This document shows positions 1-64,000 of a DNA stretch of 64,000 bases, one piece after another. The stretch is from NCBI RefSeq assembly GCF_003063245.1, contig NZ_MUXE01000001.1:1-64000 (forward strand). The letters are read 5' to 3'. Origin of the DNA: Arcobacter caeni. Lineage in GTDB: Bacteria > Campylobacterota > Campylobacteria > Campylobacterales > Arcobacteraceae. A program made the position numbers and the translations under genes. Numbering within the stretch: the first letter of the stretch is position 1; every line of letters starts with the position of its first letter. The notes beneath the pieces were generated by a model. That model was not told where the DNA came from and made no database searches. It saw nothing but the letters and a program-made list of their open reading frames with translations.

Positions 1-152
1 ATTTTATTATAATAGAGTTAGAAGTCATAGTTATTTAGGAAATTTATCACCTGTTAAATTTGAAGAAAAACAAGAAAAAGAAAAAGTGTTACAATCTGAA
101 ATGGTGGCTTAGGGATTAGCAAAAAAGTGTATGTTTTTTAGTTACCTCTCCA
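1..152 (+). mobile_element. Right end of an IS3-family insertion sequence (partial)
   Basis: The window opens inside an insertion sequence. It holds the last codons of an IS3-type transposase (2-112), a short tail, and a probable terminal repeat. Read from the outside in on the minus strand, the end runs TGGAGAGGTAACTAAAAAAC then ATACAC. This fits the usual IS3 pattern of a TG terminus followed by an A-run and an ACAC-like block. The coding sequence of the DUF1016 gene stops matching its family at the same point, near 151, which places the junction. The left end and the target duplication lie outside the window, so the boundary at 152 is inferred. Confidence 0.65.
2..112 (+). CDS. IS3-family transposase, C-terminal 36 residues (5' part outside window)
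   Basis: The visible frame reads YYNRVRSHSYLGNLSPVKFE near its end. This is the characteristic tail of IS3-family OrfB/OrfAB transposases (consensus YNxxRxHSxLGxxSPxxFE), which follows the last acidic residue of the DDE catalytic domain. The frame ends at TAG (110-112). The catalytic residues are outside the window, so activity cannot be judged. Confidence 0.8.
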   Translation, partial: FYYNRVRSHSYLGNLSPVKFEEKQEKEKVLQSEMVA

Positions 153-894
153 ATAAGCCTTTTTAGTTTACGATTATAAAAAAGTAAATCAATATAAAAA
201 TCATCATTACCAATTTGAACTCTTTTTTGTCTAGCTACAAAAGAAAAACCATTTCCAAGTTCTAAAATAAAACTTTCCATATCTCGCAAAATTGCATCTT
301 CCAAATCTTTTTCCAAATATCTATCGTTTAGCTCTAAAAAATCCAAAATATAAGGGTCTTTTAAAATCATATTAGCAGAGACAACACCCTCTTTTAGTTT
401 TTCTATTTCATAAGATATTAGTTCATCAGGTTTTTTTGAAAGAGCCGTTCGTTCATAAAGCATTGAGTCGATTCTATTTCTTAATGTTCTTACACTCCAT
501 TTATCTAAACTACTCATTTGTGCGTAAAATTCTATTTGTAAAGTATCTTCAATTGGCAATAATTCTCTAAAATGAGACCAACTTAATTTTTGCGACAGTG
601 TGGCAACATTTTGAAAAGTGAAAATTTGAGAAAATTTCATCATCCTAGAAAGTGAAGAATAACTATAACCCTTACCAAACTCTTGAGTCAAATTTATAGA
701 TAGTGTGTTTGCAAAATCTCTTTTCCATACTCAGCACGACTATTTTTCAAAATCTCTTCATTAATTTTGAAGCCTATTTGCCAATACATCAAAGTCAAAG
801 TTGAATTTACACTAACAGCAACATTTTGTTTTGTGATTTCAATGAGGTTTTTCAAATCTTCAAGTAAAGATTTGTTTTCAATAAATTTTTCCAT
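151..894 (-). pseudogene. DUF1016/YhcG family PDDEXK nuclease-like gene, frameshifted and cut by an IS
   Basis: Two adjacent minus-strand frames (894 to 694 and 691 to 116) join into one DUF1016-type protein. The first gives the N-terminal helical domain (MEKFIENKSLLEDLKNLIE, YWQIGFKI). The second continues from TQEFGKGYSYSSLSRM to the start of the nuclease domain (DDFYIDLLFYNRKLKRLI). The break lies at about 700-708, where ACACAC stands in place of ACAC. Removing one CA restores the reading ILQTLSINLTQEFG, so the gene has a two-base CA insertion. At the other end the conserved core stops after KLKRLI and the frame runs through IS DNA into an unrelated GEVTKKHTLFC tail. YhcG-like proteins often accompany restriction systems, but none is visible here. 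Confidence 0.85.
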
Positions 895-989
895 TTTGAT
901 TTCCTTTTTTGAAAATCATAACAAAAAAATTTATTTATCTTAAAAAATATTGCAATTTGTTATCTTTTAGATTTTCTTATTTAGCGTAT

Positions 990-1020
990 TTCAGTTGTTA
1001 AGTAATACTTGACAACTGAA
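990..1020. terminator. Inverted repeat, possible terminator hairpin
   Basis: TTCAGTTGTTAAG and CTTGACAACTGAA form a 13-bp stem with one G-T pair and a 5-base loop. It lies between the end of the DUF2971 gene (stop at 1052, minus strand) and the start of the DUF1016 pseudogene. Neither strand has a strong U-run after it, so it could equally be an operator. This is the only structure I see in the 157-base gap 895-1051. Confidence 0.4.
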
Positions 1021-1051
1021 TTTCCAACAAAATATTTTTAACTTTCAGAAA

Positions 1052-2017
1052 TCAATTTTTAAATATCTCTTCTATTTCTTTTTTACTTATAAAATAATTC
1101 GGAGTAGGTAAATTCTTGATTTTATTTTCGTAGCTTATAAAAAATACTGGATTATCTTTAGTACCTTTTGTAGAACTTTTAGAAACATCAATAACTTTTT
1201 CACATAAAGGCTCTTGCTCAACTATAACTATTGCTTTTTTTATCAAATCTTCATAAGGTTTTTCATCTTCCAAAAGATATGGAACAAATTTATTTACCTT
1301 ATTTTTATAAATAGATTCATCTTTAAAAATATCCTCTATTTCAATTTTTTCTAATGCATATAAATCCTTTTCATGATCCATTTGGTAGTATTTTATACCT
1401 CTACCTTTTAGTTTTTCCATTATTGATTCAATAGTATTTTTATCTGTTCTATATCCAAAATATATAGATTTTACAGCTCTAGTAAAATAAGTAAAGATAC
1501 CTTGAAATGGTGTTAAAATTCTAATTTCATCTTCATGCTTCCAAGATAAACTTTTTGTTACTAAGCTTTTTTTCGAAATGCTAATATCGAATATACTTCC
1601 TAAATTTATAATTGGAACATTTTTTGAATATTTAACATCAAAAAAGTTATCTTCATTACATGGATATTGTTTCAATATATCGAAATCATATTCAATACAA
1701 AAACCTTTATGAGAATCTGCATAATAAGCCCACAATAATTCATTTTTGTAATCTTTACTTAAAGAATAAACTCCAGAATTTTTATATATTTGCATTAAAT
1801 TATTTAAATCTTTTTTTATAGAAATATCAAAAGTAGAAGCACTATTTTTTACAAGCAAATCAAAAAGTTCTATTTCTTGATTATCAACTATAATTTTCCC
1901 TTCGTGAACATCATTCAAGTTTTCCATACTTGATGCATAAAATTGACTATTCATCAAAGCTTCAATATCTCGAGTTGTGCCACTTCTATATTTATATATA
2001 TCTATCAAATGACTCAT
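1052..2017 (-). CDS. DUF2971 domain-containing protein
   Basis: This is a soluble protein of 321 residues with no signal peptide or membrane segment. It has the DUF2971 pattern: an N-terminal IYKYRSGTTRDIEALMNSQFYAS stretch, a central LLWAYYADSHKGFCIEYDF block, and WKHEDEIRILTPF followed by VKSIYFGYR. The family has no settled biochemical role. Its ATG overlaps the stop of the nikO-like gene by four bases (ATGA at 2014-2017), so it is very probably translated from the same mRNA as the nickel importer. That link is unusual and its meaning is unknown. Confidence 0.8.
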   Translation of the reverse strand: MSHLIDIYKYRSGTTRDIEALMNSQFYASSMENLNDVHEGKIIVDNQEIELFDLLVKNSASTFDISIKKDLNNLMQIYKNSGVYSLSKDYKNELLWAYYADSHKGFCIEYDFDILKQYPCNEDNFFDVKYSKNVPIINLGSIFDISISKKSLVTKSLSWKHEDEIRILTPFQGIFTYFTRAVKSIYFGYRTDKNTIESIMEKLKGRGIKYYQMDHEKDLYALEKIEIEDIFKDESIYKNKVNKFVPYLLEDEKPYEDLIKKAIVIVEQEPLCEKVIDVSKSSTKGTKDNPVFFISYENKIKNLPTPNYFISKKEIEEIFKN

Positions 2018-2661
2018 TTTCCCAAACCCCCACCATCCAGCCTATAAACAGTCGAAGTCAAGCTTTCTATGAAACTTCTATGGTGGGATACTATAATCAT
2101 TGATTTTTTGATTGCATTTAAAATCTCTACTATTCGTTTTTCGCTTTGTTCATCTAGGGCATTTGTGGGTTCATCTAAAAGTAGGATTTTTGGTTTTAGG
2201 ATTAGAAGTCCTGCAAGGGCTACTATTTTTTGTTCACCTCCACTTAAATCGAAAATTACTCTATCTTTTAAGTGGGTTATTTTTAGTTCTTTTAAAATCA
2301 TTTCACCTTGGATTAAGGCTTCGTTTTTTGAAACTCCTTTTGCCCTTAGAGAAAAAATCACATCTTCTATAACTGTTGGGCATAAAAAGTGATTTGTTAC
2401 ATCTTGGGGTAAATATCCTATGTCGCTTCTGTATTTTGAGAAATCTTTTAAATCATTTATTTTGTTGTGAAAAACTTCCACATAACCTGAACTTGGGCTT
2501 ATTAGTCCTGCGATTATTTTTAGAAGTGTACTTTTTCCGCTTCCATTTGAGCCTATTATTGCTATTTTTTCTTCATGTCCTAGATTCAAAGATATATCAT
2601 TAAAAATCTCTTTATCATCGTTTTTGTATGAAACGGCTCTTAAATTTATGGAACAACTCAT
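2014..2661 (-). CDS. nikO: ECF nickel/cobalt transporter ATP-binding subunit NikO/CbiO
   Basis: This 215-residue ABC ATPase powers uptake of Ni2+ or Co2+ from the inner face of the cytoplasmic membrane. Walker A is GSNGSGKST, the signature motif is LSGGEQK, and Walker B is ILLLDEPTN with the H-loop in IIVSHH. A Q-loop lies in GYLPQDV. It overlaps nikQ by four bases upstream and the DUF2971 gene by four bases downstream. Membership of an ECF metal system rests on its neighbours NikM, NikQ, NikK and NikL. The hydrogenases in this window favour nickel as substrate, which is inference. Confidence 0.88.
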   Translation of the reverse strand: MSCSINLRAVSYKNDDKEIFNDISLNLGHEEKIAIIGSNGSGKSTLLKIIAGLISPSSGYVEVFHNKINDLKDFSKYRSDIGYLPQDVTNHFLCPTVIEDVIFSLRAKGVSKNEALIQGEMILKELKITHLKDRVIFDLSGGEQKIVALAGLLILKPKILLLDEPTNALDEQSEKRIVEILNAIKKSMIIVSHHRSFIESLTSTVYRLDGGGLGK

Positions 2662-3299
2662 ATGTATAAAACCTTTATTAAAAAAATACTTAGAATAAAA
2701 AATAAAACCAAAATATCTTTTTGGCTAATTTTATTGTTTTCAAGCAAAAACATTTGTGAATTAAAACCTCGTGCGATCATACTAAGTCTCATATCTTGGG
2801 ATTTTTTGATTGCTTTTATGAACATCATAGCAAAAATATTCCCAAAGGTTTGATAAACAAACATAGAAGTTTGAACTTTAAAACCTCTAGCTTTTAGGCT
2901 ATTTTTGATATTTTTAAACTCTTTTAATAAATACTCTATTAAACAAATCGTGAAATAAAATATTGAGATAAATTTGGGACTTACTTTTAGAGTATTAAAT
3001 CCTCTTACTATATCAAAACCTTTGGATTTATAAAATATTGTGATATTAAAAAGCAAAATTAAATTTGTTCGTAAAAACAACTCTATTGCCATTTGAGAGT
3101 TTTGAAAAAGTACAAAAATCACTAAAACTATAATAAAAAAGTTTAACAAAAATAGCTTTTTTAATATCTTTATTACATCTTTTCTCTCATAAATCAAAAC
3201 CAATAAAACTGGCAAAATATAAAAATATTCCAAAGAAGTAAAAGCTACAAAAAAAGAGAAAAGTAAAGAAACGATGAGTTTTATAGCTTCATTATTCAT
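2658..3299 (-). CDS. nikQ: ECF nickel/cobalt transporter transmembrane subunit NikQ/CbiQ (EcfT-like)
   Basis: This is a membrane protein of 213 residues with hydrophobic segments through the first ~110 residues and at the C-terminus. It carries the two Ala-Arg-Gly motifs that define ECF T-components, in LKARGFK and MIARGFN. These contact the ATPase dimer. The gene sits between nikL (3 bases away) and nikO (4-base overlap). It is short for the family but all expected landmarks are present. Confidence 0.85.
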   Translation of the reverse strand: MNNEAIKLIVSLLFSFFVAFTSLEYFYILPVLLVLIYERKDVIKILKKLFLLNFFIIVLVIFVLFQNSQMAIELFLRTNLILLFNITIFYKSKGFDIVRGFNTLKVSPKFISIFYFTICLIEYLLKEFKNIKNSLKARGFKVQTSMFVYQTFGNIFAMMFIKAIKKSQDMRLSMIARGFNSQMFLLENNKISQKDILVLFFILSIFLIKVLYI

Positions 3300-3302
3300 T
3301 GA

Positions 3303-3722
3303 TTATTTTGTTTTTCTTTTTACTTTTTTTAGAATATAAAAAATCACTGCTATTAAAAATAATGAAATCAATATCTTTATATGTTCATCGTTCTTTTGTT
3401 TTTCTATATGAGTTTCTAATAATTCATTTTTTATATTTTCAACTACAACATCCTGTTTTACGATATGTCCACCTGATGCGTTTATTGTGATTTCTATTTC
3501 TTTATATTTTGAAGGAAAAATATATTTTCCTTTTTCATCTAAAATATCTTCTAAAATAATATTTCCACCATTTTTTATAATCAATTGACAATTTATACAA
3601 GGATCACCACTTGCGAAATATGAATAAATATTTACACCATTTTCTTCATTTGTCACAAAAAGATTTATTTTATGAGCAAATAAAGAACTAGTTATTAGTA
3701 AAAATAAAATTACTTTTTTCAA
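3303..3722 (-). CDS. nikL: NikL-like accessory component of the nickel ECF transporter
   Basis: A protein of 139 residues with an N-terminal signal peptide (MKKVILFLLITSSLFA), a small periplasmic beta-rich domain containing a CINC pair (DPCINCQLII), and a C-terminal membrane helix followed by a basic tail (KKVKRKTK). This layout matches NikL/CbiL-type accessory subunits of nickel ECF importers. The start is TTG at 3722, overlapping the nikM stop as TTGA and preceded by AAAGGA. Sequence similarity in this family is weak, so the name rests on topology and operon position. Confidence 0.65.
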   Translation of the reverse strand: MKKVILFLLITSSLFAHKINLFVTNEENGVNIYSYFASGDPCINCQLIIKNGGNIILEDILDEKGKYIFPSKYKEIEITINASGGHIVKQDVVVENIKNELLETHIEKQKNDEHIKILISLFLIAVIFYILKKVKRKTK

Positions 3723-4318
3723 ATCAATCCTTTTAAGATTTTTGGGTATGTTTTTTTGATAAACATAAGTAAAAACATAGAAATAAATCCTTCGATTGTC
3801 ATAGTTATTATATTAACTGTAAATATACTATAAGCAGCCCATTCATATTGGGGTTTTGAAAAATATAAAATAAGAACTAAAAATAAAGTAGCAAAAAATG
3901 CTCCTAAAAATCCTATTAAAAAAAATCTTATTTTTTCATTTATTTTTAAAAATATTTCAGTTTTATTTATATGATAAATTATAAGTGCAGGTGTCGCCAT
4001 AACAAAAAGATTAACCCCAATTGAAGCCACTCCACCATAACCCAAAAGTAATGCTTGTAAAATCAAAGCGATTAAAATAGAAATAAAACTACTAATTCCT
4101 AAAAATATCCCAATTACACCCAAAAGAATAAGATGTATTTGTGTGACTCCAAAAGGAATATGAATAAATGAAGCAATAAAAAACATAGCACTAGCAACGG
4201 CTGCTAGTGGTATTTCATCCTCTTTTATTGTTTTAATAGCTTTATAAAAAGCAAATAAACTAACACTTGAAACCACAACTGTTGCTTCAAGGGATAAAAC
4301 ACCATCTGCTATATGCAT
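3719..4318 (-). CDS. nikM: ECF nickel/cobalt transporter substrate-binding membrane subunit NikM/CbiM
   Basis: The protein starts MHIADGVLS, the N-terminal motif of CbiM/NikM in which the N-terminal amine and His2 help to bind the metal. About six hydrophobic segments follow over 199 residues, with a conserved-looking HIPFGVTQIHLILLG block. It is the S-component that captures Ni2+ or Co2+. The gene lies two bases after nikK and overlaps nikL. Confidence 0.9.
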   Translation of the reverse strand: MHIADGVLSLEATVVVSSVSLFAFYKAIKTIKEDEIPLAAVASAMFFIASFIHIPFGVTQIHLILLGVIGIFLGISSFISILIALILQALLLGYGGVASIGVNLFVMATPALIIYHINKTEIFLKINEKIRFFLIGFLGAFFATLFLVLILYFSKPQYEWAAYSIFTVNIITMTIEGFISMFLLMFIKKTYPKILKGLI

Positions 4319-4319
4319 T

Positions 4320-5042
4320 TTAGTAAGCCTTTACCCAAATTAAAGCACCGTTTTCAACAGGATAATTTTTCCCATCTGTGTATTTTAATTCACCCTCTTC
4401 TATCAAAGCTGCAAATCCCCACCAACCTTTGTGATTCATTACAAAAGAAAAAACTCCATTAGCATCTGTTTTTACGACTTGTGTTACATGGGCATCATTT
4501 GGTGCTTTTAAACCAAAGTCATTATAAGCTTCAACTTCTACTTCTACATTAGCTGCTGGTTTTCCATCATGCAAAACTTTTCCTTGAAATAAATTTCCAG
4601 AATACAAACCAAAAGGTTTAGTAAGAGGAATAATTTCATATTTTAAACCAATTGGTTCATCCCAAGCATCTTCTAATCCAAAAGCACTAACTATTAGTTT
4701 TGGAACATGGGAAATGAATTTTTCTTCTGCTGGTTCAAAATACGGCTGTGGTTGTACAAAAAACTTATAAACTCCAGGAGTTTTTATATCATAAGAACTA
4801 TTCCATGATTTATGCCCAAGTTTTGTGGTTTCACTTAGGTTTAATTTATTATTTTTTGAATTTACAAAAACCTCAGGTTTTTCCAAAGTCATACCTGTTT
4901 GTTCAAAAGGATGTATAAAAGATATATCCAAATCTACTTTTGATTCCTTTTGATTATTTACATTATCTGTGTTTGACATAAATGTAAGAAAGTGCGCATT
5001 TGCGTAGAGTGTAGCAAAAATTAAAAATATAATTTTTTTCAT
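4320..5042 (-). CDS. nikK: NikK-like DUF4198 periplasmic component of the nickel transporter
   Basis: This is an exported protein of 240 residues with the signal peptide [16 protein letters not shown]. The mature part is a DUF4198-type fold with repeated beta segments ([31 protein letters not shown], then [19 protein letters not shown]) and ends in a WVKAY tail. DUF4198 proteins (NikK) accompany NikM and NikL and are thought to deliver metal. It is the first gene of the operon. A TATAAT box lies at 5069-5074 and a GGAG ribosome site at about 5050, both on the minus strand. Confidence 0.8.
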
Positions 5043-5254
5043 TTTTTTCTCCTAAAAATTTTTATTAATTATATTCACTATGCTTTTATGAAAGTATAAA
5101 TTTATATATTTCTTATATATTTTTAGAACTAAAAACACTAATTTTTTTGCTTAAATTACAATTAATCTTGTCAAGTATAAAATTATTTAATTTAAGCTAA
5201 AGTTTTGCTTAATATTTGTAACATTCATTATCATTTCTTAAAAAAGGATTAAAC
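5043..5254. promoter_or_regulatory. Divergent control region, nikK operon and chemoreceptor
   Basis: This 212-base gap separates two divergent units. On the minus strand TATAAT at 5074-5069 would serve nikK. On the plus strand the chemoreceptor has the ribosome site AAAAAAGGA just before its TTG start. ATTATCATT at 5227-5235, preceded by ATTC, resembles half of a Fur-type box (GATAATGATAATC), but only about 12 of 19 positions fit. I could not find a convincing NikR operator. There is no small gene here. Confidence 0.4.
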
Positions 5255-7240
5255 TTGCTGAAAAACACCTCTACAAAACGAAAACTTCTACTCTTACCAA
5301 TAGCCTTTATCTTTATTGTAATAATATCAGCCTTGATATTTAGCTATTTTGATAATATTGAAAAACGACAAACAAACGCAGCAGGACAGACTGATTTATT
5401 CATTCAACAAGTTTTAAAAGGAAGAATATCTGTTTATCAATTTTTAAGAAGCCCCGATGAATCAAAAGCAAAAATAGTTAAAGATGATTTTGAACTTTTA
5501 AATAATTATGTTTTAAAGTTAAAACCAATATTAGTTGTAAAAGAAAATATTGATTTATGTGATGTAATTGTAAATGAATCAAAAAATTATATAAAAAGCT
5601 TTGATGAAATGTCACAAAAAAGAATACCTGATTATAAAAATGGAATAGAAAAAGAGACTCCTGAAATATTAGCCGTAATAACAAGAATGGTTGATATTGG
5701 ATTGAAACTTGAAAACCAACTAGCTCTTATAAATAAGAATACTATTGAGAGAAAAGAAAAAGCAATAAATACAATGAATATAGCATTAATCGCAATTGCA
5801 CTTATTGCAATCATATTTTTTGTTACTTTTTCGCTTGTTTTATCAAATCAATTAATAACAACTTTAAATAATTTCCAAAAAGGACTATTGAGTTTCTTTG
5901 GTTATCTAAATAAAGAATCAACAACAGTTGAAATGTTAGACGATGCAAATCATGATGAATTTGGAAATATGGCAAAAATTGTAAATGAAAATATTTCTAA
6001 AACAAAAAGAACTATAGATTCTGATAATGTGTTTTTAGAAGAGATAAATCAAATTGCTATAACAATCAAAGAAGGATTCTTAAATAAAAGATTAGAGAAT
6101 AAAACAGAGACACAAAGTTTAGAAGAGCTAAGACATCATATAAATGATATGCTTTTAAGTCTTCAATTAAGAGTTTGTACAAATATAAATGATATAAGCC
6201 TTGCTTTAGAAAAATATGCAAAACTTGATTTTACACACAGAATCAAAGGTTGTAATAGTGGCGTTACTGTCGGATTAAATAACCTTGCAGACATTATAAA
6301 TGATATGCTTGTTGAAAATAAATCAAATGGATTAACTTTGGGAGAAAGTAGTCATATCCTTCTTAAAAATGTTGATACTTTAAATAGAAATTCAAATGAA
6401 GCAGCTGCTGCTTTAGAAGAAACTGCTGCAGCTGTTGAAGAGATTTCAAGTAATATTTCAAACAATACAAATAATATTGTTAAAATGTCACAATTAGCTT
6501 CAAGTGTAACTGATTCAGCTTCAAAAGGTGAAAAATTAGCAAACCAAACAACAGATGCAATGAATGAAATAGATAAAGAAGTAAATGCGATAAATGAAGC
6601 AATTACAGTAATTGACCAAATAGCATTCCAAACAAATATTCTTTCATTAAATGCAGCCGTAGAAGCAGCAACTGCTGGAGAAGCTGGAAAAGGATTTGCA
6701 GTTGTAGCAGCAGAAGTGCGAAACCTAGCTTCAAGAAGTGCAGATGCTGCAAAAGAGATAAAAATTCTTGTTGAAACTGCAACTAAAAAAGCTGACCAAG
6801 GTAAAAAAATATCAGAAGATATGATTAGTGGTTATAAAATGCTAAATGATAATATTTCACAAACAATTGAACTAATAAAAAATGTTGAAGGTTCAAGTAA
6901 AGAGCAATTAGCTGGAATTGAACAAATAAATGATGCTATTAGCGCCCTTGACCAACAAACTCAACAAAATGCAATAATTGCTACACAAACTTATGAAGTA
7001 GCTATTCAAACAGATACAATAGCTAAATTAGTTGTTTCAAATGCAAATGCAAAAGAGTTTATTGGTAAAAATGAAGTTACTGCAAAAGTTTTAGAAAATA
7101 AACCAACTTCAACTCAAACACCTACAAAAAATATACCTACAAAAACTACAACTCCAAATAAAATCACTTCAAATATAAAACGCGATACAAAAGTAGTTTC
7201 ATCAAATACTAAAGATGACGATGAATGGGCAAGTTTCTAA
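5255..7240 (+). CDS. Methyl-accepting chemotaxis protein
   Basis: A chemoreceptor of 661 residues. The first membrane helix is at about 12-30 ([21 protein letters not shown]) and the second at about 176-198. Between them is a helical periplasmic sensor domain. A long HAMP-like linker follows, then the cytoplasmic signalling coiled coil. Its hairpin tip is plain: [37 protein letters not shown] flexible Thr/Pro/Lys-rich tail ends in DEWASF, which resembles the aromatic C-terminal peptide that tethers CheR/CheB in some receptors. The start is TTG with AAAAGGA eight bases upstream. The gene appears to be a single-gene unit. The ligand cannot be read from the sequence. Confidence 0.93.
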
Positions 7241-7283
7241 AACTTGCCTAGTTAATTGTCTTATATTGTATTACTTTATATTA

Positions 7284-9173
7284 TTAAAATTTCTCCACTA
7301 ACTCATAAAATTTAATAGTATTTCGCCCTGATTCTTTAGCCTCATACATGGCTGAATCAGCGCATCTAAAAATATTTAAAGAACTTATTTGTTCTCCTTT
7401 AAACATACAAACACCAATACTAGCCGTACAATAATGTTTTATATCTATATTTTCTTTTTTTTCATTTATAATATTAAATTCATATGCTTGAGATAGATAT
7501 ATTCTTATCTTTTCAACTACTTTAAAAATATTTTCTTTTGATATATCTTTATTTTCATCAAATTCATCAAAAACTATTACAAATTCATCTCCACCCAATC
7601 TTGCAACTACATCGAGTTTTCTAATACTATTTTTTAATCTATTGGCAACTTCAATCAATAATAAATCACCAACATTATGTCCATAAGTGTCATTTAGAGG
7701 TTTAAAATTATCCAAATCAATAAAAACCAAAGCACAATACTTTTGACTTCGTTCACTTTTTGACATTATAAAACTCATTTTATCATTAAGAGAACGACGA
7801 TTTGGTAATTTTGTAAGGCTATCACGATATGCTAATTGTTCTATTTTTTCCTGTAATTCTTTACGTTTTGTAATTTCCCTTGTAACACCATGATAACCAA
7901 TAATATTTCCTTCTATATCCATTTCTTGTTTGGATAATATTTCACCCCAAATTATACTTCCATCTTTACATTTATGTTGAAGTTCTATTGTAAAAGGAGA
8001 TAATCTAATACCTTTTTCTAATGATTCTAATCTTTCTTTTATTTCTTTCTTAATAATAAAAATACTTTCATCAGTAAATAATTCGAATACACTTTTTCCT
8101 ATAACTTCACTTGCTTTATAACCTCGAAAACGTTCATCTGATGGGCTTATATAAGTAATTATAAAATTGGTATTTATTTTCCAAATTACATCATTTATAT
8201 CTTCTGTTAATTGTCGATAAAGAGTTTCACTCTCTTTTAGTTTATTTTCGACAATTTTACGTTGAGTTATTTCGCTTCTTAATCTATAAATCCAATAAAT
8301 TACAACTAACAAAATAAATAATGTTCCAAGAGCATAAAAAATTATAGTTTTTACATCTATTCCACGGTCTACATTTAACCAATAATTAAACATTTTTTGT
8401 ATTTCATCTTCTGGTAAAGATTTTACAGCTTTATTTAAAATAGAGAGAAGTTCAACATTATTTTTTGTAACTGCAAAACCTTGATTACTAAAATATTCTG
8501 TTTGACCTGAAAAACGCAAATTTGAGAAATTATATTTTTTAATTATATTATCAGCAAGACCCACATCTCCAACATAAGCATCAACTTTTCCTATATTTGT
8601 TAACTCTAAAGCTTCTTTTGTACTATTCACAACTTCAAGTTTAATATTTGGATAATTATTTTCTAAAAGTTCTTCCATAAAATAACTTTTTTCTACAGAA
8701 ACTTTTTTATTATTTAAATATTTTAAGCCAGCAATAAAACTATTTTTCCCATTATCTATAATAATAACCGGACTACTTCTATAATATTGTGTAAAATTAA
8801 GATATTTATTTCGCTCAGGAGTATTTGTAATACTTGTAATCATATCAATCTTTCCATCTTTTGCAAGATTTATGATTTCATCCCAAGATTTATTAGTAAC
8901 TATTTGAAACTTTATACCAATAACTTTTTCAATTAGTCTCAGATACTCAATAACAACACCTTTATATTCATTATTTTCGAGCCATTCATAAGGAGCATAA
9001 TCTTTGTCAACTCCGACTTTTATAATAGGATGTGAGCTTAACCAATCTTTTTCATTTTGAGTTAAAACAAAAGGAATAAAATCTGTTTTTTCTTGTGCAA
9101 AAATATTTACATAAGAAAAAAGGAAAACTAAAATAATTGCCAAGTGGTAATTTTTAATTTTAAAATACTGCAA
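7284..9173 (-). CDS. Periplasmic substrate-binding/PAS/GGDEF diguanylate cyclase
   Basis: A membrane sensor that makes cyclic di-GMP. A signal peptide (about 1-25) is followed by an SBP_bac_3-type periplasmic domain (KVGVDKDYAPYEW, then IDMITSITNTPER). Next come a transmembrane helix (IIFYALGTLFILLVVIYWIY), a PAS domain (YRQLTEDINDVIWKI, GYHGVTREITKRK) and a GGDEF domain with RLGGDEFVIVF. The product is predicted to be an active cyclase. I place the start at TTG 9173 because GGAG lies eight bases before it and it gives a clean signal peptide. The frame is open to 9242 but has no ribosome site there. Confidence 0.88.
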   Translation of the reverse strand: MQYFKIKNYHLAIILVFLFSYVNIFAQEKTDFIPFVLTQNEKDWLSSHPIIKVGVDKDYAPYEWLENNEYKGVVIEYLRLIEKVIGIKFQIVTNKSWDEIINLAKDGKIDMITSITNTPERNKYLNFTQYYRSSPVIIIDNGKNSFIAGLKYLNNKKVSVEKSYFMEELLENNYPNIKLEVVNSTKEALELTNIGKVDAYVGDVGLADNIIKKYNFSNLRFSGQTEYFSNQGFAVTKNNVELLSILNKAVKSLPEDEIQKMFNYWLNVDRGIDVKTIIFYALGTLFILLVVIYWIYRLRSEITQRKIVENKLKESETLYRQLTEDINDVIWKINTNFIITYISPSDERFRGYKASEVIGKSVFELFTDESIFIIKKEIKERLESLEKGIRLSPFTIELQHKCKDGSIIWGEILSKQEMDIEGNIIGYHGVTREITKRKELQEKIEQLAYRDSLTKLPNRRSLNDKMSFIMSKSERSQKYCALVFIDLDNFKPLNDTYGHNVGDLLLIEVANRLKNSIRKLDVVARLGGDEFVIVFDEFDENKDISKENIFKVVEKIRIYLSQAYEFNIINEKKENIDIKHYCTASIGVCMFKGEQISSLNIFRCADSAMYEAKESGRNTIKFYELVEKF

Positions 9174-9257
9174 ATAGACATCTCCAAATATTATATTATT
9201 TTGGATTATAGCTTTATATATAAAAAATACAATAGCAGACAATAACGGTATTTTTAT

Positions 9258-10505
9258 TTATAAACTTATCGTTTTCCCCGCCAAATTTCCACTTGAAAAA
9301 GACCATTGAAGATTATATCCACCACAAGGGCCGTCTATATTTACAACTTCTCCACAAAAATATAAACCATCTATTAGTTTACTTTGCATAGTTTTTGAGT
9401 CTATTTCTTTAAGTTCAACTCCACCTCTTGTAATCATGGCATTTTTAAATCCCTCATGTCCTATTACTGTAAGTGGTGTCCATGCTAGGGTTTTTATTAA
9501 TTTTTCTCTTTTTATTCCATCTATATTTTTGAACTTTTCAGCTGAGTTTATTTCACAAATATTACAAATCTCTTGGGCTACACTCAAAGCTAAAAGAGAA
9601 GTAAGATTTTCTAAAACTGTTGCCGTTGGATTTTTTTCTATCTCTTTTTTTAGATGTGTATAAATTTGCTCTTCATTTTTACCTTTTAAAAAACTAATTA
9701 AAAGTGGCACTTCATCATATTTTGCCAAAATAGGAGTAAGTTCTCTGGCAAAATCTAAAACTACTGGACCTCTTATTCCGTTATTTGTAAAAATCAAATC
9801 ACCTGTTAGTTTTAGTTTTTTGTATTTAGCAATATCTACTTTTAAAATTGCTTTTGCGATTGTATCAGCCTTACAAGCTGCGAAGTTTTTCTCTTTTGTA
9901 AAAAGTGGCATCATTGCTGGATGAAGTGATGTAACTTCATGCCCAAACTCTTTGGCAAAAATATATCCATCACCAGTTGCTCCAAGGGTTGGATAACCTA
10001 ACCCACCCGTTGCTAGGATAATATTTTTTGATTTGTAAATATTTGATTGGCTAGTTATAATAAAAATATCATCTTTTTTTTGAATAGTTTGTATTTCAAC
10101 AGAACAATCAACTTTTACTTTTAATCTTTCAAGTTCATCATCCAAAGCTTTTAAAATAATTCCAGAACTATGTTCAAGTGGAAATACTCGAAAACCATCT
10201 CGGGCAATTGTTTCAACTCCAATACTAGCAAAAAAATCTCTTAAATCATTTGCATTAAAAGCTTCAAGTGCATGGCTCATAAATCGTCCATTTTTACCAA
10301 ATTTTGCCATAAATTCATCAGTTGATAAAGTATTTGTAAGATTACATTTTCCTCCACCTGTGGCTTTTAATTTTGCTGCTATTTTTGATAATTTTTCTAG
10401 TAATAAAACACTTTTATTTTCTTTTGCAGCACTTATACTTGCCATGATACCAGCTGGTCCGCCACCTATTACAATTACATCAAAAACTTTATTTTTTTCT
10501 TGCAT
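9258..10505 (-). CDS. BaiN/HI0933-family FAD-dependent oxidoreductase
   Basis: A flavoprotein of 415 residues. The N-terminal dinucleotide fold is VIVIGGGPAGIMASISAA, and the family block KLKATGGGKCNLTN follows. The C-terminus closes the FAD site with YFCGEVVNIDGPCGGYNLQWSFSSG. These features define the BaiN/YhiN (HI0933) family, whose members are annotated as aminoacetone oxidases or NAD(P)/FAD oxidoreductases. The physiological substrate is not known. It is transcribed on its own, divergently from the deacetylase gene. Confidence 0.88.
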   Translation of the reverse strand: MQEKNKVFDVIVIGGGPAGIMASISAAKENKSVLLLEKLSKIAAKLKATGGGKCNLTNTLSTDEFMAKFGKNGRFMSHALEAFNANDLRDFFASIGVETIARDGFRVFPLEHSSGIILKALDDELERLKVKVDCSVEIQTIQKKDDIFIITSQSNIYKSKNIILATGGLGYPTLGATGDGYIFAKEFGHEVTSLHPAMMPLFTKEKNFAACKADTIAKAILKVDIAKYKKLKLTGDLIFTNNGIRGPVVLDFARELTPILAKYDEVPLLISFLKGKNEEQIYTHLKKEIEKNPTATVLENLTSLLALSVAQEICNICEINSAEKFKNIDGIKREKLIKTLAWTPLTVIGHEGFKNAMITRGGVELKEIDSKTMQSKLIDGLYFCGEVVNIDGPCGGYNLQWSFSSGNLAGKTISL

Positions 10506-10574
10506 TAATCAACTTTTTTATTAAATTTTCATATAGTATTATTTATTATATCTATTTTGTTATTAGGAAAATCC

Positions 10575-11399
10575 ATGAAAAAGTCAATTGTCTTTTCTTT
10601 ATTATTTGCTCTTGGTTTTAGTGCTTGTGCAAAAACTGCAAGTGATAGTTATTTTAGTGAGCAACCAAGTAGTTCTAAAAAAGAGTATGAAATTTTTAGA
10701 AAAAATATTGCTCTTGAATTTGAAAATCAAACTCCAAAACAATGGGGAGAAAACGCAACAGGTGTAAAAACTAAACTTGACACAAATGAAAAAGTAATAG
10801 CACTTACAATGGATGCTTGTGGAAGTCCATTAGGAATGGGTTATGATGAAAAATTAATTAATTTTTTAGAACAAGAAAATATTCCAGCAACTTTATTTAT
10901 AAATGCTAGATGGATAGATAAAAATCCAAAAATTTTCAAAACATTAGCATCTAAACCTCAATTTGAAATTGCAAATCATGGATTAGAACACAAACCAGCA
11001 TCTGTAAATGGTAAATCGATTTACAACTTAAAAGGAACAGCAAATGCTGAAGAGTTAATTGATGAAATTGAATTAAATGCCAGAAAAATAGAGTCAATAA
11101 CTCATAAAAGACCAAAATATTTTCGTTCAGGAACAGCATATTATGATGAAGTTGCTGTAAAAATTGCCAATAAACTAAACCATCAAATAATTGGATTTTC
11201 TATTTTAGGAGATGCGGGAGCTACTTTTTCTGCTAAAAAAGTAAAAGAGGCTTTCTTAAAAGCAAAAAAAGGTGAAATAGCAATAATTCACATGAATCAT
11301 CCTGAATCTCAAACAGCAATTGGAACAATTGAAGCTATAAAAGAGCTAAAAAAAGAGGGTTTTCGATTTGTTAGATTAGCAGATTATAAACTAAAATAA
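10575..11399 (+). CDS. Polysaccharide deacetylase family lipoprotein
   Basis: A NodB-fold protein of about 274 residues. It has a lipoprotein-type signal ending in LGFSAC. The catalytic motifs are variants of the classic set: TMDACG where TFDDG is usual, HGLEHKP for the HxxxH metal site, and YFRSGTAYYDE for the third motif. It probably removes acetyl groups from an envelope glycan, but the TMDACG change leaves the specificity open. I start at ATG 10575, preceded by AGGAAAAT, rather than at the upstream TTG. Confidence 0.8.
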   Translation: MKKSIVFSLLFALGFSACAKTASDSYFSEQPSSSKKEYEIFRKNIALEFENQTPKQWGENATGVKTKLDTNEKVIALTMDACGSPLGMGYDEKLINFLEQENIPATLFINARWIDKNPKIFKTLASKPQFEIANHGLEHKPASVNGKSIYNLKGTANAEELIDEIELNARKIESITHKRPKYFRSGTAYYDEVAVKIANKLNHQIIGFSILGDAGATFSAKKVKEAFLKAKKGEIAIIHMNHPESQTAIGTIEAIKELKKEGFRFVRLADYKLK

Positions 11400-11450
11400 A
11401 AAGACCGATTTTTATTTATGATAAAATAACAAAAAAATTTAGGAATATTA

Positions 11451-12554
11451 ATGGCAGGAATTTTAGGATATTTATCCATTTTAGCAGATGATGTTAGTTC
11501 ATTAGCTGGAAAAACTATGGCAACAACCGCAAAATCATTAGTAACTTCACTTGATGATGTGGGATTACTTTTTGATGACATTGCAACTTATACAAAACTT
11601 GCAAGTATAAAATCATCTGGACTTGTAGTTGATGATTTAGCTGCAATTGCAAATTTTACAAATGAAACAACATCTGATATTTTAAAAAATGAATTAAAAA
11701 AAGCAAAAACAGTTGATGAATTTAAACAAAATATTGAAAAACTTGATGAAAAAGCTCAAAAAGAGATTTTAGATGAATTAGAAAAAATCAGACAATCAGC
11801 AATTTTAGAAGCAAAAAGAAAAGCTGCATTAAGAGAACTTCCAATAGTTTATAAAATTGCTATGGGAAGTTTTAAAAACAAATTTATCATTATTCCAGCT
11901 GTTTTATTAATGAGTTATATCGTTCCTTGGTTAATTTCTCCTATTTTGATTTTGGGTGGAATTTATTTAGCTTATGAGGGAGTTGAAAGTGTTTTAGAAA
12001 AACTTGGAACTCATCATGAAGTTGCAGATGAAAAAGAGACTATTAAAGAGCTTTCAACTGAAAAATTAGAAAATGAAAAAGTAAAAGGTGCGATTAAAAC
12101 AGATTTTATTTTATCTTTTGAAATTATTGTTATAACACTTAGTTTGATTGCAAATACAAACTTTTTGACAAAAGTTTCTGTTTTAGTTTTAGTTGGAATT
12201 TTAACAACAGTTTTTGTATATGGAATTGTAGCTTTAATCATAAAACTTGATGATATAGGTTTTTATTTACAAGAAAAAAGAAGCCCTATTTTACAAACTA
12301 TTGGAAATGGATTTGTAAATTCAATGCCTTATATTATAAAGACAATTAGTATAGTAGGAATAATAGCCATGTTAGCTGTTGGTGGTGGAATATTTGTACA
12401 TGAAACTCACATATTACACTCTTTTGATAATATTATAAAATCTATTCCAATGGGTGGATTTTTGAGTGAAATAATTATTGGAACAATTATTGGATTTATA
12501 GCTGTAAAAGTTGTTCCTATTTTTTCAAAACTGTTTAAAAAAAGTAACTCTTAA
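11451..12554 (+). CDS. DUF808 (YedI-like) inner membrane protein
   Basis: The protein has 367 residues. The start MAGILGYLSILADDVSSLAGKT and the block LPIVYKIAMGSFKNKFIIIPAVLLMSY are typical of the DUF808 family. A soluble, helical N-terminal third is followed by about six membrane helices. The C-terminus ends in a short basic tail. Function in the family is unknown. The gene follows the deacetylase by 51 bases and may be read from the same transcript. Confidence 0.85.
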   Translation: MAGILGYLSILADDVSSLAGKTMATTAKSLVTSLDDVGLLFDDIATYTKLASIKSSGLVVDDLAAIANFTNETTSDILKNELKKAKTVDEFKQNIEKLDEKAQKEILDELEKIRQSAILEAKRKAALRELPIVYKIAMGSFKNKFIIIPAVLLMSYIVPWLISPILILGGIYLAYEGVESVLEKLGTHHEVADEKETIKELSTEKLENEKVKGAIKTDFILSFEIIVITLSLIANTNFLTKVSVLVLVGILTTVFVYGIVALIIKLDDIGFYLQEKRSPILQTIGNGFVNSMPYIIKTISIVGIIAMLAVGGGIFVHETHILHSFDNIIKSIPMGGFLSEIIIGTIIGFIAVKVVPIFSKLFKKSNS

Positions 12555-12564
12555 CTAAAAAGAT

Positions 12565-13266
12565 TTAAAAATCAACTATTAAAGAAGTTAAAAACTTTGT
12601 ATCAAGTTTCTCTTTTTCAGTTTTGTTAGTATAATCCATATTATAACTAACTCCTAAAGATAGGTTTTCTGTCATTTTAACACCAATTGCAGAATCACTT
12701 ACAGCAAAATACTTTTCACTATCTTCAAAAGATGCTAAATAACTTAACATTTGTTTAAATTCAACACTTTTAGAAAATCTGTATTTATAGTTTAATTCAG
12801 TTCTTCCAGCTAAATAATCATCTTTTAAACCATTATTATATCTATCATAAGCGTAATCTAAACCACCTTGAATATCAAGTGTTTGAGTTTTATCTTCAAG
12901 AAATTTATATCCAAGACCCGGACCAAAATTTAATCTATAATCATAATCTGACAATTCATCTTTAATATAATTTATTCCTATATTTGAGTATAGTTTTTTT
13001 GTTATCATGTGATTATAATCTAGTTCTAAATTATATTTATTTGCGGAAGTACTATTTTCATTTTCATTATATAACATACTTCCCTTTGCTCTTATACTTT
13101 CTGTATCACTTAAAGCTGCTGTACCCTCAAGTTTTGAAGAAAAAGTAGTTGTATTTGTATTTCCACTTGTTTGAACATACGATAGTTCTAAATGTTTATC
13201 AATATCTAAAGCATAACTTGAAGTTGTTATTAAACCTATAATAAAAAAATTATTTAAAAATCTCAT
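12565..13266 (-). CDS. DUF481 family outer membrane protein
   Basis: This exported protein of 233 residues has the signal peptide ending SSYALDI. The mature part is made of alternating beta strands, begins with ELSYVQTSGNTNTTTFSSKLEG as in the DUF481/YdiY family, and ends in LIVDF, a terminal Phe typical of outer-membrane beta-barrels. Its ATG directly follows the stop of the radical SAM gene, with AGGAG seven bases upstream, so the two are co-transcribed. Confidence 0.85.
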   Translation of the reverse strand: MRFLNNFFIIGLITTSSYALDIDKHLELSYVQTSGNTNTTTFSSKLEGTAALSDTESIRAKGSMLYNENENSTSANKYNLELDYNHMITKKLYSNIGINYIKDELSDYDYRLNFGPGLGYKFLEDKTQTLDIQGGLDYAYDRYNNGLKDDYLAGRTELNYKYRFSKSVEFKQMLSYLASFEDSEKYFAVSDSAIGVKMTENLSLGVSYNMDYTNKTEKEKLDTKFLTSLIVDF

Positions 13267-14775
13267 TTATTCACTCCTTAACTGTTGTCTTTTATTTGCT
13301 TTTGAAACATCTTTTTGTGTAAAGTCATTATTTTGTGGAATAATTTTTTTCAAAAAAGGTGGTATATTTCTTCCACCTACTTTCATAACATCTTCTAAAA
13401 TTGTATTTGCAATTAACTCTTTTTCATGTTTCGATGACATAAATTCATATAAAAATTCAGCCATTCTATCAAGTGAAATTTTATATGTTGATTCACTTCT
13501 TTTATATAACCATTTACTTAAAGCATAGAAATTTTCAAAAACTTTTCCATCTTCAAAAAGTAACGCTGTTGTTTTTTGAAAATTTCCACTGTTGTAAATA
13601 ATATCCCAAAATCTTGCGAATCTTTTCATATCTTGCATAAGTGAAAAACTAATCAAGTCATTTTTTAAAATATCATAAGGTGGTGAATCATTATAAACCA
13701 TTCCATAAACTTTGTCGTGTCTATCAAGTGTTGTTCCTGATAATTTTTTCAAAATTCCTACTTGAATTTCACCCGTTGATAAAGTATAAAGTTGATTTAA
13801 ATTTCTTCCAAAACTCTCTATATCTTCACTTGGAAGCCCAATTATTAAGTCAATATGCATATGTGCATGGGTTTCTTGTGATAAAAATTTTAAATTATCT
13901 TTGATTTTATCAATTTTCAAATTTCTATGAATCTCTTTTGCAACATCAAGATTTAGCGTTTGAATACCAACTTCAAGCTGTAAACAACCTGGTTTAAACT
14001 GTTTTATTAAACCTCTTAGTTCTTCAGGAAAATTATCAGGAATTACCTCAAAATGTAAAAAATAATCTTCTTGTTTTGCTAAAAAATAATCTAAGATTGC
14101 TTTTGCATAAGATATTTTGATATTAAAAGTTCTATCTATAAACTTGAAATTTCTAGCACCTCTATTCCAAAGTTTATCTATTTCATTTAAGAAAATATCA
14201 ACATCTAAATATCTCATTTTTGTCTCTATTGAAGATAAACAAAACTCACATTCAAAAGGACAACCTCTTGCATTTTCCACATAAATATGTCTGTTTTTTA
14301 TATCAAAATCAGTGTAATCATCATAAGGAAGTGCAATTTTTTCAAAATCTACTTTTGGTGAAAATATTACTTTTGGCTGAGTGCAAGTTCCATCTAATAT
14401 CTCTTTACAAAGAGTATAAAAACTATCTTCTCCCTCACCACTAATTATATAATCAACCACATCAAAGTTCACTCTACGAGGAGTAAAACTAACCTCTGGA
14501 CCACCTACAACTATAATAGTTTCAGGTGATACTTTTTTTATTATTTTTACAAGTTCACCTACATCAAAAGCATTCCAAATATATACAGCAATTCCTATAA
14601 TCTTTGGTTTTTTATCTAGTATTTGTTCTGCTATTGTTTGAACTGATGAGTTTATTACAAACTCTAAAATCTCAGCTTGGGGTTTTAATTCTCTTAAATT
14701 TGCGTATAAATATCTCAAACCCAACGAGCTGTGAGAAAATCTTGAGTTTAAAGTTGTTAGTATTATGTTTTTCAT
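13267..14775 (-). CDS. B12-binding domain radical SAM protein (DUF4080 type)
   Basis: An enzyme of about 502 residues. The N-terminal cobalamin-binding-like domain (TTLNSRFSHSSLGLRYLYANL, GIAVYIWN, VVGGPEVSF) is followed by a radical SAM domain with the cluster motif CPFECEFC. Later blocks such as LQLEVGIQTLN and HIDLIIGLP fit the barrel. A DUF4080-like region forms the C-terminus. The substrate is unknown. The start could be ATG 14775 or GTG 14790. Neither has a good ribosome site, and I prefer the ATG because the family usually begins with M-x-I-x-L-T. Confidence 0.85.
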   Translation of the reverse strand: MKNIILTTLNSRFSHSSLGLRYLYANLRELKPQAEILEFVINSSVQTIAEQILDKKPKIIGIAVYIWNAFDVGELVKIIKKVSPETIIVVGGPEVSFTPRRVNFDVVDYIISGEGEDSFYTLCKEILDGTCTQPKVIFSPKVDFEKIALPYDDYTDFDIKNRHIYVENARGCPFECEFCLSSIETKMRYLDVDIFLNEIDKLWNRGARNFKFIDRTFNIKISYAKAILDYFLAKQEDYFLHFEVIPDNFPEELRGLIKQFKPGCLQLEVGIQTLNLDVAKEIHRNLKIDKIKDNLKFLSQETHAHMHIDLIIGLPSEDIESFGRNLNQLYTLSTGEIQVGILKKLSGTTLDRHDKVYGMVYNDSPPYDILKNDLISFSLMQDMKRFARFWDIIYNSGNFQKTTALLFEDGKVFENFYALSKWLYKRSESTYKISLDRMAEFLYEFMSSKHEKELIANTILEDVMKVGGRNIPPFLKKIIPQNNDFTQKDVSKANKRQQLRSE

Positions 14776-14878
14776 TCGCGATTGTAACACAAGTACTTAG
14801 TGTTTTAGATAATGTGTTTTTATTAACCTTTCATAAACCAAACTTTTATATACTCAGTTTTTATTTAAAAGGAAGATT

Positions 14879-15181
14879 ATGAAAAACGACACTTTTTCGA
14901 GATTTAGGATTATTTCAATTATAGAAGGTTTATCTTATTTAATATTAGTTTTTATAGCAATGCCATTAAAATATATGTTTGATTATCCCTTGGCTGTAAA
15001 AGTTGTAGGAATGAGTCATGGAGTTTTATTTATACTGTTTTTTGTAGCTTTAGTTATGGCTATGAATAGATATAAATGGAAATTTTTAGGTTTTCAATTA
15101 TTTGTTTATTCATTAATTCCATTTGGTTTTATTTTAATTGAAAGAATTATTATGAAATCTCCTGCTAAAAAACTAAAATAA
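14879..15181 (+). CDS. DUF3817 membrane protein
   Basis: This small membrane protein of 100 residues has three helices and the family block RIISIIEGLSYLILVFIAMPLKY, followed by VKVVGMSHGVLFILF. Its role is unknown; relatives often sit beside respiratory or transport genes. AGGAAG lies just before the ATG. The TAA abuts the ATG of the next gene, so the two form an operon. Confidence 0.85.
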   Translation: MKNDTFSRFRIISIIEGLSYLILVFIAMPLKYMFDYPLAVKVVGMSHGVLFILFFVALVMAMNRYKWKFLGFQLFVYSLIPFGFILIERIIMKSPAKKLK

Positions 15182-15646
15182 ATGCTTTTTCCCAAGGGGT
15201 TTTTAGGAACAGCGGCTCCTTTTTATTTGGATTTAGCAACTGTTTATTTTGCAATATTGCCCTTTTTACTGGCTATTAGCATATTTTTTGCAATAAAAAA
15301 GCATTATAAAAAACACTTTATTTCACAAGCTGTGATTTTGGGTGTTACTTTATTTATAGTTGTGATATTTGAAATTGGTATTAGAATTTCAGGTGGATTT
15401 ATTGAGTATTCAAAATATAGTAATATTTCCTATGATTTTATGTTATTTTTCTTAATAATTCATATTTTAATAGCAATAGCAGCAGTTGCAGGATGGTTGT
15501 TTTTATTTATTTCATCTTATAAACAATACAAAAACAATACTCTAAATGTAACTTCTCACAAGAAAATAGGAAAAGCTATTTTTACAGCTTTGAGTATTAG
15601 CTCTATTATGGGAGTTTGTATCTACTTTTTTTTATTTGTTTTTTAA
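15182..15646 (+). CDS. DUF420 family membrane protein
   Basis: This 154-residue protein has about five membrane helices: PFYLDLATVYFAILPFLLAI, FISQAVILGVTLFIVVIFE, MLFFLIIHILIAIAAVAGWLFLF and a last one at the C-terminus. The histidines lie near the membrane faces, as in DUF420 proteins, which are related to cytochrome oxidase assembly factors of the CtaM type. A role in haem-copper oxidase maturation is possible but not shown. It begins directly at the preceding stop codon. Confidence 0.75.
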   Translation: MLFPKGFLGTAAPFYLDLATVYFAILPFLLAISIFFAIKKHYKKHFISQAVILGVTLFIVVIFEIGIRISGGFIEYSKYSNISYDFMLFFLIIHILIAIAAVAGWLFLFISSYKQYKNNTLNVTSHKKIGKAIFTALSISSIMGVCIYFFLFVF

Positions 15647-15679
15647 AAACTTGATTTTTTACAATTTTTATTATTTCTA

Positions 15680-15716
15680 ATTTTGTTATGATGTAAAATA
15701 TTACATAAAACAAAAT
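15680..15716. promoter_or_regulatory. Nested dyad upstream of the cytochrome operon
   Basis: ATTTTGTT and AACAAAAT enclose an inner dyad ATGTAA/TTACAT, offset by one base, just before the ribosome site of the cytochrome peroxidase-like gene. The symmetry is longer than most AT-rich chance palindromes here. It could be an operator for a CRP/FNR-type or other dimeric regulator. No family consensus fits well. Confidence 0.35.
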
Positions 15717-15727
15717 ATAGGAATAAA

Positions 15728-16960
15728 ATGAAATCATTTTCACAAGTTATAATCATAGCTTTTATCTTCATATCATTTTTGTTATTTTTACCAAATCTTA
15801 CAAAAGAAAGAAATTTTAAAACTTATACTGATTCTCAACTAAGAGCTACTGCAAATGCAAAAGGATTAAAAGCAATTCCAAACAGTTATGAAGAGCTTTT
15901 AAAAATAAGTGATGATGAAAATAACCCTATAAATCTAAAAAAAATAGCCTTAGGAAAAGAACTTTTTTTTGATACAAAACTCTCTTTAGATGACACAATT
16001 AGTTGTGCCACTTGTCATATGATTAGTAAAAATTCTGATGATAAAAAGATTATTTTAAATGCAATTACTTCAAAAAAAACACCAAATGATTTAAAAGACG
16101 CAAATAACTGCGTAATTTGTCATTTAAGTGATGAAAGTGGAACGGATAGATTATCAACTTCTATTGGATACAAAGGTGCTACAAATCCTCATCATCTAAA
16201 TACTATGACTATTTTAAACTCTTCTTTGGCTAAATATCTTACATGGAATGGTGAAATAAAAACTTTAGAACAACAAATTAGCAACTCAATACAAGCTCCT
16301 TCTAAAATGAATATAAAAGCTGATGATCTTGTAAAAAAACTAAAAAATGATAAAAAATATATATCTGACTTTAAAGAAGTTTTCAAAGATGAAATAAAAG
16401 AAAATCAAGATTATCTAAGTTTTGAAAATATTCAAAAAGCAATAGCTGTTTATGTAAAAACTTTACTTACAAGAAGTAGCTTTGATGAGTTTTTAGAAGG
16501 AAACAATGAATCTATTTCAAAAGATGCAAAAAGAGGATTAGTAAATTTTATGAATTTTGGATGTAGTGGTTGTCACACAGGAATGAGTGTTGGAGGTCAA
16601 AGTGTTCAAAGATTTCCTCTTCGTCATTTCGCTGGAATTCATGATTTACGACCAAATTTAGGCTCTCCACCTGATTTTAAAATAATAGATGAAACTTTTC
16701 CTTTTGAAAATAAAGGCGGTTATTTAGGAAGATCTGACACTCAATTTTTTAGAGTTCCAATTTTGAGAAATGTTACAAAAACTTCACCATATTTTCATAA
16801 TGGCGCCGTTGATAAAATAAGAGAAGCAGTTGAAATAATGGGAAGACACCAAGTAGGATTAAATTTATCAGATCAACAAATAGATGAGATTGTAGAATTT
16901 TTAAAGACTTTAGAGGGAAATGTAGTAGATTATTCAAAAGATGCAAAGGTTATTAAATGA
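15728..16960 (+). CDS. Cytochrome c peroxidase/MauG-family protein with three haem c motifs
   Basis: A protein of 410 residues anchored or exported by an N-terminal hydrophobic segment (about 7-22). The family layout is clear: GKELFFDTKLSLDDTISCATCH (haem at C93-H97), then GCSGCHTG at C279-H283, and FRVPILRNVTKTSPYFHNGAV near the end. An additional motif, CVICH (C128-H132), lies between them, so it may bind three haems where classical di-haem peroxidases bind two. It probably transfers electrons to peroxide or performs MauG-like oxidation in the periplasm. It overlaps the next gene by four bases. Confidence 0.85.
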   Translation: MKSFSQVIIIAFIFISFLLFLPNLTKERNFKTYTDSQLRATANAKGLKAIPNSYEELLKISDDENNPINLKKIALGKELFFDTKLSLDDTISCATCHMISKNSDDKKIILNAITSKKTPNDLKDANNCVICHLSDESGTDRLSTSIGYKGATNPHHLNTMTILNSSLAKYLTWNGEIKTLEQQISNSIQAPSKMNIKADDLVKKLKNDKKYISDFKEVFKDEIKENQDYLSFENIQKAIAVYVKTLLTRSSFDEFLEGNNESISKDAKRGLVNFMNFGCSGCHTGMSVGGQSVQRFPLRHFAGIHDLRPNLGSPPDFKIIDETFPFENKGGYLGRSDTQFFRVPILRNVTKTSPYFHNGAVDKIREAVEIMGRHQVGLNLSDQQIDEIVEFLKTLEGNVVDYSKDAKVIK

Positions 16961-18774
16961 AAATAATAAATATAAAAGTTCTAATTCTTCTAATATTTTT
17001 AAGTGGAATTTTACAAATGGATATATTAAATATTTCATGGGAAAACTTAAGAATTGTATCTGTTGTTCATATTTTCACTTCAATTTTTCTTTGTATTTTT
17101 TATATTATTCCTTTTGTAAACAAACACGCTTACAAATATATTGTGATTAAAAAAGTAAATAGTGTTAGCGGTTGGATTTTAGGATTTGTTTTATTGATGA
17201 TTGTAATTAGTGGAGTTTATCTTTTTTTTATAGGAAATAAAGGTGGAGATATTTGGGGAATTATAAGTTTTAATATTCATTTATATGGTTCTTTTATACT
17301 TTTAATTTTTCTATTCTCTCATAGAAAAAAAGTAAAAACAAATATATTATCTATTGCTGCTCTTCTTTTTACTTTTTCATTTTTAAATATACCTTTGCAT
17401 AGTGAAACAAAAATCGAAAACAAACTTTTAAATCTTAAAACACCAAAAAATGAAGTTTATCACAATGAAGATTGGACAAACTCAACAAAATGCAAATCTT
17501 GTCATAGTGAGATTTTTAATCAATGGGCAAATTCAAATCATAAAAATCTAGTAGAATCAAACCCTTATTATATGGTTATGGAATCAATTGCAGGGGAAGT
17601 TGAAGGAGCTGAGTTTAAAAAGTGGTGTATGGGTTGCCACAACCCAAGTGCTTTAACCACAGGGCTTACAAGAACTAGCCATGCTATGGATGATAATTTT
17701 TTAGCAAATACTTTATTTGAGTCAAATGCCCAAACATTGGTAAAAACTTTTGAAAAGCATGGAAATACAAGACTTGAAGAGGGTGTTTCTTGTCTTACTT
17801 GCCACACAATTACAGATGCCATAAGTGCTGGAAATGCTTCTTATACTTTAGATATAACAAGTAGAAAAAAATATCCTTTTGAAGATGATGAATCAACTGT
17901 GGGGAAATATTTAGGGCATAAATTTATAAATGCAAAACCAAATGTACACAAAGATAGTTATATGAAACCTTTGTACAAAGAGAGCAAATATTGCGCTTCT
18001 TGCCATGATGAAACATCACCTACTACAAATAAACAAATAGTATCAACATTCAAAGAGTGGGAAGCATCGCCTTATAATAACAAAGAAGATAAAACAAAAA
18101 ATAAAACTTGTATAGATTGTCATATGACATATTTAAAAGATGATAAGTTTGCTCCATTAAACGGAGTTTCTACTGATGGTGGAGTTGTTAAAAAAGATGT
18201 AAAAGTTCACTATTTTGCAGGTTCAAATCATTTTTTAGCTGGTTTAAAAGATAAAAACCATGAAGATCAAGTATTACAACTTTTAAGAACATCAGCAAAA
18301 CTTGATGTTGATATAAAAGATAATCAAGTTCATGTGGGAGTTGAAAATGTGGGTGCTGGTCATCATTTACCAACGGGCGTTGCTGATTTTAGAGAGTTAT
18401 GGCTTGATATTACAATAGTTGATGCAAATGATAAAATAGTATTTTCAAGTGGAAAACTTGATATTAATGGCGATTTAAAAGCAGATGCAAGACCATTTAT
18501 GAAAGTGTTTGGGGACAAAGATGGAAAGGCTGTAGGTTTACTGTTTTGGAAGTATGAGAAGCTTTTAAGCGATACTAGAATCCCTGCAAAAACAAGAAGA
18601 GTTGAAAGTTATGATTTGCCTAAAGATTTAAAATATCCATTAAAAGCCATGGTAAAACTAAACTTTAGGATTTATCCTCAATCAATTACTTCAATGGTTC
18701 AAAAAGCATTTCCAGAGCTTCCAAATCCTCCTGTTGTAGAACTTGAAAAACTTGAACAGATTTTTGAAAAGTAG
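16957..18774 (+). CDS. Membrane-anchored pentahaem cytochrome c
   Basis: A 605-residue two-part protein. Residues 1 to about 150 form four membrane helices with histidines that could bind haem b (VVHIFTS, FNIHLYGS, FSHRKK). The rest is periplasmic and carries five CxxCH motifs: CKSCH 179, CMGCH 224, CLTCH 279, CASCH 346 and CIDCH 385. A haem-free C-terminal domain begins near HYFAGSNHFLAGL and includes GAGHHLPTG. It resembles multihaem c554-like electron carriers. The four-base overlap with the peroxidase-like gene suggests that quinol electrons pass through this protein to that one. Confidence 0.8.
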   Translation: MKIINIKVLILLIFLSGILQMDILNISWENLRIVSVVHIFTSIFLCIFYIIPFVNKHAYKYIVIKKVNSVSGWILGFVLLMIVISGVYLFFIGNKGGDIWGIISFNIHLYGSFILLIFLFSHRKKVKTNILSIAALLFTFSFLNIPLHSETKIENKLLNLKTPKNEVYHNEDWTNSTKCKSCHSEIFNQWANSNHKNLVESNPYYMVMESIAGEVEGAEFKKWCMGCHNPSALTTGLTRTSHAMDDNFLANTLFESNAQTLVKTFEKHGNTRLEEGVSCLTCHTITDAISAGNASYTLDITSRKKYPFEDDESTVGKYLGHKFINAKPNVHKDSYMKPLYKESKYCASCHDETSPTTNKQIVSTFKEWEASPYNNKEDKTKNKTCIDCHMTYLKDDKFAPLNGVSTDGGVVKKDVKVHYFAGSNHFLAGLKDKNHEDQVLQLLRTSAKLDVDIKDNQVHVGVENVGAGHHLPTGVADFRELWLDITIVDANDKIVFSSGKLDINGDLKADARPFMKVFGDKDGKAVGLLFWKYEKLLSDTRIPAKTRRVESYDLPKDLKYPLKAMVKLNFRIYPQSITSMVQKAFPELPNPPVVELEKLEQIFEK

Positions 18775-18782
18775 TTTGTTTA

Positions 18783-18807
18783 AAAGAGAGTTTTAAAAAC
18801 TCTCTTT
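18783..18807. terminator. Bidirectional terminator, cytochrome operon and hydrolase
   Basis: AAAGAGAGT and ACTCTCTTT form a stem flanked by A/T tracts, with a few A/T bases in the loop. It lies between the pentahaem gene (stop 18774) and the convergent hydrolase gene, and overlaps the hydrolase's last codons. On the minus strand a TTTT run follows. Confidence 0.6.
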
Positions 18808-19497
18808 CATCCAATCTTTTATATATGTACTTAAAAGCATTGGTTCTTCCAAAGGAATATTATGGCTTGTTCCAACTCTATTAATTATATTCATATTATG
18901 ATTATCAAGAAGCAACTTTTTAATAGCTTCTTGATTCAAAAGTCTGTCATTAATACTGTAAAAAAACCAAATTGGAATACTTAAGTTTATTAAATCTTCA
19001 AATAAATCTTTTCGATAAAAAGTACTTGTAAGTTGAGAAATAAAAGTCTCTTTTCCAAGTTCCATAAACATATCTTGAATGATTTTAATTAACTCATCAT
19101 CATTTTGGTTTTTTTCTTCTACTAAAGATTTTGCTTTTTTATAACTTAATCCTAAAAAACCTTCTTGTTCAATTACTGCAAATTTTTGTTTTCTTCTTTC
19201 AATTTCTGCTTCAGTTGAGTTTCCAGGAGTTGCTGCAACTGAAAAAAGTCTATTTACTCTATTTGGATATGTTATTGCAAAATATGATGCGATATATCCT
19301 CCTAGTGAAAAGCCTAAAAGATTTACTTTTTCTTCTTTAAATTCATTAAATAATATATCAATAATTTCATCAAAATCTTCACTATGAGGAATTGGTGTAT
19401 GTACCAATTCATAATCATTTTGCAAAAGAGGAATTATTCTACTCCAAAGCCTATCATCAGTCATAAGCCCTGGAATAAGATATATCTTTTCTTTCAT
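18793..19497 (-). CDS. Alpha/beta hydrolase
   Basis: The protein has 234 residues with the nucleophile elbow GFSLGGYIA and a strand IPIWFFYSINDRLLN carrying the acid. The catalytic histidine is in VGTSHNIPLEEP. It is cytoplasmic, with no signal. The substrate is unknown. Its ATG overlaps the stop of the upstream DUF945-like gene (TAATG), which indicates translational coupling. Confidence 0.85.
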   Translation of the reverse strand: MKEKIYLIPGLMTDDRLWSRIIPLLQNDYELVHTPIPHSEDFDEIIDILFNEFKEEKVNLLGFSLGGYIASYFAITYPNRVNRLFSVAATPGNSTEAEIERRKQKFAVIEQEGFLGLSYKKAKSLVEEKNQNDDELIKIIQDMFMELGKETFISQLTSTFYRKDLFEDLINLSIPIWFFYSINDRLLNQEAIKKLLLDNHNMNIINRVGTSHNIPLEEPMLLSTYIKDWMKESF

Positions 19498-21386
19498 TAT
19501 CTAACTCTAAATATTGGTATATCTAAGATTTCTATTGGATAACTTTGTTGATCAGTTTCTCCTGTTTGAGGAACAATTTCAGATAATTTTTCTGAAGTAT
19601 CTACTTCATTTAAAGCACCTGCTCTTAAATATATCTCTAAAGTTTCTAAATCTTTTACATCTATAATAAAAGTTATTTCTTTATCTTTTTTATCAGTCCA
19701 ATGACTATCCCAACCCTCAGCTAGTAAATATGTAGAAGCAACATTTTGTTGTAAATCACTATTCCAAATTTGACTTCCTGCTTCATAAAAATTTATTTGT
19801 TCAAAACTTGTAGTTGTATTTTTAATAATTCTTGAAGAATCCGTAAATTGAGGAAAAGAAACTGAAATTCCTCCACTTGAAACAACTTTTAAAGAAGGAG
19901 AATATTTTATATTAAGTTCCAAAAGATTGTCATCTAAAAGTTTGTAATTATAAGTTAAACTTTTTTGTGATACTTTTTTTATTGTTAAATCATCACTTGT
20001 ATTTTGGTTATTTTCAGTACTTTCACTATTTTCATTTTCTTGAAAAGCATTATCCTCTGATGGAAGTGCTAACTCATTTTTTTCTAAAACTTTTTGATTA
20101 TTTACATATAAACCATCTTCTTTTAAAAGCACTTCAAATCTTTTTAGATTATTATCAATATCTATAAAACTTATATTTGAGTTTTGTTTTAAATCTAAAA
20201 AGCCTTTTAAATTTTGTGCAGTTAAAGCATCTAAATCAACTGTTAATTTTACATCTTCAAATATATCAGTAATATCTTTTGGTTCATTTTCTACCATATT
20301 TTTATTTAATTTAAAACTTAAATTAAATTTTAAAGTATCCAAAATTCTTTGTTCATTAACTAAATAATTTGAAGCATTTCCACTTGATTGTATTTCTAAA
20401 CCACTTTGTGCTAATGATTTAAGATACTCTTCATATCTTTTATCTTTTATATATAAACCTATTTCATCAAGTTTTTTTATTGGTAAATTATTAATATTAA
20501 ATGATAAAGATGTATTTTTAAGATTTACAGATTCAAAATTGAAGTTTTTTGTTGTTAATTCTTCAAAACTTAAGTCACTTTTTGTATTTATATTTATCTC
20601 ATCTTTTTCATAACTTGAATTAATTAGTAAATTTTTTATATTAAAAATGCTATCTTTTTCTTGAAATTCAATACTTTTAATTAATGTTTTTGAACTCTCT
20701 TTATTTTCATTTTTTTCATAATTAATTGCTATTTCATTTATTAAAAGTAGAGCTCTATTTTCCATATTCATATCAGAAATTTTAAACGAATTAATTGCTA
20801 AATTTTTCCCATCTCCTTGAAAACCTCTAATTGTAATAATTATATTTTCATCTGGAATTATTGTATCAATGTCAGCTACTTTATACTCTTTTTTCTCATT
20901 TATACTAACTTGTAATTTTTTATCTTTTAATAAATCTAAAAGCCATTTACTACTTGGTTTATCTATTTCTTGAGTAAGATTATTCATAGCTATTTTTGAT
21001 AACTGCGTTAAATATATATTTGAATAAAGTTTATTTGTAAAGTTTTCAAAAACAAAATCATAATCAAACTTTACACCTGAAAAGAAAAGCTCTTTATCAT
21101 TTGGTGCAAGAAAAATATATTGTTCTTCAATAGCTTTTTTTAACTCTTCATCATTTATGTTACTTAAAAGCCAAGAAGCTACTTTATCAGGATTTGCAAT
21201 TTCAAGTTCACCTTTTGCACTTGTATCAATATAATTTGTTGATTGTTCATGTTTTACAATAAATCCATTATTATTAAACTCTTCAATTTTACTATTGATT
21301 TCATTATTTATTTTATTTTGATAAGCAAAAAGCGCAGCTGCTATAATTGCTAAAAATACAACAATAATTAAAATATTTCTTTTCAT
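19497..21386 (-). CDS. DUF945/YdgA-like membrane-anchored periplasmic protein
   Basis: A large protein of 629 residues with one N-terminal membrane helix (ILIIVVFLAIIAAALFAYQ), then a long periplasmic part of repeated beta strands. The opening, with FIVKHEQSTNYIDTSAKGELEI, resembles the DUF945 family. A Glu/Asn/Ser-rich linker lies at about 445-470. A region beyond it (VSFPQFTDSSRI to IDVKDLETLEIYLR) looks like a separate C-terminal beta domain. Function is unknown. It is co-transcribed with the hydrolase and follows thiI by ten bases. Confidence 0.6.
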   Translation of the reverse strand: MKRNILIIVVFLAIIAAALFAYQNKINNEINSKIEEFNNNGFIVKHEQSTNYIDTSAKGELEIANPDKVASWLLSNINDEELKKAIEEQYIFLAPNDKELFFSGVKFDYDFVFENFTNKLYSNIYLTQLSKIAMNNLTQEIDKPSSKWLLDLLKDKKLQVSINEKKEYKVADIDTIIPDENIIITIRGFQGDGKNLAINSFKISDMNMENRALLLINEIAINYEKNENKESSKTLIKSIEFQEKDSIFNIKNLLINSSYEKDEININTKSDLSFEELTTKNFNFESVNLKNTSLSFNINNLPIKKLDEIGLYIKDKRYEEYLKSLAQSGLEIQSSGNASNYLVNEQRILDTLKFNLSFKLNKNMVENEPKDITDIFEDVKLTVDLDALTAQNLKGFLDLKQNSNISFIDIDNNLKRFEVLLKEDGLYVNNQKVLEKNELALPSEDNAFQENENSESTENNQNTSDDLTIKKVSQKSLTYNYKLLDDNLLELNIKYSPSLKVVSSGGISVSFPQFTDSSRIIKNTTTSFEQINFYEAGSQIWNSDLQQNVASTYLLAEGWDSHWTDKKDKEITFIIDVKDLETLEIYLRAGALNEVDTSEKLSEIVPQTGETDQQSYPIEILDIPIFRVR

Positions 21387-21395
21387 TTTTTTTCC

Positions 21396-22856
21396 TTATG
21401 GTCTATAAACTTTGATATTTGTATAATTTTCAGCATCTCTTAAAAACTGTGCATGAAGCTGACTTAAAATTCCTTTTTCACAATAAAACAAATACTCTTT
21501 ATCTTGTGGAAGTTTTTTAAATTCACTTTTTAGTTTGTAAAATGGAATTTTTAGTGTTTCAACAGAAGTTTCAATACAATCATCACTTTGTCTAATATCA
21601 ATAACTGTATATTCTCCACTACTTAAATCACTTATAATTTCCATTTGACCAATTTCACTAATATCTTGATCAATTTCATCTACATTTACAAAAACAGAGT
21701 TTTTAACAGCTTCATCTAAAACCGTATAATCAAATCTTCTAGCTTCACTAGCAATTCTTTCAAAATTTCCATGGGTTACTGGATTTTTTGAAATAACACC
21801 ACAATATTCAGGCATAGCTTCTGCAAATCGTGTTGTTCCTATTTTATTTGCAATATCAATAATATCAGGTTTACTCATCATACAAAGTGGTCTTAAAACC
21901 AATTTATTTGTAGATTGGTCAATTAAAGCTAAGTTTCTTAAAGTTTGACTTGAAACCTGAGCTACACTTTCACCCGTTATAAGTGCATCAATACTCATAG
22001 AATCCGCTACTTTTTCAGAAGCGATTAACATAAGTCTTTTTAACATAACTCCCATATAAGGTTCACTAACACTTTTGAAAATTTCAGTTACAACATCCTC
22101 AAAAGGAATTGTAATAAACTGAACTCTATGAGAACTTCCAAATTTATTCCATAAATAATAAGCCACTTGTTTTACACCAATTTCATGAGCAAGTCCACCA
22201 AGATTAAAGAAAATAAAATGAGTTTTCATTCCTCTTTTCATACTTAAATATGAAGCCACAGTTGAATCAAATCCACCTGACATAAGAGAAAGAATAGTTC
22301 CTTGAGTTCCTAAAGGAAATCCGCCCATTCCCATATGTTTATGAGTAATAATATTTAATTGAGCAAAATCAAGTTCTATATTAATAGTAACTTCTGCATT
22401 TTTTAAAGCAACACCTTTTGCGTCATTCATTGCTAACATATATCCACCAACAGTTTGTTCTATTTGTGGAGATTTAAACTCTTGTGTTCCTGTTCTTTTA
22501 CATCTAACTACAAAACTTTTACCTTGTATTTCATGTGCGCAAGTTTCATTTACTTTTACTTTTATATCATCTAAAGTATGCATGTTATCAAACTGTATTG
22601 CTTCAAGAATTTGTTGAATTCCTGGAGTATCCAATAATCTTTGTCGTACTTGTGCCACAACTTCGATTGGACATACAACTTCTAGTTTGTCAAAAAACTT
22701 TTTTAGTTTTATATCACTTGAGACTTTTGATAAGATATTGTTAAGATTATTATAAACCTGAGCAATCATCTGTCTTTTTGCAGTTGAGCCTTTTATCATT
22801 ATTTCAGTGAAATACTTTATTATAAATTTTTGTGTTTTGATTTCTGGATTAACCAT
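21396..22856 (-). CDS. thiI: tRNA 4-thiouridine synthetase/thiamine sulfurtransferase ThiI
   Basis: This 486-residue enzyme puts sulfur into U8 of tRNA and can supply sulfur for thiamine. An N-terminal ferredoxin-like and THUMP region (KYFTEIMIKGSTAKRQM) is followed by the PP-loop motif SGGFDSTVASY and the GESVAQVSSQTLRNL block. The C-terminal rhodanese domain has FYCEKGILSQ, which supplies the persulfide cysteine. Length and domain order match the long ThiI type of E. coli. Confidence 0.95.
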   Translation of the reverse strand: MVNPEIKTQKFIIKYFTEIMIKGSTAKRQMIAQVYNNLNNILSKVSSDIKLKKFFDKLEVVCPIEVVAQVRQRLLDTPGIQQILEAIQFDNMHTLDDIKVKVNETCAHEIQGKSFVVRCKRTGTQEFKSPQIEQTVGGYMLAMNDAKGVALKNAEVTINIELDFAQLNIITHKHMGMGGFPLGTQGTILSLMSGGFDSTVASYLSMKRGMKTHFIFFNLGGLAHEIGVKQVAYYLWNKFGSSHRVQFITIPFEDVVTEIFKSVSEPYMGVMLKRLMLIASEKVADSMSIDALITGESVAQVSSQTLRNLALIDQSTNKLVLRPLCMMSKPDIIDIANKIGTTRFAEAMPEYCGVISKNPVTHGNFERIASEARRFDYTVLDEAVKNSVFVNVDEIDQDISEIGQMEIISDLSSGEYTVIDIRQSDDCIETSVETLKIPFYKLKSEFKKLPQDKEYLFYCEKGILSQLHAQFLRDAENYTNIKVYRP

Positions 22857-22975
22857 TCTTTGAAGACCTTGTTTGTTTAAATTATAATATATTATAACAT
22901 AACAGCCTTTTTTTTAGTTTTTTCTATATCTTTTTTTGACATAATACGCACTCATTTTTATCAAAGGCTTAATTT
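22857..22975. promoter_or_regulatory. Divergent promoter region, thiI and a small gene
   Basis: The 119-base gap contains TTATAATATATTATAA, a 16-base palindrome at 22882-22897 that offers a TATAAT-like box on either strand. It therefore looks like overlapping divergent promoters more than an operator. Nothing else stands out. Confidence 0.4.
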
Positions 22976-23173
22976 ATGCAAGACAACCAATATGAAAAAA
23001 TAAAAGTATTATTTTTAAAACTAATAGAAGAAACAAAAGAACTAAATGAAGTTGAATTCGAAAAAATTTTAATTCAAGTTTTTAAAGAAAACCCTTTTTC
23101 TGATGAAGTAAAAGAGAGATTAGTTATTGACATAGCTAAAATGAGAGAAAAAATAGTAAAAATTTTAATCTAA
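22976..23173 (+). CDS. Small hypothetical protein, acidic and helical
   Basis: This 65-residue protein is rich in Glu and Lys and predicted to be all helix (KVLFLKLIEETKELNEVEFEKIL). AAAGG precedes the ATG by eight bases. No family is recognised. It is followed after 26 bases by another small gene in the same direction. Confidence 0.6.
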   Translation: MQDNQYEKIKVLFLKLIEETKELNEVEFEKILIQVFKENPFSDEVKERLVIDIAKMREKIVKILI

Positions 23174-23199
23174 ATTTAAATATATAATAAAGGAAAATC

Positions 23200-23457
23200 A
23201 TGGATATCGAAAACTTAGAAGAGTTAGCAAAAGAGTTAAAAAATGATGAAAATAGCACTGTAATCGCACTTTTTGAAGAGTATGCAAAAACTCACAATAT
23301 AAAAGAAGAAGAGTTAGAACAAATACTATCAAAAAAACATGATTGTTTTAAGTGTGAAAGTTGTCATAAATTTTATTGTTATGATGAATATTCTTTTTTT
23401 GATGAAAAATGTATTTATTGTTGTGATGTTGATTCTGAGGATGAAGAAGAGTTTTAA
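23200..23457 (+). CDS. Small Cys-rich hypothetical protein, probable zinc-binding
   Basis: This 85-residue protein has a helical, acidic N-terminal half and a C-terminal half with cysteine pairs CFKCESCHKFYC and CIYCC. These look like a treble-clef or zinc-ribbon fold. The CESCH sequence also fits a haem c motif, but there is no signal peptide, so zinc is more likely. AAAGGA precedes the ATG. No family is recognised. Confidence 0.65.
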   Translation: MDIENLEELAKELKNDENSTVIALFEEYAKTHNIKEEELEQILSKKHDCFKCESCHKFYCYDEYSFFDEKCIYCCDVDSEDEEEF

Positions 23458-23549
23458 ATAAAATATAAAATTTATTACAAAATGCAATAAAATCAATTCA
23501 AAATAAATTTCTTTACTATAATTCATTTATATTTTAAACAAGGAATAAA

Positions 23550-23945
23550 ATGAATATTTGTGGAATTGAATTAAAAGCTAATAATACAATTTTAGTTGTA
23601 TTAAAAAACAAAAAATATATTGAAACAAAAATCAAAAAAATAATAATTGAAGATGATGAAAAACAAGAAGATATTAGAAAATTCTGTAATGAATTTTTAG
23701 ATTTTTTACAAACAAATGAGATTGAAAAAATATTTATCAAAAAACGAGGGAAAAAGGGGGCTTTTTCAGGTGGAGCAGTTACTTTTAAGATGGAAGGACT
23801 GATTCAGCTAAATCCTCTTTGTTCTGTGGATTTATTATCGGCTCAAACTATTAGTACTTTTGAAAAGAAAAATGAAATAAATTTCCCAAAAGAACTTAAA
23901 AAATATCAAGAACAAGCATATTTAACAGCTTTTTGTAATCTTTAA
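23550..23945 (+). CDS. DUF3010 family protein
   Basis: This 131-residue protein begins MNICGIELKANNTILVVL and contains KIFIKKRGKKGAFSGGAVTFKMEGLIQL, matching the DUF3010 pattern (CGxExKxN, KxRxxKGxFxGGAVxFKxE). The fold resembles an RNase H-like core, but the family is uncharacterised. AAGGAATAAA lies before the ATG. Confidence 0.8.
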   Translation: MNICGIELKANNTILVVLKNKKYIETKIKKIIIEDDEKQEDIRKFCNEFLDFLQTNEIEKIFIKKRGKKGAFSGGAVTFKMEGLIQLNPLCSVDLLSAQTISTFEKKNEINFPKELKKYQEQAYLTAFCNL

Positions 23946-23993
23946 AATAGAATGGTATAATTTAATTATAAAAAATTTAAAGAGGTGATTAAA

Positions 23994-24416
23994 ATGAGAG
24001 TAATTTGTCCGAATTGTTTAAGTATTAATAATGTTCCAAAAAAAGATTCTTATTTAAAAGCAAATTGTGGAAAATGCAAAGAGTCACTTTTGGATAATAA
24101 ACCAATAAATCTAAGCGATGCAAACTTTGATGAAATAATTGTAAATAGTGAAATTCCAGTAATTGTAGATTTTTGGGCGCCTTGGTGTGGACCTTGTAAA
24201 ATGTTTGCTCCAATATTTACAGAAGTTGCAAAAAAATATCCACTAAAAGCAGTTTTTGCAAAAGTAAATACAGAAGCTGAACAAACTTTAGGTGGAAAAT
24301 ACAATATTAAATCAATTCCAACTTTGATAATTTATAAAAATGGTGTTGAAGTAAAAAGAATAAGTGGAGCTTTAGATCCATTAAGATTATCAAATTTAGT
24401 AAATGAATTTATTTAG
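23994..24416 (+). CDS. trxC: Thioredoxin with N-terminal zinc ribbon (TrxC/thioredoxin 2 type)
   Basis: This 140-residue thioredoxin has a zinc ribbon at the N-terminus (CPNC and CGKC) and the active site WAPWCGPCKMF. The later SIPTLIIYKNG with its cis-proline is typical. The combination defines the thioredoxin 2 class, which is linked with oxidative stress. I use ATG 23994 because AGAGGTGA lies five bases ahead, within what an upstream GTG start would make coding. Confidence 0.92.
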   Translation: MRVICPNCLSINNVPKKDSYLKANCGKCKESLLDNKPINLSDANFDEIIVNSEIPVIVDFWAPWCGPCKMFAPIFTEVAKKYPLKAVFAKVNTEAEQTLGGKYNIKSIPTLIIYKNGVEVKRISGALDPLRLSNLVNEFI

Positions 24417-24451
24417 AATTTAAAAAGTGTTTATATCTGTGAGTGTAAGTA

Positions 24452-24483
24452 TAAAATAAACCCATAAAAATGGGTTTATTTTT
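24452..24483. terminator. Bidirectional terminator, trxC and cupin gene
   Basis: AAAATAAACCCA and TGGGTTTATTTT form a perfect 12-bp stem, with one further T-A pair over an AAAA loop. It lies between the convergent trxC and cupin genes, with U-rich tracts on either side of the stem in each direction. Confidence 0.85.
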
Positions 24484-24485
24484 CT

Positions 24486-24839
24486 TTATAACATAGAAAT
24501 TTTGTCTTCTTTAGTTGTAATCATACATAAAAACTCATATTCGCTACCATAACAGGCATCATATTTGTGAGCAACTCCAGCTGGAATATAGATAAAATCT
24601 CCTGCTTTTGCATGATACTCTTCATCACCAACTATTACTTTTGCTTCACCTTTTAACACATATTGTTGATGTTGAATTTCATTTATGTGATTTGGCATTG
24701 AACCATCAATTGCAAGAGTAACTTTTCTAACGATAAAATCTTTATCTTTTTTTGGAGACAAAACAGCAATAGAAGCATTTACAGTTTTTGGAATACAACT
24801 TGACTCAAATGTTTGTGAGTTTTTTAAATATTTGTTCAT
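24486..24839 (-). CDS. Cupin domain-containing protein
   Basis: This 117-residue single-domain cupin has the two cupin motifs, MPNHINEIQHQQYVLKGEAKVIVG and AGDFIYIPAGVAHKYDA, which provide metal-binding histidines. The ligand or reaction is unknown. It ends at the shared terminator with trxC. The ribosome site is AAGGAAAAAG before the ATG. Confidence 0.85.
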   Translation of the reverse strand: MNKYLKNSQTFESSCIPKTVNASIAVLSPKKDKDFIVRKVTLAIDGSMPNHINEIQHQQYVLKGEAKVIVGDEEYHAKAGDFIYIPAGVAHKYDACYGSEYEFLCMITTKEDKISML

Positions 24840-24874
24840 CTTTTTCCTTTTTTTATTGAATTATAACTATTTAT

Positions 24875-25291
24875 TTAGAAAACAAAAGCAATATCAGAAA
24901 TACCAATATTATAAATTTCTACTTTTACTCCATCACTATCCACTATGCTGTATGAAATTAGAAGTTCATTTGGATTTTGTATTGTTTGATTTTCTTCTAC
25001 AAATTTTACATATTTATCATAATCAATAATACTATAAATAAATTTTGCTTTTTCTTTGAATTTTTCATTATTAATATATCTTTCATATACTTCTTTGTAT
25101 ATTGTTTCATCATATTTATCATAGAAGTTTTTTTTGTACATCAACTCACAATAAGCAGCTTTTTTAAAATTTTGTGAAGAATATTCAAGATAATCATTTG
25201 CTATTATATTTTGTAAATCTTCATGGATTTCAAAAAGATTATATTTTTTATACCCATTTTCATCTGATATTAAAGCTGTTGTTCTTATCAT
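24875..25291 (-). CDS. Hypothetical protein, no recognised family
   Basis: This 138-residue soluble protein is rich in Tyr, Lys and Glu (YCELMYKKNFYDKYDETIYKEVYERY). It has no signal, membrane segment or known motif. The C-terminal part is predicted to be beta strands (LLISYSIVDSDGVKVEIYNIG). Codon use is like that of its neighbours. It is preceded by AAAAATAGGAAC. Confidence 0.6.
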   Translation of the reverse strand: MIRTTALISDENGYKKYNLFEIHEDLQNIIANDYLEYSSQNFKKAAYCELMYKKNFYDKYDETIYKEVYERYINNEKFKEKAKFIYSIIDYDKYVKFVEENQTIQNPNELLISYSIVDSDGVKVEIYNIGISDIAFVF

Positions 25292-25577
25292 ATATTTGTT
25301 CCTATTTTTATTTTATTCTATCATATTATTATTTATACTTAGATAATTCATATTTTATTTGTATATATTTTAATATTATTAAATATTTCTAATATGTATA
25401 GTTTTATATTAGAAATAAAATCTTTAAGATACTATAATTTTATTCAATATTTTGAAAAAGTTATTTTCTTAAGAATATATTATTTATAGTACTTTATGAA
25501 TATTTTTATTACATTTTGGATAATGTTAATTATATTTAAATATATACATATTGAATAGCATATAATTTATAAAAAAT
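25292..25577. other. 286-base gene-free, extremely AT-rich stretch
   Basis: I find no open frame or RNA gene here. Base composition is clearly more AT-rich than the window average. The one notable structure is a perfect 12-bp inverted repeat, TATTTCTAATAT (25384-25395) and ATATTAGAAATA (25406-25417), with a ten-base loop and no U-run on either side. It lies 160 bases beyond the hypF stop, so it could be a distant terminator or an operator for the 138-residue gene. Confidence 0.5.
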
Positions 25578-27824
25578 CTATATCAAATGATATATTTGTC
25601 CAACACTAATTCCACCATCATTTAAAGGAATGATTTTATTGTAATAAAACTCTCTATTTTGCTCTTGAAACTTATCGATTAATAGCTCAAGAAGTGTTTT
25701 ATTTTGAAACACTCCTCCACCTAAAACTATTGGTAAATCTTTATAAGTATTAGAAATATCTAAAATAATTTGTACTAATGTATTTATAAATTTTGAGCAG
25801 ATTTGTTTTTTATCTTTTTCTAAAATAATCTGTTTTATCATACTTGATAGTTCAATTTTATCTTCTTCTATTTCATAAGAATAACTTTGTGTAATAGTTT
25901 TGTCATAATTTTGTTCTATTTGTAAGCCCGTTTCTCCCTCGTAGCTTTGAATATGTAAAATATCAGCAAATGATGCAACGGCATCAAATAAACGCCCTAC
26001 GGAGCTTGTAAGTGGCGAATTTAGACCTTTTTGCCACATTGTATGAAACATTTTTATTTCATTTTGAGTAAAGGCTTTTACACATGGTATTTCTAAAACC
26101 AAAATTTCTTCTAGTGAATAAATATCAAAAAGTAGACTTAAAGCCACTCTTTTAGGTTCATTTACTGCTTTTTCTCCACCTAAAAGTCTAAAATATGAAA
26201 TATGATTTATTCTTTTATATTTTTCTTTAGAAGCTATAAAAACCTCTCCACCCCAAATATTTCCATCATCTCCATATCCTGTTCCATCAAAAATAAAAGC
26301 TAAAACATCCTTATGTAATTTATATTCAGCCATCACAGATAAAACATGAGCATAATGATGTTGAATTTGAACCAACTCTATGTTTGGATTTGTCTGTTTT
26401 AGTTTTAATGCAAACTTTGTTGATTCATAATTTGGATGTTTATCACAAACTAAAATCTTAGGTTCAAAGTCATAAAATCTTTTAAAAGTATTTATAGTTC
26501 GCTCAAAATATTCCAATGATTTTAAAGAGTTTAAATCTGCTATATATGGTGATGAAATTAAATTATTTTCAAAATATAAACTAATTGTTGATTTTTGATT
26601 TGCACCAAGAGAAAGTATCTTTTTTTTACTTCTATTTTCAAAATTTATAGCTGTTGGAGCATAACCTCTCGCATTTCTAATTTTTGTAATATCATTTTTA
26701 ACGATTTGTATAACTGAATCATCACTTGCATTTATAATATCTCTATTAAAATCAAGAACAAATTCAACTATATTTGATAGTTTTTCTAGAATTTCATCTT
26801 TAAAGATAATAATTGGTTCACCCTTTAAATTTGCACTTGTGGCAACAATTGGGTTATTCAAATATCTAAAAAGTAAATGATGTAAAGGTGTATAAGAAAT
26901 AAAGCATCCAAGATGATTTATATTTGGAGCTATTTGTTGTGATAATTCAAACTCTTTTTTCTTTTTTACCAATACTATTGGTTTTTCTTTTGAGTTTAAA
27001 ATCTCTTCTTCTTCTTTCGATCTTATATTTGTATAATCTTTAATACTATTTATATCTTTGAACATTACAGCAAAAGGCTTATTTAATCGGTCTTTTTTTA
27101 TTCTTAATTTTTTTATCGTATTATCATTTTTTGCATCACAAATAAGATGAAAACCACCTATTCCTTTAATAGCTACGATACTTCCATTATTGATTAACTG
27201 CGCTACTTCTTTTATGGCATTTATATTATGTGATAAAATTTCATTTTTATTGTTATACAAAGTTACATTTGGACCACATTTTTCACAAGCAAGAGGTTGA
27301 GCATGGTATCTTCTATTTGTAGGATTTTCATACTCTTTTTTACAATCTTCACATAATTCAAAAGAAAACATTGAGGTATTTATTCTATCATAAGGAAATG
27401 TTTTGATTATAGAATATCGTGGACCACAATTTGTACAATTTGTTAAAGCATAATTGTATCTAAAATTAGAATTATCATTAATATCTTTGATACAATCATC
27501 ACAAATAGCAATATCAGGTGAGATTATTGTAGATTTATTTTTTGAGCTTGAACTTTGTAATATCTCAAAGGTTTTATAGTCTTGTTTTTTAGTTATTTTT
27601 TCTATATTTAGTGAATTTATTCTTGCTAAAACTGGAGGTTTTTCTTTTAGTTCATATAGGAAATTTTGAATATTTTCTTCACTTGAATAAAGAAAAATAT
27701 TCACTCCTTTTTCATCATTATTAACCCAACCTTTTATATTATATTTTAAGGCTAAATTATAAACAAAAGGTCTAAATCCCACACCTTGAACAATACCTTT
27801 TATTTGAACAAAAACTGACTGCAT
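25578..27824 (-). CDS. hypF: Carbamoyltransferase HypF, [NiFe] hydrogenase maturation
   Basis: HypF converts carbamoyl phosphate to the carbamoyl adenylate that supplies the cyanide ligands of the hydrogenase active site. The 748 residues show the acylphosphatase domain (GIVQGVGFRPFVYNL), two zinc fingers (CDDC, CTNC, CEDC and CEKC with RRYHAQP), a YrdC-like domain (KGIGGFHLICDA, KDRLNKPFAVM) and the Kae1-like domain with the metal site HHYAHVLSV and FDGTGYGDDG. All catalytic landmarks are present. It is the last gene of a unit with the VIT1 and DUF389 genes. Confidence 0.96.
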   Translation of the reverse strand: MQSVFVQIKGIVQGVGFRPFVYNLALKYNIKGWVNNDEKGVNIFLYSSEENIQNFLYELKEKPPVLARINSLNIEKITKKQDYKTFEILQSSSSKNKSTIISPDIAICDDCIKDINDNSNFRYNYALTNCTNCGPRYSIIKTFPYDRINTSMFSFELCEDCKKEYENPTNRRYHAQPLACEKCGPNVTLYNNKNEILSHNINAIKEVAQLINNGSIVAIKGIGGFHLICDAKNDNTIKKLRIKKDRLNKPFAVMFKDINSIKDYTNIRSKEEEEILNSKEKPIVLVKKKKEFELSQQIAPNINHLGCFISYTPLHHLLFRYLNNPIVATSANLKGEPIIIFKDEILEKLSNIVEFVLDFNRDIINASDDSVIQIVKNDITKIRNARGYAPTAINFENRSKKKILSLGANQKSTISLYFENNLISSPYIADLNSLKSLEYFERTINTFKRFYDFEPKILVCDKHPNYESTKFALKLKQTNPNIELVQIQHHYAHVLSVMAEYKLHKDVLAFIFDGTGYGDDGNIWGGEVFIASKEKYKRINHISYFRLLGGEKAVNEPKRVALSLLFDIYSLEEILVLEIPCVKAFTQNEIKMFHTMWQKGLNSPLTSSVGRLFDAVASFADILHIQSYEGETGLQIEQNYDKTITQSYSYEIEEDKIELSSMIKQIILEKDKKQICSKFINTLVQIILDISNTYKDLPIVLGGGVFQNKTLLELLIDKFQEQNREFYYNKIIPLNDGGISVGQIYHLI

Positions 27825-28706
27825 TTATATTTCTATTCCAAAATAATATTTCACTAAATATCCAATAATAAATGAAATTATCGCAACTCCAAAAGTAATA
27901 GCTGACATTTGAAGAACTCTTGTTGTGAAGTTTAAATCCTTTGCAACACTAATATAAAAATTATATGAAACAATGGCTAATAAGGCACAAATAAACATCA
28001 TAATCAAAGAATAAGCCATCGTTTCGAAGATAAAAAAAGGCACAACCAAAATAGCAGTTGTTAAGATATATGAAACACCCGTATAAAGTGAATATGTAAG
28101 TGGTTTTATAGTTTCATTTGGGTTTTCTTTTGCTTCAAAATATGCAGATCCAGCCATTGATAAAGATGCAGCAATTCCCATTATAAGACCCGTTAGTCCA
28201 ACTACTAAACTTTTATCAAAAGCTAAAGCAATTCCACTTAAAGTTCCTGTTAATTCAACTAAAGCATCATTCATACCCAAAACTATTGCACCTGCATATA
28301 AAAGTTTTTTGTCATTTAACATTCCGATGAGTTCATGTTCATGTTGGGTTTCTTGGTTATATATTCTTTGTGATTCAGGATAAATTTCAAAAAGTTCTTT
28401 ATAAAATTCTTCCGCTCCAGCTTCTCTTTTTTCCAAAGATTTCAAAGCAAAAGAAGTTCCAAAAACTTTTACAAGAAATACAAACCACCAAACTAAAAAC
28501 TTTTGAGCTTCCATTTGTTTATTTGTTATTTTTACCCAAAAATCATAATGATATTTTTCTTCTTTTGCAATTTTTTCAAAGATATTTTTGTTATTTTCGT
28601 CTTTTTGAAAAAGTGCTAAAGTTTTATAAATAGTATAATCATTTATCTCATTTTGTTGTTGAATTAAAGCTTTTCTTAGATTCTCTTTATCAAATGCTGT
28701 ATTCAT
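27825..28706 (-). CDS. Ferritin-like/VIT1 (CCC1) family membrane iron or manganese transporter
   Basis: A fusion of 293 residues. The N-terminal ~140 form a ferritin-like helical domain with probable di-iron ligands (EKYHYDFW and ETQHEHELIGM). The C-terminal half is a VIT1/CCC1 membrane domain beginning YAGAIVLGMNDALVELTGTLSGIALAF, followed by SLSMAGSAYFEAKEN. The layout matches membrane-bound ferritin MbfA-type exporters. Its ATG lies 13 bases from the DUF389 gene and its stop abuts hypF, so it shares their mRNA. The substrate could be Fe2+ or Mn2+. Confidence 0.85.
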   Translation of the reverse strand: MNTAFDKENLRKALIQQQNEINDYTIYKTLALFQKDENNKNIFEKIAKEEKYHYDFWVKITNKQMEAQKFLVWWFVFLVKVFGTSFALKSLEKREAGAEEFYKELFEIYPESQRIYNQETQHEHELIGMLNDKKLLYAGAIVLGMNDALVELTGTLSGIALAFDKSLVVGLTGLIMGIAASLSMAGSAYFEAKENPNETIKPLTYSLYTGVSYILTTAILVVPFFIFETMAYSLIMMFICALLAIVSYNFYISVAKDLNFTTRVLQMSAITFGVAIISFIIGYLVKYYFGIEI

Positions 28707-28718
28707 AAGTTTCCTTTT

Positions 28719-30635
28719 TTAATTTATTTGCACTACTGCTATTATTTTTAAAACAATCTGTTTATCTACTGTTTCTTGCAACTTATTTTTGATAATATTA
28801 TAATCATTAAATGAGAGATATTCACTTGAAACAACTTCTAAATTTACAAAAATTTTATCCTTTTTATTTTGTAAAGATTGTATATTTAATTCTACTTTTT
28901 TATCATTTACAACTATTGATTTAAAGCTATTTAATTTATTAAAATATTCATAATTATCAACTACTTTTATAAATGATAAAAACAAAGGTATAGAAATAAG
29001 TGCCATTAAAACAAAAGTATAAAATAGTCCTTTTTGGGCTTTTTTTACAGGTGCAAAACCTAAGACTATAAAAGTTAATGCAGCACTTAAAGTTATTCCA
29101 ACTAAATTTGTAAGAAAAAGTAAAAAAGAACCATAAATTAAATCTATATTTCCAATTCCTAATCCAATTCCCATTACACTTAAAGGTGGAACTAAAGCAA
29201 CGGCAATTGCAACACCTGCTAGAGATTTTGAAACTTCTTCTTTTGAAGTTGCGTAAGCTCCTGCTATTCCAGAAAAAATAGCAACCATTAAATCCAATAA
29301 ATTAGGATTTACTCTTACTTGCATCTCTACTGTTATTTGTTCCAATGGAATAAGCAACGCATAAATACTAGAAAATAATAATGCCAAAAAAATACCAAAA
29401 AGCAATGTTCTTAAACTTTGAAATAATAAAAATTTATCTGCTCTTATTATACCCATTGACAAAGATATTATAGGAGCCATTAAAGGTGCTAATATCATCG
29501 CACCTATAATCACGGGTGTTGAATTCGCAAAAAGTCCAGTTGTAGATAAAAGCGTACTTAAAATCATTAATATGGCATAAGTATAAGAAAAATTCGCACT
29601 TTGTTTTAAACTACTCAATAAATCTTTGAAATCATCATCACTTGCTTTTTTAAATAATGGCAATTTCCCTTCAATTAAAATACTACTTAATTCAGCTTTT
29701 GGTAAAGAATTTAGTTTTATTACATCTTTTTCTTCAATATAATTATCATCATTTTTTACAATTTCTACTAAACTTCTACCTAAATGTATATTCAAACAAT
29801 CTTGTAATACTTCAAGTTTTATAAGTTTTGATTGATGTAAATCTTTATTATCAATTTGATAATCCAACATTTCATTTGAAGAAATAGTAAGTTTTGAAGC
29901 TTTAATAAATCCTAAACTTTTTGGCAATGAAACTAAAGAAATTCTTTGATAAAAAAAGATTGATAATAAATACCAAACATAAGAAATCAAAGAAGTTGGC
30001 GCTAGAATATAAGCATTTAATTTTCCATCATGAATAGATAATTCATCTCTTAATGCTGATTCTTGAGTTGCGATACTTAAGTGTTCAAGGATAGTAATTC
30101 CTGAAGCTGCTGTTTTTATTGAGTATTCTTCTGAAGTGGTTAAAGTATAACTTTTAAATGAGATATTTTTAAGATTATCAAAAAATATCTTAATTTTATT
30201 TAATCTACTATTTTTATTATAATCAAAATTATTCATTCCATGCATATCACCAATAGAAATACGATTAAAACTAAGAAATTCATTACATTTTAATAAGTCA
30301 ATTTTACTTAAAAGTTCAGGATTATATGAATCATCAATCGCATCAATAATATTACTAGAAATACCGTAATTTTTTATTGTGTTCGCAGAATCTTTATGTG
30401 GAAGAATAGAAATAAATATACTTTTATTTAAATGATTTTGAAAGAAATTTTTTATCTCATTATCACTTAAAAATAAAAGGAATAATGTATCTTTATCATT
30501 TTTATGCTCATCAAATATTTCTTCTGTTGAAAAAATAGATATTTCACTTTTATATTTTTCTTTTATATAATCAAAAATTTCATTAAGAACTTTTTCATCT
30601 TTTTCTTGGGTAATAAAATTGATATTTTTATACAC
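28719..30635 (-). CDS. DUF389 membrane protein with diacylglycerol kinase-like N-terminal region
   Basis: This protein has 638 residues. The C-terminal half (from about 350) is a DUF389 domain with several helices (LLSTTGLFANSTPVIIGAMILAPLMAPIISL, then GVAIAVALVPPLSVMGIGLGIG). The N-terminal ~330 residues are soluble. Parts of it (HDGKLNAYILAPTSLISYVWYLL, LVSLPKSLGFIKASKLTISS) look like the C-terminal beta domain of YegS-type lipid kinases, though I see no clear GGDGT nucleotide motif. The kinase-like reading is inference. It is the first gene of the hypF unit. Confidence 0.75.
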   Translation of the reverse strand: MYKNINFITQEKDEKVLNEIFDYIKEKYKSEISIFSTEEIFDEHKNDKDTLFLLFLSDNEIKNFFQNHLNKSIFISILPHKDSANTIKNYGISSNIIDAIDDSYNPELLSKIDLLKCNEFLSFNRISIGDMHGMNNFDYNKNSRLNKIKIFFDNLKNISFKSYTLTTSEEYSIKTAASGITILEHLSIATQESALRDELSIHDGKLNAYILAPTSLISYVWYLLSIFFYQRISLVSLPKSLGFIKASKLTISSNEMLDYQIDNKDLHQSKLIKLEVLQDCLNIHLGRSLVEIVKNDDNYIEEKDVIKLNSLPKAELSSILIEGKLPLFKKASDDDFKDLLSSLKQSANFSYTYAILMILSTLLSTTGLFANSTPVIIGAMILAPLMAPIISLSMGIIRADKFLLFQSLRTLLFGIFLALLFSSIYALLIPLEQITVEMQVRVNPNLLDLMVAIFSGIAGAYATSKEEVSKSLAGVAIAVALVPPLSVMGIGLGIGNIDLIYGSFLLFLTNLVGITLSAALTFIVLGFAPVKKAQKGLFYTFVLMALISIPLFLSFIKVVDNYEYFNKLNSFKSIVVNDKKVELNIQSLQNKKDKIFVNLEVVSSEYLSFNDYNIIKNKLQETVDKQIVLKIIAVVQIN

Positions 30636-30725
30636 TTTTTGAATTCCTTAAAAAAATTAAAGTAATTTTCATTCTCTTGAAAAGTATATTATAGTGTAAG
30701 CTTTTTAATATCATATTTTTTGATA

Positions 30726-32366
30726 TTATTTTTGAATCATAAATTCTTTATTGTAATAAATTTTAAAATTTTTAGTAATACTTTTTTCAACTAAAGATGT
30801 GAATAAATCATTTGTAAACATATCTCCGCATAAGCTAACTGCTTTTACTTCATATGATTCATTTATAGTATCAGTTTTTCTTCCTATAAAGTGAGCCAAA
30901 CTTTCTATAAATCCTAAAGAGATTGTTTCTTCATCAACACCTGCTAATTTAAAACTAATTGAAGATTTAATTAAACTAATATAATCAAATTTTTTATGGA
31001 AAAGTTTTTTTGAATCAAACAGTTTATAATCAATTCTAGGACCTTTTTCTAAAAAACAATTATTGGCATTTTCTAAAATACTATTTTTAAAATCTAAGAT
31101 AATTTTTGCAATTTCCCAATAACAATAAAAAGAACTATTTTTATACATTGATATATCAGTATTTATAGCTTTTTTATACTCTTTCTCAAATTTATTCTTA
31201 TAGTTTTCAACTAGTTTTTTACCACCATCATTTTTTTGTATTTCTTCAAATATCTCTTTTATTGAGGAAGGAATATAAAATGATTCTACAATATCAACTA
31301 AACCATCTATTTTTTCAGAATAATAAGACATTCCATCATCATCTTTTGTACTTATATAAAAATTTAGAATTGAACTATCAAATAATTGATTTTCTGCTAA
31401 AACTGTCATAAATTGTGACTTATTTTTTTCATTAAATTTTTCATATACATTGTCTAAATTTTTAGGATATGAATTTGATTTTAAAATTAATTTTTTATTA
31501 TCAAAACATTTAATTATTGGAATATCCAAAAAAATATCATTAAAAATATCATTTTTACAGTCAATATCTAAAAAATAATCAAAATCACTATTTTCTTCTT
31601 CAATATTTAAAAAAGATATATCATATTGTTCTAATTGTAAAGCCAATAAATGAAGTGTCAAGTCATTTGGGTATCTAATATCAATATTAGTTTTTTTCAC
31701 ACTATTTTTTTGTCTATATATTTCATTTATTTTAAAATTAATTTGTGGTTTTTCAATACTAACAAGAGCCACAATATCTGTTTTATTTTCTACAATAATT
31801 TGAGATATTTTTCTAATATTTGTAACAAGAAGAGAAGAAGATTCATCTAAAGTTTTTATTTTAGAAAAAATAAAAGTTCCACTTAGTGTTTTTATTTTTA
31901 TTTTTTTATCTTCATTAATTAACAAAGCTATTTTTTTAAATAATTCAATATTTGATTCTACTTTTTTATCTTCAAATAAAAAAGATGCTTCTTCAAAACC
32001 ATCACAAATATTGCAAGATTTAAAGGCATTATAAAAATCTTTGCTTTGAGTATTCTCAACTTCTTTTAAGCATGAAGGACAAAAAGATATAGTTTTTTCT
32101 TCATTTAAACAAATTGAATTCAAAGTTAGTATTTCATCGACAACTTCTATTTGAACATCATAATAATAAATAGACATGGGAATATAAACAGATAAAGACT
32201 CTGAGAATTTTTCTAAAATTTCTTCATTTGCTTTTACATATAAATAAACAAAATCTAACTCTTGATATATTTTGTATTCACAATCAAATTGTTTTGAAGC
32301 AAAATCTAAGAATTTTGCTAGTGTTTTATCACTTGATTTATATGTAAATTTAAATTTTAGGACCAT
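30726..32366 (-). CDS. hydE: HydE-type hydrogenase accessory protein, HypF-related (copy 1)
   Basis: The last gene of the first hydABCDE operon, 546 residues. HydE of Wolinella and Helicobacter is needed for active uptake hydrogenase but its reaction is unknown. Vestiges of HypF are visible: a CPSC...CNIC zinc finger at about residues 95-120, SIEKPQINFK where HypF of this window has SKEKPIVLVK, and a terminal SLCGDMFTNDLF where HypF has VLGGGVFQNKTLL. The acylphosphatase motif and the HHxxH metal site are missing, so it is not a second carbamoyltransferase of normal type. It is unrelated to the radical SAM HydE of [FeFe] enzymes. It overlaps hydD by 17 bases. Confidence 0.8.
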   Translation of the reverse strand: MVLKFKFTYKSSDKTLAKFLDFASKQFDCEYKIYQELDFVYLYVKANEEILEKFSESLSVYIPMSIYYYDVQIEVVDEILTLNSICLNEEKTISFCPSCLKEVENTQSKDFYNAFKSCNICDGFEEASFLFEDKKVESNIELFKKIALLINEDKKIKIKTLSGTFIFSKIKTLDESSSLLVTNIRKISQIIVENKTDIVALVSIEKPQINFKINEIYRQKNSVKKTNIDIRYPNDLTLHLLALQLEQYDISFLNIEEENSDFDYFLDIDCKNDIFNDIFLDIPIIKCFDNKKLILKSNSYPKNLDNVYEKFNEKNKSQFMTVLAENQLFDSSILNFYISTKDDDGMSYYSEKIDGLVDIVESFYIPSSIKEIFEEIQKNDGGKKLVENYKNKFEKEYKKAINTDISMYKNSSFYCYWEIAKIILDFKNSILENANNCFLEKGPRIDYKLFDSKKLFHKKFDYISLIKSSISFKLAGVDEETISLGFIESLAHFIGRKTDTINESYEVKAVSLCGDMFTNDLFTSLVEKSITKNFKIYYNKEFMIQK

Positions 32367-32913
32367 TTATAATATCCCTTTTAAATGAGATTTGAGAAAT
32401 ATTCTCAATAGTTGTATTCATATTTCTAATTTTTACACTTATATTTAATTTTTCTAAATGCTTTAAAACTACGGATTCCATAGTTATAACTGCATTGATA
32501 ATTTCACTACTTAATTCAAAAGTAGTATCGTCACTAACTCTTTTTGGAATAATTCCTAAAACATTAGTTGTAGGTAAATCTTTGTTCATATCAATCATAT
32601 TTAGTGTTTGAAGCATTTCAACTTCATGGGCGCTTCCTTGCCAATTTACATAAGATGGAGTATTTTTATAGTCAAAAAAATACACATCTCCTGCTTTTGA
32701 ATTATCAGCATCAATACAATCAACTACGATAACTTCATCATACTTAACAATCTCAGGAATTAATCTTTGAGCCAAAGTTCCACCATCAACGATACTAACA
32801 CTGTTTTTATCAGATAAAAACTCATATTTTTCATCTAGAAAATGTATAAAATGAACTCCCATACCCTCATCTTGGAATAGAATATTTCCAATTCCTAAAA
32901 TTAATATATTCAC
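32350..32913 (-). CDS. hydD: Hydrogenase maturation protease HydD (copy 1)
   Basis: An endopeptidase of the HyaD/HybD family that trims the C-terminus of the large subunit once nickel is inserted. The N-terminal GIGNILFQDEGMGVHF carries the nickel-recognition acid, VVDCIDADN the second acid and GSAHEVEML the histidine. I prefer GTG 32913, which overlaps the hydC stop as GTGA, over ATG 32931; the choice adds or removes six residues. It overlaps hydE. Confidence 0.92.
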   Translation of the reverse strand: MNILILGIGNILFQDEGMGVHFIHFLDEKYEFLSDKNSVSIVDGGTLAQRLIPEIVKYDEVIVVDCIDADNSKAGDVYFFDYKNTPSYVNWQGSAHEVEMLQTLNMIDMNKDLPTTNVLGIIPKRVSDDTTFELSSEIINAVITMESVVLKHLEKLNISVKIRNMNTTIENISQISFKRDIINGPKI

Positions 32914-33578
32914 TTTTTCTCTTCTTCCCATTTATAACCTGATACTATTGAATCCATCGCACCACTTTTCCCATAAACTGAATTAAAAATAGCCAAATAA
33001 ATATGAATTGGTAAAAATATTATAAATACCCACATACAAATATGATGAATTTCTCTAACCATTGCTAATCCACCTAAAATAACTTCAAGAGGACTTAAAA
33101 TATCATATAATAATCCACCTAATCCTTGATGATATACATGAATATGTAAGATTAATCCTGTAATTGAAATTACTATTAAAGCTCCATATACGCCTGTATA
33201 TGCCATAAATTGTAAAGGATTATAAACACCTTTTAAATGAGCATGTTTTCCTATTAGCATATAATATTTTATTTGTTTAAACCAAACGATAGGATTTATA
33301 AAATCCCAAAAAGAAGCTCGTTCACCTTTACTTTGTTTGTCAAAAATAAATAAATAAAATTTTCCTAAGGTAACGCAAATTAAAACAAAACCAAAAATAA
33401 TATGCCAAGATCTCATTAAGGCATTTAAATAGTTATTTGGTTCACCTTGAGTAAGACTAGATGCAATAAATGGAACTGCAATATAAAATCCTGTAAAAGT
33501 AAGAATTATAATTGCAAGAACTCTAACCCAATGAGTAAGTCTAAGCCATAAAGAAAATTCATAATGTTTTTTTATCAT
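32910..33578 (-). CDS. hydC: Hydrogenase cytochrome b subunit HydC (copy 1)
   Basis: A di-haem b membrane anchor of 222 residues that passes electrons from HydA to menaquinone. It has four helices with histidines in LRLTHWVRV, RSWHIIFGF, LILHIHVYHQG and EIHHICMWVF...LPIHIYLAI. Typical of group 1 uptake hydrogenases. It is placed 10 bases after hydB and overlaps hydD. Confidence 0.92.
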   Translation of the reverse strand: MIKKHYEFSLWLRLTHWVRVLAIIILTFTGFYIAVPFIASSLTQGEPNNYLNALMRSWHIIFGFVLICVTLGKFYLFIFDKQSKGERASFWDFINPIVWFKQIKYYMLIGKHAHLKGVYNPLQFMAYTGVYGALIVISITGLILHIHVYHQGLGGLLYDILSPLEVILGGLAMVREIHHICMWVFIIFLPIHIYLAIFNSVYGKSGAMDSIVSGYKWEEEKK

Positions 33579-33588
33579 AATAATCTCC

Positions 33589-35322
33589 TTATTGACAAGC
33601 TAATCCATAAATGGGATCAACTTTATATGTTCCTAAATCATTACCTTTTTTATCCATTACATGAACAGCACAAGCAATACAAGGATCAAAACTATGTATT
33701 ATTCTAATAATTTCTAAAGGCTGTGAAATATCAGCAACCTTAAGTCCTATTAAACTCGCTTCATAAGGTCCCATTTGTCCTTTTGCATCAATAGGTCCTG
33801 CATTCCAAGTTGATGGAACAACAGCTTGATAGTTTTCAACTACTCCATTTTTTATTCTAATCCAATGTGATAACATTCCTCTTGGAACATCGCCTATGAA
33901 TCTTCCTCTATACTCTTTATCTTTATCTATTTTATAAGAAGTATAAGTATCTTGGTTAACTTTTAAATTTTCAATCAATGTATAAAAAGTTTCTAATCCG
34001 TATTTTGCAATTGCCTTTGCTTGAATCATTCTAGCAGCAGTTCTTCCAAGAGCTGTAAATAGTGCAGATTTAGGAAGACCTGTTTTTTCTAAGAACTCAT
34101 CAACTAAGGGAACTATTTTTTTATTCCCTTTTGCATAAGCAATTAAAATACAAGCAAGTGGTCCTACTTCCATAGCTTTTCCATCATATCTTGGTGATTT
34201 AATCCAAGAATATTTTCCTTTTTCATCAACTACTTTTGAATGAACTTTTTCACCATGAGATCCTATTGTATCCATATCTTTAAGACCTGTATATTTAGGA
34301 TTTGTTTTACCCTCATATGGATGTAAAGGCTCATCATTTTCATACCATGAGTGAGTTGCTTCTTCTGTAATTAAATCTTCATTTATTTCAAATACTTTTG
34401 ATAAATTTCCATTCATTATAAATCCTGAGCTAAATAAAAATTCACTCTCATTTAACTGCATCTCTTCATGTGCCATAAAATTCATAACACCTGCTTGTTG
34501 TGTAACAGAGGGTTCATCTTTAAAAATACTTGCTGCCATTAAAACATCAGCTTGATAAGCTTCATTTACAAACTCTGCACCTTTTTTAAATAATGTTAGG
34601 AATTCTCCCATTCTTGAAGGATCTAGTAAATCCATAATACAAGTAACTCCACCAACAGTTAAACTTTGAGGATGTGGTTGTTTTCCTCCAAATAAAGCCA
34701 TAAGTTTTGCTAAGTCTCGTTGAATTTCTAAAGCTTTTAAATAATGAGATAAAAGTATTAAATTTTGCTCAGGTGAAAATCTATAAGTTTTATGTCCCCA
34801 ATAAGCATTTGCAAAAGGTCCTAATTGTCCTCTTTGCACAAATTCTTTTACTCTGTTTTTTACTTTTTTAAGGTCATTTTCACCCGTTGCTATTGGATAA
34901 TCTGAATACTTAAATGCTTCTTTTGAAGCTTTTGATTCATCTGCATCTAAAGCAGAAACAACATCAACCCAATCTAGTCCATGCAAATGATAAAAATGAA
35001 CAACATGGTCGTGCATAAATAAAGATTGATTCATTAAAGATCTAGTTAATTTTGCATTTAAAGGAGGAATTATTCCTAAAGCATCTTCAACAGCTTCAAT
35101 TCCTGCTCTATAATGTGAGAAAGTACAAACTCCACAAATTCTTTGCATTAAAAAACCTGCATCTCTTGGATCTCTATTTTTAACAATAGTTTCTAAACCT
35201 CTCCAAAGAGTCGAAGAAGAATACGCTTTTTGTATTACATTATTATCATCAACTTCAACTTCAATTCTTAAATGTCCTTCAATTCTTGTAATTGGGTCAA
35301 TAATTACTCTTTTATTTTCCAT
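33589..35322 (-). CDS. hydB: Quinone-reactive [NiFe] hydrogenase large subunit HydB (copy 1)
   Basis: The 577-residue catalytic subunit. The two active-site pairs are RICGVCTFSH near the N-terminus and DPCIACAVH near the C-terminus. After the final His a 21-residue extension (VMDKKGNDLG... to LACQ) remains to be cut off by HydD. Family blocks such as ITRIEGHLRIEVEVD and FHLHGLDWVDVVSAL-like text are present. It follows hydA by two bases. Confidence 0.96.
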   Translation of the reverse strand: MENKRVIIDPITRIEGHLRIEVEVDDNNVIQKAYSSSTLWRGLETIVKNRDPRDAGFLMQRICGVCTFSHYRAGIEAVEDALGIIPPLNAKLTRSLMNQSLFMHDHVVHFYHLHGLDWVDVVSALDADESKASKEAFKYSDYPIATGENDLKKVKNRVKEFVQRGQLGPFANAYWGHKTYRFSPEQNLILLSHYLKALEIQRDLAKLMALFGGKQPHPQSLTVGGVTCIMDLLDPSRMGEFLTLFKKGAEFVNEAYQADVLMAASIFKDEPSVTQQAGVMNFMAHEEMQLNESEFLFSSGFIMNGNLSKVFEINEDLITEEATHSWYENDEPLHPYEGKTNPKYTGLKDMDTIGSHGEKVHSKVVDEKGKYSWIKSPRYDGKAMEVGPLACILIAYAKGNKKIVPLVDEFLEKTGLPKSALFTALGRTAARMIQAKAIAKYGLETFYTLIENLKVNQDTYTSYKIDKDKEYRGRFIGDVPRGMLSHWIRIKNGVVENYQAVVPSTWNAGPIDAKGQMGPYEASLIGLKVADISQPLEIIRIIHSFDPCIACAVHVMDKKGNDLGTYKVDPIYGLACQ

Positions 35323-35324
35323 AA

Positions 35325-36485
35325 TTATTCCTCACCATCTTTTGGATTTTTAATTTTTGAAATTACAGCATGAGCTGCTATTCCAATACCTGTTACTGTT
35401 AATAATCCAACCCCAATTTTATCAGCTGTTGCATCTGCCCCTAAACCTTTAAATACTGTGTTATATAATCTATTTGCAACAGGTTCTTCAAATGGTCCCA
35501 TCGTATCCCAAAAACCAGGTTCACTACATCCAATACATCCATGTCCTGCTTGAATAGGCCATGACATATGAGAATTAAACTTATTTTTTGAACAATTATT
35601 AAAAGTATAAGGACCTTTACATCCTACTTTATATAAACAAAACCCTTTTTTAGCACCCTCATCACCAAATTCTTCAACAAATTCACCTGCATCAAAGTGA
35701 CCTCTTCTTTCACATAAGTCATGAATTCTTAAGCCATAAGCCCATTTTGGTCTATTATAAACATCTAAAGCAGGAAGAGTTCCATATAAAATATAATGAA
35801 GTAAAGTTCCAACAATATTCTTTTCACTAGGAGGACAACCTGGCACATTTATTACAGTTTTACTTGTAACTTTTGAAAGTGCTACTGCTCCTGTTGGATT
35901 AGGAATTGCTGCTTGAACTCCACCATAAGAAGAACAAGTTCCAATTGCAAAAATTGCAGCTGCATGTTCTGCTGCATCAATTGCATTTTGTTCACCTGTT
36001 TTTCCATGACCACCAATTGTTAAAAAGTGAGCATTTTCTCCTGAGGGAATTCCACCTTCTACCATTAAAATATACTGACCTTTATATTTTTCAATTGCAT
36101 TTTCAAGATTTTCTTCAGCTTGCCAACCAGCAGCTGCCATTAAAGTTTCATGATATTCCAAAGAAATATAATCAAATATCAAAGAATCAATAGTTGGAGC
36201 ATCTGTTCGTAGTAATGATTCACTACAACCTGTACATTCAGCCATATGTAGCCAAATAATTGGCAATCTATCTGCTAATTTTGCAGCTTTTGCAACCAAA
36301 GGAGTAAAAGTTCCAGGTAATGCTAACATAGCAGTTATAGCAGCTGCCCATTTCATAAAATCTCTTCGTGAGATTCCTTTTTCATCCAAATGTTTTGAAA
36401 TTGTTTTATTTTCTTTTAATTTTGGTAATTTTTCTAATTCTATTAATCTTTTTGATAATTTTTCATACAGTTTTTCAGCTTGCAA
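35325..36485 (-). CDS. hydA: Quinone-reactive [NiFe] hydrogenase small subunit HydA (copy 1)
   Basis: An iron-sulfur subunit of 386 residues exported with HydB by the Tat pathway (SRRDFMKWAAA at about 35-46). Proximal cluster ligands are ECTGCSES, GTCSSYGG and GCPPSEKN. The distal cluster lies around HDLCERRGHFD and the medial one in CKGPYTFNNC and GCIGCSEPGF. A C-terminal helix (IGVGLLTVTGIGIAAHAVI) anchors it to the membrane. The start is TTG 36485, with AAGG about eight bases upstream. Confidence 0.95.
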   Translation of the reverse strand: MQAEKLYEKLSKRLIELEKLPKLKENKTISKHLDEKGISRRDFMKWAAAITAMLALPGTFTPLVAKAAKLADRLPIIWLHMAECTGCSESLLRTDAPTIDSLIFDYISLEYHETLMAAAGWQAEENLENAIEKYKGQYILMVEGGIPSGENAHFLTIGGHGKTGEQNAIDAAEHAAAIFAIGTCSSYGGVQAAIPNPTGAVALSKVTSKTVINVPGCPPSEKNIVGTLLHYILYGTLPALDVYNRPKWAYGLRIHDLCERRGHFDAGEFVEEFGDEGAKKGFCLYKVGCKGPYTFNNCSKNKFNSHMSWPIQAGHGCIGCSEPGFWDTMGPFEEPVANRLYNTVFKGLGADATADKIGVGLLTVTGIGIAAHAVISKIKNPKDGEE

Positions 36486-36502
36486 AATCTAACCTTTTTT
36501 AG

Positions 36503-36516
36503 TGAATGATTATTCA
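36503..36516. promoter_or_regulatory. Palindrome TGAATGATTATTCA, proximal to hydA copy 1
   Basis: A 14-base imperfect palindrome with half-sites TGAAT and ATTCA and a 4-base spacer. It lies just upstream of the ribosome site of hydA and downstream of a TATAAG box (on the minus strand near 36537-36542), a position suited to repression. A second copy lies at 36581-36594. Confidence 0.5.
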
Positions 36517-36580
36517 TTTATTTTAATTATTGAATCTTATACTAATTATGGTTAAACTTTCTTTACTAAAATCATAAATA

Positions 36581-36594
36581 CGAATAATTATTCA
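36581..36594. promoter_or_regulatory. Palindrome CGAATAATTATTCA, distal to hydA copy 1
   Basis: Half-sites GAAT and ATTC with a 4-base spacer, in the 176-base gap between the hydE2 terminator and hydA1. On the minus strand it reads TGAATAATTATTCG, which is 13/14 identical to TGAATAGTTATTCG at 42734-42747, upstream of the other hydA. This suggests a shared regulator. Confidence 0.5.
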
Positions 36595-36605
36595 TAAAAA
36601 TAAAA

Positions 36606-36634
36606 AAAGCTCAAACTTTAAAAATTTGAGCTTT
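36606..36634 (-). terminator. Terminator of the second hydABCDE operon
   Basis: AAAGCTCAAA and TTTGAGCTTT form a 10-bp stem with a nine-base loop, followed on the minus strand by a run of T. It lies 28 bases beyond the hydE2 stop, so it ends that operon before the hydA1 promoter. Confidence 0.85.
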
Positions 36635-36661
36635 AAAAACAGTAATATTTTGTGATTTGGA

Positions 36662-38194
36662 TTAATAATCTAAAGGATATTCTTTAGGTAGGATAATATT
36701 ATAAGTCTTACTAAGTGTTTTATTTGTTTTACTAAGAAGTATTGAATTTGCAAACATATTTCCACATAAAACTACATCTTTTGCTTTTAAATCTGTTGCT
36801 ATTTCATTTACATAATTGCAGATAAACTCACTCAAACTTTCATAAAAAGAATAAATTAATGTAATATTATCAACATCAGCCATTTTATACGCCATAATTG
36901 ATTGAACTGTTTTTCTATAATCTAAATAATTTATTCCATCGAGATTTACAAGTTTCATATCTATTTGAATTCCACTTGTCATACTCGTATTTAGTGCCAT
37001 ATCTTCGAACTCATTTGAACTTTTTATTCCTAAAACTTTTGCACACATATTTATAATTGATTCAAATCCATTTGTATTTAAAGGAACATCCCCTTCTAAA
37101 ACACTTGGAAACTTTTTTGAATAATTTGTAATCAATCTAGCACAATGTTCATCAATATCAGAAATCTCTTCAAAACAATTTTTTATACTATTTTGAATAT
37201 TTGGAATTGAAATTATCTCTTTTACTCCTTTTGTAGGAACATTTATAGATATTGAACTTTTATGTGAATTTTGAGAAAAATATACCCCAATAGATGGAAC
37301 TAATCTTTTTGCACTTTGAGCAAGAATTGCTTTAAAAACCCCACCATTATCATCAAAATAATCTTTTGAAGAGTTATATTTTTTATTTGCTGTAAAATCA
37401 TATTTAGGAAATAAACCCTTATCCCCATGAATTATTAAATTTTGCTCTTTGAAATATGTGATTTTTAAACCATCTTGATAAACCTCATCATTTACATATA
37501 AAACATGATTAATTCCATTTTCTTTTAAAGCTTTTGCAAATAAAATCACTTCTTTATCATCAGGAATTTTTGCATAAATAAAATTTGAAGAAGAAAATTC
37601 TTTATTTGCATTTTTTAATATTTTAAATTTTAGTTTAACTAAAGGTCTTTCAAGGGAACAAAGAAGTTGATAATCTTTAGTATTTATATCAAAAAGTTCT
37701 TCTATTTTACTAATATCAGTAATTAAAAGTTTGACTTCAAAACCTTTTTCTTCAAAATCTTCTCGAATTTTTTTATTTGGTAAAAAATAATCTTTTAAAC
37801 CATTGTGTGTTTCAAATCTTGAAATTCCACCTTTTGTAATTTTTACAATATCATTTAAAAAATCAATATTACTTTCTTCCATTATGTTTTTTATTGCATC
37901 ATTTGTTAGAAGTGTTAGATTTTGTTTTATATGAAAATCTTCTATTTCTTTTAAAGTTTCATCATAAGATTCTATGACATATGACTTTGCAATAAAAACA
38001 CTAAGTGGTAATTTTCTTTCTAATAAAGCAAAAAAATCTTCTATTTCTTCAGCACTTGTATCTAAAATAATAAGTATAAAACCATTGTATTGTTTACAAA
38101 TGGCATTTATTTTAGCTTCATTAATCAAACACTCTATTATGTGTTTGAAATATAAATTTGTTGTATTAAACTCTATTTTATAAATTAATTGCAT
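36662..38194 (-). CDS. hydE: HydE-type hydrogenase accessory protein, HypF-related (copy 2)
   Basis: A diverged paralogue of the protein at 30726, about 510 residues. Both share the C-terminal pattern (M/L)A(D/G)VD, FxESLxxFI and LCGxMFxN; here MADVDNITLIYSFYESLSEF and VLCGNMFANSILL. It also keeps SLERPLVKLKFK, the counterpart of HypF's SKEKPIVLVK. It has no CxxC zinc finger, which copy 1 retains. I start at ATG 38194 (MQLIYKIEF), which aligns with the start of copy 1; the frame is open to ATG 38212. It is the end of the second hyd operon. Confidence 0.75.
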   Translation of the reverse strand: MQLIYKIEFNTTNLYFKHIIECLINEAKINAICKQYNGFILIILDTSAEEIEDFFALLERKLPLSVFIAKSYVIESYDETLKEIEDFHIKQNLTLLTNDAIKNIMEESNIDFLNDIVKITKGGISRFETHNGLKDYFLPNKKIREDFEEKGFEVKLLITDISKIEELFDINTKDYQLLCSLERPLVKLKFKILKNANKEFSSSNFIYAKIPDDKEVILFAKALKENGINHVLYVNDEVYQDGLKITYFKEQNLIIHGDKGLFPKYDFTANKKYNSSKDYFDDNGGVFKAILAQSAKRLVPSIGVYFSQNSHKSSISINVPTKGVKEIISIPNIQNSIKNCFEEISDIDEHCARLITNYSKKFPSVLEGDVPLNTNGFESIINMCAKVLGIKSSNEFEDMALNTSMTSGIQIDMKLVNLDGINYLDYRKTVQSIMAYKMADVDNITLIYSFYESLSEFICNYVNEIATDLKAKDVVLCGNMFANSILLSKTNKTLSKTYNIILPKEYPLDY

Positions 38195-38771
38195 GGGTAA
38201 AATCTTCTTCATTTGGAATTCTTGTTAAATGTTCGCCATTGTAACTTCCTATCATACTTTTTACAATGTCAGGAATCAAGATATTTTTTACTTTTGTGGC
38301 TTTTATTCCTAAGCTTTCTATCTCTTTTATTGCATTTAAAATAAACTCTTCAAATTTATCTTCCATATGTTTTGTGAGTCCAATTTGAACAGTTTCAATA
38401 TCTTTTGGAATTATTCCAATAATTGTTACATTTGCATGTGAATCTAAAACAGAAACAATTTCTAACATCTCTACGATTTCAACTTCATGAGCTGTTTTTC
38501 TATAAGTTCCAAGCCCTAAAAGTACATCGCTTGGAAGTCTATAAATTCCTCCAACCTCATCTTCAATAGACACAGTATCTAAAATAATAACATTGTCATA
38601 CTCTTGAAAATATGCCATTAGTTTAAACCCTAATGTTCCACCATCAATAATTTCTAAATCTTCATCATCAAATTTGTAATTTTGACTAATATACTCAGCA
38701 GCATAAATACCAATGCCCTCATCTTTAAAAAGCATATTTCCTACACCAATTACAATATTTTTCTTTTGCAT
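38178..38771 (-). CDS. hydD: Hydrogenase maturation protease HydD (copy 2)
   Basis: A protein of 197 residues with GVGNMLFKDEGIGIYAAEY, IILDTVSIEDE and KTAHEVEIVEM, the landmarks of the [NiFe] maturation protease family. It is expected to process HydB copy 2. It lies 40 bases after hydC2 and overlaps hydE2 by its last codons. Confidence 0.92.
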   Translation of the reverse strand: MQKKNIVIGVGNMLFKDEGIGIYAAEYISQNYKFDDEDLEIIDGGTLGFKLMAYFQEYDNVIILDTVSIEDEVGGIYRLPSDVLLGLGTYRKTAHEVEIVEMLEIVSVLDSHANVTIIGIIPKDIETVQIGLTKHMEDKFEEFILNAIKEIESLGIKATKVKNILIPDIVKSMIGSYNGEHLTRIPNEEDFTHAINL

Positions 38772-38811
38772 AATTTCTCCAAATGGTTGAAGCTTTAAAG
38801 CTTCAACCTAT

Positions 38812-39519
38812 TTATTTTTTATCTTCTTTTTCTTCAACAAATTTATGTCCACTAAATACAATACCAATATCACCTTCTCTCCAGAAAATTGTTCTCCAGA
38901 TTTGGTAATAAATATGAGACATAACCCACATTAAAATAATATACATAGAAGTATGATGAGCGATTCTTACTCCCATATTTCCACCAAATACACTTAATGT
39001 CCAATCTGTTGCAAAGTGAAGCATCCATGGCCACCAACTTCCAATTGAGCTTAAACCTGATGCTAAACCTTGAACATATAATTGTAATCCAGTTAAAAGC
39101 ATAAATACTAATAAAATATGGAAAAATGTGAAAAATACAATATTGTAACTATCACTATGTGTTGAATCAAATTTCTTTCTTCTGTTAAATGTAATTAAGT
39201 TAAAAAGAACTTCCCAAAATTCAATAAAGTTTTTCTTTGTTGGTAAAATCTTTTTATATGGTTTATCAAACTTTGAAAAAAGGTATAAATAACCAATTAA
39301 AATTGCTGTTACATCAAAAATAATAGCAGCAATAAAATGTCCCCATCTATTCCAAGCCATTACATACTTATCCACAGCAGGATCAGCAATAAAAGTTTGA
39401 TAATAAGGATGTCCAATATATAAACCGGTTGCAACAGCTACAATCATACAAAACGCATTCGTCCAGTGAATGGTTCTCATGGTAGCTGTCATTCGCTCAA
39501 CCCTTTTCATTTTAGGCAC
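38812..39519 (-). CDS. hydC: Hydrogenase cytochrome b subunit HydC (copy 2)
   Basis: A membrane cytochrome b of about 235 residues with four helices and haem-ligand histidines in TIHWTNAFCM, RWGHFIAAII, FHILLVFML and ARIAHHTSMYIILMWVMSHIYYQIW-like text. I place the start at GTG 39519, because GGAGG (39532-39528) lies eight bases before it, inside the end of hydB2. The frame is open upstream to a TTG that overlaps that ribosome site and is less likely. Confidence 0.9.
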   Translation of the reverse strand: MPKMKRVERMTATMRTIHWTNAFCMIVAVATGLYIGHPYYQTFIADPAVDKYVMAWNRWGHFIAAIIFDVTAILIGYLYLFSKFDKPYKKILPTKKNFIEFWEVLFNLITFNRRKKFDSTHSDSYNIVFFTFFHILLVFMLLTGLQLYVQGLASGLSSIGSWWPWMLHFATDWTLSVFGGNMGVRIAHHTSMYIILMWVMSHIYYQIWRTIFWREGDIGIVFSGHKFVEEKEDKK

Positions 39520-41254
39520 GACTTGTTCCTCCAATTGGATCTACTTTATAAACACCTAATTCTTTACCATTTGTATCAATAATATGCACAGCACAAGCAA
39601 TACAAGGATCAAAACTATGAATTGTTCTTAAAATCTCAAGTGGTTGATCTGGATTTGCTACTTTTGTACCAATTAATGATGACTCATAAGCACCCATTCT
39701 TCCTTTGTAATCTCTAGGAGCTGCATTCCAAGTTGATGGAACAACAGCTTGATAGTTTGCTACTTTTCCATCTTTGATTTTAATCCAATGCCCTAATCCA
39801 CCCCTTGGAGCTTCTTCCATTCCAAAACCTTGCGCATCTTTTGAAACATTATCAAAGTTAAATTCAGTCCATGTTGATAAATCTCCATGAGCAACATTTG
39901 AAGCTAACTCATCAACCCATTCCAACATAACATCAGCCATTAGTTCACTCTCAATTGCTCGTGCAGCTGTTCTTCCAACTGTTGAAAATAGAACTTTTAT
40001 TGGTAAGTTTCCATTTTTTAGAAATGTTGTTACATATTTAGAAATTCTTTCATCACCCTTTGCAACTCCAACTATCATCCTTGCAAGTGGTCCTACTTCC
40101 ATTCTTTCATCATCATAAAGTGGTGATTTAATCCAAGAGTATTTATTATTTGTATCTAAATAAGCAATATTATCTTCTTTTTTTCCAAATCCTGTATATG
40201 CAGGTTTTGTAACACCCTCATAAGGATGTAAATTTGTAGTTCCCTCATACCAAGCATGAGTTACATCTTCTGTAATTTTTGTTTGATCAATTTCAAATAC
40301 TTTTGTTAAATCTCTATTTTTTACAATTCCTGATGGGAATAATTTAGCAGATTCATAAAAAGGTAAATCATCAAGATTGAATCCACCATAACACATATAG
40401 TTTCCGATTCCTCCACCAATTCCTTCTATTGCTTCATCCGCATACATAGTTCCAGCCATATAAACATCTGGTAAATATGCTTCTTTTACAAACTTCTGAC
40501 CTCTTTTTAAAATTTGTTTAAATTGAGCAATTCTTGCAGGATTTTTAATATCTTGAACACAAGTTACTCCACCTACAACAAATGATTGTGGATGTGGATT
40601 TTTCCCACCAAAAATAGCCATCATTTTTGCTAATTCTCTTTGTAATTCTAAAGCATCTAAATAGTGAGAAAGTCCAATTAAGTTTTGCTCAGGAGTTAAT
40701 TTAAATCCTTTTGAACCCCAATAGGCATTTCCAAAGATTCCTAGTCTTCCTTGTTTTACATATTTTGTAACTCTTTCTTGAACAGCTGTATATACATCTT
40801 CATTTGCATTCCATGGTTTATGTCCTGAAAGAGCCGCCCATTTTTGAGCTTCTATTACAGTTTTTTTAGGATCTGCTTCTAAAGCTTTTGTAATATCAAC
40901 CCAGTCAAGTGCATGTAAATGATAAAAGTGAACAATATGATCATGTAAATATAAAGCACCTTGAATAAGATTTCTTACTAATCTTGCATTTTTAGGAATT
41001 GTAATTTTAAAAGCATGCTCAACTGCTTCAATACTTCTTTGATAGTGAGTTCCTGTACAAACTCCACAAATTCTCATTGCTAATAAACCACAATCTCTTG
41101 GGTCTCTTCCTTTTAAAATCTCTTCAATTCCTCTAAACATAGTCGAAGAAGAAAAAGCATCCACTACAACATTATTTTCATCTATGATTGCTTCGATTCT
41201 AAGATGTCCTTCTATCCTTGTAATTGGATCTATTACTAAATGTTTTTTTGCCAT
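39512..41254 (-). CDS. hydB: Quinone-reactive [NiFe] hydrogenase large subunit HydB (copy 2)
   Basis: The 580-residue catalytic subunit of the second enzyme. Nickel ligands are RICGVCTGTH and DPCIACAVH, followed by a 22-residue tail ending GGTSRA for removal by HydD. It is clearly homologous to copy 1 but distinct along its length (for example GIGGGIGNYMCYGGFNLD has no equivalent). Its ATG overlaps the hydA2 stop as TAATG. Confidence 0.96.
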   Translation of the reverse strand: MAKKHLVIDPITRIEGHLRIEAIIDENNVVVDAFSSSTMFRGIEEILKGRDPRDCGLLAMRICGVCTGTHYQRSIEAVEHAFKITIPKNARLVRNLIQGALYLHDHIVHFYHLHALDWVDITKALEADPKKTVIEAQKWAALSGHKPWNANEDVYTAVQERVTKYVKQGRLGIFGNAYWGSKGFKLTPEQNLIGLSHYLDALELQRELAKMMAIFGGKNPHPQSFVVGGVTCVQDIKNPARIAQFKQILKRGQKFVKEAYLPDVYMAGTMYADEAIEGIGGGIGNYMCYGGFNLDDLPFYESAKLFPSGIVKNRDLTKVFEIDQTKITEDVTHAWYEGTTNLHPYEGVTKPAYTGFGKKEDNIAYLDTNNKYSWIKSPLYDDERMEVGPLARMIVGVAKGDERISKYVTTFLKNGNLPIKVLFSTVGRTAARAIESELMADVMLEWVDELASNVAHGDLSTWTEFNFDNVSKDAQGFGMEEAPRGGLGHWIKIKDGKVANYQAVVPSTWNAAPRDYKGRMGAYESSLIGTKVANPDQPLEILRTIHSFDPCIACAVHIIDTNGKELGVYKVDPIGGTSRA

Positions 41255-42489
41255 TATTTTTCTTCCCCTTCATTTGATTTTTTACCAGCAATTGCTGATG
41301 CCACAGCATGAACTCCAATACCAACCGCAGTTGCAGTTAATAATCCTAAACCAAACTCATCAACAGTTTTCTCAACTCCACCCGTTGGTGCTTTGATTTT
41401 TGCATCTGCCATTGGTCTTTCATAGGCATATTTATCCCAAAAATCAGGCTCAGAACATCCAATACAACCTCGTCCTACTCCAATTGGCCAGTTTGTACCT
41501 TCGTTATATCTTATGATTGAACAGTTATTAAAAGTCATTGGACCTTTACATCCAACTTTATATAAACAGAAGTTATTTTTAGCTCCCTCATCTCCCCACT
41601 CTTCTACGAATTCACCAGCATCAAAGTGAGCTCTTCTCTCGCAGTTATCATGGATTCTATAACCAAATGCAAATTTAGGTCTTAAAAGTGAATCAAGTTC
41701 AGGAATTTGTCCTGTTAATACATAATGTAAAACCACTCCAACCATATTTGCAGGATTAGCAGGACAGGCTGGAATATTAATAATTGGTTTACCTTTTACA
41801 ATATCCATAACTCCCACAGCACCCGTTGGATTTGGAGCAGCGGCTGGAACTCCACCAAATGTTGCACATGTACCAACAGCAACAATAGCTGCTGCATCTT
41901 TTGCCATTCTTATTAAATGATCGTGGAAAGTTTCACCCATAGCACCAATTGTTCCATATTGACCATTCATAGCCATAGGAATTGCACCTTCAACAAAAAG
42001 TAAATATTTACCTTTATAAAGATGTGCAGCTTCTTCTAGTTGTCTATCCGCATCATGTCCAGCACAAGCTTGTAGAGTTTCGTGATACTCTAAACTTAAT
42101 ACATCAAATAATAAGTCATCAACAGTTGGAGCAGCACTTCTTAAAAGTGCTTCTGAATTTCCGGCACAATCTTGTAACTCAATCCAAATAACTGGAACTC
42201 TATTCATAAGTTCAGTAGCTTGCGCAACAAGTGGAGCAAACATAGGAGGAAGCATAAGTGTAGCAGTTGTAGCACTAACCCACTTCATAAAATCTCTTCT
42301 ATTTACTCCTTCACTTTCTATAATATCCATCATATCAACATCTTTAAGTGCTGGTTGCGCTTTTAATATCGATAAACGATTTTTTACTTTTTCAAATAAA
42401 GAGTTATAATATTCTTCACCCTTATTTGTTTCAATTCTTCCTGATTTTTGTGTAAAAACTTTTTTTACCATTTCTTGCGAATCAATCAT
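41254..42489 (-). CDS. hydA: [NiFe] hydrogenase small subunit HydA (copy 2), CxGN proximal-cluster type
   Basis: A 411-residue small subunit with Tat motif NRRDFMKWVSA. It has GTCATFGG, ACPANPANM, HDNCERRAHFD, CKGPMTFNNC and GCIGCSEPDF. The first proximal-cluster motif is DCAGNSEALLRS, where copy 1 has ECTGCSES. The fourth position is therefore Asn, not Cys. CxGN is known from some other hydrogenase subgroups, so this is a subtype mark and not damage. A nearby extra cysteine (LQACAGHD) may compensate, which is inference. A C-terminal helix anchors it. GGGAG precedes ATG 42489. Confidence 0.93.
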   Translation of the reverse strand: MIDSQEMVKKVFTQKSGRIETNKGEEYYNSLFEKVKNRLSILKAQPALKDVDMMDIIESEGVNRRDFMKWVSATTATLMLPPMFAPLVAQATELMNRVPVIWIELQDCAGNSEALLRSAAPTVDDLLFDVLSLEYHETLQACAGHDADRQLEEAAHLYKGKYLLFVEGAIPMAMNGQYGTIGAMGETFHDHLIRMAKDAAAIVAVGTCATFGGVPAAAPNPTGAVGVMDIVKGKPIINIPACPANPANMVGVVLHYVLTGQIPELDSLLRPKFAFGYRIHDNCERRAHFDAGEFVEEWGDEGAKNNFCLYKVGCKGPMTFNNCSIIRYNEGTNWPIGVGRGCIGCSEPDFWDKYAYERPMADAKIKAPTGGVEKTVDEFGLGLLTATAVGIGVHAVASAIAGKKSNEGEEK

Positions 42490-42747
42490 ATACTTCTCCC
42501 TTATAAAAATGAATGTTCATTTACTTAATTGTAAAATATCTGCATAAAACTTATTCTTTTCTTAAGTACATATTCTTGAAAATAGCATTAAGATAGCTTT
42601 ATAGCTATTTGTTTTATATAGCTTTAATAATCATATGATTTTATGGTGTTTATTATTATGTTAGTTCTAAAAGTATATAAGTGAATTGAAAATTAATTAT
42701 TTTTTTATATTGTTACAAATATACACTTTTTTATGAATAGTTATTCG
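42490..42747. promoter_or_regulatory. Control region of the second hyd operon
   Basis: The 258-base gap between hupL-like and hydA2 has no gene. It contains TGAATGTTCA inside AAATGAATGTTCATTT at 42507-42522, just before the hydA2 ribosome site, a small stem ATAGCT/AGCTAT near 42594-42608, and the 14-base palindrome at 42734-42747. I found no sigma-54 type box. The length suggests a regulated promoter. Confidence 0.45.
42734..42747. promoter_or_regulatory. Palindrome TGAATAGTTATTCG upstream of hydA copy 2
   Basis: It differs by one base from the minus-strand reading of the site at 36581-36594 ahead of the other hydA, including the unequal end bases T and G. It abuts the stop codon of the third hydrogenase's large subunit and lies about 245 bases before hydA2. 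Confidence 0.5.
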
Positions 42748-44103
42748 TTAATGAGTAGTACAAACAGAACAAACATCAAAACTTCTTAACACAATTTTAG
42801 CAATTTCAATAGAAGGCGTTCCAATAATTGCTTTTTGTGCTATTCCTTTTTGAGTTTTATTTTTTGGACCTAAATTCCAAACTGTTGGTGTTATTACATC
42901 ATAAGATTTTATTAAACCTTTTTCTATACTTATATTATGTAATAAAGAACCTCTACAAGCTTCTACAACAGCTATTGCTTTAGCATTTTCTACATCTTTT
43001 AACGAATATTTTGGTTTTATATGTGAAAGCTCTGAAACATCAACTAAAGAAATTAAATTATTTGTTTCAAAAAGCAAAAACGCCATTTCATCCATTCGTG
43101 CCATTACTCTTGTAAAAGCTGAATCTTCAAAAGATTTATGTATATCTTTTATAAATTTTCGATTTGAAATAATTGCCCGTGAGAGTGGACCTGTTTCAAA
43201 AAAACTTTCATCATAAGATACAGATTTTGACCAAGTATGTTTTTGGGAATTATTTTCTTCTTTATTAATAGAAAAAGAGTAACTACTATCTTCTACTATT
43301 TTTGAGAAATCCAATTTATTAACTAATCTTTGTTTTATTTTTCCTCTTTTAAACAGACTTGATTCCCCTAAAGTTATAAACCTATTATGAGACTTTCCAT
43401 AAATTTCAAGTGAATATTTAAATGATAAATCTTTAAAATATTTTAAATCAGCACCCAAATTTTCTAAATTATCCACACTTTCATAAGTCAAATAATTTTC
43501 TAAACTAACTCCACTAATAGATTTTTCAAAAAAACTAATTGCTGTTTGTAAATAGTTTTGCATCATAACTAAATCAAGTTTTGTAGGATCACTCATCACT
43601 CCACCTGGAAGCATATATGAAGTATGTGGCCATTGTCCACCAATTATTGCTAAAGCTTTTATAGTTTCACTGGCACTTTTTTGAGCTTCCATCCATCGTG
43701 AACCTTTTATTGGTGCATAAATTCCTAAATCATTTGAATCTAGTTTTATAATATCAGGAAGAATAAACATATAAAACCATTTTAAGTGAGAATCAATTAT
43801 CTCAATATTTAAACCAATTTCTCTTAATAGTTTTGCTTTTTGTGTGATTTGTAATTTTTCATTTATATTTTCATAAATATTTTCCAAAGCATCAACTGTT
43901 GCTTTTAAATGTGCTTGTCCACAAATTCCACAAATTCTTGGAGTATAAACCAAAGCATCCAAGGGTGATTTCCCCTCTAAAATATATTCAAAGCCTCTAA
44001 AATTTAAAAAATCAATTCGAGCATCTTTTACTTTATTATTTTCCCATGTACAATGAAGTTTTGCTTCACCCTCGATTCTTTCAACTAAATCTATTGTTTT
44101 CAC
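42748..44103 (-). CDS. Group 2-like [NiFe] hydrogenase large subunit without C-terminal extension
   Basis: A 451-residue large subunit, shorter than the other two. It has RICGICGQAH for the first nickel pair and ends FDVCSVCTTH with the stop codon directly after His. There is nothing for a maturation protease to remove. That feature is known from regulatory (H2-sensing) hydrogenases HoxC/HupV and a few others. The Pro of DPC is replaced by Val. The GTG start at 44103 has GGAG five bases upstream, and the gene is two bases after the small-subunit gene. Sensor function is inferred; it could be a cytoplasmic uptake enzyme. Confidence 0.88.
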   Translation of the reverse strand: MKTIDLVERIEGEAKLHCTWENNKVKDARIDFLNFRGFEYILEGKSPLDALVYTPRICGICGQAHLKATVDALENIYENINEKLQITQKAKLLREIGLNIEIIDSHLKWFYMFILPDIIKLDSNDLGIYAPIKGSRWMEAQKSASETIKALAIIGGQWPHTSYMLPGGVMSDPTKLDLVMMQNYLQTAISFFEKSISGVSLENYLTYESVDNLENLGADLKYFKDLSFKYSLEIYGKSHNRFITLGESSLFKRGKIKQRLVNKLDFSKIVEDSSYSFSINKEENNSQKHTWSKSVSYDESFFETGPLSRAIISNRKFIKDIHKSFEDSAFTRVMARMDEMAFLLFETNNLISLVDVSELSHIKPKYSLKDVENAKAIAVVEACRGSLLHNISIEKGLIKSYDVITPTVWNLGPKNKTQKGIAQKAIIGTPSIEIAKIVLRSFDVCSVCTTH

Positions 44104-44105
44104 TA

Positions 44106-44996
44106 TTACTCCATCAATTTTTTATGAAGTCTGTCAATTCTAAAAGTTTTTGCAACTCCTGTCATACTTAAATATGCTCTTTTTGAAATTCCTAACGGAA
44201 CTTCATACGGTATTCCTATATTTTTTTTAGTTTCTAACATATCATTTCTCGGAAAATCAATTTCTGTACATCCAATACAAGGCATTCCAACTCTTGTTTT
44301 TGAACTAATATCATTCCATAAAATTTTATTACAAGAACTATGTGTCATAGGACCACGACATCCTTGGTCATAAAATAAACAGCCTTCTTTTTGTCCAAAA
44401 TTACCCTCAACTTTCCACTCAAAATATTCATTCCTTGTACATCCATGATGAGCCAAAGTACTATAAAGTTCCTTTGGTCGTCCAATTTCATCTAAAGCAA
44501 TTTCTCCAAAAGTTTTTAGAGTAAATAAAGTTTGTAAAATCCATTCAGGATGAACAGGACAACCAGTTAAATTTACAATTTTATGTTTTAGGTTTTCTAA
44601 AATATCTTTATTAATAGCTTCATTTATACTACAAATATCATCATTTTGAACAAACTTAGAATGAATTCCACCATAAGAGGCACAAGAACCAACTGCAATT
44701 ATATAGTTTGCTTTTGATGCTAATTTATTCAGATGATTAAAAGTTGAATCGTCACAAATTGTAAAAAAATCTCTATGAGAAGAAATAGAACCCTCGATTA
44801 ATAAAAAATCAATTTTTTCTTCTTGATTTAATATATCTTCAAGAGATTTATCAATAGTTAAACTTGGATGATAAATAAAATCAAAACTATTTAAAAATAG
44901 TTCAAATCTACTTGAGTTTGCACTTAATAATGAATGTGTATTTCCATTACATGAAATTGCAGTAAACCAAACAACAGTTGGTTTTTTAGTTGTCAT
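44106..44996 (-). CDS. Group 2-like [NiFe] hydrogenase small subunit, cytoplasmic
   Basis: A 296-residue small subunit that starts directly with the flavodoxin-like domain (KKPTVVWFTAISCNGNTHSLLSA). There is no Tat signal or C-terminal anchor, so the enzyme stays in the cytoplasm. The first cluster motif is CNGN, as in group 2 enzymes. The others are GSCASYGG, GCPVHPEW, HHGCTRNEYFE, CLFYDQGCRGPMTHSSC and PCIGCTE. Its ATG lies within the last codons of the TetR gene (11-base overlap), which couples the two. Confidence 0.9.
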   Translation of the reverse strand: MTTKKPTVVWFTAISCNGNTHSLLSANSSRFELFLNSFDFIYHPSLTIDKSLEDILNQEEKIDFLLIEGSISSHRDFFTICDDSTFNHLNKLASKANYIIAVGSCASYGGIHSKFVQNDDICSINEAINKDILENLKHKIVNLTGCPVHPEWILQTLFTLKTFGEIALDEIGRPKELYSTLAHHGCTRNEYFEWKVEGNFGQKEGCLFYDQGCRGPMTHSSCNKILWNDISSKTRVGMPCIGCTEIDFPRNDMLETKKNIGIPYEVPLGISKRAYLSMTGVAKTFRIDRLHKKLME

Positions 44997-45579
44997 ACTT
45001 CAAAGCACGATATATATTTTGAGCAACAGCATCTGAATAATAAAGTAAATCTTTATCTAAGACATTTTCTCCACTTAAAAAAGCAAATCCACCTAAACAT
45101 CCCATAATCATGGCAAATGCCGGGAAAAAATCTTGTTCTCTAAACTCTTTTTTACTTGCACCCTCTTCTAATAAAATCATAACTTCTGTTACAAATTCTC
45201 CTACACATAAAAAACCTTCACAACCTTGCTTGAATACTTCTCTATTTGACAAATAAACCCTTAAAAAATATTCTATAACCTCAGGTGATTTTTGAACATT
45301 TTCTAAATATTTATCTACAAATAAATATATTTTTTCTTTTGAAGTTATATCCATATTATTAATTTCTTTTAATTCAACAGCTAGAATATTTGTAGAGTAT
45401 TTTATAGCAAATTTTGCAAGTTCTTCTTTTGATGAAAAATAGTTATACATATTTCCAACACTCATGCTCATAGCTTTTGCAATATCTGGAATCGTTGTAT
45501 TATAAAAACCTTTTTGTGAAAAAAGTTTTAAAGCATTTTGAATGATATTATCTTTTTTATTTTCTTTATTAGTAGAAAT
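44986..45579 (-). CDS. TetR-family regulator with probable ATT start, leading the third hydrogenase
   Basis: A 197-residue TetR regulator. The helix-turn-helix is complete only if translation begins upstream of the first ATG (45471): NIIQNALKLFSQKGFYNTTIPDIAKAMSMSVGNMYNYF. In that frame a TAA stop (45583-45585) precedes the region, and there is no ATG, GTG or TTG before the HTH. The only plausible initiator is ATT at 45579, with AAGGA ideally spaced at seven bases. ATT starts are known to be inefficient (infC). The C-terminal ligand domain is of no recognised subtype. It overlaps the hydrogenase small subunit, so it probably controls hydrogen metabolism. Confidence 0.85.
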   Translation of the reverse strand: MSTNKENKKDNIIQNALKLFSQKGFYNTTIPDIAKAMSMSVGNMYNYFSSKEELAKFAIKYSTNILAVELKEINNMDITSKEKIYLFVDKYLENVQKSPEVIEYFLRVYLSNREVFKQGCEGFLCVGEFVTEVMILLEEGASKKEFREQDFFPAFAMIMGCLGGFAFLSGENVLDKDLLYYSDAVAQNIYRALKYDN

Positions 45580-45585
45580 CTTTTA

Positions 45586-45623
45586 TTCCTTAAATGTATT
45601 TTTTCAATAATAATACATTTAAG
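45586..45623 (-). promoter_or_regulatory. Perfect 12-bp inverted repeat covering the TetR gene's ribosome site
   Basis: CTTAAATGTATT (45589-45600) and AATACATTTAAG (45612-45623) are perfect inverted copies with an 11-base spacer. On the mRNA the downstream arm ends in AAG, which is the first half of the AAGGA ribosome site for the ATT start. It could be a DNA operator for autoregulation, an mRNA hairpin that limits translation, or a terminator of the 128-residue gene upstream (no U-run follows). Confidence 0.55.
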
Positions 45624-45641
45624 ATTAATAAGGTATGAATT

Positions 45642-46028
45642 TTATAAACAATGAACTTTATAATTTTTATAATAGTTAATAATTTCCATTAAAAACAAAG
45701 CAATTATTCCCATAACCCAATAAAAAAACCATTGAGAAATCATCCCAATAAATCCATCTTCTTGAATATAATCCACAATCTGAAAAATAATAAAAAAAAC
45801 AACTGATGAACTAAAAGAAAATTTGACATTTTTATTAAAATCAATTATCTCATAATCTTTTAATTTGAATCTATAATATAAAAAAATAAATCCAAGAGGA
45901 ATTAAACCTAAGATATAAAGATATTCCATTTCTATTAGTTCAATAGTCTTGTTTTCCCCAAATATAAAAAGATAAACTGCAATTATTGCTATAAAAGTTG
46001 CAGTAAAAAGATTAAGTGGTTTTGTCAA
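45642..46028 (-). CDS. Small hypothetical membrane protein
   Basis: This 128-residue protein has four predicted membrane helices (LFTATFIAIIAVYLFIF, YLYILGLIPLGFIFLYY, FSSSVVFFIIFQIVDYI and FFYWVMGIIALFLMEII). No family is recognised. It lies 62 bases before the TetR gene on the same strand. Confidence 0.65.
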   Translation of the reverse strand: MTKPLNLFTATFIAIIAVYLFIFGENKTIELIEMEYLYILGLIPLGFIFLYYRFKLKDYEIIDFNKNVKFSFSSSVVFFIIFQIVDYIQEDGFIGMISQWFFYWVMGIIALFLMEIINYYKNYKVHCL

Positions 46029-46091
46029 AAGATTTCCTTTTATTTTTGTGGATTTTAGCTAATTATAAATAAGAATCCACTATTAATTATG

Positions 46092-47144
46092 CTAAACAAC
46101 TACATCTATTGAGTTAATAACTCCTAAACCAGAACCATCTTCTTTCACAAAAATACCATTGCTTTTTTGTACTGCATTAGTTTTATCTATCGCACTTTGA
46201 TATTTAAACCCACTTTGCACATCTCCTAAATAAATTGCACCTACATTTCTATCAATAAGTGAAACTAAAGAAGAGTTGCCATTCTCATCAAAACTCCAAA
46301 CTTTTAGTTTATTAAAAACAGCATCTTTTTCATCTATCCAGTTATTTTTATCATCATCATATAAAGCAAGTTCAGCAAAACCATTATTTGTATTTGGTCC
46401 AAATAATTCACTTCCATTATCGATTTTTCCATTTTCGTTTTTATCTAAAGCTAAAAAACCAGCACCTAGTTTAAGTTGTGGAATCATTTCTGTAGTTCCA
46501 TCATTATCTAAATCAAATGCAAAATGAAGATTACTAATATTATCAAAAGGATTAATATCTTCATCATAATTAATCACCAATGGATCAATAAAATTTTTAT
46601 CTCCAATTATAATTTGAGTACTTTGAGATTTATAAAATTCTTGAGAAAAAGAGAGTTTCAAATTCATATCAAATGATTGAGTCGGTGTATTAATTTTCAC
46701 TGAAGAAGAAAAATCTACGCTTTGTTTTTGATAATATTGCTCTTGTGTATTAAAAACAATAGCTTTTAGTTCATTATTATTTCTTTGTTGTTGTTTATAA
46801 GGATTCATTGTATTTAGTACAGAATCACCTTTATTTATATTGGACTTTTTATTTGGATATAAACTTACATTTTTTTTATCACCATTAATTTGTCCCAATA
46901 ATATTTCGATCAATATCTTTTTTAAACGGTCTTCAATGCTAAGATTATCTTCATAATCATAAACAGCACGACTACTTTGAATCATGTTTGAATAAGATTC
47001 TTGTAAATTCAAAACAACTGCAACATCATTTTTATTTGTATCGTTTTTTTCTCCATAATGAAGTTGCATAGATGTACTTTGTGAATGTTCAAAGTTAAAT
47101 TGAGTTTTAGAATAAAGACTGACTTGTGAATTTACTATTACCAT
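46092..47144 (-). CDS. Calcium-binding EF-hand/VCBS-like repeat protein
   Basis: The protein has 350 residues. The C-terminal half has Asp-rich calcium loops: FDLDNDGTTE, ALDKNENGKIDNGSELFGP, and LYDDDKNNWIDEKDAVF. This pattern occurs in large secreted repeat proteins. The N-terminal half is polar and low in complexity, with no signal peptide, so export by a type I system is possible. No transporter is near. The ATG 47144 follows AAAGGATTAATT; a longer frame upstream lacks a ribosome site. Confidence 0.8.
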   Translation of the reverse strand: MVIVNSQVSLYSKTQFNFEHSQSTSMQLHYGEKNDTNKNDVAVVLNLQESYSNMIQSSRAVYDYEDNLSIEDRLKKILIEILLGQINGDKKNVSLYPNKKSNINKGDSVLNTMNPYKQQQRNNNELKAIVFNTQEQYYQKQSVDFSSSVKINTPTQSFDMNLKLSFSQEFYKSQSTQIIIGDKNFIDPLVINYDEDINPFDNISNLHFAFDLDNDGTTEMIPQLKLGAGFLALDKNENGKIDNGSELFGPNTNNGFAELALYDDDKNNWIDEKDAVFNKLKVWSFDENGNSSLVSLIDRNVGAIYLGDVQSGFKYQSAIDKTNAVQKSNGIFVKEDGSGLGVINSIDVVV

Positions 47145-47275
47145 AATTAATCCTTTTAAACTAATATTAAGAATTGTATAATAATTACATATAATTGTCA
47201 ATATTATTTTATGAAAATTTCATCAATTAGAATTTATTTAAAATACGATAAAATCCAATCAAAAAAAAGAGTTAT

Positions 47276-47842
47276 ATGTTTACAACAAATGATTATTGGG
47301 AAGAAGAATTTATTGAATATAATGACAAAAATTTAGATTCTATATATTTTGATGACTGCACTTTTATAAAATGTGACTTTACAAAAGCTGAATTTTATAA
47401 TTGTAAATTTACTGAATGTACTTTTATATCTTGTGATTTATCTTTGAGTGTTTTGAAAAACTGTACTTTTAATGATGTTACTTTTGATAATTCAAGACTT
47501 ATTGGACTTAGTTGGAGTTCTTGTGAAGAACCATTTGATGTGATATTTGATTCATCTAATCTTTCTCAAAACTCTTTTCATCGTTTGGATTTACGAAAAA
47601 TGAAGTTTATTAACTCTTTGATAAAAGATACAGGTTTTGAAGATTGTAATTTGGAAAATGCTCTTTTTGATAATTGTGATTTAGAACAAACTGTTTTTTC
47701 AAATAATAATTTAAAAAAAGCAAATTTTGAAACTTCTAAAAATTATCTTATAGACCCAAAGCAAAATGATTTACAAAATGCTTTATTTTCTCTTCCAGAA
47801 GCTTTGAGTTTTTTAAGTTTATTACCTATTAAAATTAAATAG
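47276..47842 (+). CDS. Pentapeptide repeat protein, Qnr/McbG-like
   Basis: The 188 residues fold as a right-handed beta-helix of A/S/C-(D/N)-(L/F)-x-x units, for example FDDCTFIKCDFTKAEFYNC and FEDCNLENALFDNCDLEQ. The C-terminal block NYLIDPKQNDLQNALFSLPEALSFL is characteristic of the Qnr/McbG group that mimics DNA and protects gyrase. A break in the repeats (GLSWSSCEEPFDVIF) at about 70-85 is also a family feature. Whether it gives quinolone tolerance is untested. Confidence 0.85.
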   Translation: MFTTNDYWEEEFIEYNDKNLDSIYFDDCTFIKCDFTKAEFYNCKFTECTFISCDLSLSVLKNCTFNDVTFDNSRLIGLSWSSCEEPFDVIFDSSNLSQNSFHRLDLRKMKFINSLIKDTGFEDCNLENALFDNCDLEQTVFSNNNLKKANFETSKNYLIDPKQNDLQNALFSLPEALSFLSLLPIKIK

Positions 47843-47846
47843 AAGC

Positions 47847-48554
47847 CTATTCCATAATTGTTTGAGTATCAAGAATTGAATAAGTTTCTTCTGAACTACC
47901 ATCATCTATATCTTTTTTCATAAAAAGAATAATTCCGATATTTTTAGCCATATAAACATAATATTCACCATCAACTGCATTATCTTTACATACTATTTCC
48001 ATAACATTTTTATATTTATTGTCTTTTGTTGAGTATTTTGCTTTAAAGAACTCATTGATTTTATCTTTTGTATTCATATTTTCATAATAATTTGAAAATG
48101 AACAAACTAATGATTTCCCATCTTTATCATTTTCTTCAATCACTTTATCATTAATTTTGATATTTCTTTTGTAAATAGATTTTTGTTTTTCATCTATTGC
48201 TAAACTCTTTTTTACTTCATTTATAGAAATATCATACTTTAAATCAGCATGTTCTTTAGAAATCATTGATTTATAATTTTCTTTATTTATATCCTCAAAA
48301 AAACTATATCGTTCTATTTGATTTAAGTTTATTTTACTTTTTTTGTAAACTTTATAGTCAATATAACTACTTGTTTTATCTCCATCATTAAATTGTTCTG
48401 TAAAATTCTTATTTAAAATAACTTTATTATTATTTAAATTTTCAACATTAAACCAATGATTTGATAAATCATATGTTTCATTTTGAACATTTTTTTGAAC
48501 ACAACCTGAGAATAATGCAAGAATTGCAATTAAACATATATTTTTTTTGAACAT
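47847..48554 (-). CDS. Hypothetical lipoprotein
   Basis: This 235-residue protein has a lipobox (LIAILALFSGC). The mature part is Lys/Asp/Asn-rich with no recognised domain. It is convergent with the pentapeptide gene (four bases between stops). Confidence 0.7.
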   Translation of the reverse strand: MFKKNICLIAILALFSGCVQKNVQNETYDLSNHWFNVENLNNNKVILNKNFTEQFNDGDKTSSYIDYKVYKKSKINLNQIERYSFFEDINKENYKSMISKEHADLKYDISINEVKKSLAIDEKQKSIYKRNIKINDKVIEENDKDGKSLVCSFSNYYENMNTKDKINEFFKAKYSTKDNKYKNVMEIVCKDNAVDGEYYVYMAKNIGIILFMKKDIDDGSSEETYSILDTQTIME

Positions 48555-48604
48555 ATTTTCTTCTTTAAACTATAATTTTTTTTATTATCAACACAAAGAA
48601 ATAA

Positions 48605-48634
48605 AAAAACCGAGATACTAAGACCTCGGTTTTT
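48605..48634. terminator. Rho-independent terminator of acnB
   Basis: AAAAACCGAG and CTCGGTTTTT make a 10-bp stem with a ten-base loop, and a T-run follows on the minus strand. It sits 19 bases beyond the acnB stop codon. Confidence 0.85.
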
Positions 48635-48652
48635 AAATTCAATAAATAACTA

Positions 48653-51226
48653 TTAAGAGTGAACTAAATTAGTTAATTGTGCAGATGTAACTTGGTGGAA
48701 GTTTAAGTATTTATAAACACCATCTTTGTTTTTCTCTGTAATTTTCTTAGGTACAATTTCCATATATTCTTTAACAGATGGTAATCTTCCTAAAAGTGCA
48801 GTAACAGCAGCAACTTCAGCTGAACCTAAATAAACTTGAGAACCTTTTCCTAGTCTATTATCAAAGTTTCTTGTAGATGTTGAGAATACAGCAGCACCTT
48901 CAGAAACTTGTGCTTGGTTACCCATACATAAAGAACATCCAGGAATTTCAAGTCTTGCACCAGCTGCTGCAAAGATTGAATAGTAACCCTCTTCAGTTAA
49001 TTGCTCTTTATCCATTTTTGTTGGTGGTGCAACCCATAATTTAGCAGGAACTTCACCTTCACCTTTAAGTACTTCACCTAAAGCTCTGAATAATCCAATA
49101 TTAGTCATACAAGAACCTACGAATACTTCGTCGATTTTTTTAATTCTTTTTGGGTCATTGTTGATGTTTGTTAATGTATCAACATCATCTGGATCGTTTG
49201 GACAAGCTAAGATTGGCTCAGTAATTGTATTTAAATCGATTTCAATGATAGCTTTATATTCAGCATCTGCATCAGGAGTTAATAACTCTGGGTTTGCAAT
49301 CCATTCTTTCATTTTATCAGCTCTTCTTTGAAGAGTTTTAGCGTCTTCATAACCTTCTTCAATCATTTTTTCAATTAAAGCAATGTTTGATGATAGATAT
49401 TCAATAATTGGTTCTTTTGATAATTGAACAGAACAAGCTGCTGCACTTCTTTCAGCTGCTGAATCTGATAATTCAAATGCTTGTTCAACTTTTAAGTCTG
49501 GTAAACCTTGAATTTCAATAATTGTTCCAGCAAAAATATTTTTCTTACCTTTTTTCTCAACAGTTAATAAACCATCTTGAATAGCTTGGTAAGGAATAGC
49601 ATTAACTAAATCTCTTAAAGTAATTCCTGGTTGCATTTCACCTTTGAATCTTACTAATACAGATTCAGGCATTGTTAAAGGCATCATACCTGTAACACCT
49701 GCGAATGCGATAAGACCAGATCCAGCTGGGAATGAAATACCAATTGGGAATCTTGTATGAGAATCTCCACCAGTACCAACAGTATCTGGTAAACATAATC
49801 TATTTAACCATGAGTGAATAACACCATCACCTGGTCTTAATGTAACTCCACCTCTTGAAGAAATAAATTCAGGTAAAGTATGTCTTAATTTAATATCTGC
49901 TGGTTTTGGATAAGCAGCAGTATGACAGAATGATTGCATAACCATATCAGCACCAAAAGAAAGTGCAGCTAGTTCTTTAATCTCATCTCTAGTCATTGGT
50001 CCAGTTGTATCTTGTGATCCAACAGTTGTACAAATTGGTTCAACATACATACCTGGTTTAACACCTGCAATACCACAAGCTCTACCAACCATTTTTTGTG
50101 CTTGAGTATAACCATTTGTACTTGCAGCTGGTTGAGATGCAGTAACAAATTTATCAGATGCATTTAAACCTAAAGCAGCTCTAGCTTTTGCAGTTAATCC
50201 TTTTCCAATAATTAATGGAATTCTTCCACCTGCTCTCATTTCATCTGTTAATGTATTTGGAGCTAAATTAAATTTAGAAACTACAGCACCATTTTTTTCA
50301 ATTACACCAGCATATGGTTTAATTGTAATTACATCACCAGTTTCTAAAGCATCAACTGCAGCTTCGATTGGTAAACAACCTGAATCTTCTGCTGTATTAA
50401 AGAAAATTGGAGCAATAATAGAACCTAAAACAACTCCACCTGTTCTTTTATTTGGAACACCTGGAATATCTCTACCCATGTGCCATTGAACTGAGTTGAT
50501 TCCTGATTTTCTTGAAGATCCAGTTCCAACAACATCACCAACATAAGCTAAAGGATGACCTTTTTCTTTTAATTTTTCCATCATTTCTAATGGTTTTTCC
50601 ATTCTTGATTGTAACATTGCAGTTGCGTGTAATGGAATATCAGATCTTGTAAATGCAACAGTTGCAGGAGATAAATCATCTGTATTTGTTTCACCAGGAA
50701 TTTTATAAACAGTTAGAGTCATTTCTTCTTCTAAAGCTGGTTTGTTAGTAAACCATTCAGCATTTGCCCATGATTCAATTACTTCTTTAGCTTTTGTATT
50801 TCCAGCATCCATTAATTCTTTAACTTCATTAAATGAGTTATAAACTAAAATAGTATTTTTTAATTCTTTTGCAGCAGCATCAGCTACATCAGCAATTTTT
50901 AATGCTTCAACAAGTGGAGTAACATTAAATCCACCCATCATTGTTCCTAAAATTTCAATTGCTTTTACTTTTGAAATTACAGAACAAGAAACTTTTCCTT
51001 GAACAATGTCGTTTAAAAATGCAGCTTTAACATAAGCAGCATCATCAACACCTGGATTGATTTTGTTTGTAAATAAATCTAAACAGTAATCAGCTTCAAC
51101 AACTGGGTTAGCTTTTAGTAATTCTACTAATTCAACAGTTTGCTCAGCAGTTAAAGGTAATGCAGGTAAACCACCTTCATTAAGTCTTTCTTGCGTGTGT
51201 GCTTTATAATTAGCTAATAAACTCAT
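48653..51226 (-). CDS. acnB: Aconitate hydratase B
   Basis: AcnB (857 residues) converts citrate to isocitrate in the TCA cycle, through cis-aconitate. The AcnB order is visible: N-terminal HEAT-like domain, the swivel domain ([22 protein letters not shown]), and the catalytic core with [32 protein letters not shown] and GCSLCMGNQ, where the cluster cysteines lie. When it loses its cluster AcnB may bind mRNA in other bacteria. GAGGAG precedes the ATG. A TATAAT box at 51269-51264 would be its -10 element. Confidence 0.97.
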
Positions 51227-51263
51227 ATAATTATCTCCTCTTTTATTTTAGAAAGTTTCCTAA

Positions 51264-51269
51264 ATTATA
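51264..51269 (-). promoter_or_regulatory. acnB promoter -10 box
   Basis: TATAAT on the minus strand, in the context ATGATATAATTTAGG. It lies 38 bases upstream of the acnB ATG. The inverted repeat at 51280-51328 covers the region where the -35 element would be. Confidence 0.55.
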
Positions 51270-51279
51270 TCATAAAGAG

Positions 51280-51328
51280 AAAAATAAACTTGTACAAGTT
51301 TTGCAAAAAATTGTACAAGTTTATTTTT
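51280..51328. promoter_or_regulatory. 18-bp perfect inverted repeat with TTGTACAA cores, acnB/fad control region
   Basis: AAAAATAAACTTGTACAA (51280-51297) and TTGTACAAGTTTATTTTT (51311-51328) are exact inverted copies with a 13-base spacer. Each arm carries TTGTACAA, and the left core is itself a 10-base palindrome (CTTGTACAAG). Two more TGTACAA copies lie at 51414-51420 and 51426-51432. It covers the acnB -35 area, so it looks like an operator. It cannot be a terminator of a gene since both neighbours diverge from here. Confidence 0.65.
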
Positions 51329-51413
51329 ATGTCTTAAAAAGTTACAGTTAAGCTTATTATCAGGATTTTATTTATTCTTTATTTTCGTTTTTTTGCTAAA
51401 TATAAAATATAAA

Positions 51414-51432
51414 TGTACAATTTCTGTACAAA
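51414..51432. promoter_or_regulatory. Tandem TGTACAA sites upstream of the fad cluster
   Basis: Two TGTACAA copies start 12 bases apart (51414, 51426), about 75 bases before the thioesterase start. They repeat the core of the inverted repeat near acnB. Likely sites for the same protein. Confidence 0.5.
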
Positions 51433-51506
51433 GTATTTATTATTTGTTCAATTAGTTTTTAGTAATATTCCAACTTAAGTAACTAATTAAAATTTAAGAG
51501 TAAATA

Positions 51507-51947
51507 ATGATAAAAGAACTTCAAAATAAACTGCACAATGAGATTCCTCTTACAAAAATAATGGAAATAAAAATCCAAAACTACAATAATCAAGAATTAA
51601 TTACAACTGCTTCTTTAGAAATTAATATAAATGACAAAGGTACAGCTTTTGGTGGAAGTTTATCTACTTTGAGTATTATTTCAGGATGGAGTTTATGTTG
51701 GCTTATTTCTAAAGAGTTGGGTTTTAATTCTAATAATATTGTGATTATTAAAAATGAAACAAGCTTTAGAAAACCTGTAACTAAAGATATAATTTGTCAT
51801 ACAAAAAAACCTTCAACTGAAGAAATACAAATATTAAAAGAGAAATTACTTACAAAAAAAAGTGCTTCAATTAAAATAGAATCTAAAATAATTGAAAATA
51901 ATGAAATATGTGTAGATTTTGTCGGATATTATGTTATAAAGTTATAA
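51507..51947 (+). CDS. YiiD C-terminal-type thioesterase
   Basis: A hotdog-fold protein of 146 residues with the family block NDKGTAFGGSLSTLSIISGWSLCWL and SFRKPVTKDI. Relatives hydrolyse acyl-CoA or acyl-ACP thioesters. It is the first gene of the fatty-acid cluster. The ATG is preceded by TTAAGAG, a weak ribosome site. Confidence 0.8.
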   Translation: MIKELQNKLHNEIPLTKIMEIKIQNYNNQELITTASLEININDKGTAFGGSLSTLSIISGWSLCWLISKELGFNSNNIVIIKNETSFRKPVTKDIICHTKKPSTEEIQILKEKLLTKKSASIKIESKIIENNEICVDFVGYYVIKL

Positions 51948-51977
51948 ATAAAAGAATTTAAAAAACAAGGAAAACAA

Positions 51978-52235
51978 ATGTCAAATATAGAAAAACTAGC
52001 AAAAATACTAAAAGAAGATTTAATCCCTGAATTAGATGAAAATTTAGAAGAGATTATGGACATAATCGATAGTGGAAATTGTTCAAAAGATGATAAAGAT
52101 GAACTAAAATATCTTGAAGAGATGAAAACATATTTTGATGAAGTTGAACTTGATATTGCAAACAATAATCTAAGTGAAGAAGATGCTTTAGATATTTTAG
52201 AAGTTCTTGAAGATATGAGATTAGATAAAGAGTAG
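51978..52235 (+). CDS. Small acidic hypothetical protein
   Basis: The 85 residues are strongly acidic and helical (PELDENLEEIMDIIDSGNCSKDDKDELKYLEEM). No family is recognised. It has the ribosome site AAGGAAAA and lies eight bases before the acyl-CoA ligase gene, so it is part of the fatty-acid operon. Confidence 0.65.
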   Translation: MSNIEKLAKILKEDLIPELDENLEEIMDIIDSGNCSKDDKDELKYLEEMKTYFDEVELDIANNNLSEEDALDILEVLEDMRLDKE

Positions 52236-52243
52236 GAAATTAA

Positions 52244-53977
52244 ATGCAAAATTACAACTTTAAAACCTATAGTGAACTTTTTTTACATATTTCAGGCAAC
52301 TACAATAATGAGTATTTTTTAAACTATTTATCAAATGGGAAATATAAAAATATTTCAACAAATGATTTTAAAAATAAAGTTATTTGTCTAAGTCTTGCTT
52401 TGAAAGATTTGGGTATTCATAAAGGTGATAAAGTTGGTATTTTTGCTAATTCTTCACCTTTTTGGCTTATTTTTGATTTTGCTATTTTACAAGTAGGAGC
52501 TATTAGTGTTCCTATTTTTGCCAATATCTCTAGTGAAAATCTTAATTTTGAAATAAAAGATTCTTCGATGAAATTTATGTTTATTGATTCACAAGAAAGA
52601 CTCAAAGATATTGAAGAAAAAAATTCTCATCTTACTTTTATAACTCACAATTTTTGTATAAAAGAGCCTAATTTTTATAACTTTGATGAGATTTTAGTAA
52701 TTGGAAAACAAATTTGTGATTCTACGGGATTTACTTCTTTTGATGCAAATCCTGATGATTTATTTTCAATCATTTACACAAGTGGAAACACAGGAACGCC
52801 AAAAGGTGTAATGTTAAGCCATAAAAATATAGTTTCACAACTTCATGATATAAATAAACTTATAGATTTACCAAAAGAAGAAGTTGCACTTTCACTTCTT
52901 CCTTTGGCTCATATATTTGAGCGAACTGTTATGAGTTATTATTTGAGTCGTGGGATTAGTATCTATTTTATTGATGATATTTCAAATGTTGCAAATCTTT
53001 TAAAAGTTGTAAAACCTACAATTATAACAGCAGTTCCGCGACTTCTTGAGAAAATATTTAATAAAATCAAATTACAAATTTCGCAAAAACCTTTTATTAG
53101 TAGAGTAATCGCTTCTTTTGCTTTTGCTTATGCTTTAAAAGAAAATTTAAATAAGAATTCTATTTTATTTAAGATTTATGACAAAATAGTTTATTCAAAA
53201 TTTAGAGAAATATTTGGTTCAAGACTTGAAAAACTCATAAGTGGAGGTGCGCCTTTATCAAAAGAAATAGCTGTTTTTTTTGTAAATATTGGAGTTCCTG
53301 TTTATCAAGGTTATGGCTTAACCGAGTTTTCACCTGTGATTTCTACAAATTATCCAAATGCAAACAAAGTTGGTTCTTGTGGAAAAGTTATTCCAAGTGC
53401 GCAAATAAAAATCATGGAAAACAGTGAACTACTTGTTCGTGGTGATTCTTTGATGCTTGGTTATTTAAATCAAGAAGAATTAACAGCAAAAACTATTGAT
53501 GCTGAGGGTTGGCTTCATACTGGAGATGTGGCTTTTTTAGATGAAGAAGGATATTTATTTATAAAAAGTAGAACAAAAGAGATATTCAAAACTTCAACTG
53601 GCGAATATGTAAATGCAGTGGAAATTGAGCAAAAAATATCAACAAATAAATATATTGAGTTTGCAGTTGTAATATCTCAAAATAGAAAATATACAACTGC
53701 CCTACTTTTTGTAGATAAAGAAAAATATGAAAATGCTAAAAAACTAAATAAAAGTTTAACAATAGAAGAATATTATAATAAAGATGATATTCTAAAGAAT
53801 ATTTCAAACCATATAAATAGTGTGAATTCTAGTTTAAATAAATGGGAAAAAATAGTAAAATTCAAAATCTTAACCAATAATATTTCCATAGAAACAGGTG
53901 AATTAACCCCATCTATGAAAATTAGTAGAAGTAAAATTGAAGAAAAATACGCAAATATTATAAATAGTATGTATTAG
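52244..53977 (+). CDS. fadD: Long-chain fatty-acid--CoA ligase (AMP-binding)
   Basis: An adenylating enzyme of 577 residues that activates fatty acids. The P-loop is IIYTSGNTGTPKGVMLSHKN. Other motifs are YQGYGLTEFSPV, LHTGDVAFLDEEGYLFIKSR and a C-terminal lysine in PSMKISRSKIEEKY. It resembles FAA1/FadD-type ligases. It lies 8 bases after the small acidic gene and 10 before the thiolase gene. Confidence 0.9.
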   Translation: MQNYNFKTYSELFLHISGNYNNEYFLNYLSNGKYKNISTNDFKNKVICLSLALKDLGIHKGDKVGIFANSSPFWLIFDFAILQVGAISVPIFANISSENLNFEIKDSSMKFMFIDSQERLKDIEEKNSHLTFITHNFCIKEPNFYNFDEILVIGKQICDSTGFTSFDANPDDLFSIIYTSGNTGTPKGVMLSHKNIVSQLHDINKLIDLPKEEVALSLLPLAHIFERTVMSYYLSRGISIYFIDDISNVANLLKVVKPTIITAVPRLLEKIFNKIKLQISQKPFISRVIASFAFAYALKENLNKNSILFKIYDKIVYSKFREIFGSRLEKLISGGAPLSKEIAVFFVNIGVPVYQGYGLTEFSPVISTNYPNANKVGSCGKVIPSAQIKIMENSELLVRGDSLMLGYLNQEELTAKTIDAEGWLHTGDVAFLDEEGYLFIKSRTKEIFKTSTGEYVNAVEIEQKISTNKYIEFAVVISQNRKYTTALLFVDKEKYENAKKLNKSLTIEEYYNKDDILKNISNHINSVNSSLNKWEKIVKFKILTNNISIETGELTPSMKISRSKIEEKYANIINSMY

Positions 53978-53987
53978 GAGTTAAAAA

Positions 53988-55262
53988 GTGAAAGAAAGAA
54001 TAGCCGTAATAGATGGTCTTAGAAGCCCAATCGCAAAAGCAAATGGAAAATTAAATGATATAAGTGCTGATACTTTGGGCTCAATCATTACAAAAGAGTT
54101 GGTTTTACGAAATAATTTAGATTATAAACAATTTGATGAAGTAATTATGGGAAATGTAGCCCAACCTGCAAATGCTGCAAATATTGCAAGAGTTATGGCT
54201 ATTCGTGCTGGATTTCCTCAATCAATTCCTGCTTATACGGTTCATAGAAACTGCGCTTCTGGAATGCAGTCAATTTCAAGTGCCATTGAAAAAATAAACT
54301 CAAATCAAGGGGAGTTGTATTTAGTTGGAGGAATGGAATCGATGAGTAATATTCCACTACTATATAATGATGAATTCAAAAATTTAATCACAAAATTTAC
54401 CTATTCAAAATCAATAGTTGAAAAATTAGAAATTCTAACTACTTTTAGATTAAGATTTTTAAAACCTACTATTGGATTACTTTCTGGTTTAACTGACCCT
54501 ATTTCTGGAAAAATAATGGGAATTACAGCTGAAAACTTGGCGAATGAATTTAAAATAAGTCGAGCAGCTCAAGATGAATATGCTTTAAATTCTCATAAAA
54601 AAGCTCAAAAAGCAATTGAAGATAGAATTTTTAAAGATGAAATCCATCCAATAATGACAAAAAATGCTTCAATGTCAAGTGATGATGGAGTAAGATTTAA
54701 TCAAACGATTGAAAGTTTAAATAAATTAAATCCAATTTTTATAAAAGATGGTGGAACTGTAACTGCTGGGAATTCATCACAAGTTTCAGATGGAGCTTGT
54801 AGTTTGATTGTTTGTACTGAATCAAAAGCAAAAGAATTAAATCTTGAGCCAATAGGATTTATAAGTGATTATTCTTATGCGGGACTTGATGCCCATAGAA
54901 TGGGTTTAGGACCAATTTATGCCACAAAAAAACTTTTTGATAAAATTGGAATTTCTTTAAAAGATATTGATTTAATAGAAATGAATGAAGCTTTTGCAGC
55001 ACAAATCATTGCAAATCTTGAAGCTTTTAAATCAGAAGATTTTTGTCAAAAAACTTTTAATTCTCCTGCACTTGGAGAAATTGATGAATCTATTTTAAAT
55101 GTAAATGGTGGAGCAATTGCTCTTGGACATCCAGTTGGAATGAGTGGAGCTCGAATTGTTTTAACAGCACTTAAAGAGTTAAAAAGAAGAAACAAAAACA
55201 AAGCATTAGCTACACTATGTATTGGTGGCGGACAAGGTGCTGCTTTTTTATTGGAGATATAA
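53988..55262 (+). CDS. fadI: Acetyl-CoA acyltransferase (3-ketoacyl-CoA thiolase, FadI/FadA type)
   Basis: The 424 residues cleave 3-ketoacyl-CoA. The nucleophile is in HRNCASGMQS. NEAFAAQ, GGAIALGHPVGMSGAR and CIGGGQGAA supply the other active-site residues. A GTG start has GGAG seven bases upstream. A FadI-like insertion is likely but cannot be assigned by eye. Its stop precedes the FadJ-like gene by one base. Confidence 0.9.
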   Translation: MKERIAVIDGLRSPIAKANGKLNDISADTLGSIITKELVLRNNLDYKQFDEVIMGNVAQPANAANIARVMAIRAGFPQSIPAYTVHRNCASGMQSISSAIEKINSNQGELYLVGGMESMSNIPLLYNDEFKNLITKFTYSKSIVEKLEILTTFRLRFLKPTIGLLSGLTDPISGKIMGITAENLANEFKISRAAQDEYALNSHKKAQKAIEDRIFKDEIHPIMTKNASMSSDDGVRFNQTIESLNKLNPIFIKDGGTVTAGNSSQVSDGACSLIVCTESKAKELNLEPIGFISDYSYAGLDAHRMGLGPIYATKKLFDKIGISLKDIDLIEMNEAFAAQIIANLEAFKSEDFCQKTFNSPALGEIDESILNVNGGAIALGHPVGMSGARIVLTALKELKRRNKNKALATLCIGGGQGAAFLLEI

Positions 55263-55263
55263 T

Positions 55264-57384
55264 ATGAGCAATTTAATAAATAATATAAAATTTGAAATTA
55301 ACGAAAATATAGCAACTATAACTTTTGATTTAAAAGATGAAAAAATTAATAAATTATCTTTTGAAATTTTAAAAGAGTTTGACGAAAAACTAGACTTAGT
55401 ACAAAATGATCACACAATAAAAGCTCTTTTAATTGATAGTGCAAAAAAAGATATTTTTATTGCAGGTGCTGATATTAAGCAGATTGAACAATTAAAAAAT
55501 TCAGAAGAAGTATATGATGCTTTAATGGAAGTTCACAAAATATTCAACAAACTTGAAAATCTTAAAATCCCAACAATTGCATATATAAATGGTGCTTGTA
55601 TGGGTGGTGGATTAGAACTTGCTCTTGCTTGTAATTATAGAGTTGTAAGTACAAATCCTAAAACAAAACTAGCTTTTCCAGAGATAAAACTAGGAATTTT
55701 CCCAGGATTTGCAGGAACTTTTAGAACTCCAAAATTAATTGGTCTTGTAAATGCTCTTGATTTAATTTTAACTGGAAAAGCAATTGATGCAAAAAAAGCT
55801 TATAAAATAAATCTTGCAGATGCTATTTTTGATAATGCTCAAAAAGAGTTTATGTTAAATGATTTTATACAAAAAGCGATTAATGGAACACTTGGAAGTA
55901 GAAAAAGTTTTTATCTTTTAAACTATCCACCATTAAATGAAATTGTTTTTGCTAAAACTTTAAGAGATTTAGAAAATAAAATAAGTCCTGAATTTAAAGC
56001 TCCTTTTATTGCCCTTGATGTAATAAAAAACACAATAAATAAAGAATTAGATGTTGCTTTAAAAATAGAAGCACAAGAATTTTCAAATCTTGCAGTTACA
56101 AAAGAATCAAAAAACTTAATAAAATTATTTTTTCTTTTTGAAAAACTAAATAAAAATTATGAAAAAACTCTAAATCCAATTTCTAATGTTGCTGTATTAG
56201 GAAATGGAGTTATGGGTAAAGGTATTATTTGGTTATTTTCAAAATATTTAAAAGATGTTCGAATAAAACTAAGAGATATTTTACAAGCTCATAGAATAAT
56301 AAAAGATGTTTCAAAAATCTATGAATATCTAGTAAAATCAAGAAAAATGACTAAAAATGAAATGGATTTTAAATTAAATACAATTTCTTATACAGATAAA
56401 TTTGATGGTTTCAAAAATATTCAACTTGTTATTGAAGCTATTATTGAAGACGAAGAAACAAAAAAACAAACTTATAAACAATTAGAAGCTGTATTAAATG
56501 ATAATGCAATTATTGCTACAAATACATCTTCTATTTCTATTGAAAAATTAGGAATTGATTTAAAAAATAAAGAGAATTTTTTAGGAGTTCACTTTTTTAA
56601 TCCAGTAAATTTGATGCCACTTGTTGAAGTAATTCCATCAAAACATACTTCAAAAGATACAATCAATAAAGTTTTTGAACTTCTTATTTCTTGTGGAAAA
56701 ACTCCTATTTTAGTAAAAGATTGTGCTGGTTTTATAGTAAATAGAATTTTACTTCCTTATTTAAATGAAGCTGCGTTTATTTTAAGTGAAGGTTCGAAAA
56801 TTGAACATATTGATCACTTAATAAAAGAGTTTGGAATGCCTATGGGTCCATTTAAACTAGCTGACACAGTTGGAATTGATGTGGGATATAAAGTTGCTTC
56901 AATTTTATATGAAGAGTACGGATATAGAATGCCCGTTGCACCAATAATTGAAAAAATGTATGATGCAAAATATCTAGGTAAAAAAAGTGAAACTGGTGGT
57001 TTTTATCAATATGATGGAAAAGATGATTATGTAAATGAACATGTTACTTCAATGCTATCAAATAATGATAAGATTTTTCAAGATGATGAAATAGTTCAAA
57101 GATGTCTTTATATTATGATTAATGAAGCTTCAAGATGTCTTGAAGAAAATATCGTAACAGAAGCTTCAATCATTGATTTTGCATTAATTACAGGAACTGG
57201 ATTTCCTGCATATAAAGGTGGATTATTATCTTATGCAAATGAAGTTGGATTAAAAAATATCTTAGAATCTTTACGAAAATTCGAAAGAGATTATGGAAGT
57301 AGATTTGCACCATCTAATTTATTGATTAAATTAGTTAAAGAACACGAAGATTTTAAAACAGGAGAGGCATTATGGAAGCGTTAG
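55264..57384 (+). CDS. fadJ: Bifunctional enoyl-CoA hydratase/3-hydroxyacyl-CoA dehydrogenase (FadJ/FadB type)
   Basis: A 706-residue enzyme with an N-terminal crotonase domain (IAGADIKQIE, NGACMGGGLELALACNYRV, AFPEIKLGIFPGFAGT; both catalytic glutamates are present). The second part is the NAD-binding domain (AVLGNGVMGKGI) with HFFNPVNLMPLVEVI and two C-terminal dehydrogenase domains (GFIVNRILLPYLNEA). The start is ATG 55264 with GGAG eight bases upstream. It overlaps the acyl-CoA dehydrogenase gene by 13 bases. Confidence 0.93.
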   Translation: MSNLINNIKFEINENIATITFDLKDEKINKLSFEILKEFDEKLDLVQNDHTIKALLIDSAKKDIFIAGADIKQIEQLKNSEEVYDALMEVHKIFNKLENLKIPTIAYINGACMGGGLELALACNYRVVSTNPKTKLAFPEIKLGIFPGFAGTFRTPKLIGLVNALDLILTGKAIDAKKAYKINLADAIFDNAQKEFMLNDFIQKAINGTLGSRKSFYLLNYPPLNEIVFAKTLRDLENKISPEFKAPFIALDVIKNTINKELDVALKIEAQEFSNLAVTKESKNLIKLFFLFEKLNKNYEKTLNPISNVAVLGNGVMGKGIIWLFSKYLKDVRIKLRDILQAHRIIKDVSKIYEYLVKSRKMTKNEMDFKLNTISYTDKFDGFKNIQLVIEAIIEDEETKKQTYKQLEAVLNDNAIIATNTSSISIEKLGIDLKNKENFLGVHFFNPVNLMPLVEVIPSKHTSKDTINKVFELLISCGKTPILVKDCAGFIVNRILLPYLNEAAFILSEGSKIEHIDHLIKEFGMPMGPFKLADTVGIDVGYKVASILYEEYGYRMPVAPIIEKMYDAKYLGKKSETGGFYQYDGKDDYVNEHVTSMLSNNDKIFQDDEIVQRCLYIMINEASRCLEENIVTEASIIDFALITGTGFPAYKGGLLSYANEVGLKNILESLRKFERDYGSRFAPSNLLIKLVKEHEDFKTGEALWKR

Positions 57385-59732
57385 TTTTATTATTTCTTAT
57401 ATTAGTTTTTGGATTTTTTTCATTTCCTCTTTACAGTTATTTTGTTTTAGTAGGAGCTTTCTCTTTTGCATTTTGTGATGTGGAAGTTATTTTTTGGTCA
57501 ATATTTATAGTTCTTGGAGCTGTATTTTTAATTCCTTCTTTAAGATTAGAACTAATCTCTAGCAAACTTGTAAGCTTTATAAATAAAAAAGGTTTATTGC
57601 CAAAAATTTCAGCAACAGAAGAAGCTGCACTTCAAGCTGGAACAAATTGGGTAGAAGCAGATTTTTTCAAAGCTCAAGTAAACTTCAAAGAAATCAATGC
57701 TCAAAAAGTTACCATTTTAACAAAAGAAGAACAAGACTTTTTAGATAATGAAGTAAACCAACTTTGTGAGATGACTACTGATTGGGAAATCTTTCAAGAA
57801 AGAGATTTAAGAGCTGATGTTTGGCAATTTATAAAAGATAAAAAGTTTTTTGGAATGATTATTCCAAAAGAGTACGGTGGATTGGGATTTAGTGCAACTG
57901 CTCACTCAAGAGTAATCGAAAAACTTGTTTCAAGATCACAAGTTTTGGCAATTACTATAATGGTACCAAATTCACTTGGACCTGCTGAACTTATTTTAAA
58001 ACATGGAACCCTTGCTCAAAAAAATAAATACTTAAGTGATTTAGCTCATGGAATTCAAGTTCCTTGTTTTGGCTTAACTGAACCAAATGCGGGAAGTGAT
58101 GCCACATCTATAACTTCAAATGGCGTAGTTTTCAAAGATAAAAAAGGTGAATTAAAAATCAAATTAAACTTTGAAAAAAGATATATTACTTTAGGAAATA
58201 TTGCTACTTTAATTGGTCTTGCATTTGTTTTAAAAGACCCAGAACATTTATTAGGAGACATTGAAGATTTAGGAATTACTTTTGCAGTAATTGATTCAAA
58301 AACTAAAGGTTTAGATAATTCAAGACGACATGACCCACTTGGAATTCCTTTTATAAACTCTCCACTTTATGGAAAAGATGTTGTTATTGATATACAAAAT
58401 ATTATTGGTGAAAAAGATGGAATTGGAAAAGGTTGGCAAATGCTTGTTGAATCTTTATCAATTGGTCGTGGAATTTCACTTCCTAGTGTAAGTCTTGGTG
58501 GAAGTAAATTAGCTTTAAATGTTGTGGCTTCATACTCTCAACTTAGAGAGCAATTTGGACTTAGTATCAATTATTTTGAAGGAGTTGAAGAAAAAATTGC
58601 AAAAATTGCAGCATTTTCTTATATGTTAAATAGTGCGAGAAATTACACCTTAGATGCTATTGATGATGGTGTAAAACCAGGAGTTATAAACTCAATTATG
58701 AAATACCATGCAACAGAAAAATTCAAAACTGTAATAAATGATGCAATGGATGTAATGGGAGGAAGTGCGATTATCCGAGGTGAAAACAATCTTTTAGCCC
58801 ACGCTTATTTTGCAATTCCTATTTCTATTACAGTTGAGGGAGCAAATATTCTAACTAGAAATTTAATGCAATTTGGACAAGGATTAATCAAATCTCATCC
58901 ATATATTTATACAGAAATAACTGCTTTAAAAAATAATAATGTAAAAGGTTTTGATAAGGCTTTTTTTGCTCATATAGCTTTAGTTTTTAATGCATTTTGT
59001 AAATCTTTGATTTATTATTTCACAAGAGCAAAATTGAATTTTCAAAAAAGTGAGTTCAAAAGATATAAACAAAAACTAACTTGGGTAAGTTCTGAATTTA
59101 CACTTTTAACAAATTTAGCTTTAGTAATTTTAGGACCAAGTCTTAAAAAAAGAGAAAATATAAGTGCTAGATTTGGAGATATTTTATCAAATTGTTATTT
59201 GATAACTGCAACTTTAAGAGAGTTTGAAAATAATCCAAATGAACAAGATAAAAATTTAGTTGACTATATTTGTAATTATTGTTTTAATGAAATTCAAATA
59301 GCAAGAGAAGAAATTATTTCAAATATTGGTTTTATAGGATTTTTACTTCCTCTTGCAAAAATAAATCCTTTTTCAATAAAAGCAAAAGATAAATTAAATG
59401 CAAAAATAGTAAAAAATCTAAATAACCAAGATTATTTAAAAAGTTTAACTTCAAGTCTATTTATATCTTCAAATGAAAAGGATAGATTAAATGTAATTCA
59501 AGAAGCTGTAAAACAAAATAAAGAGTGTGAAACAAGTTTCAAAAAACTAAAAGAATCTATCAAAAATGAATCTATCAAAAAAGATAGTTTTGAAAATATG
59601 ACAAATGAACTTTTAGAAAAAAACATTTTAACATTTGAAGAAATAGAAAAAATGAAAAAAGCTCATGCTTTAAAACAAGAAGTAATTAGCGTAGATTCTT
59701 TTGAAGCAAATGAGTATAAAGAAAAAAGATGA
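57372..59732 (+). CDS. fadE: Acyl-CoA dehydrogenase, FadE type
   Basis: A 786-residue membrane-associated acyl-CoA dehydrogenase. The N-terminus has two to three hydrophobic helices (about 1-60), as in E. coli FadE. The catalytic core contains CFGLTEPNAGSDATSI, SLSIGRGISLPS, and VEGANILTRNLMQFGQG with the base glutamate. The C-terminal ~250 residues match the extra domain of FadE (DUF1974). GGAGAGG precedes the ATG. Confidence 0.92.
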   Translation: MEALVLLFLILVFGFFSFPLYSYFVLVGAFSFAFCDVEVIFWSIFIVLGAVFLIPSLRLELISSKLVSFINKKGLLPKISATEEAALQAGTNWVEADFFKAQVNFKEINAQKVTILTKEEQDFLDNEVNQLCEMTTDWEIFQERDLRADVWQFIKDKKFFGMIIPKEYGGLGFSATAHSRVIEKLVSRSQVLAITIMVPNSLGPAELILKHGTLAQKNKYLSDLAHGIQVPCFGLTEPNAGSDATSITSNGVVFKDKKGELKIKLNFEKRYITLGNIATLIGLAFVLKDPEHLLGDIEDLGITFAVIDSKTKGLDNSRRHDPLGIPFINSPLYGKDVVIDIQNIIGEKDGIGKGWQMLVESLSIGRGISLPSVSLGGSKLALNVVASYSQLREQFGLSINYFEGVEEKIAKIAAFSYMLNSARNYTLDAIDDGVKPGVINSIMKYHATEKFKTVINDAMDVMGGSAIIRGENNLLAHAYFAIPISITVEGANILTRNLMQFGQGLIKSHPYIYTEITALKNNNVKGFDKAFFAHIALVFNAFCKSLIYYFTRAKLNFQKSEFKRYKQKLTWVSSEFTLLTNLALVILGPSLKKRENISARFGDILSNCYLITATLREFENNPNEQDKNLVDYICNYCFNEIQIAREEIISNIGFIGFLLPLAKINPFSIKAKDKLNAKIVKNLNNQDYLKSLTSSLFISSNEKDRLNVIQEAVKQNKECETSFKKLKESIKNESIKKDSFENMTNELLEKNILTFEEIEKMKKAHALKQEVISVDSFEANEYKEKR

Positions 59733-61864
59733 TAAAGAAAAATGATTTACTAATAAATATAAATGGTTATGTTTTAAGTCTTTTAGAGAAGATTTTAAAT
59801 GCAAATATTGAAATTGAAGGCATTGAGAATCTTCCTAAAAATAATCCTAAATTGTTTGTTGCAAATCATTTTACAAGAGCTGAGGCTATGTTAGTTCCTT
59901 ACACTTTATACAATATAACAAACAAAAAAGTTGGTGTTATAGCTGATGATTCTTTATTTAAAAGTTTTGCAGGAACTTTTTTGGAAAATTTAGGAGCCAT
60001 GAGAAAAAACTCTTTAAATAGAAATGAACATATTATTGGCGATTTAATTACTTCTTGTAAAGACTGGATGATTTTTCCTGAGGGAATTATGGTAAAAGAA
60101 AAAGATATTTCAAAAATTGACAATAATGATTATTGTGTAAAAATAAATGGTGCTTGTCAAAGAGTTTATACAGGAAGTGCCGTTTTTGCTTTGACTTCTC
60201 AGTATTTTAGACAAAAATACTTTGATAAAACTCTGGAAAATTATGATGAATTTAGTAAAAAATATTTTATTGGTGATTGTAAAGACATAAATCAAAATGA
60301 AACAATGATAGTTCCTATAAATATAAGTTATTCAAATCTGAGAACAGGAAAAAATTTCTTAGTTGATATGGTTTCAAAGCTTTTTGAACCAATGAATGAA
60401 AATTTCAAAGAAGAGCTAGAAATAGAAAGTAATATAATCTTAAATTCAAAAATCACAATTAGGATTTTAGAACCTATTTCTACAAAAAAAATTTTAGAAA
60501 AATTATATAAAAAAAATTTAGGTCAAGAAAAAATAATAGATTCATTAAGATATGAAGTGACTCATAATTTTATGAATGAAATATATGAATCTTTAAGCAT
60601 AAATTTTGATCATATTTTTATTTTAGTACTATTTTTATACCCAAAAAAAGAGATAAAAATAGAACATCTTAAAAGATTGATTTATATAACTTTTTTTGAA
60701 ATAAAACAGATGAAACTTTTTTATGATAAAGATATAAATGATGATTTAATTAATCTAATTTCTTATGAAAAGTTCAAAGCTTTTAATAGTATTTTAGAAG
60801 TTGCATTAAATGATAAAATTTTAGAAGTTAATGAAATTGATTGTAATAGATATTCAATAAATAAAGACCTTTTACTAAATAACTACACACATCATACTAT
60901 ACGATTAAAAAATATTTTAAGAGTTATTTTAAATGAGATTTTAATTCAAGAAGATGCGGTAAATCTTGTAAAAAGTTTTGTTTTATATAATGAAGATGAG
61001 ATAAATAGTAAACTCTTAGATATTCTAAAATTTGAAGAAAATCAAGAGTTTGAAGATTCACATGAAAGATTTAAAAATCGTAAATGCATAAAACCAATAG
61101 AAATTGGAAAACATAAATATTTTGATAATCCAAATTCAAATAGTTGTGTAATTGCAATTCATGGATTTTCTTCAAGTCCAAAAGAAATGGAAAAACTTGC
61201 CTTATTTTTAAATCAAAATGCCTTTAATGTTCAAACACCAAGATTAGCAGGGCATGGAACAGTTCCTGAAGATTTAAAAGAAAAAATTTGGCAAGATTGG
61301 TATAAATCTGTTTCAAGATCAATAATAATAGCAACTTTGCAATATAAAAAAATTTACATAATTGGTTTTTCAACAGGTGGATTATTGGCTCTTTTAAGTA
61401 CAAAAAAAGATTATAAAGAGTTTGTTAGTGTTGTTTGTATAAATGCAGCTCTTCACTTAAATGATTTAAGAATGAAAACACTACTTCCTGCTATATCATT
61501 TTGGAATGATATTGTAAAAGCCTTTAATAGTGAAAAATATACAAAAGAATATGTAGATAATTTTCCAGAGAATGTGGAAGTAAATTATAATAAACACTAC
61601 ATAACTTCAATAGAACAGCTAAGTTTATTGATGATAAAAATAAGAAAAATTCTTCCAAAAATAAAAAAACCTATTTTAATTATCCAAGGAAAAGATGACC
61701 CTGTTGTAAATTCAAGTTCTGCTCATGAAATATTTGAAAATATAGAATCAAGATATAAAAGCCTAAAAATTATAGAAGCAAAAAATCATGTAATTGTTAA
61801 TAATGAAGATAGTGAAGAGTTGTTCCAAACAATTTTAGAGTTTATAAACAAAGGAAAAAAATGA
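59729..61864 (+). CDS. Acyltransferase (PlsC-like)-alpha/beta hydrolase fusion
   Basis: A fusion of 711 residues. The first ~260 resemble phospholipid acyltransferases: VANHFTRAEAMLVPY in place of the usual NHxxxxD (Glu at the last position) and IFPEGIMVKEK. A middle all-helical region (about 290-440) is unassigned. The last ~240 form an alpha/beta hydrolase with AIHGFSSSPKEM, the elbow GFSTGGLLAL, GKDDPVVN and NHVIV. It may shuttle acyl groups between lipids, CoA and free acids for the beta-oxidation enzymes; this is inference. Four-base overlaps join it to both neighbours. Confidence 0.8.
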   Translation: MIKKNDLLININGYVLSLLEKILNANIEIEGIENLPKNNPKLFVANHFTRAEAMLVPYTLYNITNKKVGVIADDSLFKSFAGTFLENLGAMRKNSLNRNEHIIGDLITSCKDWMIFPEGIMVKEKDISKIDNNDYCVKINGACQRVYTGSAVFALTSQYFRQKYFDKTLENYDEFSKKYFIGDCKDINQNETMIVPINISYSNLRTGKNFLVDMVSKLFEPMNENFKEELEIESNIILNSKITIRILEPISTKKILEKLYKKNLGQEKIIDSLRYEVTHNFMNEIYESLSINFDHIFILVLFLYPKKEIKIEHLKRLIYITFFEIKQMKLFYDKDINDDLINLISYEKFKAFNSILEVALNDKILEVNEIDCNRYSINKDLLLNNYTHHTIRLKNILRVILNEILIQEDAVNLVKSFVLYNEDEINSKLLDILKFEENQEFEDSHERFKNRKCIKPIEIGKHKYFDNPNSNSCVIAIHGFSSSPKEMEKLALFLNQNAFNVQTPRLAGHGTVPEDLKEKIWQDWYKSVSRSIIIATLQYKKIYIIGFSTGGLLALLSTKKDYKEFVSVVCINAALHLNDLRMKTLLPAISFWNDIVKAFNSEKYTKEYVDNFPENVEVNYNKHYITSIEQLSLLMIKIRKILPKIKKPILIIQGKDDPVVNSSSAHEIFENIESRYKSLKIIEAKNHVIVNNEDSEELFQTILEFINKGKK

Positions 61865-62619
61865 GAATAAACAAAACTATATTTCTAGCAATTACTACAA
61901 TAATTATAATAGTTGGTTGCGCTTATAAAACACCATATACAAATAGATCTCAAATGATATTTATGTCACAAAAAGATGAAATGGCACTTGGTGAGAAGTC
62001 ATATAAAGAATCTTTATCTCAATCAAAAATTATAACTGGGACTAAAGATGCTACAAGAATAAAAACAATTGGTGCAAGAATAGCTAAAGTCGCCAATAGA
62101 AGTGATTTTCAATGGGAATTTAATCTTGTAGAAGATGAGGCTGTAAATGCATTTTGTTTACCTGGTGGAAAAGTTGTAGTTTATACAGGTATCTTAAAAA
62201 TGGCAAAAAATGATGACCAACTAGCAACCGTGATTTCCCATGAAATAGCTCACGCATTAGCTCGTCATGGTGCTGAAAAAATGAGTGCTTCTATGGTTCA
62301 ACAAGGTCTTCTAGTTGTAGGCAATATTGCATTAGGTACAACTGCTCCTCAATATCAAGGGCTATTTAATCAGACTTATGGGATTGGAAGTCAAGTAGGA
62401 GTAATGCTTCCTTATGGAAGAATGCAAGAAAGTGAAGCTGATGAGATTGGTATTTATCTAATGGCTCAAGCTGGATATAATGTAAATGAAGCTCTGAAAT
62501 TTTGGGAAAATATGAGTGAAGGTAAAAAAGATGAAAGTGATTTTTTATCTACGCATCCAAGTTCTGCAAATAGGATAAGTGATATTAAAAAAGTAATTGA
62601 GAAATTACCAAAATCTTAA
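61861..62619 (+). CDS. M48 family metalloprotease lipoprotein
   Basis: The 252 residues begin with a lipobox (IIIIVGC). The catalytic domain has HEIAHALARH and the downstream ESEADEIG for zinc. It resembles the LoiP/YcaL class of envelope quality-control proteases. It is the last gene of the fatty-acid cluster, overlapping the preceding stop by four bases. Confidence 0.88.
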   Translation: MRINKTIFLAITTIIIIVGCAYKTPYTNRSQMIFMSQKDEMALGEKSYKESLSQSKIITGTKDATRIKTIGARIAKVANRSDFQWEFNLVEDEAVNAFCLPGGKVVVYTGILKMAKNDDQLATVISHEIAHALARHGAEKMSASMVQQGLLVVGNIALGTTAPQYQGLFNQTYGIGSQVGVMLPYGRMQESEADEIGIYLMAQAGYNVNEALKFWENMSEGKKDESDFLSTHPSSANRISDIKKVIEKLPKS

Positions 62620-62623
62620 AAAT

Positions 62624-62649
62624 AAAATATAGGAAAATTCCTATATTTT
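62624..62649. terminator. Bidirectional terminator, fad cluster and yebC
   Basis: AAAATATAGGAA and TTCCTATATTTT are exact inverted copies around a two-base centre, giving a stem of about 11 bp with a tight loop. It lies between the M48 gene and the convergent YebC gene, 5 bases from the M48 stop. Confidence 0.8.
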
Positions 62650-62660
62650 AGAAAAAAGTT

Positions 62661-63371
62661 TTAAGCTATATTTGTATAAACCGCTTGAACATCATCATCA
62701 TCTTCAAGCTTTTCTATTAGTTTACCAATATCTTCTTGTTGAGCTTCACTAAACTCTTGAGGATTATTTGAAATTCTTTTTAATTCTGCTTTTGTAAGTT
62801 CAATTCCTAATTCTTCAAATTTTTGATTCATATTTCCAAAATCTGTATAATTAGAATATGCTAAAACTAAACCGTCTTCTTCATCAATCTCTTCAAGACC
62901 AGCATCAATAAGTTCTAACTCTAACTCTTCAAGTTCCATATTTGCAGGTTTTGTAAATTCGAAAATTGCTTTTCTATCAAAAAAGAACTCTAAAGAACCC
63001 GTAGGAACTAATTGTCCGTTTGTTTTATTGAAATACATTTTTACATTTGCAACTGTTCTTGTATTATTATCTGTTGCAGTTTCCACAAATATTAAAACTC
63101 CATGAGGACCTTTTCCCTCAAAATTAACTTCAGCAAAATTTGCAGAATCTTTTCCCGATGCTCTTTTTATTGCAGCATCAATATTTGCTTTTGGCATGTT
63201 TTCAGCTTTTGCATTTAAAATAGCTGTTCTAAGTGCTGAATTTATTTCAGGATCAGCAACACCTGCTTTTGCTGCCATTTCAATTGCTTTTGCTAATTTT
63301 GGGAAAATTCTTGACATATTTCCCCATCTTTTCATCTTAGCAGCTTTTCTATATTCAAAGGCTCTACCCAT
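62661..63371 (-). CDS. YebC/PmpR family DNA-binding protein
   Basis: This 236-residue protein has MGRAFEYRKAAKMKRWGNMSRIFPKLAKAIEMAAKAG and the NMPKANIDAAIKRASG block, hallmarks of the YebC family. Relatives regulate transcription or aid translation of proline runs. The acidic C-terminal tail (EKLEDDDDVQAVYTN) is typical. Confidence 0.93.
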   Translation of the reverse strand: MGRAFEYRKAAKMKRWGNMSRIFPKLAKAIEMAAKAGVADPEINSALRTAILNAKAENMPKANIDAAIKRASGKDSANFAEVNFEGKGPHGVLIFVETATDNNTRTVANVKMYFNKTNGQLVPTGSLEFFFDRKAIFEFTKPANMELEELELELIDAGLEEIDEEDGLVLAYSNYTDFGNMNQKFEELGIELTKAELKRISNNPQEFSEAQQEDIGKLIEKLEDDDDVQAVYTNIA

Positions 63372-63507
63372 AATAACTCCATTTTGTTTTTCAAAATTTT
63401 CGCAATTATATCAAGTTTGTAATAAATACTTAATAAGTAAATTAACACTTAATCATTGTTTCTATATATTTAGAATATAATACGGGTTATTAAAAAAAAG
63501 GGCTAAT

Positions 63508-64000
63508 TTGAAAAATCTTATTTTTATACTATTACTATTAACTTTTAGTTTCGCAAATGAAAGCAACGATACTAATAATAATGATTTCGACAATGAATTT
63601 GATTCTGAATTTTCAACAAATAATGAAGAAATATTTGATCCATTAAGTGGTTATAATAGAATAATGACTACTTTTAATGACAAAACTTTTATCTATGTTT
63701 TAAATCCTATTTCAAAAGGTTATGCTTATGTTACACCTGAGCCAATTCGAATAGGAATTAATAATTTTTTTGAAAATATTATGTTTCCAGTTAGGCTTAC
63801 CAATAATTTATTACAACTAAAATTTCAAAATTCTGCTGAAGAATTAGGTAGATTTTTGGTTAATACACTTTGGGGATTGGCAGGTTTTTTAGATCCAGCA
63901 ACAAATGAACTTCATATGGATGCACATAAAGAAGATTTTGGTCAAACTTTAGGTTTTTATGGAGTTGGTGAAGGATTTCATGTTGTATTACCATTTTTAG
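63508..64000 (+). CDS. mlaA: MlaA (VacJ) family lipid-asymmetry protein, N-terminal part
   Basis: The gene runs off the window after 164 codons. The start is TTG 63508 with AAAAGGG eight bases ahead. A signal peptide (MKNLIFILLLLTFSFA) is followed by an Asp/Asn-rich linker and the family block FDPLSGYNRIMTTFNDKTFIYVLNPISKGY, then FFENIMFPVRLTNNLLQ and GRFLVNTLWGLAGFLDPA. There is no lipobox cysteine at the signal end, unlike E. coli MlaA. MlaA removes phospholipids from the outer leaflet. Confidence 0.93.
   Translation, partial: MKNLIFILLLLTFSFANESNDTNNNDFDNEFDSEFSTNNEEIFDPLSGYNRIMTTFNDKTFIYVLNPISKGYAYVTPEPIRIGINNFFENIMFPVRLTNNLLQLKFQNSAEELGRFLVNTLWGLAGFLDPATNELHMDAHKEDFGQTLGFYGVGEGFHVVLPFL

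Follow-up and report, generated by a model that had tools for sequence, protein, structure and literature searches.

A TetR-family repressor and a group 2d [NiFe] hydrogenase as a probable kinase-free H2-response module in Arcobacter caeni

Here we describe a three-gene locus of Arcobacter caeni that probably encodes a kinase-free H2-response module, in which a TetR-family protein would repress the uptake hydrogenase (hyd) and maturation (hyp) genes and a group 2d [NiFe] hydrogenase would relieve that repression upon oxidizing H2. By naming a probable regulator, its predicted operators, the targets hydA1, hydA2 and hypB, and a candidate redox switch, this analysis provides a testable job for group 2d, a puzzling enzyme family.

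The module is encoded on the reverse strand of a 64-kb window, the whole stretch of DNA analysed here, which belongs to an assembly of 2.4 Mb in 59 contigs; every large-subunit gene of the genome sits within this window. Transcription runs from the TetR gene (44986-45579, 197 aa, ATT start) through the small-subunit gene (44106-44996, 296 aa) to the large-subunit gene (42748-44103, 451 aa), with only a few bases of overlap or gap between genes. The TetR frame and the small-subunit gene share 11 bases, as an earlier note on this DNA had stated, and the other structural claims of that note held up as well, with the ATT start of TetR as the single correction. Specifically, the small subunit has no Tat leader and starts directly at its Fe-S domain, in which the proximal cluster motif CNGN replaces CxxC, and the large subunit has no C-terminal extension, terminating at the last active-site histidine (...RSFDVCSVCTTH, CSVCTTH) followed by a stop. 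The module indeed lies upstream of two uptake hydrogenase operons, both membrane-type hydABCDE operons on the same strand: target operon 2 (36662-42489), comprising hydA2 (41254-42489), hydB2, hydC2, hydD2 and hydE2, and target operon 1 (30726-36485), comprising hydA1 (35325-36485), hydB1, hydC1, hydD1 and hydE1. Both neighbouring HydA proteins carry the Tat motif RRDFMKW. The claim that no kinase is nearby also agrees with a Pfam scan, which among the window proteins covered returned neither a histidine-kinase domain nor a linked NtrC-type regulator (the pairing typical of group 2b); an MCP and a PAS-GGDEF protein of the window are both more than 33 kb away, and no redox-partner gene is present in the module operon. 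On the other side of TetR, a gene of AcnB length (857-859 aa) lies directly upstream in many genera (loci L041-L082); the aconitase AcnB of the window (48653-51226) has the same length, an identification that is by length alone.

Phylogeny separates this hydrogenase from the classical H2 sensors. In a maximum-likelihood tree, the Campylobacterota large subunits and three Aquificota proteins form one clade (support 100/100), apart from 2a (Huc-like), 2b (HoxC, HupV) and a 2c-like protein, and supported branches (100/100) split the window large subunit from HoxC/HupV. The clade corresponds to HydDB group 2d in the literature (PMC5401914, PMC12286921, PMC10052474); it also holds A. aeolicus hydrogenase III, S. 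multivorans HupSL and A. butzleri HuaSL, which resemble the window enzyme in being cytoplasmic and in having no C-terminal extension. By its position in the tree, the window hydrogenase is thus a member of group 2d, and membership in group 2b (HupUV/HoxBC) is rejected. The term "sensor-type" used in the earlier note was therefore wrong by descent and, in its strict sense, was not borne out. The broader proposal of that note stands in part: the TetR-hydrogenase module is kinase-free, has predicted operators at both hydA promoters and keeps its gene order, while the 2b-type sensor falls away. The operators, the hypB target and the TetR cysteines go beyond the note, and the relay from hydrogenase to TetR that it put forward stays a hypothesis, for which the invariant CX4C pair offers a candidate mechanism. 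Furthermore, the four NiFe cysteines, the proton-relay glutamate and the active-site arginine are invariant in 121 sequences, so that H2 turnover by the group 2d enzyme is to be expected; with all catalytic residues kept, there is room for an ordinary enzymatic role.

The window hydrogenase nonetheless shares features with HupUV/HoxBC (group 2b; HupT/HoxJ kinase and HupR/HoxA regulator, as on C. necator pHG1). Both are cytoplasmic two-subunit hydrogenases without a Tat signal or a C-terminal extension, their large subunits end at the last active-site histidine, and in both the gene adjoins a regulator of uptake hydrogenases. They differ in that the partner in the window is a TetR protein rather than a kinase and an NtrC-type activator, in that the window small subunit ends ~15 residues before the HoxB/HupU proteins and has no HoxB C-terminal tail, and in the small-subunit motif, which is CxGN in the window protein and CxGC in HupUV/HoxBC. 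One could suppose that the hydrogenase signals, as 2b enzymes do, to a HupT/HoxJ-like kinase encoded elsewhere and that TetR is unrelated to H2. This we consider highly improbable, given that the hydrogenase falls outside the 2b clade and has no HoxB tail, that no kinase was found among the window proteins scanned, and that the neighbour conserved in 113/120 loci is TetR and not a kinase. The closest solved structure by sequence is Huc, of group 2a (PDB 7utd), which has the CxGN proximal motif in common with the window protein; the 2a loci in our sample differ, however, in possessing a large-subunit C-terminal extension and a protease gene, in having no TetR module and in forming a separate clade. 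One genome with the TetR module (G138) additionally carries an extra group-2 hydrogenase with a C-terminal extension (locus L149), which branches with the 2c-like protein.

The pairing of TetR with this hydrogenase extends well beyond the window. The large subunit is present in 65/104 genomes of the family and in 113/397 genomes sampled across the phylum, the module being missing from several genera and from parts of the genus of the window. Among 120 Campylobacterota loci, 113 have the TetR-small-large order on the same strand (58/60 in the family, 55/60 in the rest of the phylum), a phylum-wide conservation of gene order, as the earlier note would have predicted, which argues that the module is not a product of chance. 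Across these 120 loci, the most frequent downstream neighbour is a hyd operon of either type, and TetR generally shows higher conservation than the large subunit (often 80% vs 60%). We additionally surveyed Aquificota, reaching these genomes via the Aquifex lumazine synthase, whose sequence was compared with PDB 1hqk as a check. Here the large subunit occurs in 56/136 genomes, and a TetR of 50-64% identity accompanies it in 54 of those 56, compared with 4/80 genomes without the large subunit. Coordinate spacing fits TetR-small-large in at least 21 genomes; in Aquificaceae, TetR lies on another contig or far from the hydrogenase genes and yet still co-occurs with them, so the association survives the loss of linkage. 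The TetR-hydrogenase link is real and old. Among the exceptions, TetR is found without a group 2d large subunit in three Aquificota genomes (G466, G492 and G560), and in another (G519) stop codons interrupt a TetR copy.

The predicted operator is the palindrome TGAAYNNNNRTTCA or an overlapping form, AATGANNNNTCATT. Before hydA1, an exact proximal copy (TGAATGATTATTCA, 36503-36516) lies ~18 bp ahead of the start codon, and TGAAYNNNNRTTCA-related palindromes recur farther upstream, including one with one mismatch (CGAATAATTATTCA, 36581-36594). Before hydA2, the proximal operator (AATGAATGTTCATT, 42508-42521, also delimited as 42508-42523) lies ~20 bp ahead of the start codon and is conserved in the genus, in which an almost invariant AATGAACATTCATT is found just before the hydA2 start codon; the upstream operator (TGAATAGTTATTCG, 42734-42747) has one mismatch. 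Across the 2.4-Mb genome, a search returned only 7 exact sites. One of these immediately precedes hypB-hypC-hypD, and operator positions at hydA1, hydA2 and hypB fall mostly within ~110 bp before the start codons. A loose palindrome count across the window gave no enrichment; the operator signal, as we read it from sequence comparison, is one of position and co-variation with the module, not of window-wide abundance. The region upstream of hydA2 (42490-42747) also has a conserved TTGTAACAA, which we take to resemble the HP1021 box, as well as GCTAT repeats and TTAAG...TAAG elements, and further regulators probably act there. At the far end of the window, a CbiM/CbiQ/ABC-type cobalt or nickel uptake cluster with a DUF4198 protein (2014-5042) has no exact operator before it.

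Across genomes, the operator follows the module closely. In our main count, anchored on the HydA Tat motif with 550 bp taken, the operator occurs within one mismatch in 134/135 hydA promoters from loci with the module (91 exact) and in 0/18 from family genomes that keep hydABC and are without the module (Fisher p=1.6e-22). At hypB, an independent target that was left out of the motif derivation, it is present in 30/35 genomes with the module vs 0/15 without (p=7e-9). Both p-values overstate independence, since the genomes are related. Exact palindromes of either form are present at 121/135 hydA promoters with the module and at 0/18 without it. The main count replaced an earlier one anchored on the longest ORF start (113/139 within one mismatch), because start calls are uncertain. 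As the motif was found by eye, two checks matter: the hypB count and a ranking of all 1024 half-sites with a 4-nt spacer. At hydA this ranking is led by AATGA (99 of 135), followed by TGAAT (81 of 135), the half-sites of the two overlapping forms; at hypB it is led by TGAAT. The operator is retained in exact form at a hydA1 located 1.65 Mb from the module (G029, L188), and in Aquificota the palindrome is seen directly before hydA (exact) and hypB (one mismatch) at L334 and between hypD and hypC at L333. Two module carriers (G003 and G012) have no operator at hydA2 or hypB within the 300 bp scanned. Conversely, a fragmented genome without an observed module (G048) has two operator sites and was set apart from the counts; as its contig begins directly upstream, the assembly may simply not include the module. 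With a TetR_N DNA-binding domain (Pfam, E=1e-14) and predicted palindromic operators whose occurrence at target promoters follows that of the regulator, the protein has the features of a TetR-family repressor. These patterns strongly support control of the hyd and hyp operons by TetR, which very likely acts by binding the predicted palindromes.

An operator also precedes TetR itself at 18/118 loci, confined to some genera (~70 bp before TetR at L055-L076, which span several genera) and absent in most genomes, including those of the window's genus; this placement suggests autoregulation of TetR in the former and not in the latter. In the group 2d literature cited here, TetR adjacency is described for S. 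multivorans only, where a TetR-like repressor gene upstream of hupSL was suggested to act on hupSL itself (PMC5357620). That suggestion, the adjacency of TetR to the hydrogenase genes and the loci with an operator before TetR would all suit a repressor that acts locally, on its own hupSL-type operon, and has no wider role. Such a restricted function can hardly be correct, because most genomes are without an operator before TetR and nevertheless have operators at hydA and hypB, also where these lie far from the module.

The TetR protein itself has two unusual features. Its frame contains no ATG, GTG or TTG ahead of the DNA-binding domain, the start at 45577-45579 reads AAGGA-6 nt-ATT, and ATT or ATA occupies this position in ~20 relatives (more distant genera have ATG, TTG or GTG); together these observations argue that translation very likely begins at a rare non-AUG codon. 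A conserved weak start codon may serve to keep the repressor at a low level. Second, cysteines C120 and C125 (CX4C codons, 45205-45222, reverse strand) are identical in 115/115 TetR orthologues, and the CX4C is missing from the genome's other three TetR proteins. When both cysteines of the query were changed to alanine, Aquificota full-length homologues lost ~8.5 bits, nearly uniformly, whereas unrelated TetRs or fragments outside the region lost zero bits, a drop that indicates that both cysteines are retained in the Aquificota TetR. That the pair functions as a redox switch is a guess. An AlphaFold model of TetR from the single sequence had a mean pLDDT of 43 and was discarded.

None of the NCBIfam TetR equivalogs comes close to this protein, the best match lying far under its cut-off, and a plasmid search for this TetR outside Campylobacterota returned only distant TetRs of at most ~35% identity. 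Because of a weak FadR resemblance and the presence of beta-oxidation genes in the window, we considered FadR-like fatty-acid sensing. The FadR operator is TGAATGA...TCATTCA-like, resembling the module palindrome, and the TetR_N domain is common to the module protein and FadR-type TetR/AcrR repressors (B. subtilis FadR, PDB 3whb). The similarity to the FadR model is, however, far below the FadR cut-off, and the module TetR differs in its invariant CX4C and in its predicted targets, which are hydrogenase genes. FadR-like sensing was rejected, as no exact operator precedes the beta-oxidation genes of the window and these genes lie outside the conserved neighbourhood of the module.

We propose that TetR would sit on the palindromes before hydA1, hydA2 and hypB and thereby repress the uptake hydrogenases together with the genes for their maturation. 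The H2 input would be the cytoplasmic group 2d hydrogenase, its oxidation of H2 altering the state of TetR, and the altered TetR would leave its operators, allowing hyd and hyp genes to be induced. That H2 is the signal, and that it acts through the group 2d hydrogenase, we infer with reasonable confidence. In the simplest relay, the hydrogenase would reduce the invariant C120-X4-C125 pair, acting as a dithiol/disulphide or by binding a metal or an Fe-S cluster; electron transfer to these cysteines is plausible, at slightly less than even odds. More tentative still is the general form of this idea, in which the [NiFe] hydrogenase would hand electrons from H2 directly to a cysteine or Fe-S switch in TetR and all of group 2d would be a family of sensors rather than of carbon-fixation enzymes; direct sensing of this kind, common to Campylobacterota and Aquificota, would therefore be old. 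If the proposal holds, the module would constitute a simple H2-responsive repressor system that could also serve in biosensors, and it would become necessary to revise models in which group 2d is treated as a reductant for carbon fixation.

Published expression and enzyme data can be set beside this proposal. In A. butzleri, RNA-seq found that H2 raises both hynAB operons 2.3-6.2-fold and that huaSL (group 2d) falls, which is suggestive of H2-dependent control of the uptake hydrogenase genes, in a transcriptome in which 1191/2260 genes changed and growth modes differed, so that a shift in metabolism confounds the comparison (PMC12286921). Hydrogenase III of A. aeolicus is hard to detect in cell extracts, and it has been stated that group 2d "could have a regulatory function" (PMC10052474). 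In S. multivorans, hupL transcripts are either below detection or very scarce in every condition tested and hydB/MBH is constitutive, the latter disfavouring a simple H2 switch in that organism (PMC5357620). The role proposed for group 2d is in carbon fixation by the reductive TCA cycle (PMC5401914, PMC2628731), and a metabolic, ferredoxin-reducing enzyme of this type (PMC5401914, PMC2628731, PMC5357620) would leave TetR to co-regulate the hydrogenases in answer to redox, oxygen, nickel or a metabolite instead of a signal from the hydrogenase. Consistent with this, all catalytic residues are present, and TetR is unlinked to the hydrogenase genes in Aquificaceae. We nevertheless regard it as unlikely, since TetR and hydrogenase co-occur near-strictly in two phyla even where unlinked, huaSL falls with H2 (PMC12286921), and detecting the A. 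aeolicus enzyme is difficult (PMC10052474). Moreover, ATP-citrate lyase, which marks the only cycle variant checked, is absent from the window's genome and from 57/65 family module carriers, and A. butzleri is also without key reductive TCA cycle genes (PMC12286921); judged by this variant, a carbon-fixation role does not fit the family well.

The target operons of the proposed TetR-hydrogenase module have peculiarities of their own. In the HydE-like proteins (36662-38212 and 30726-32366), similarity to HypF is confined to its C-terminal Kae1-like domain. The HydA2 small subunit (41254-42489) has the motif DCAGN(S/T), in which asparagine takes the place of an expected cysteine of the proximal Fe-S cluster; this motif is present in 88/88 hydA2-type genes in which it could be located, and HydA1-type proteins retain ECTGC.
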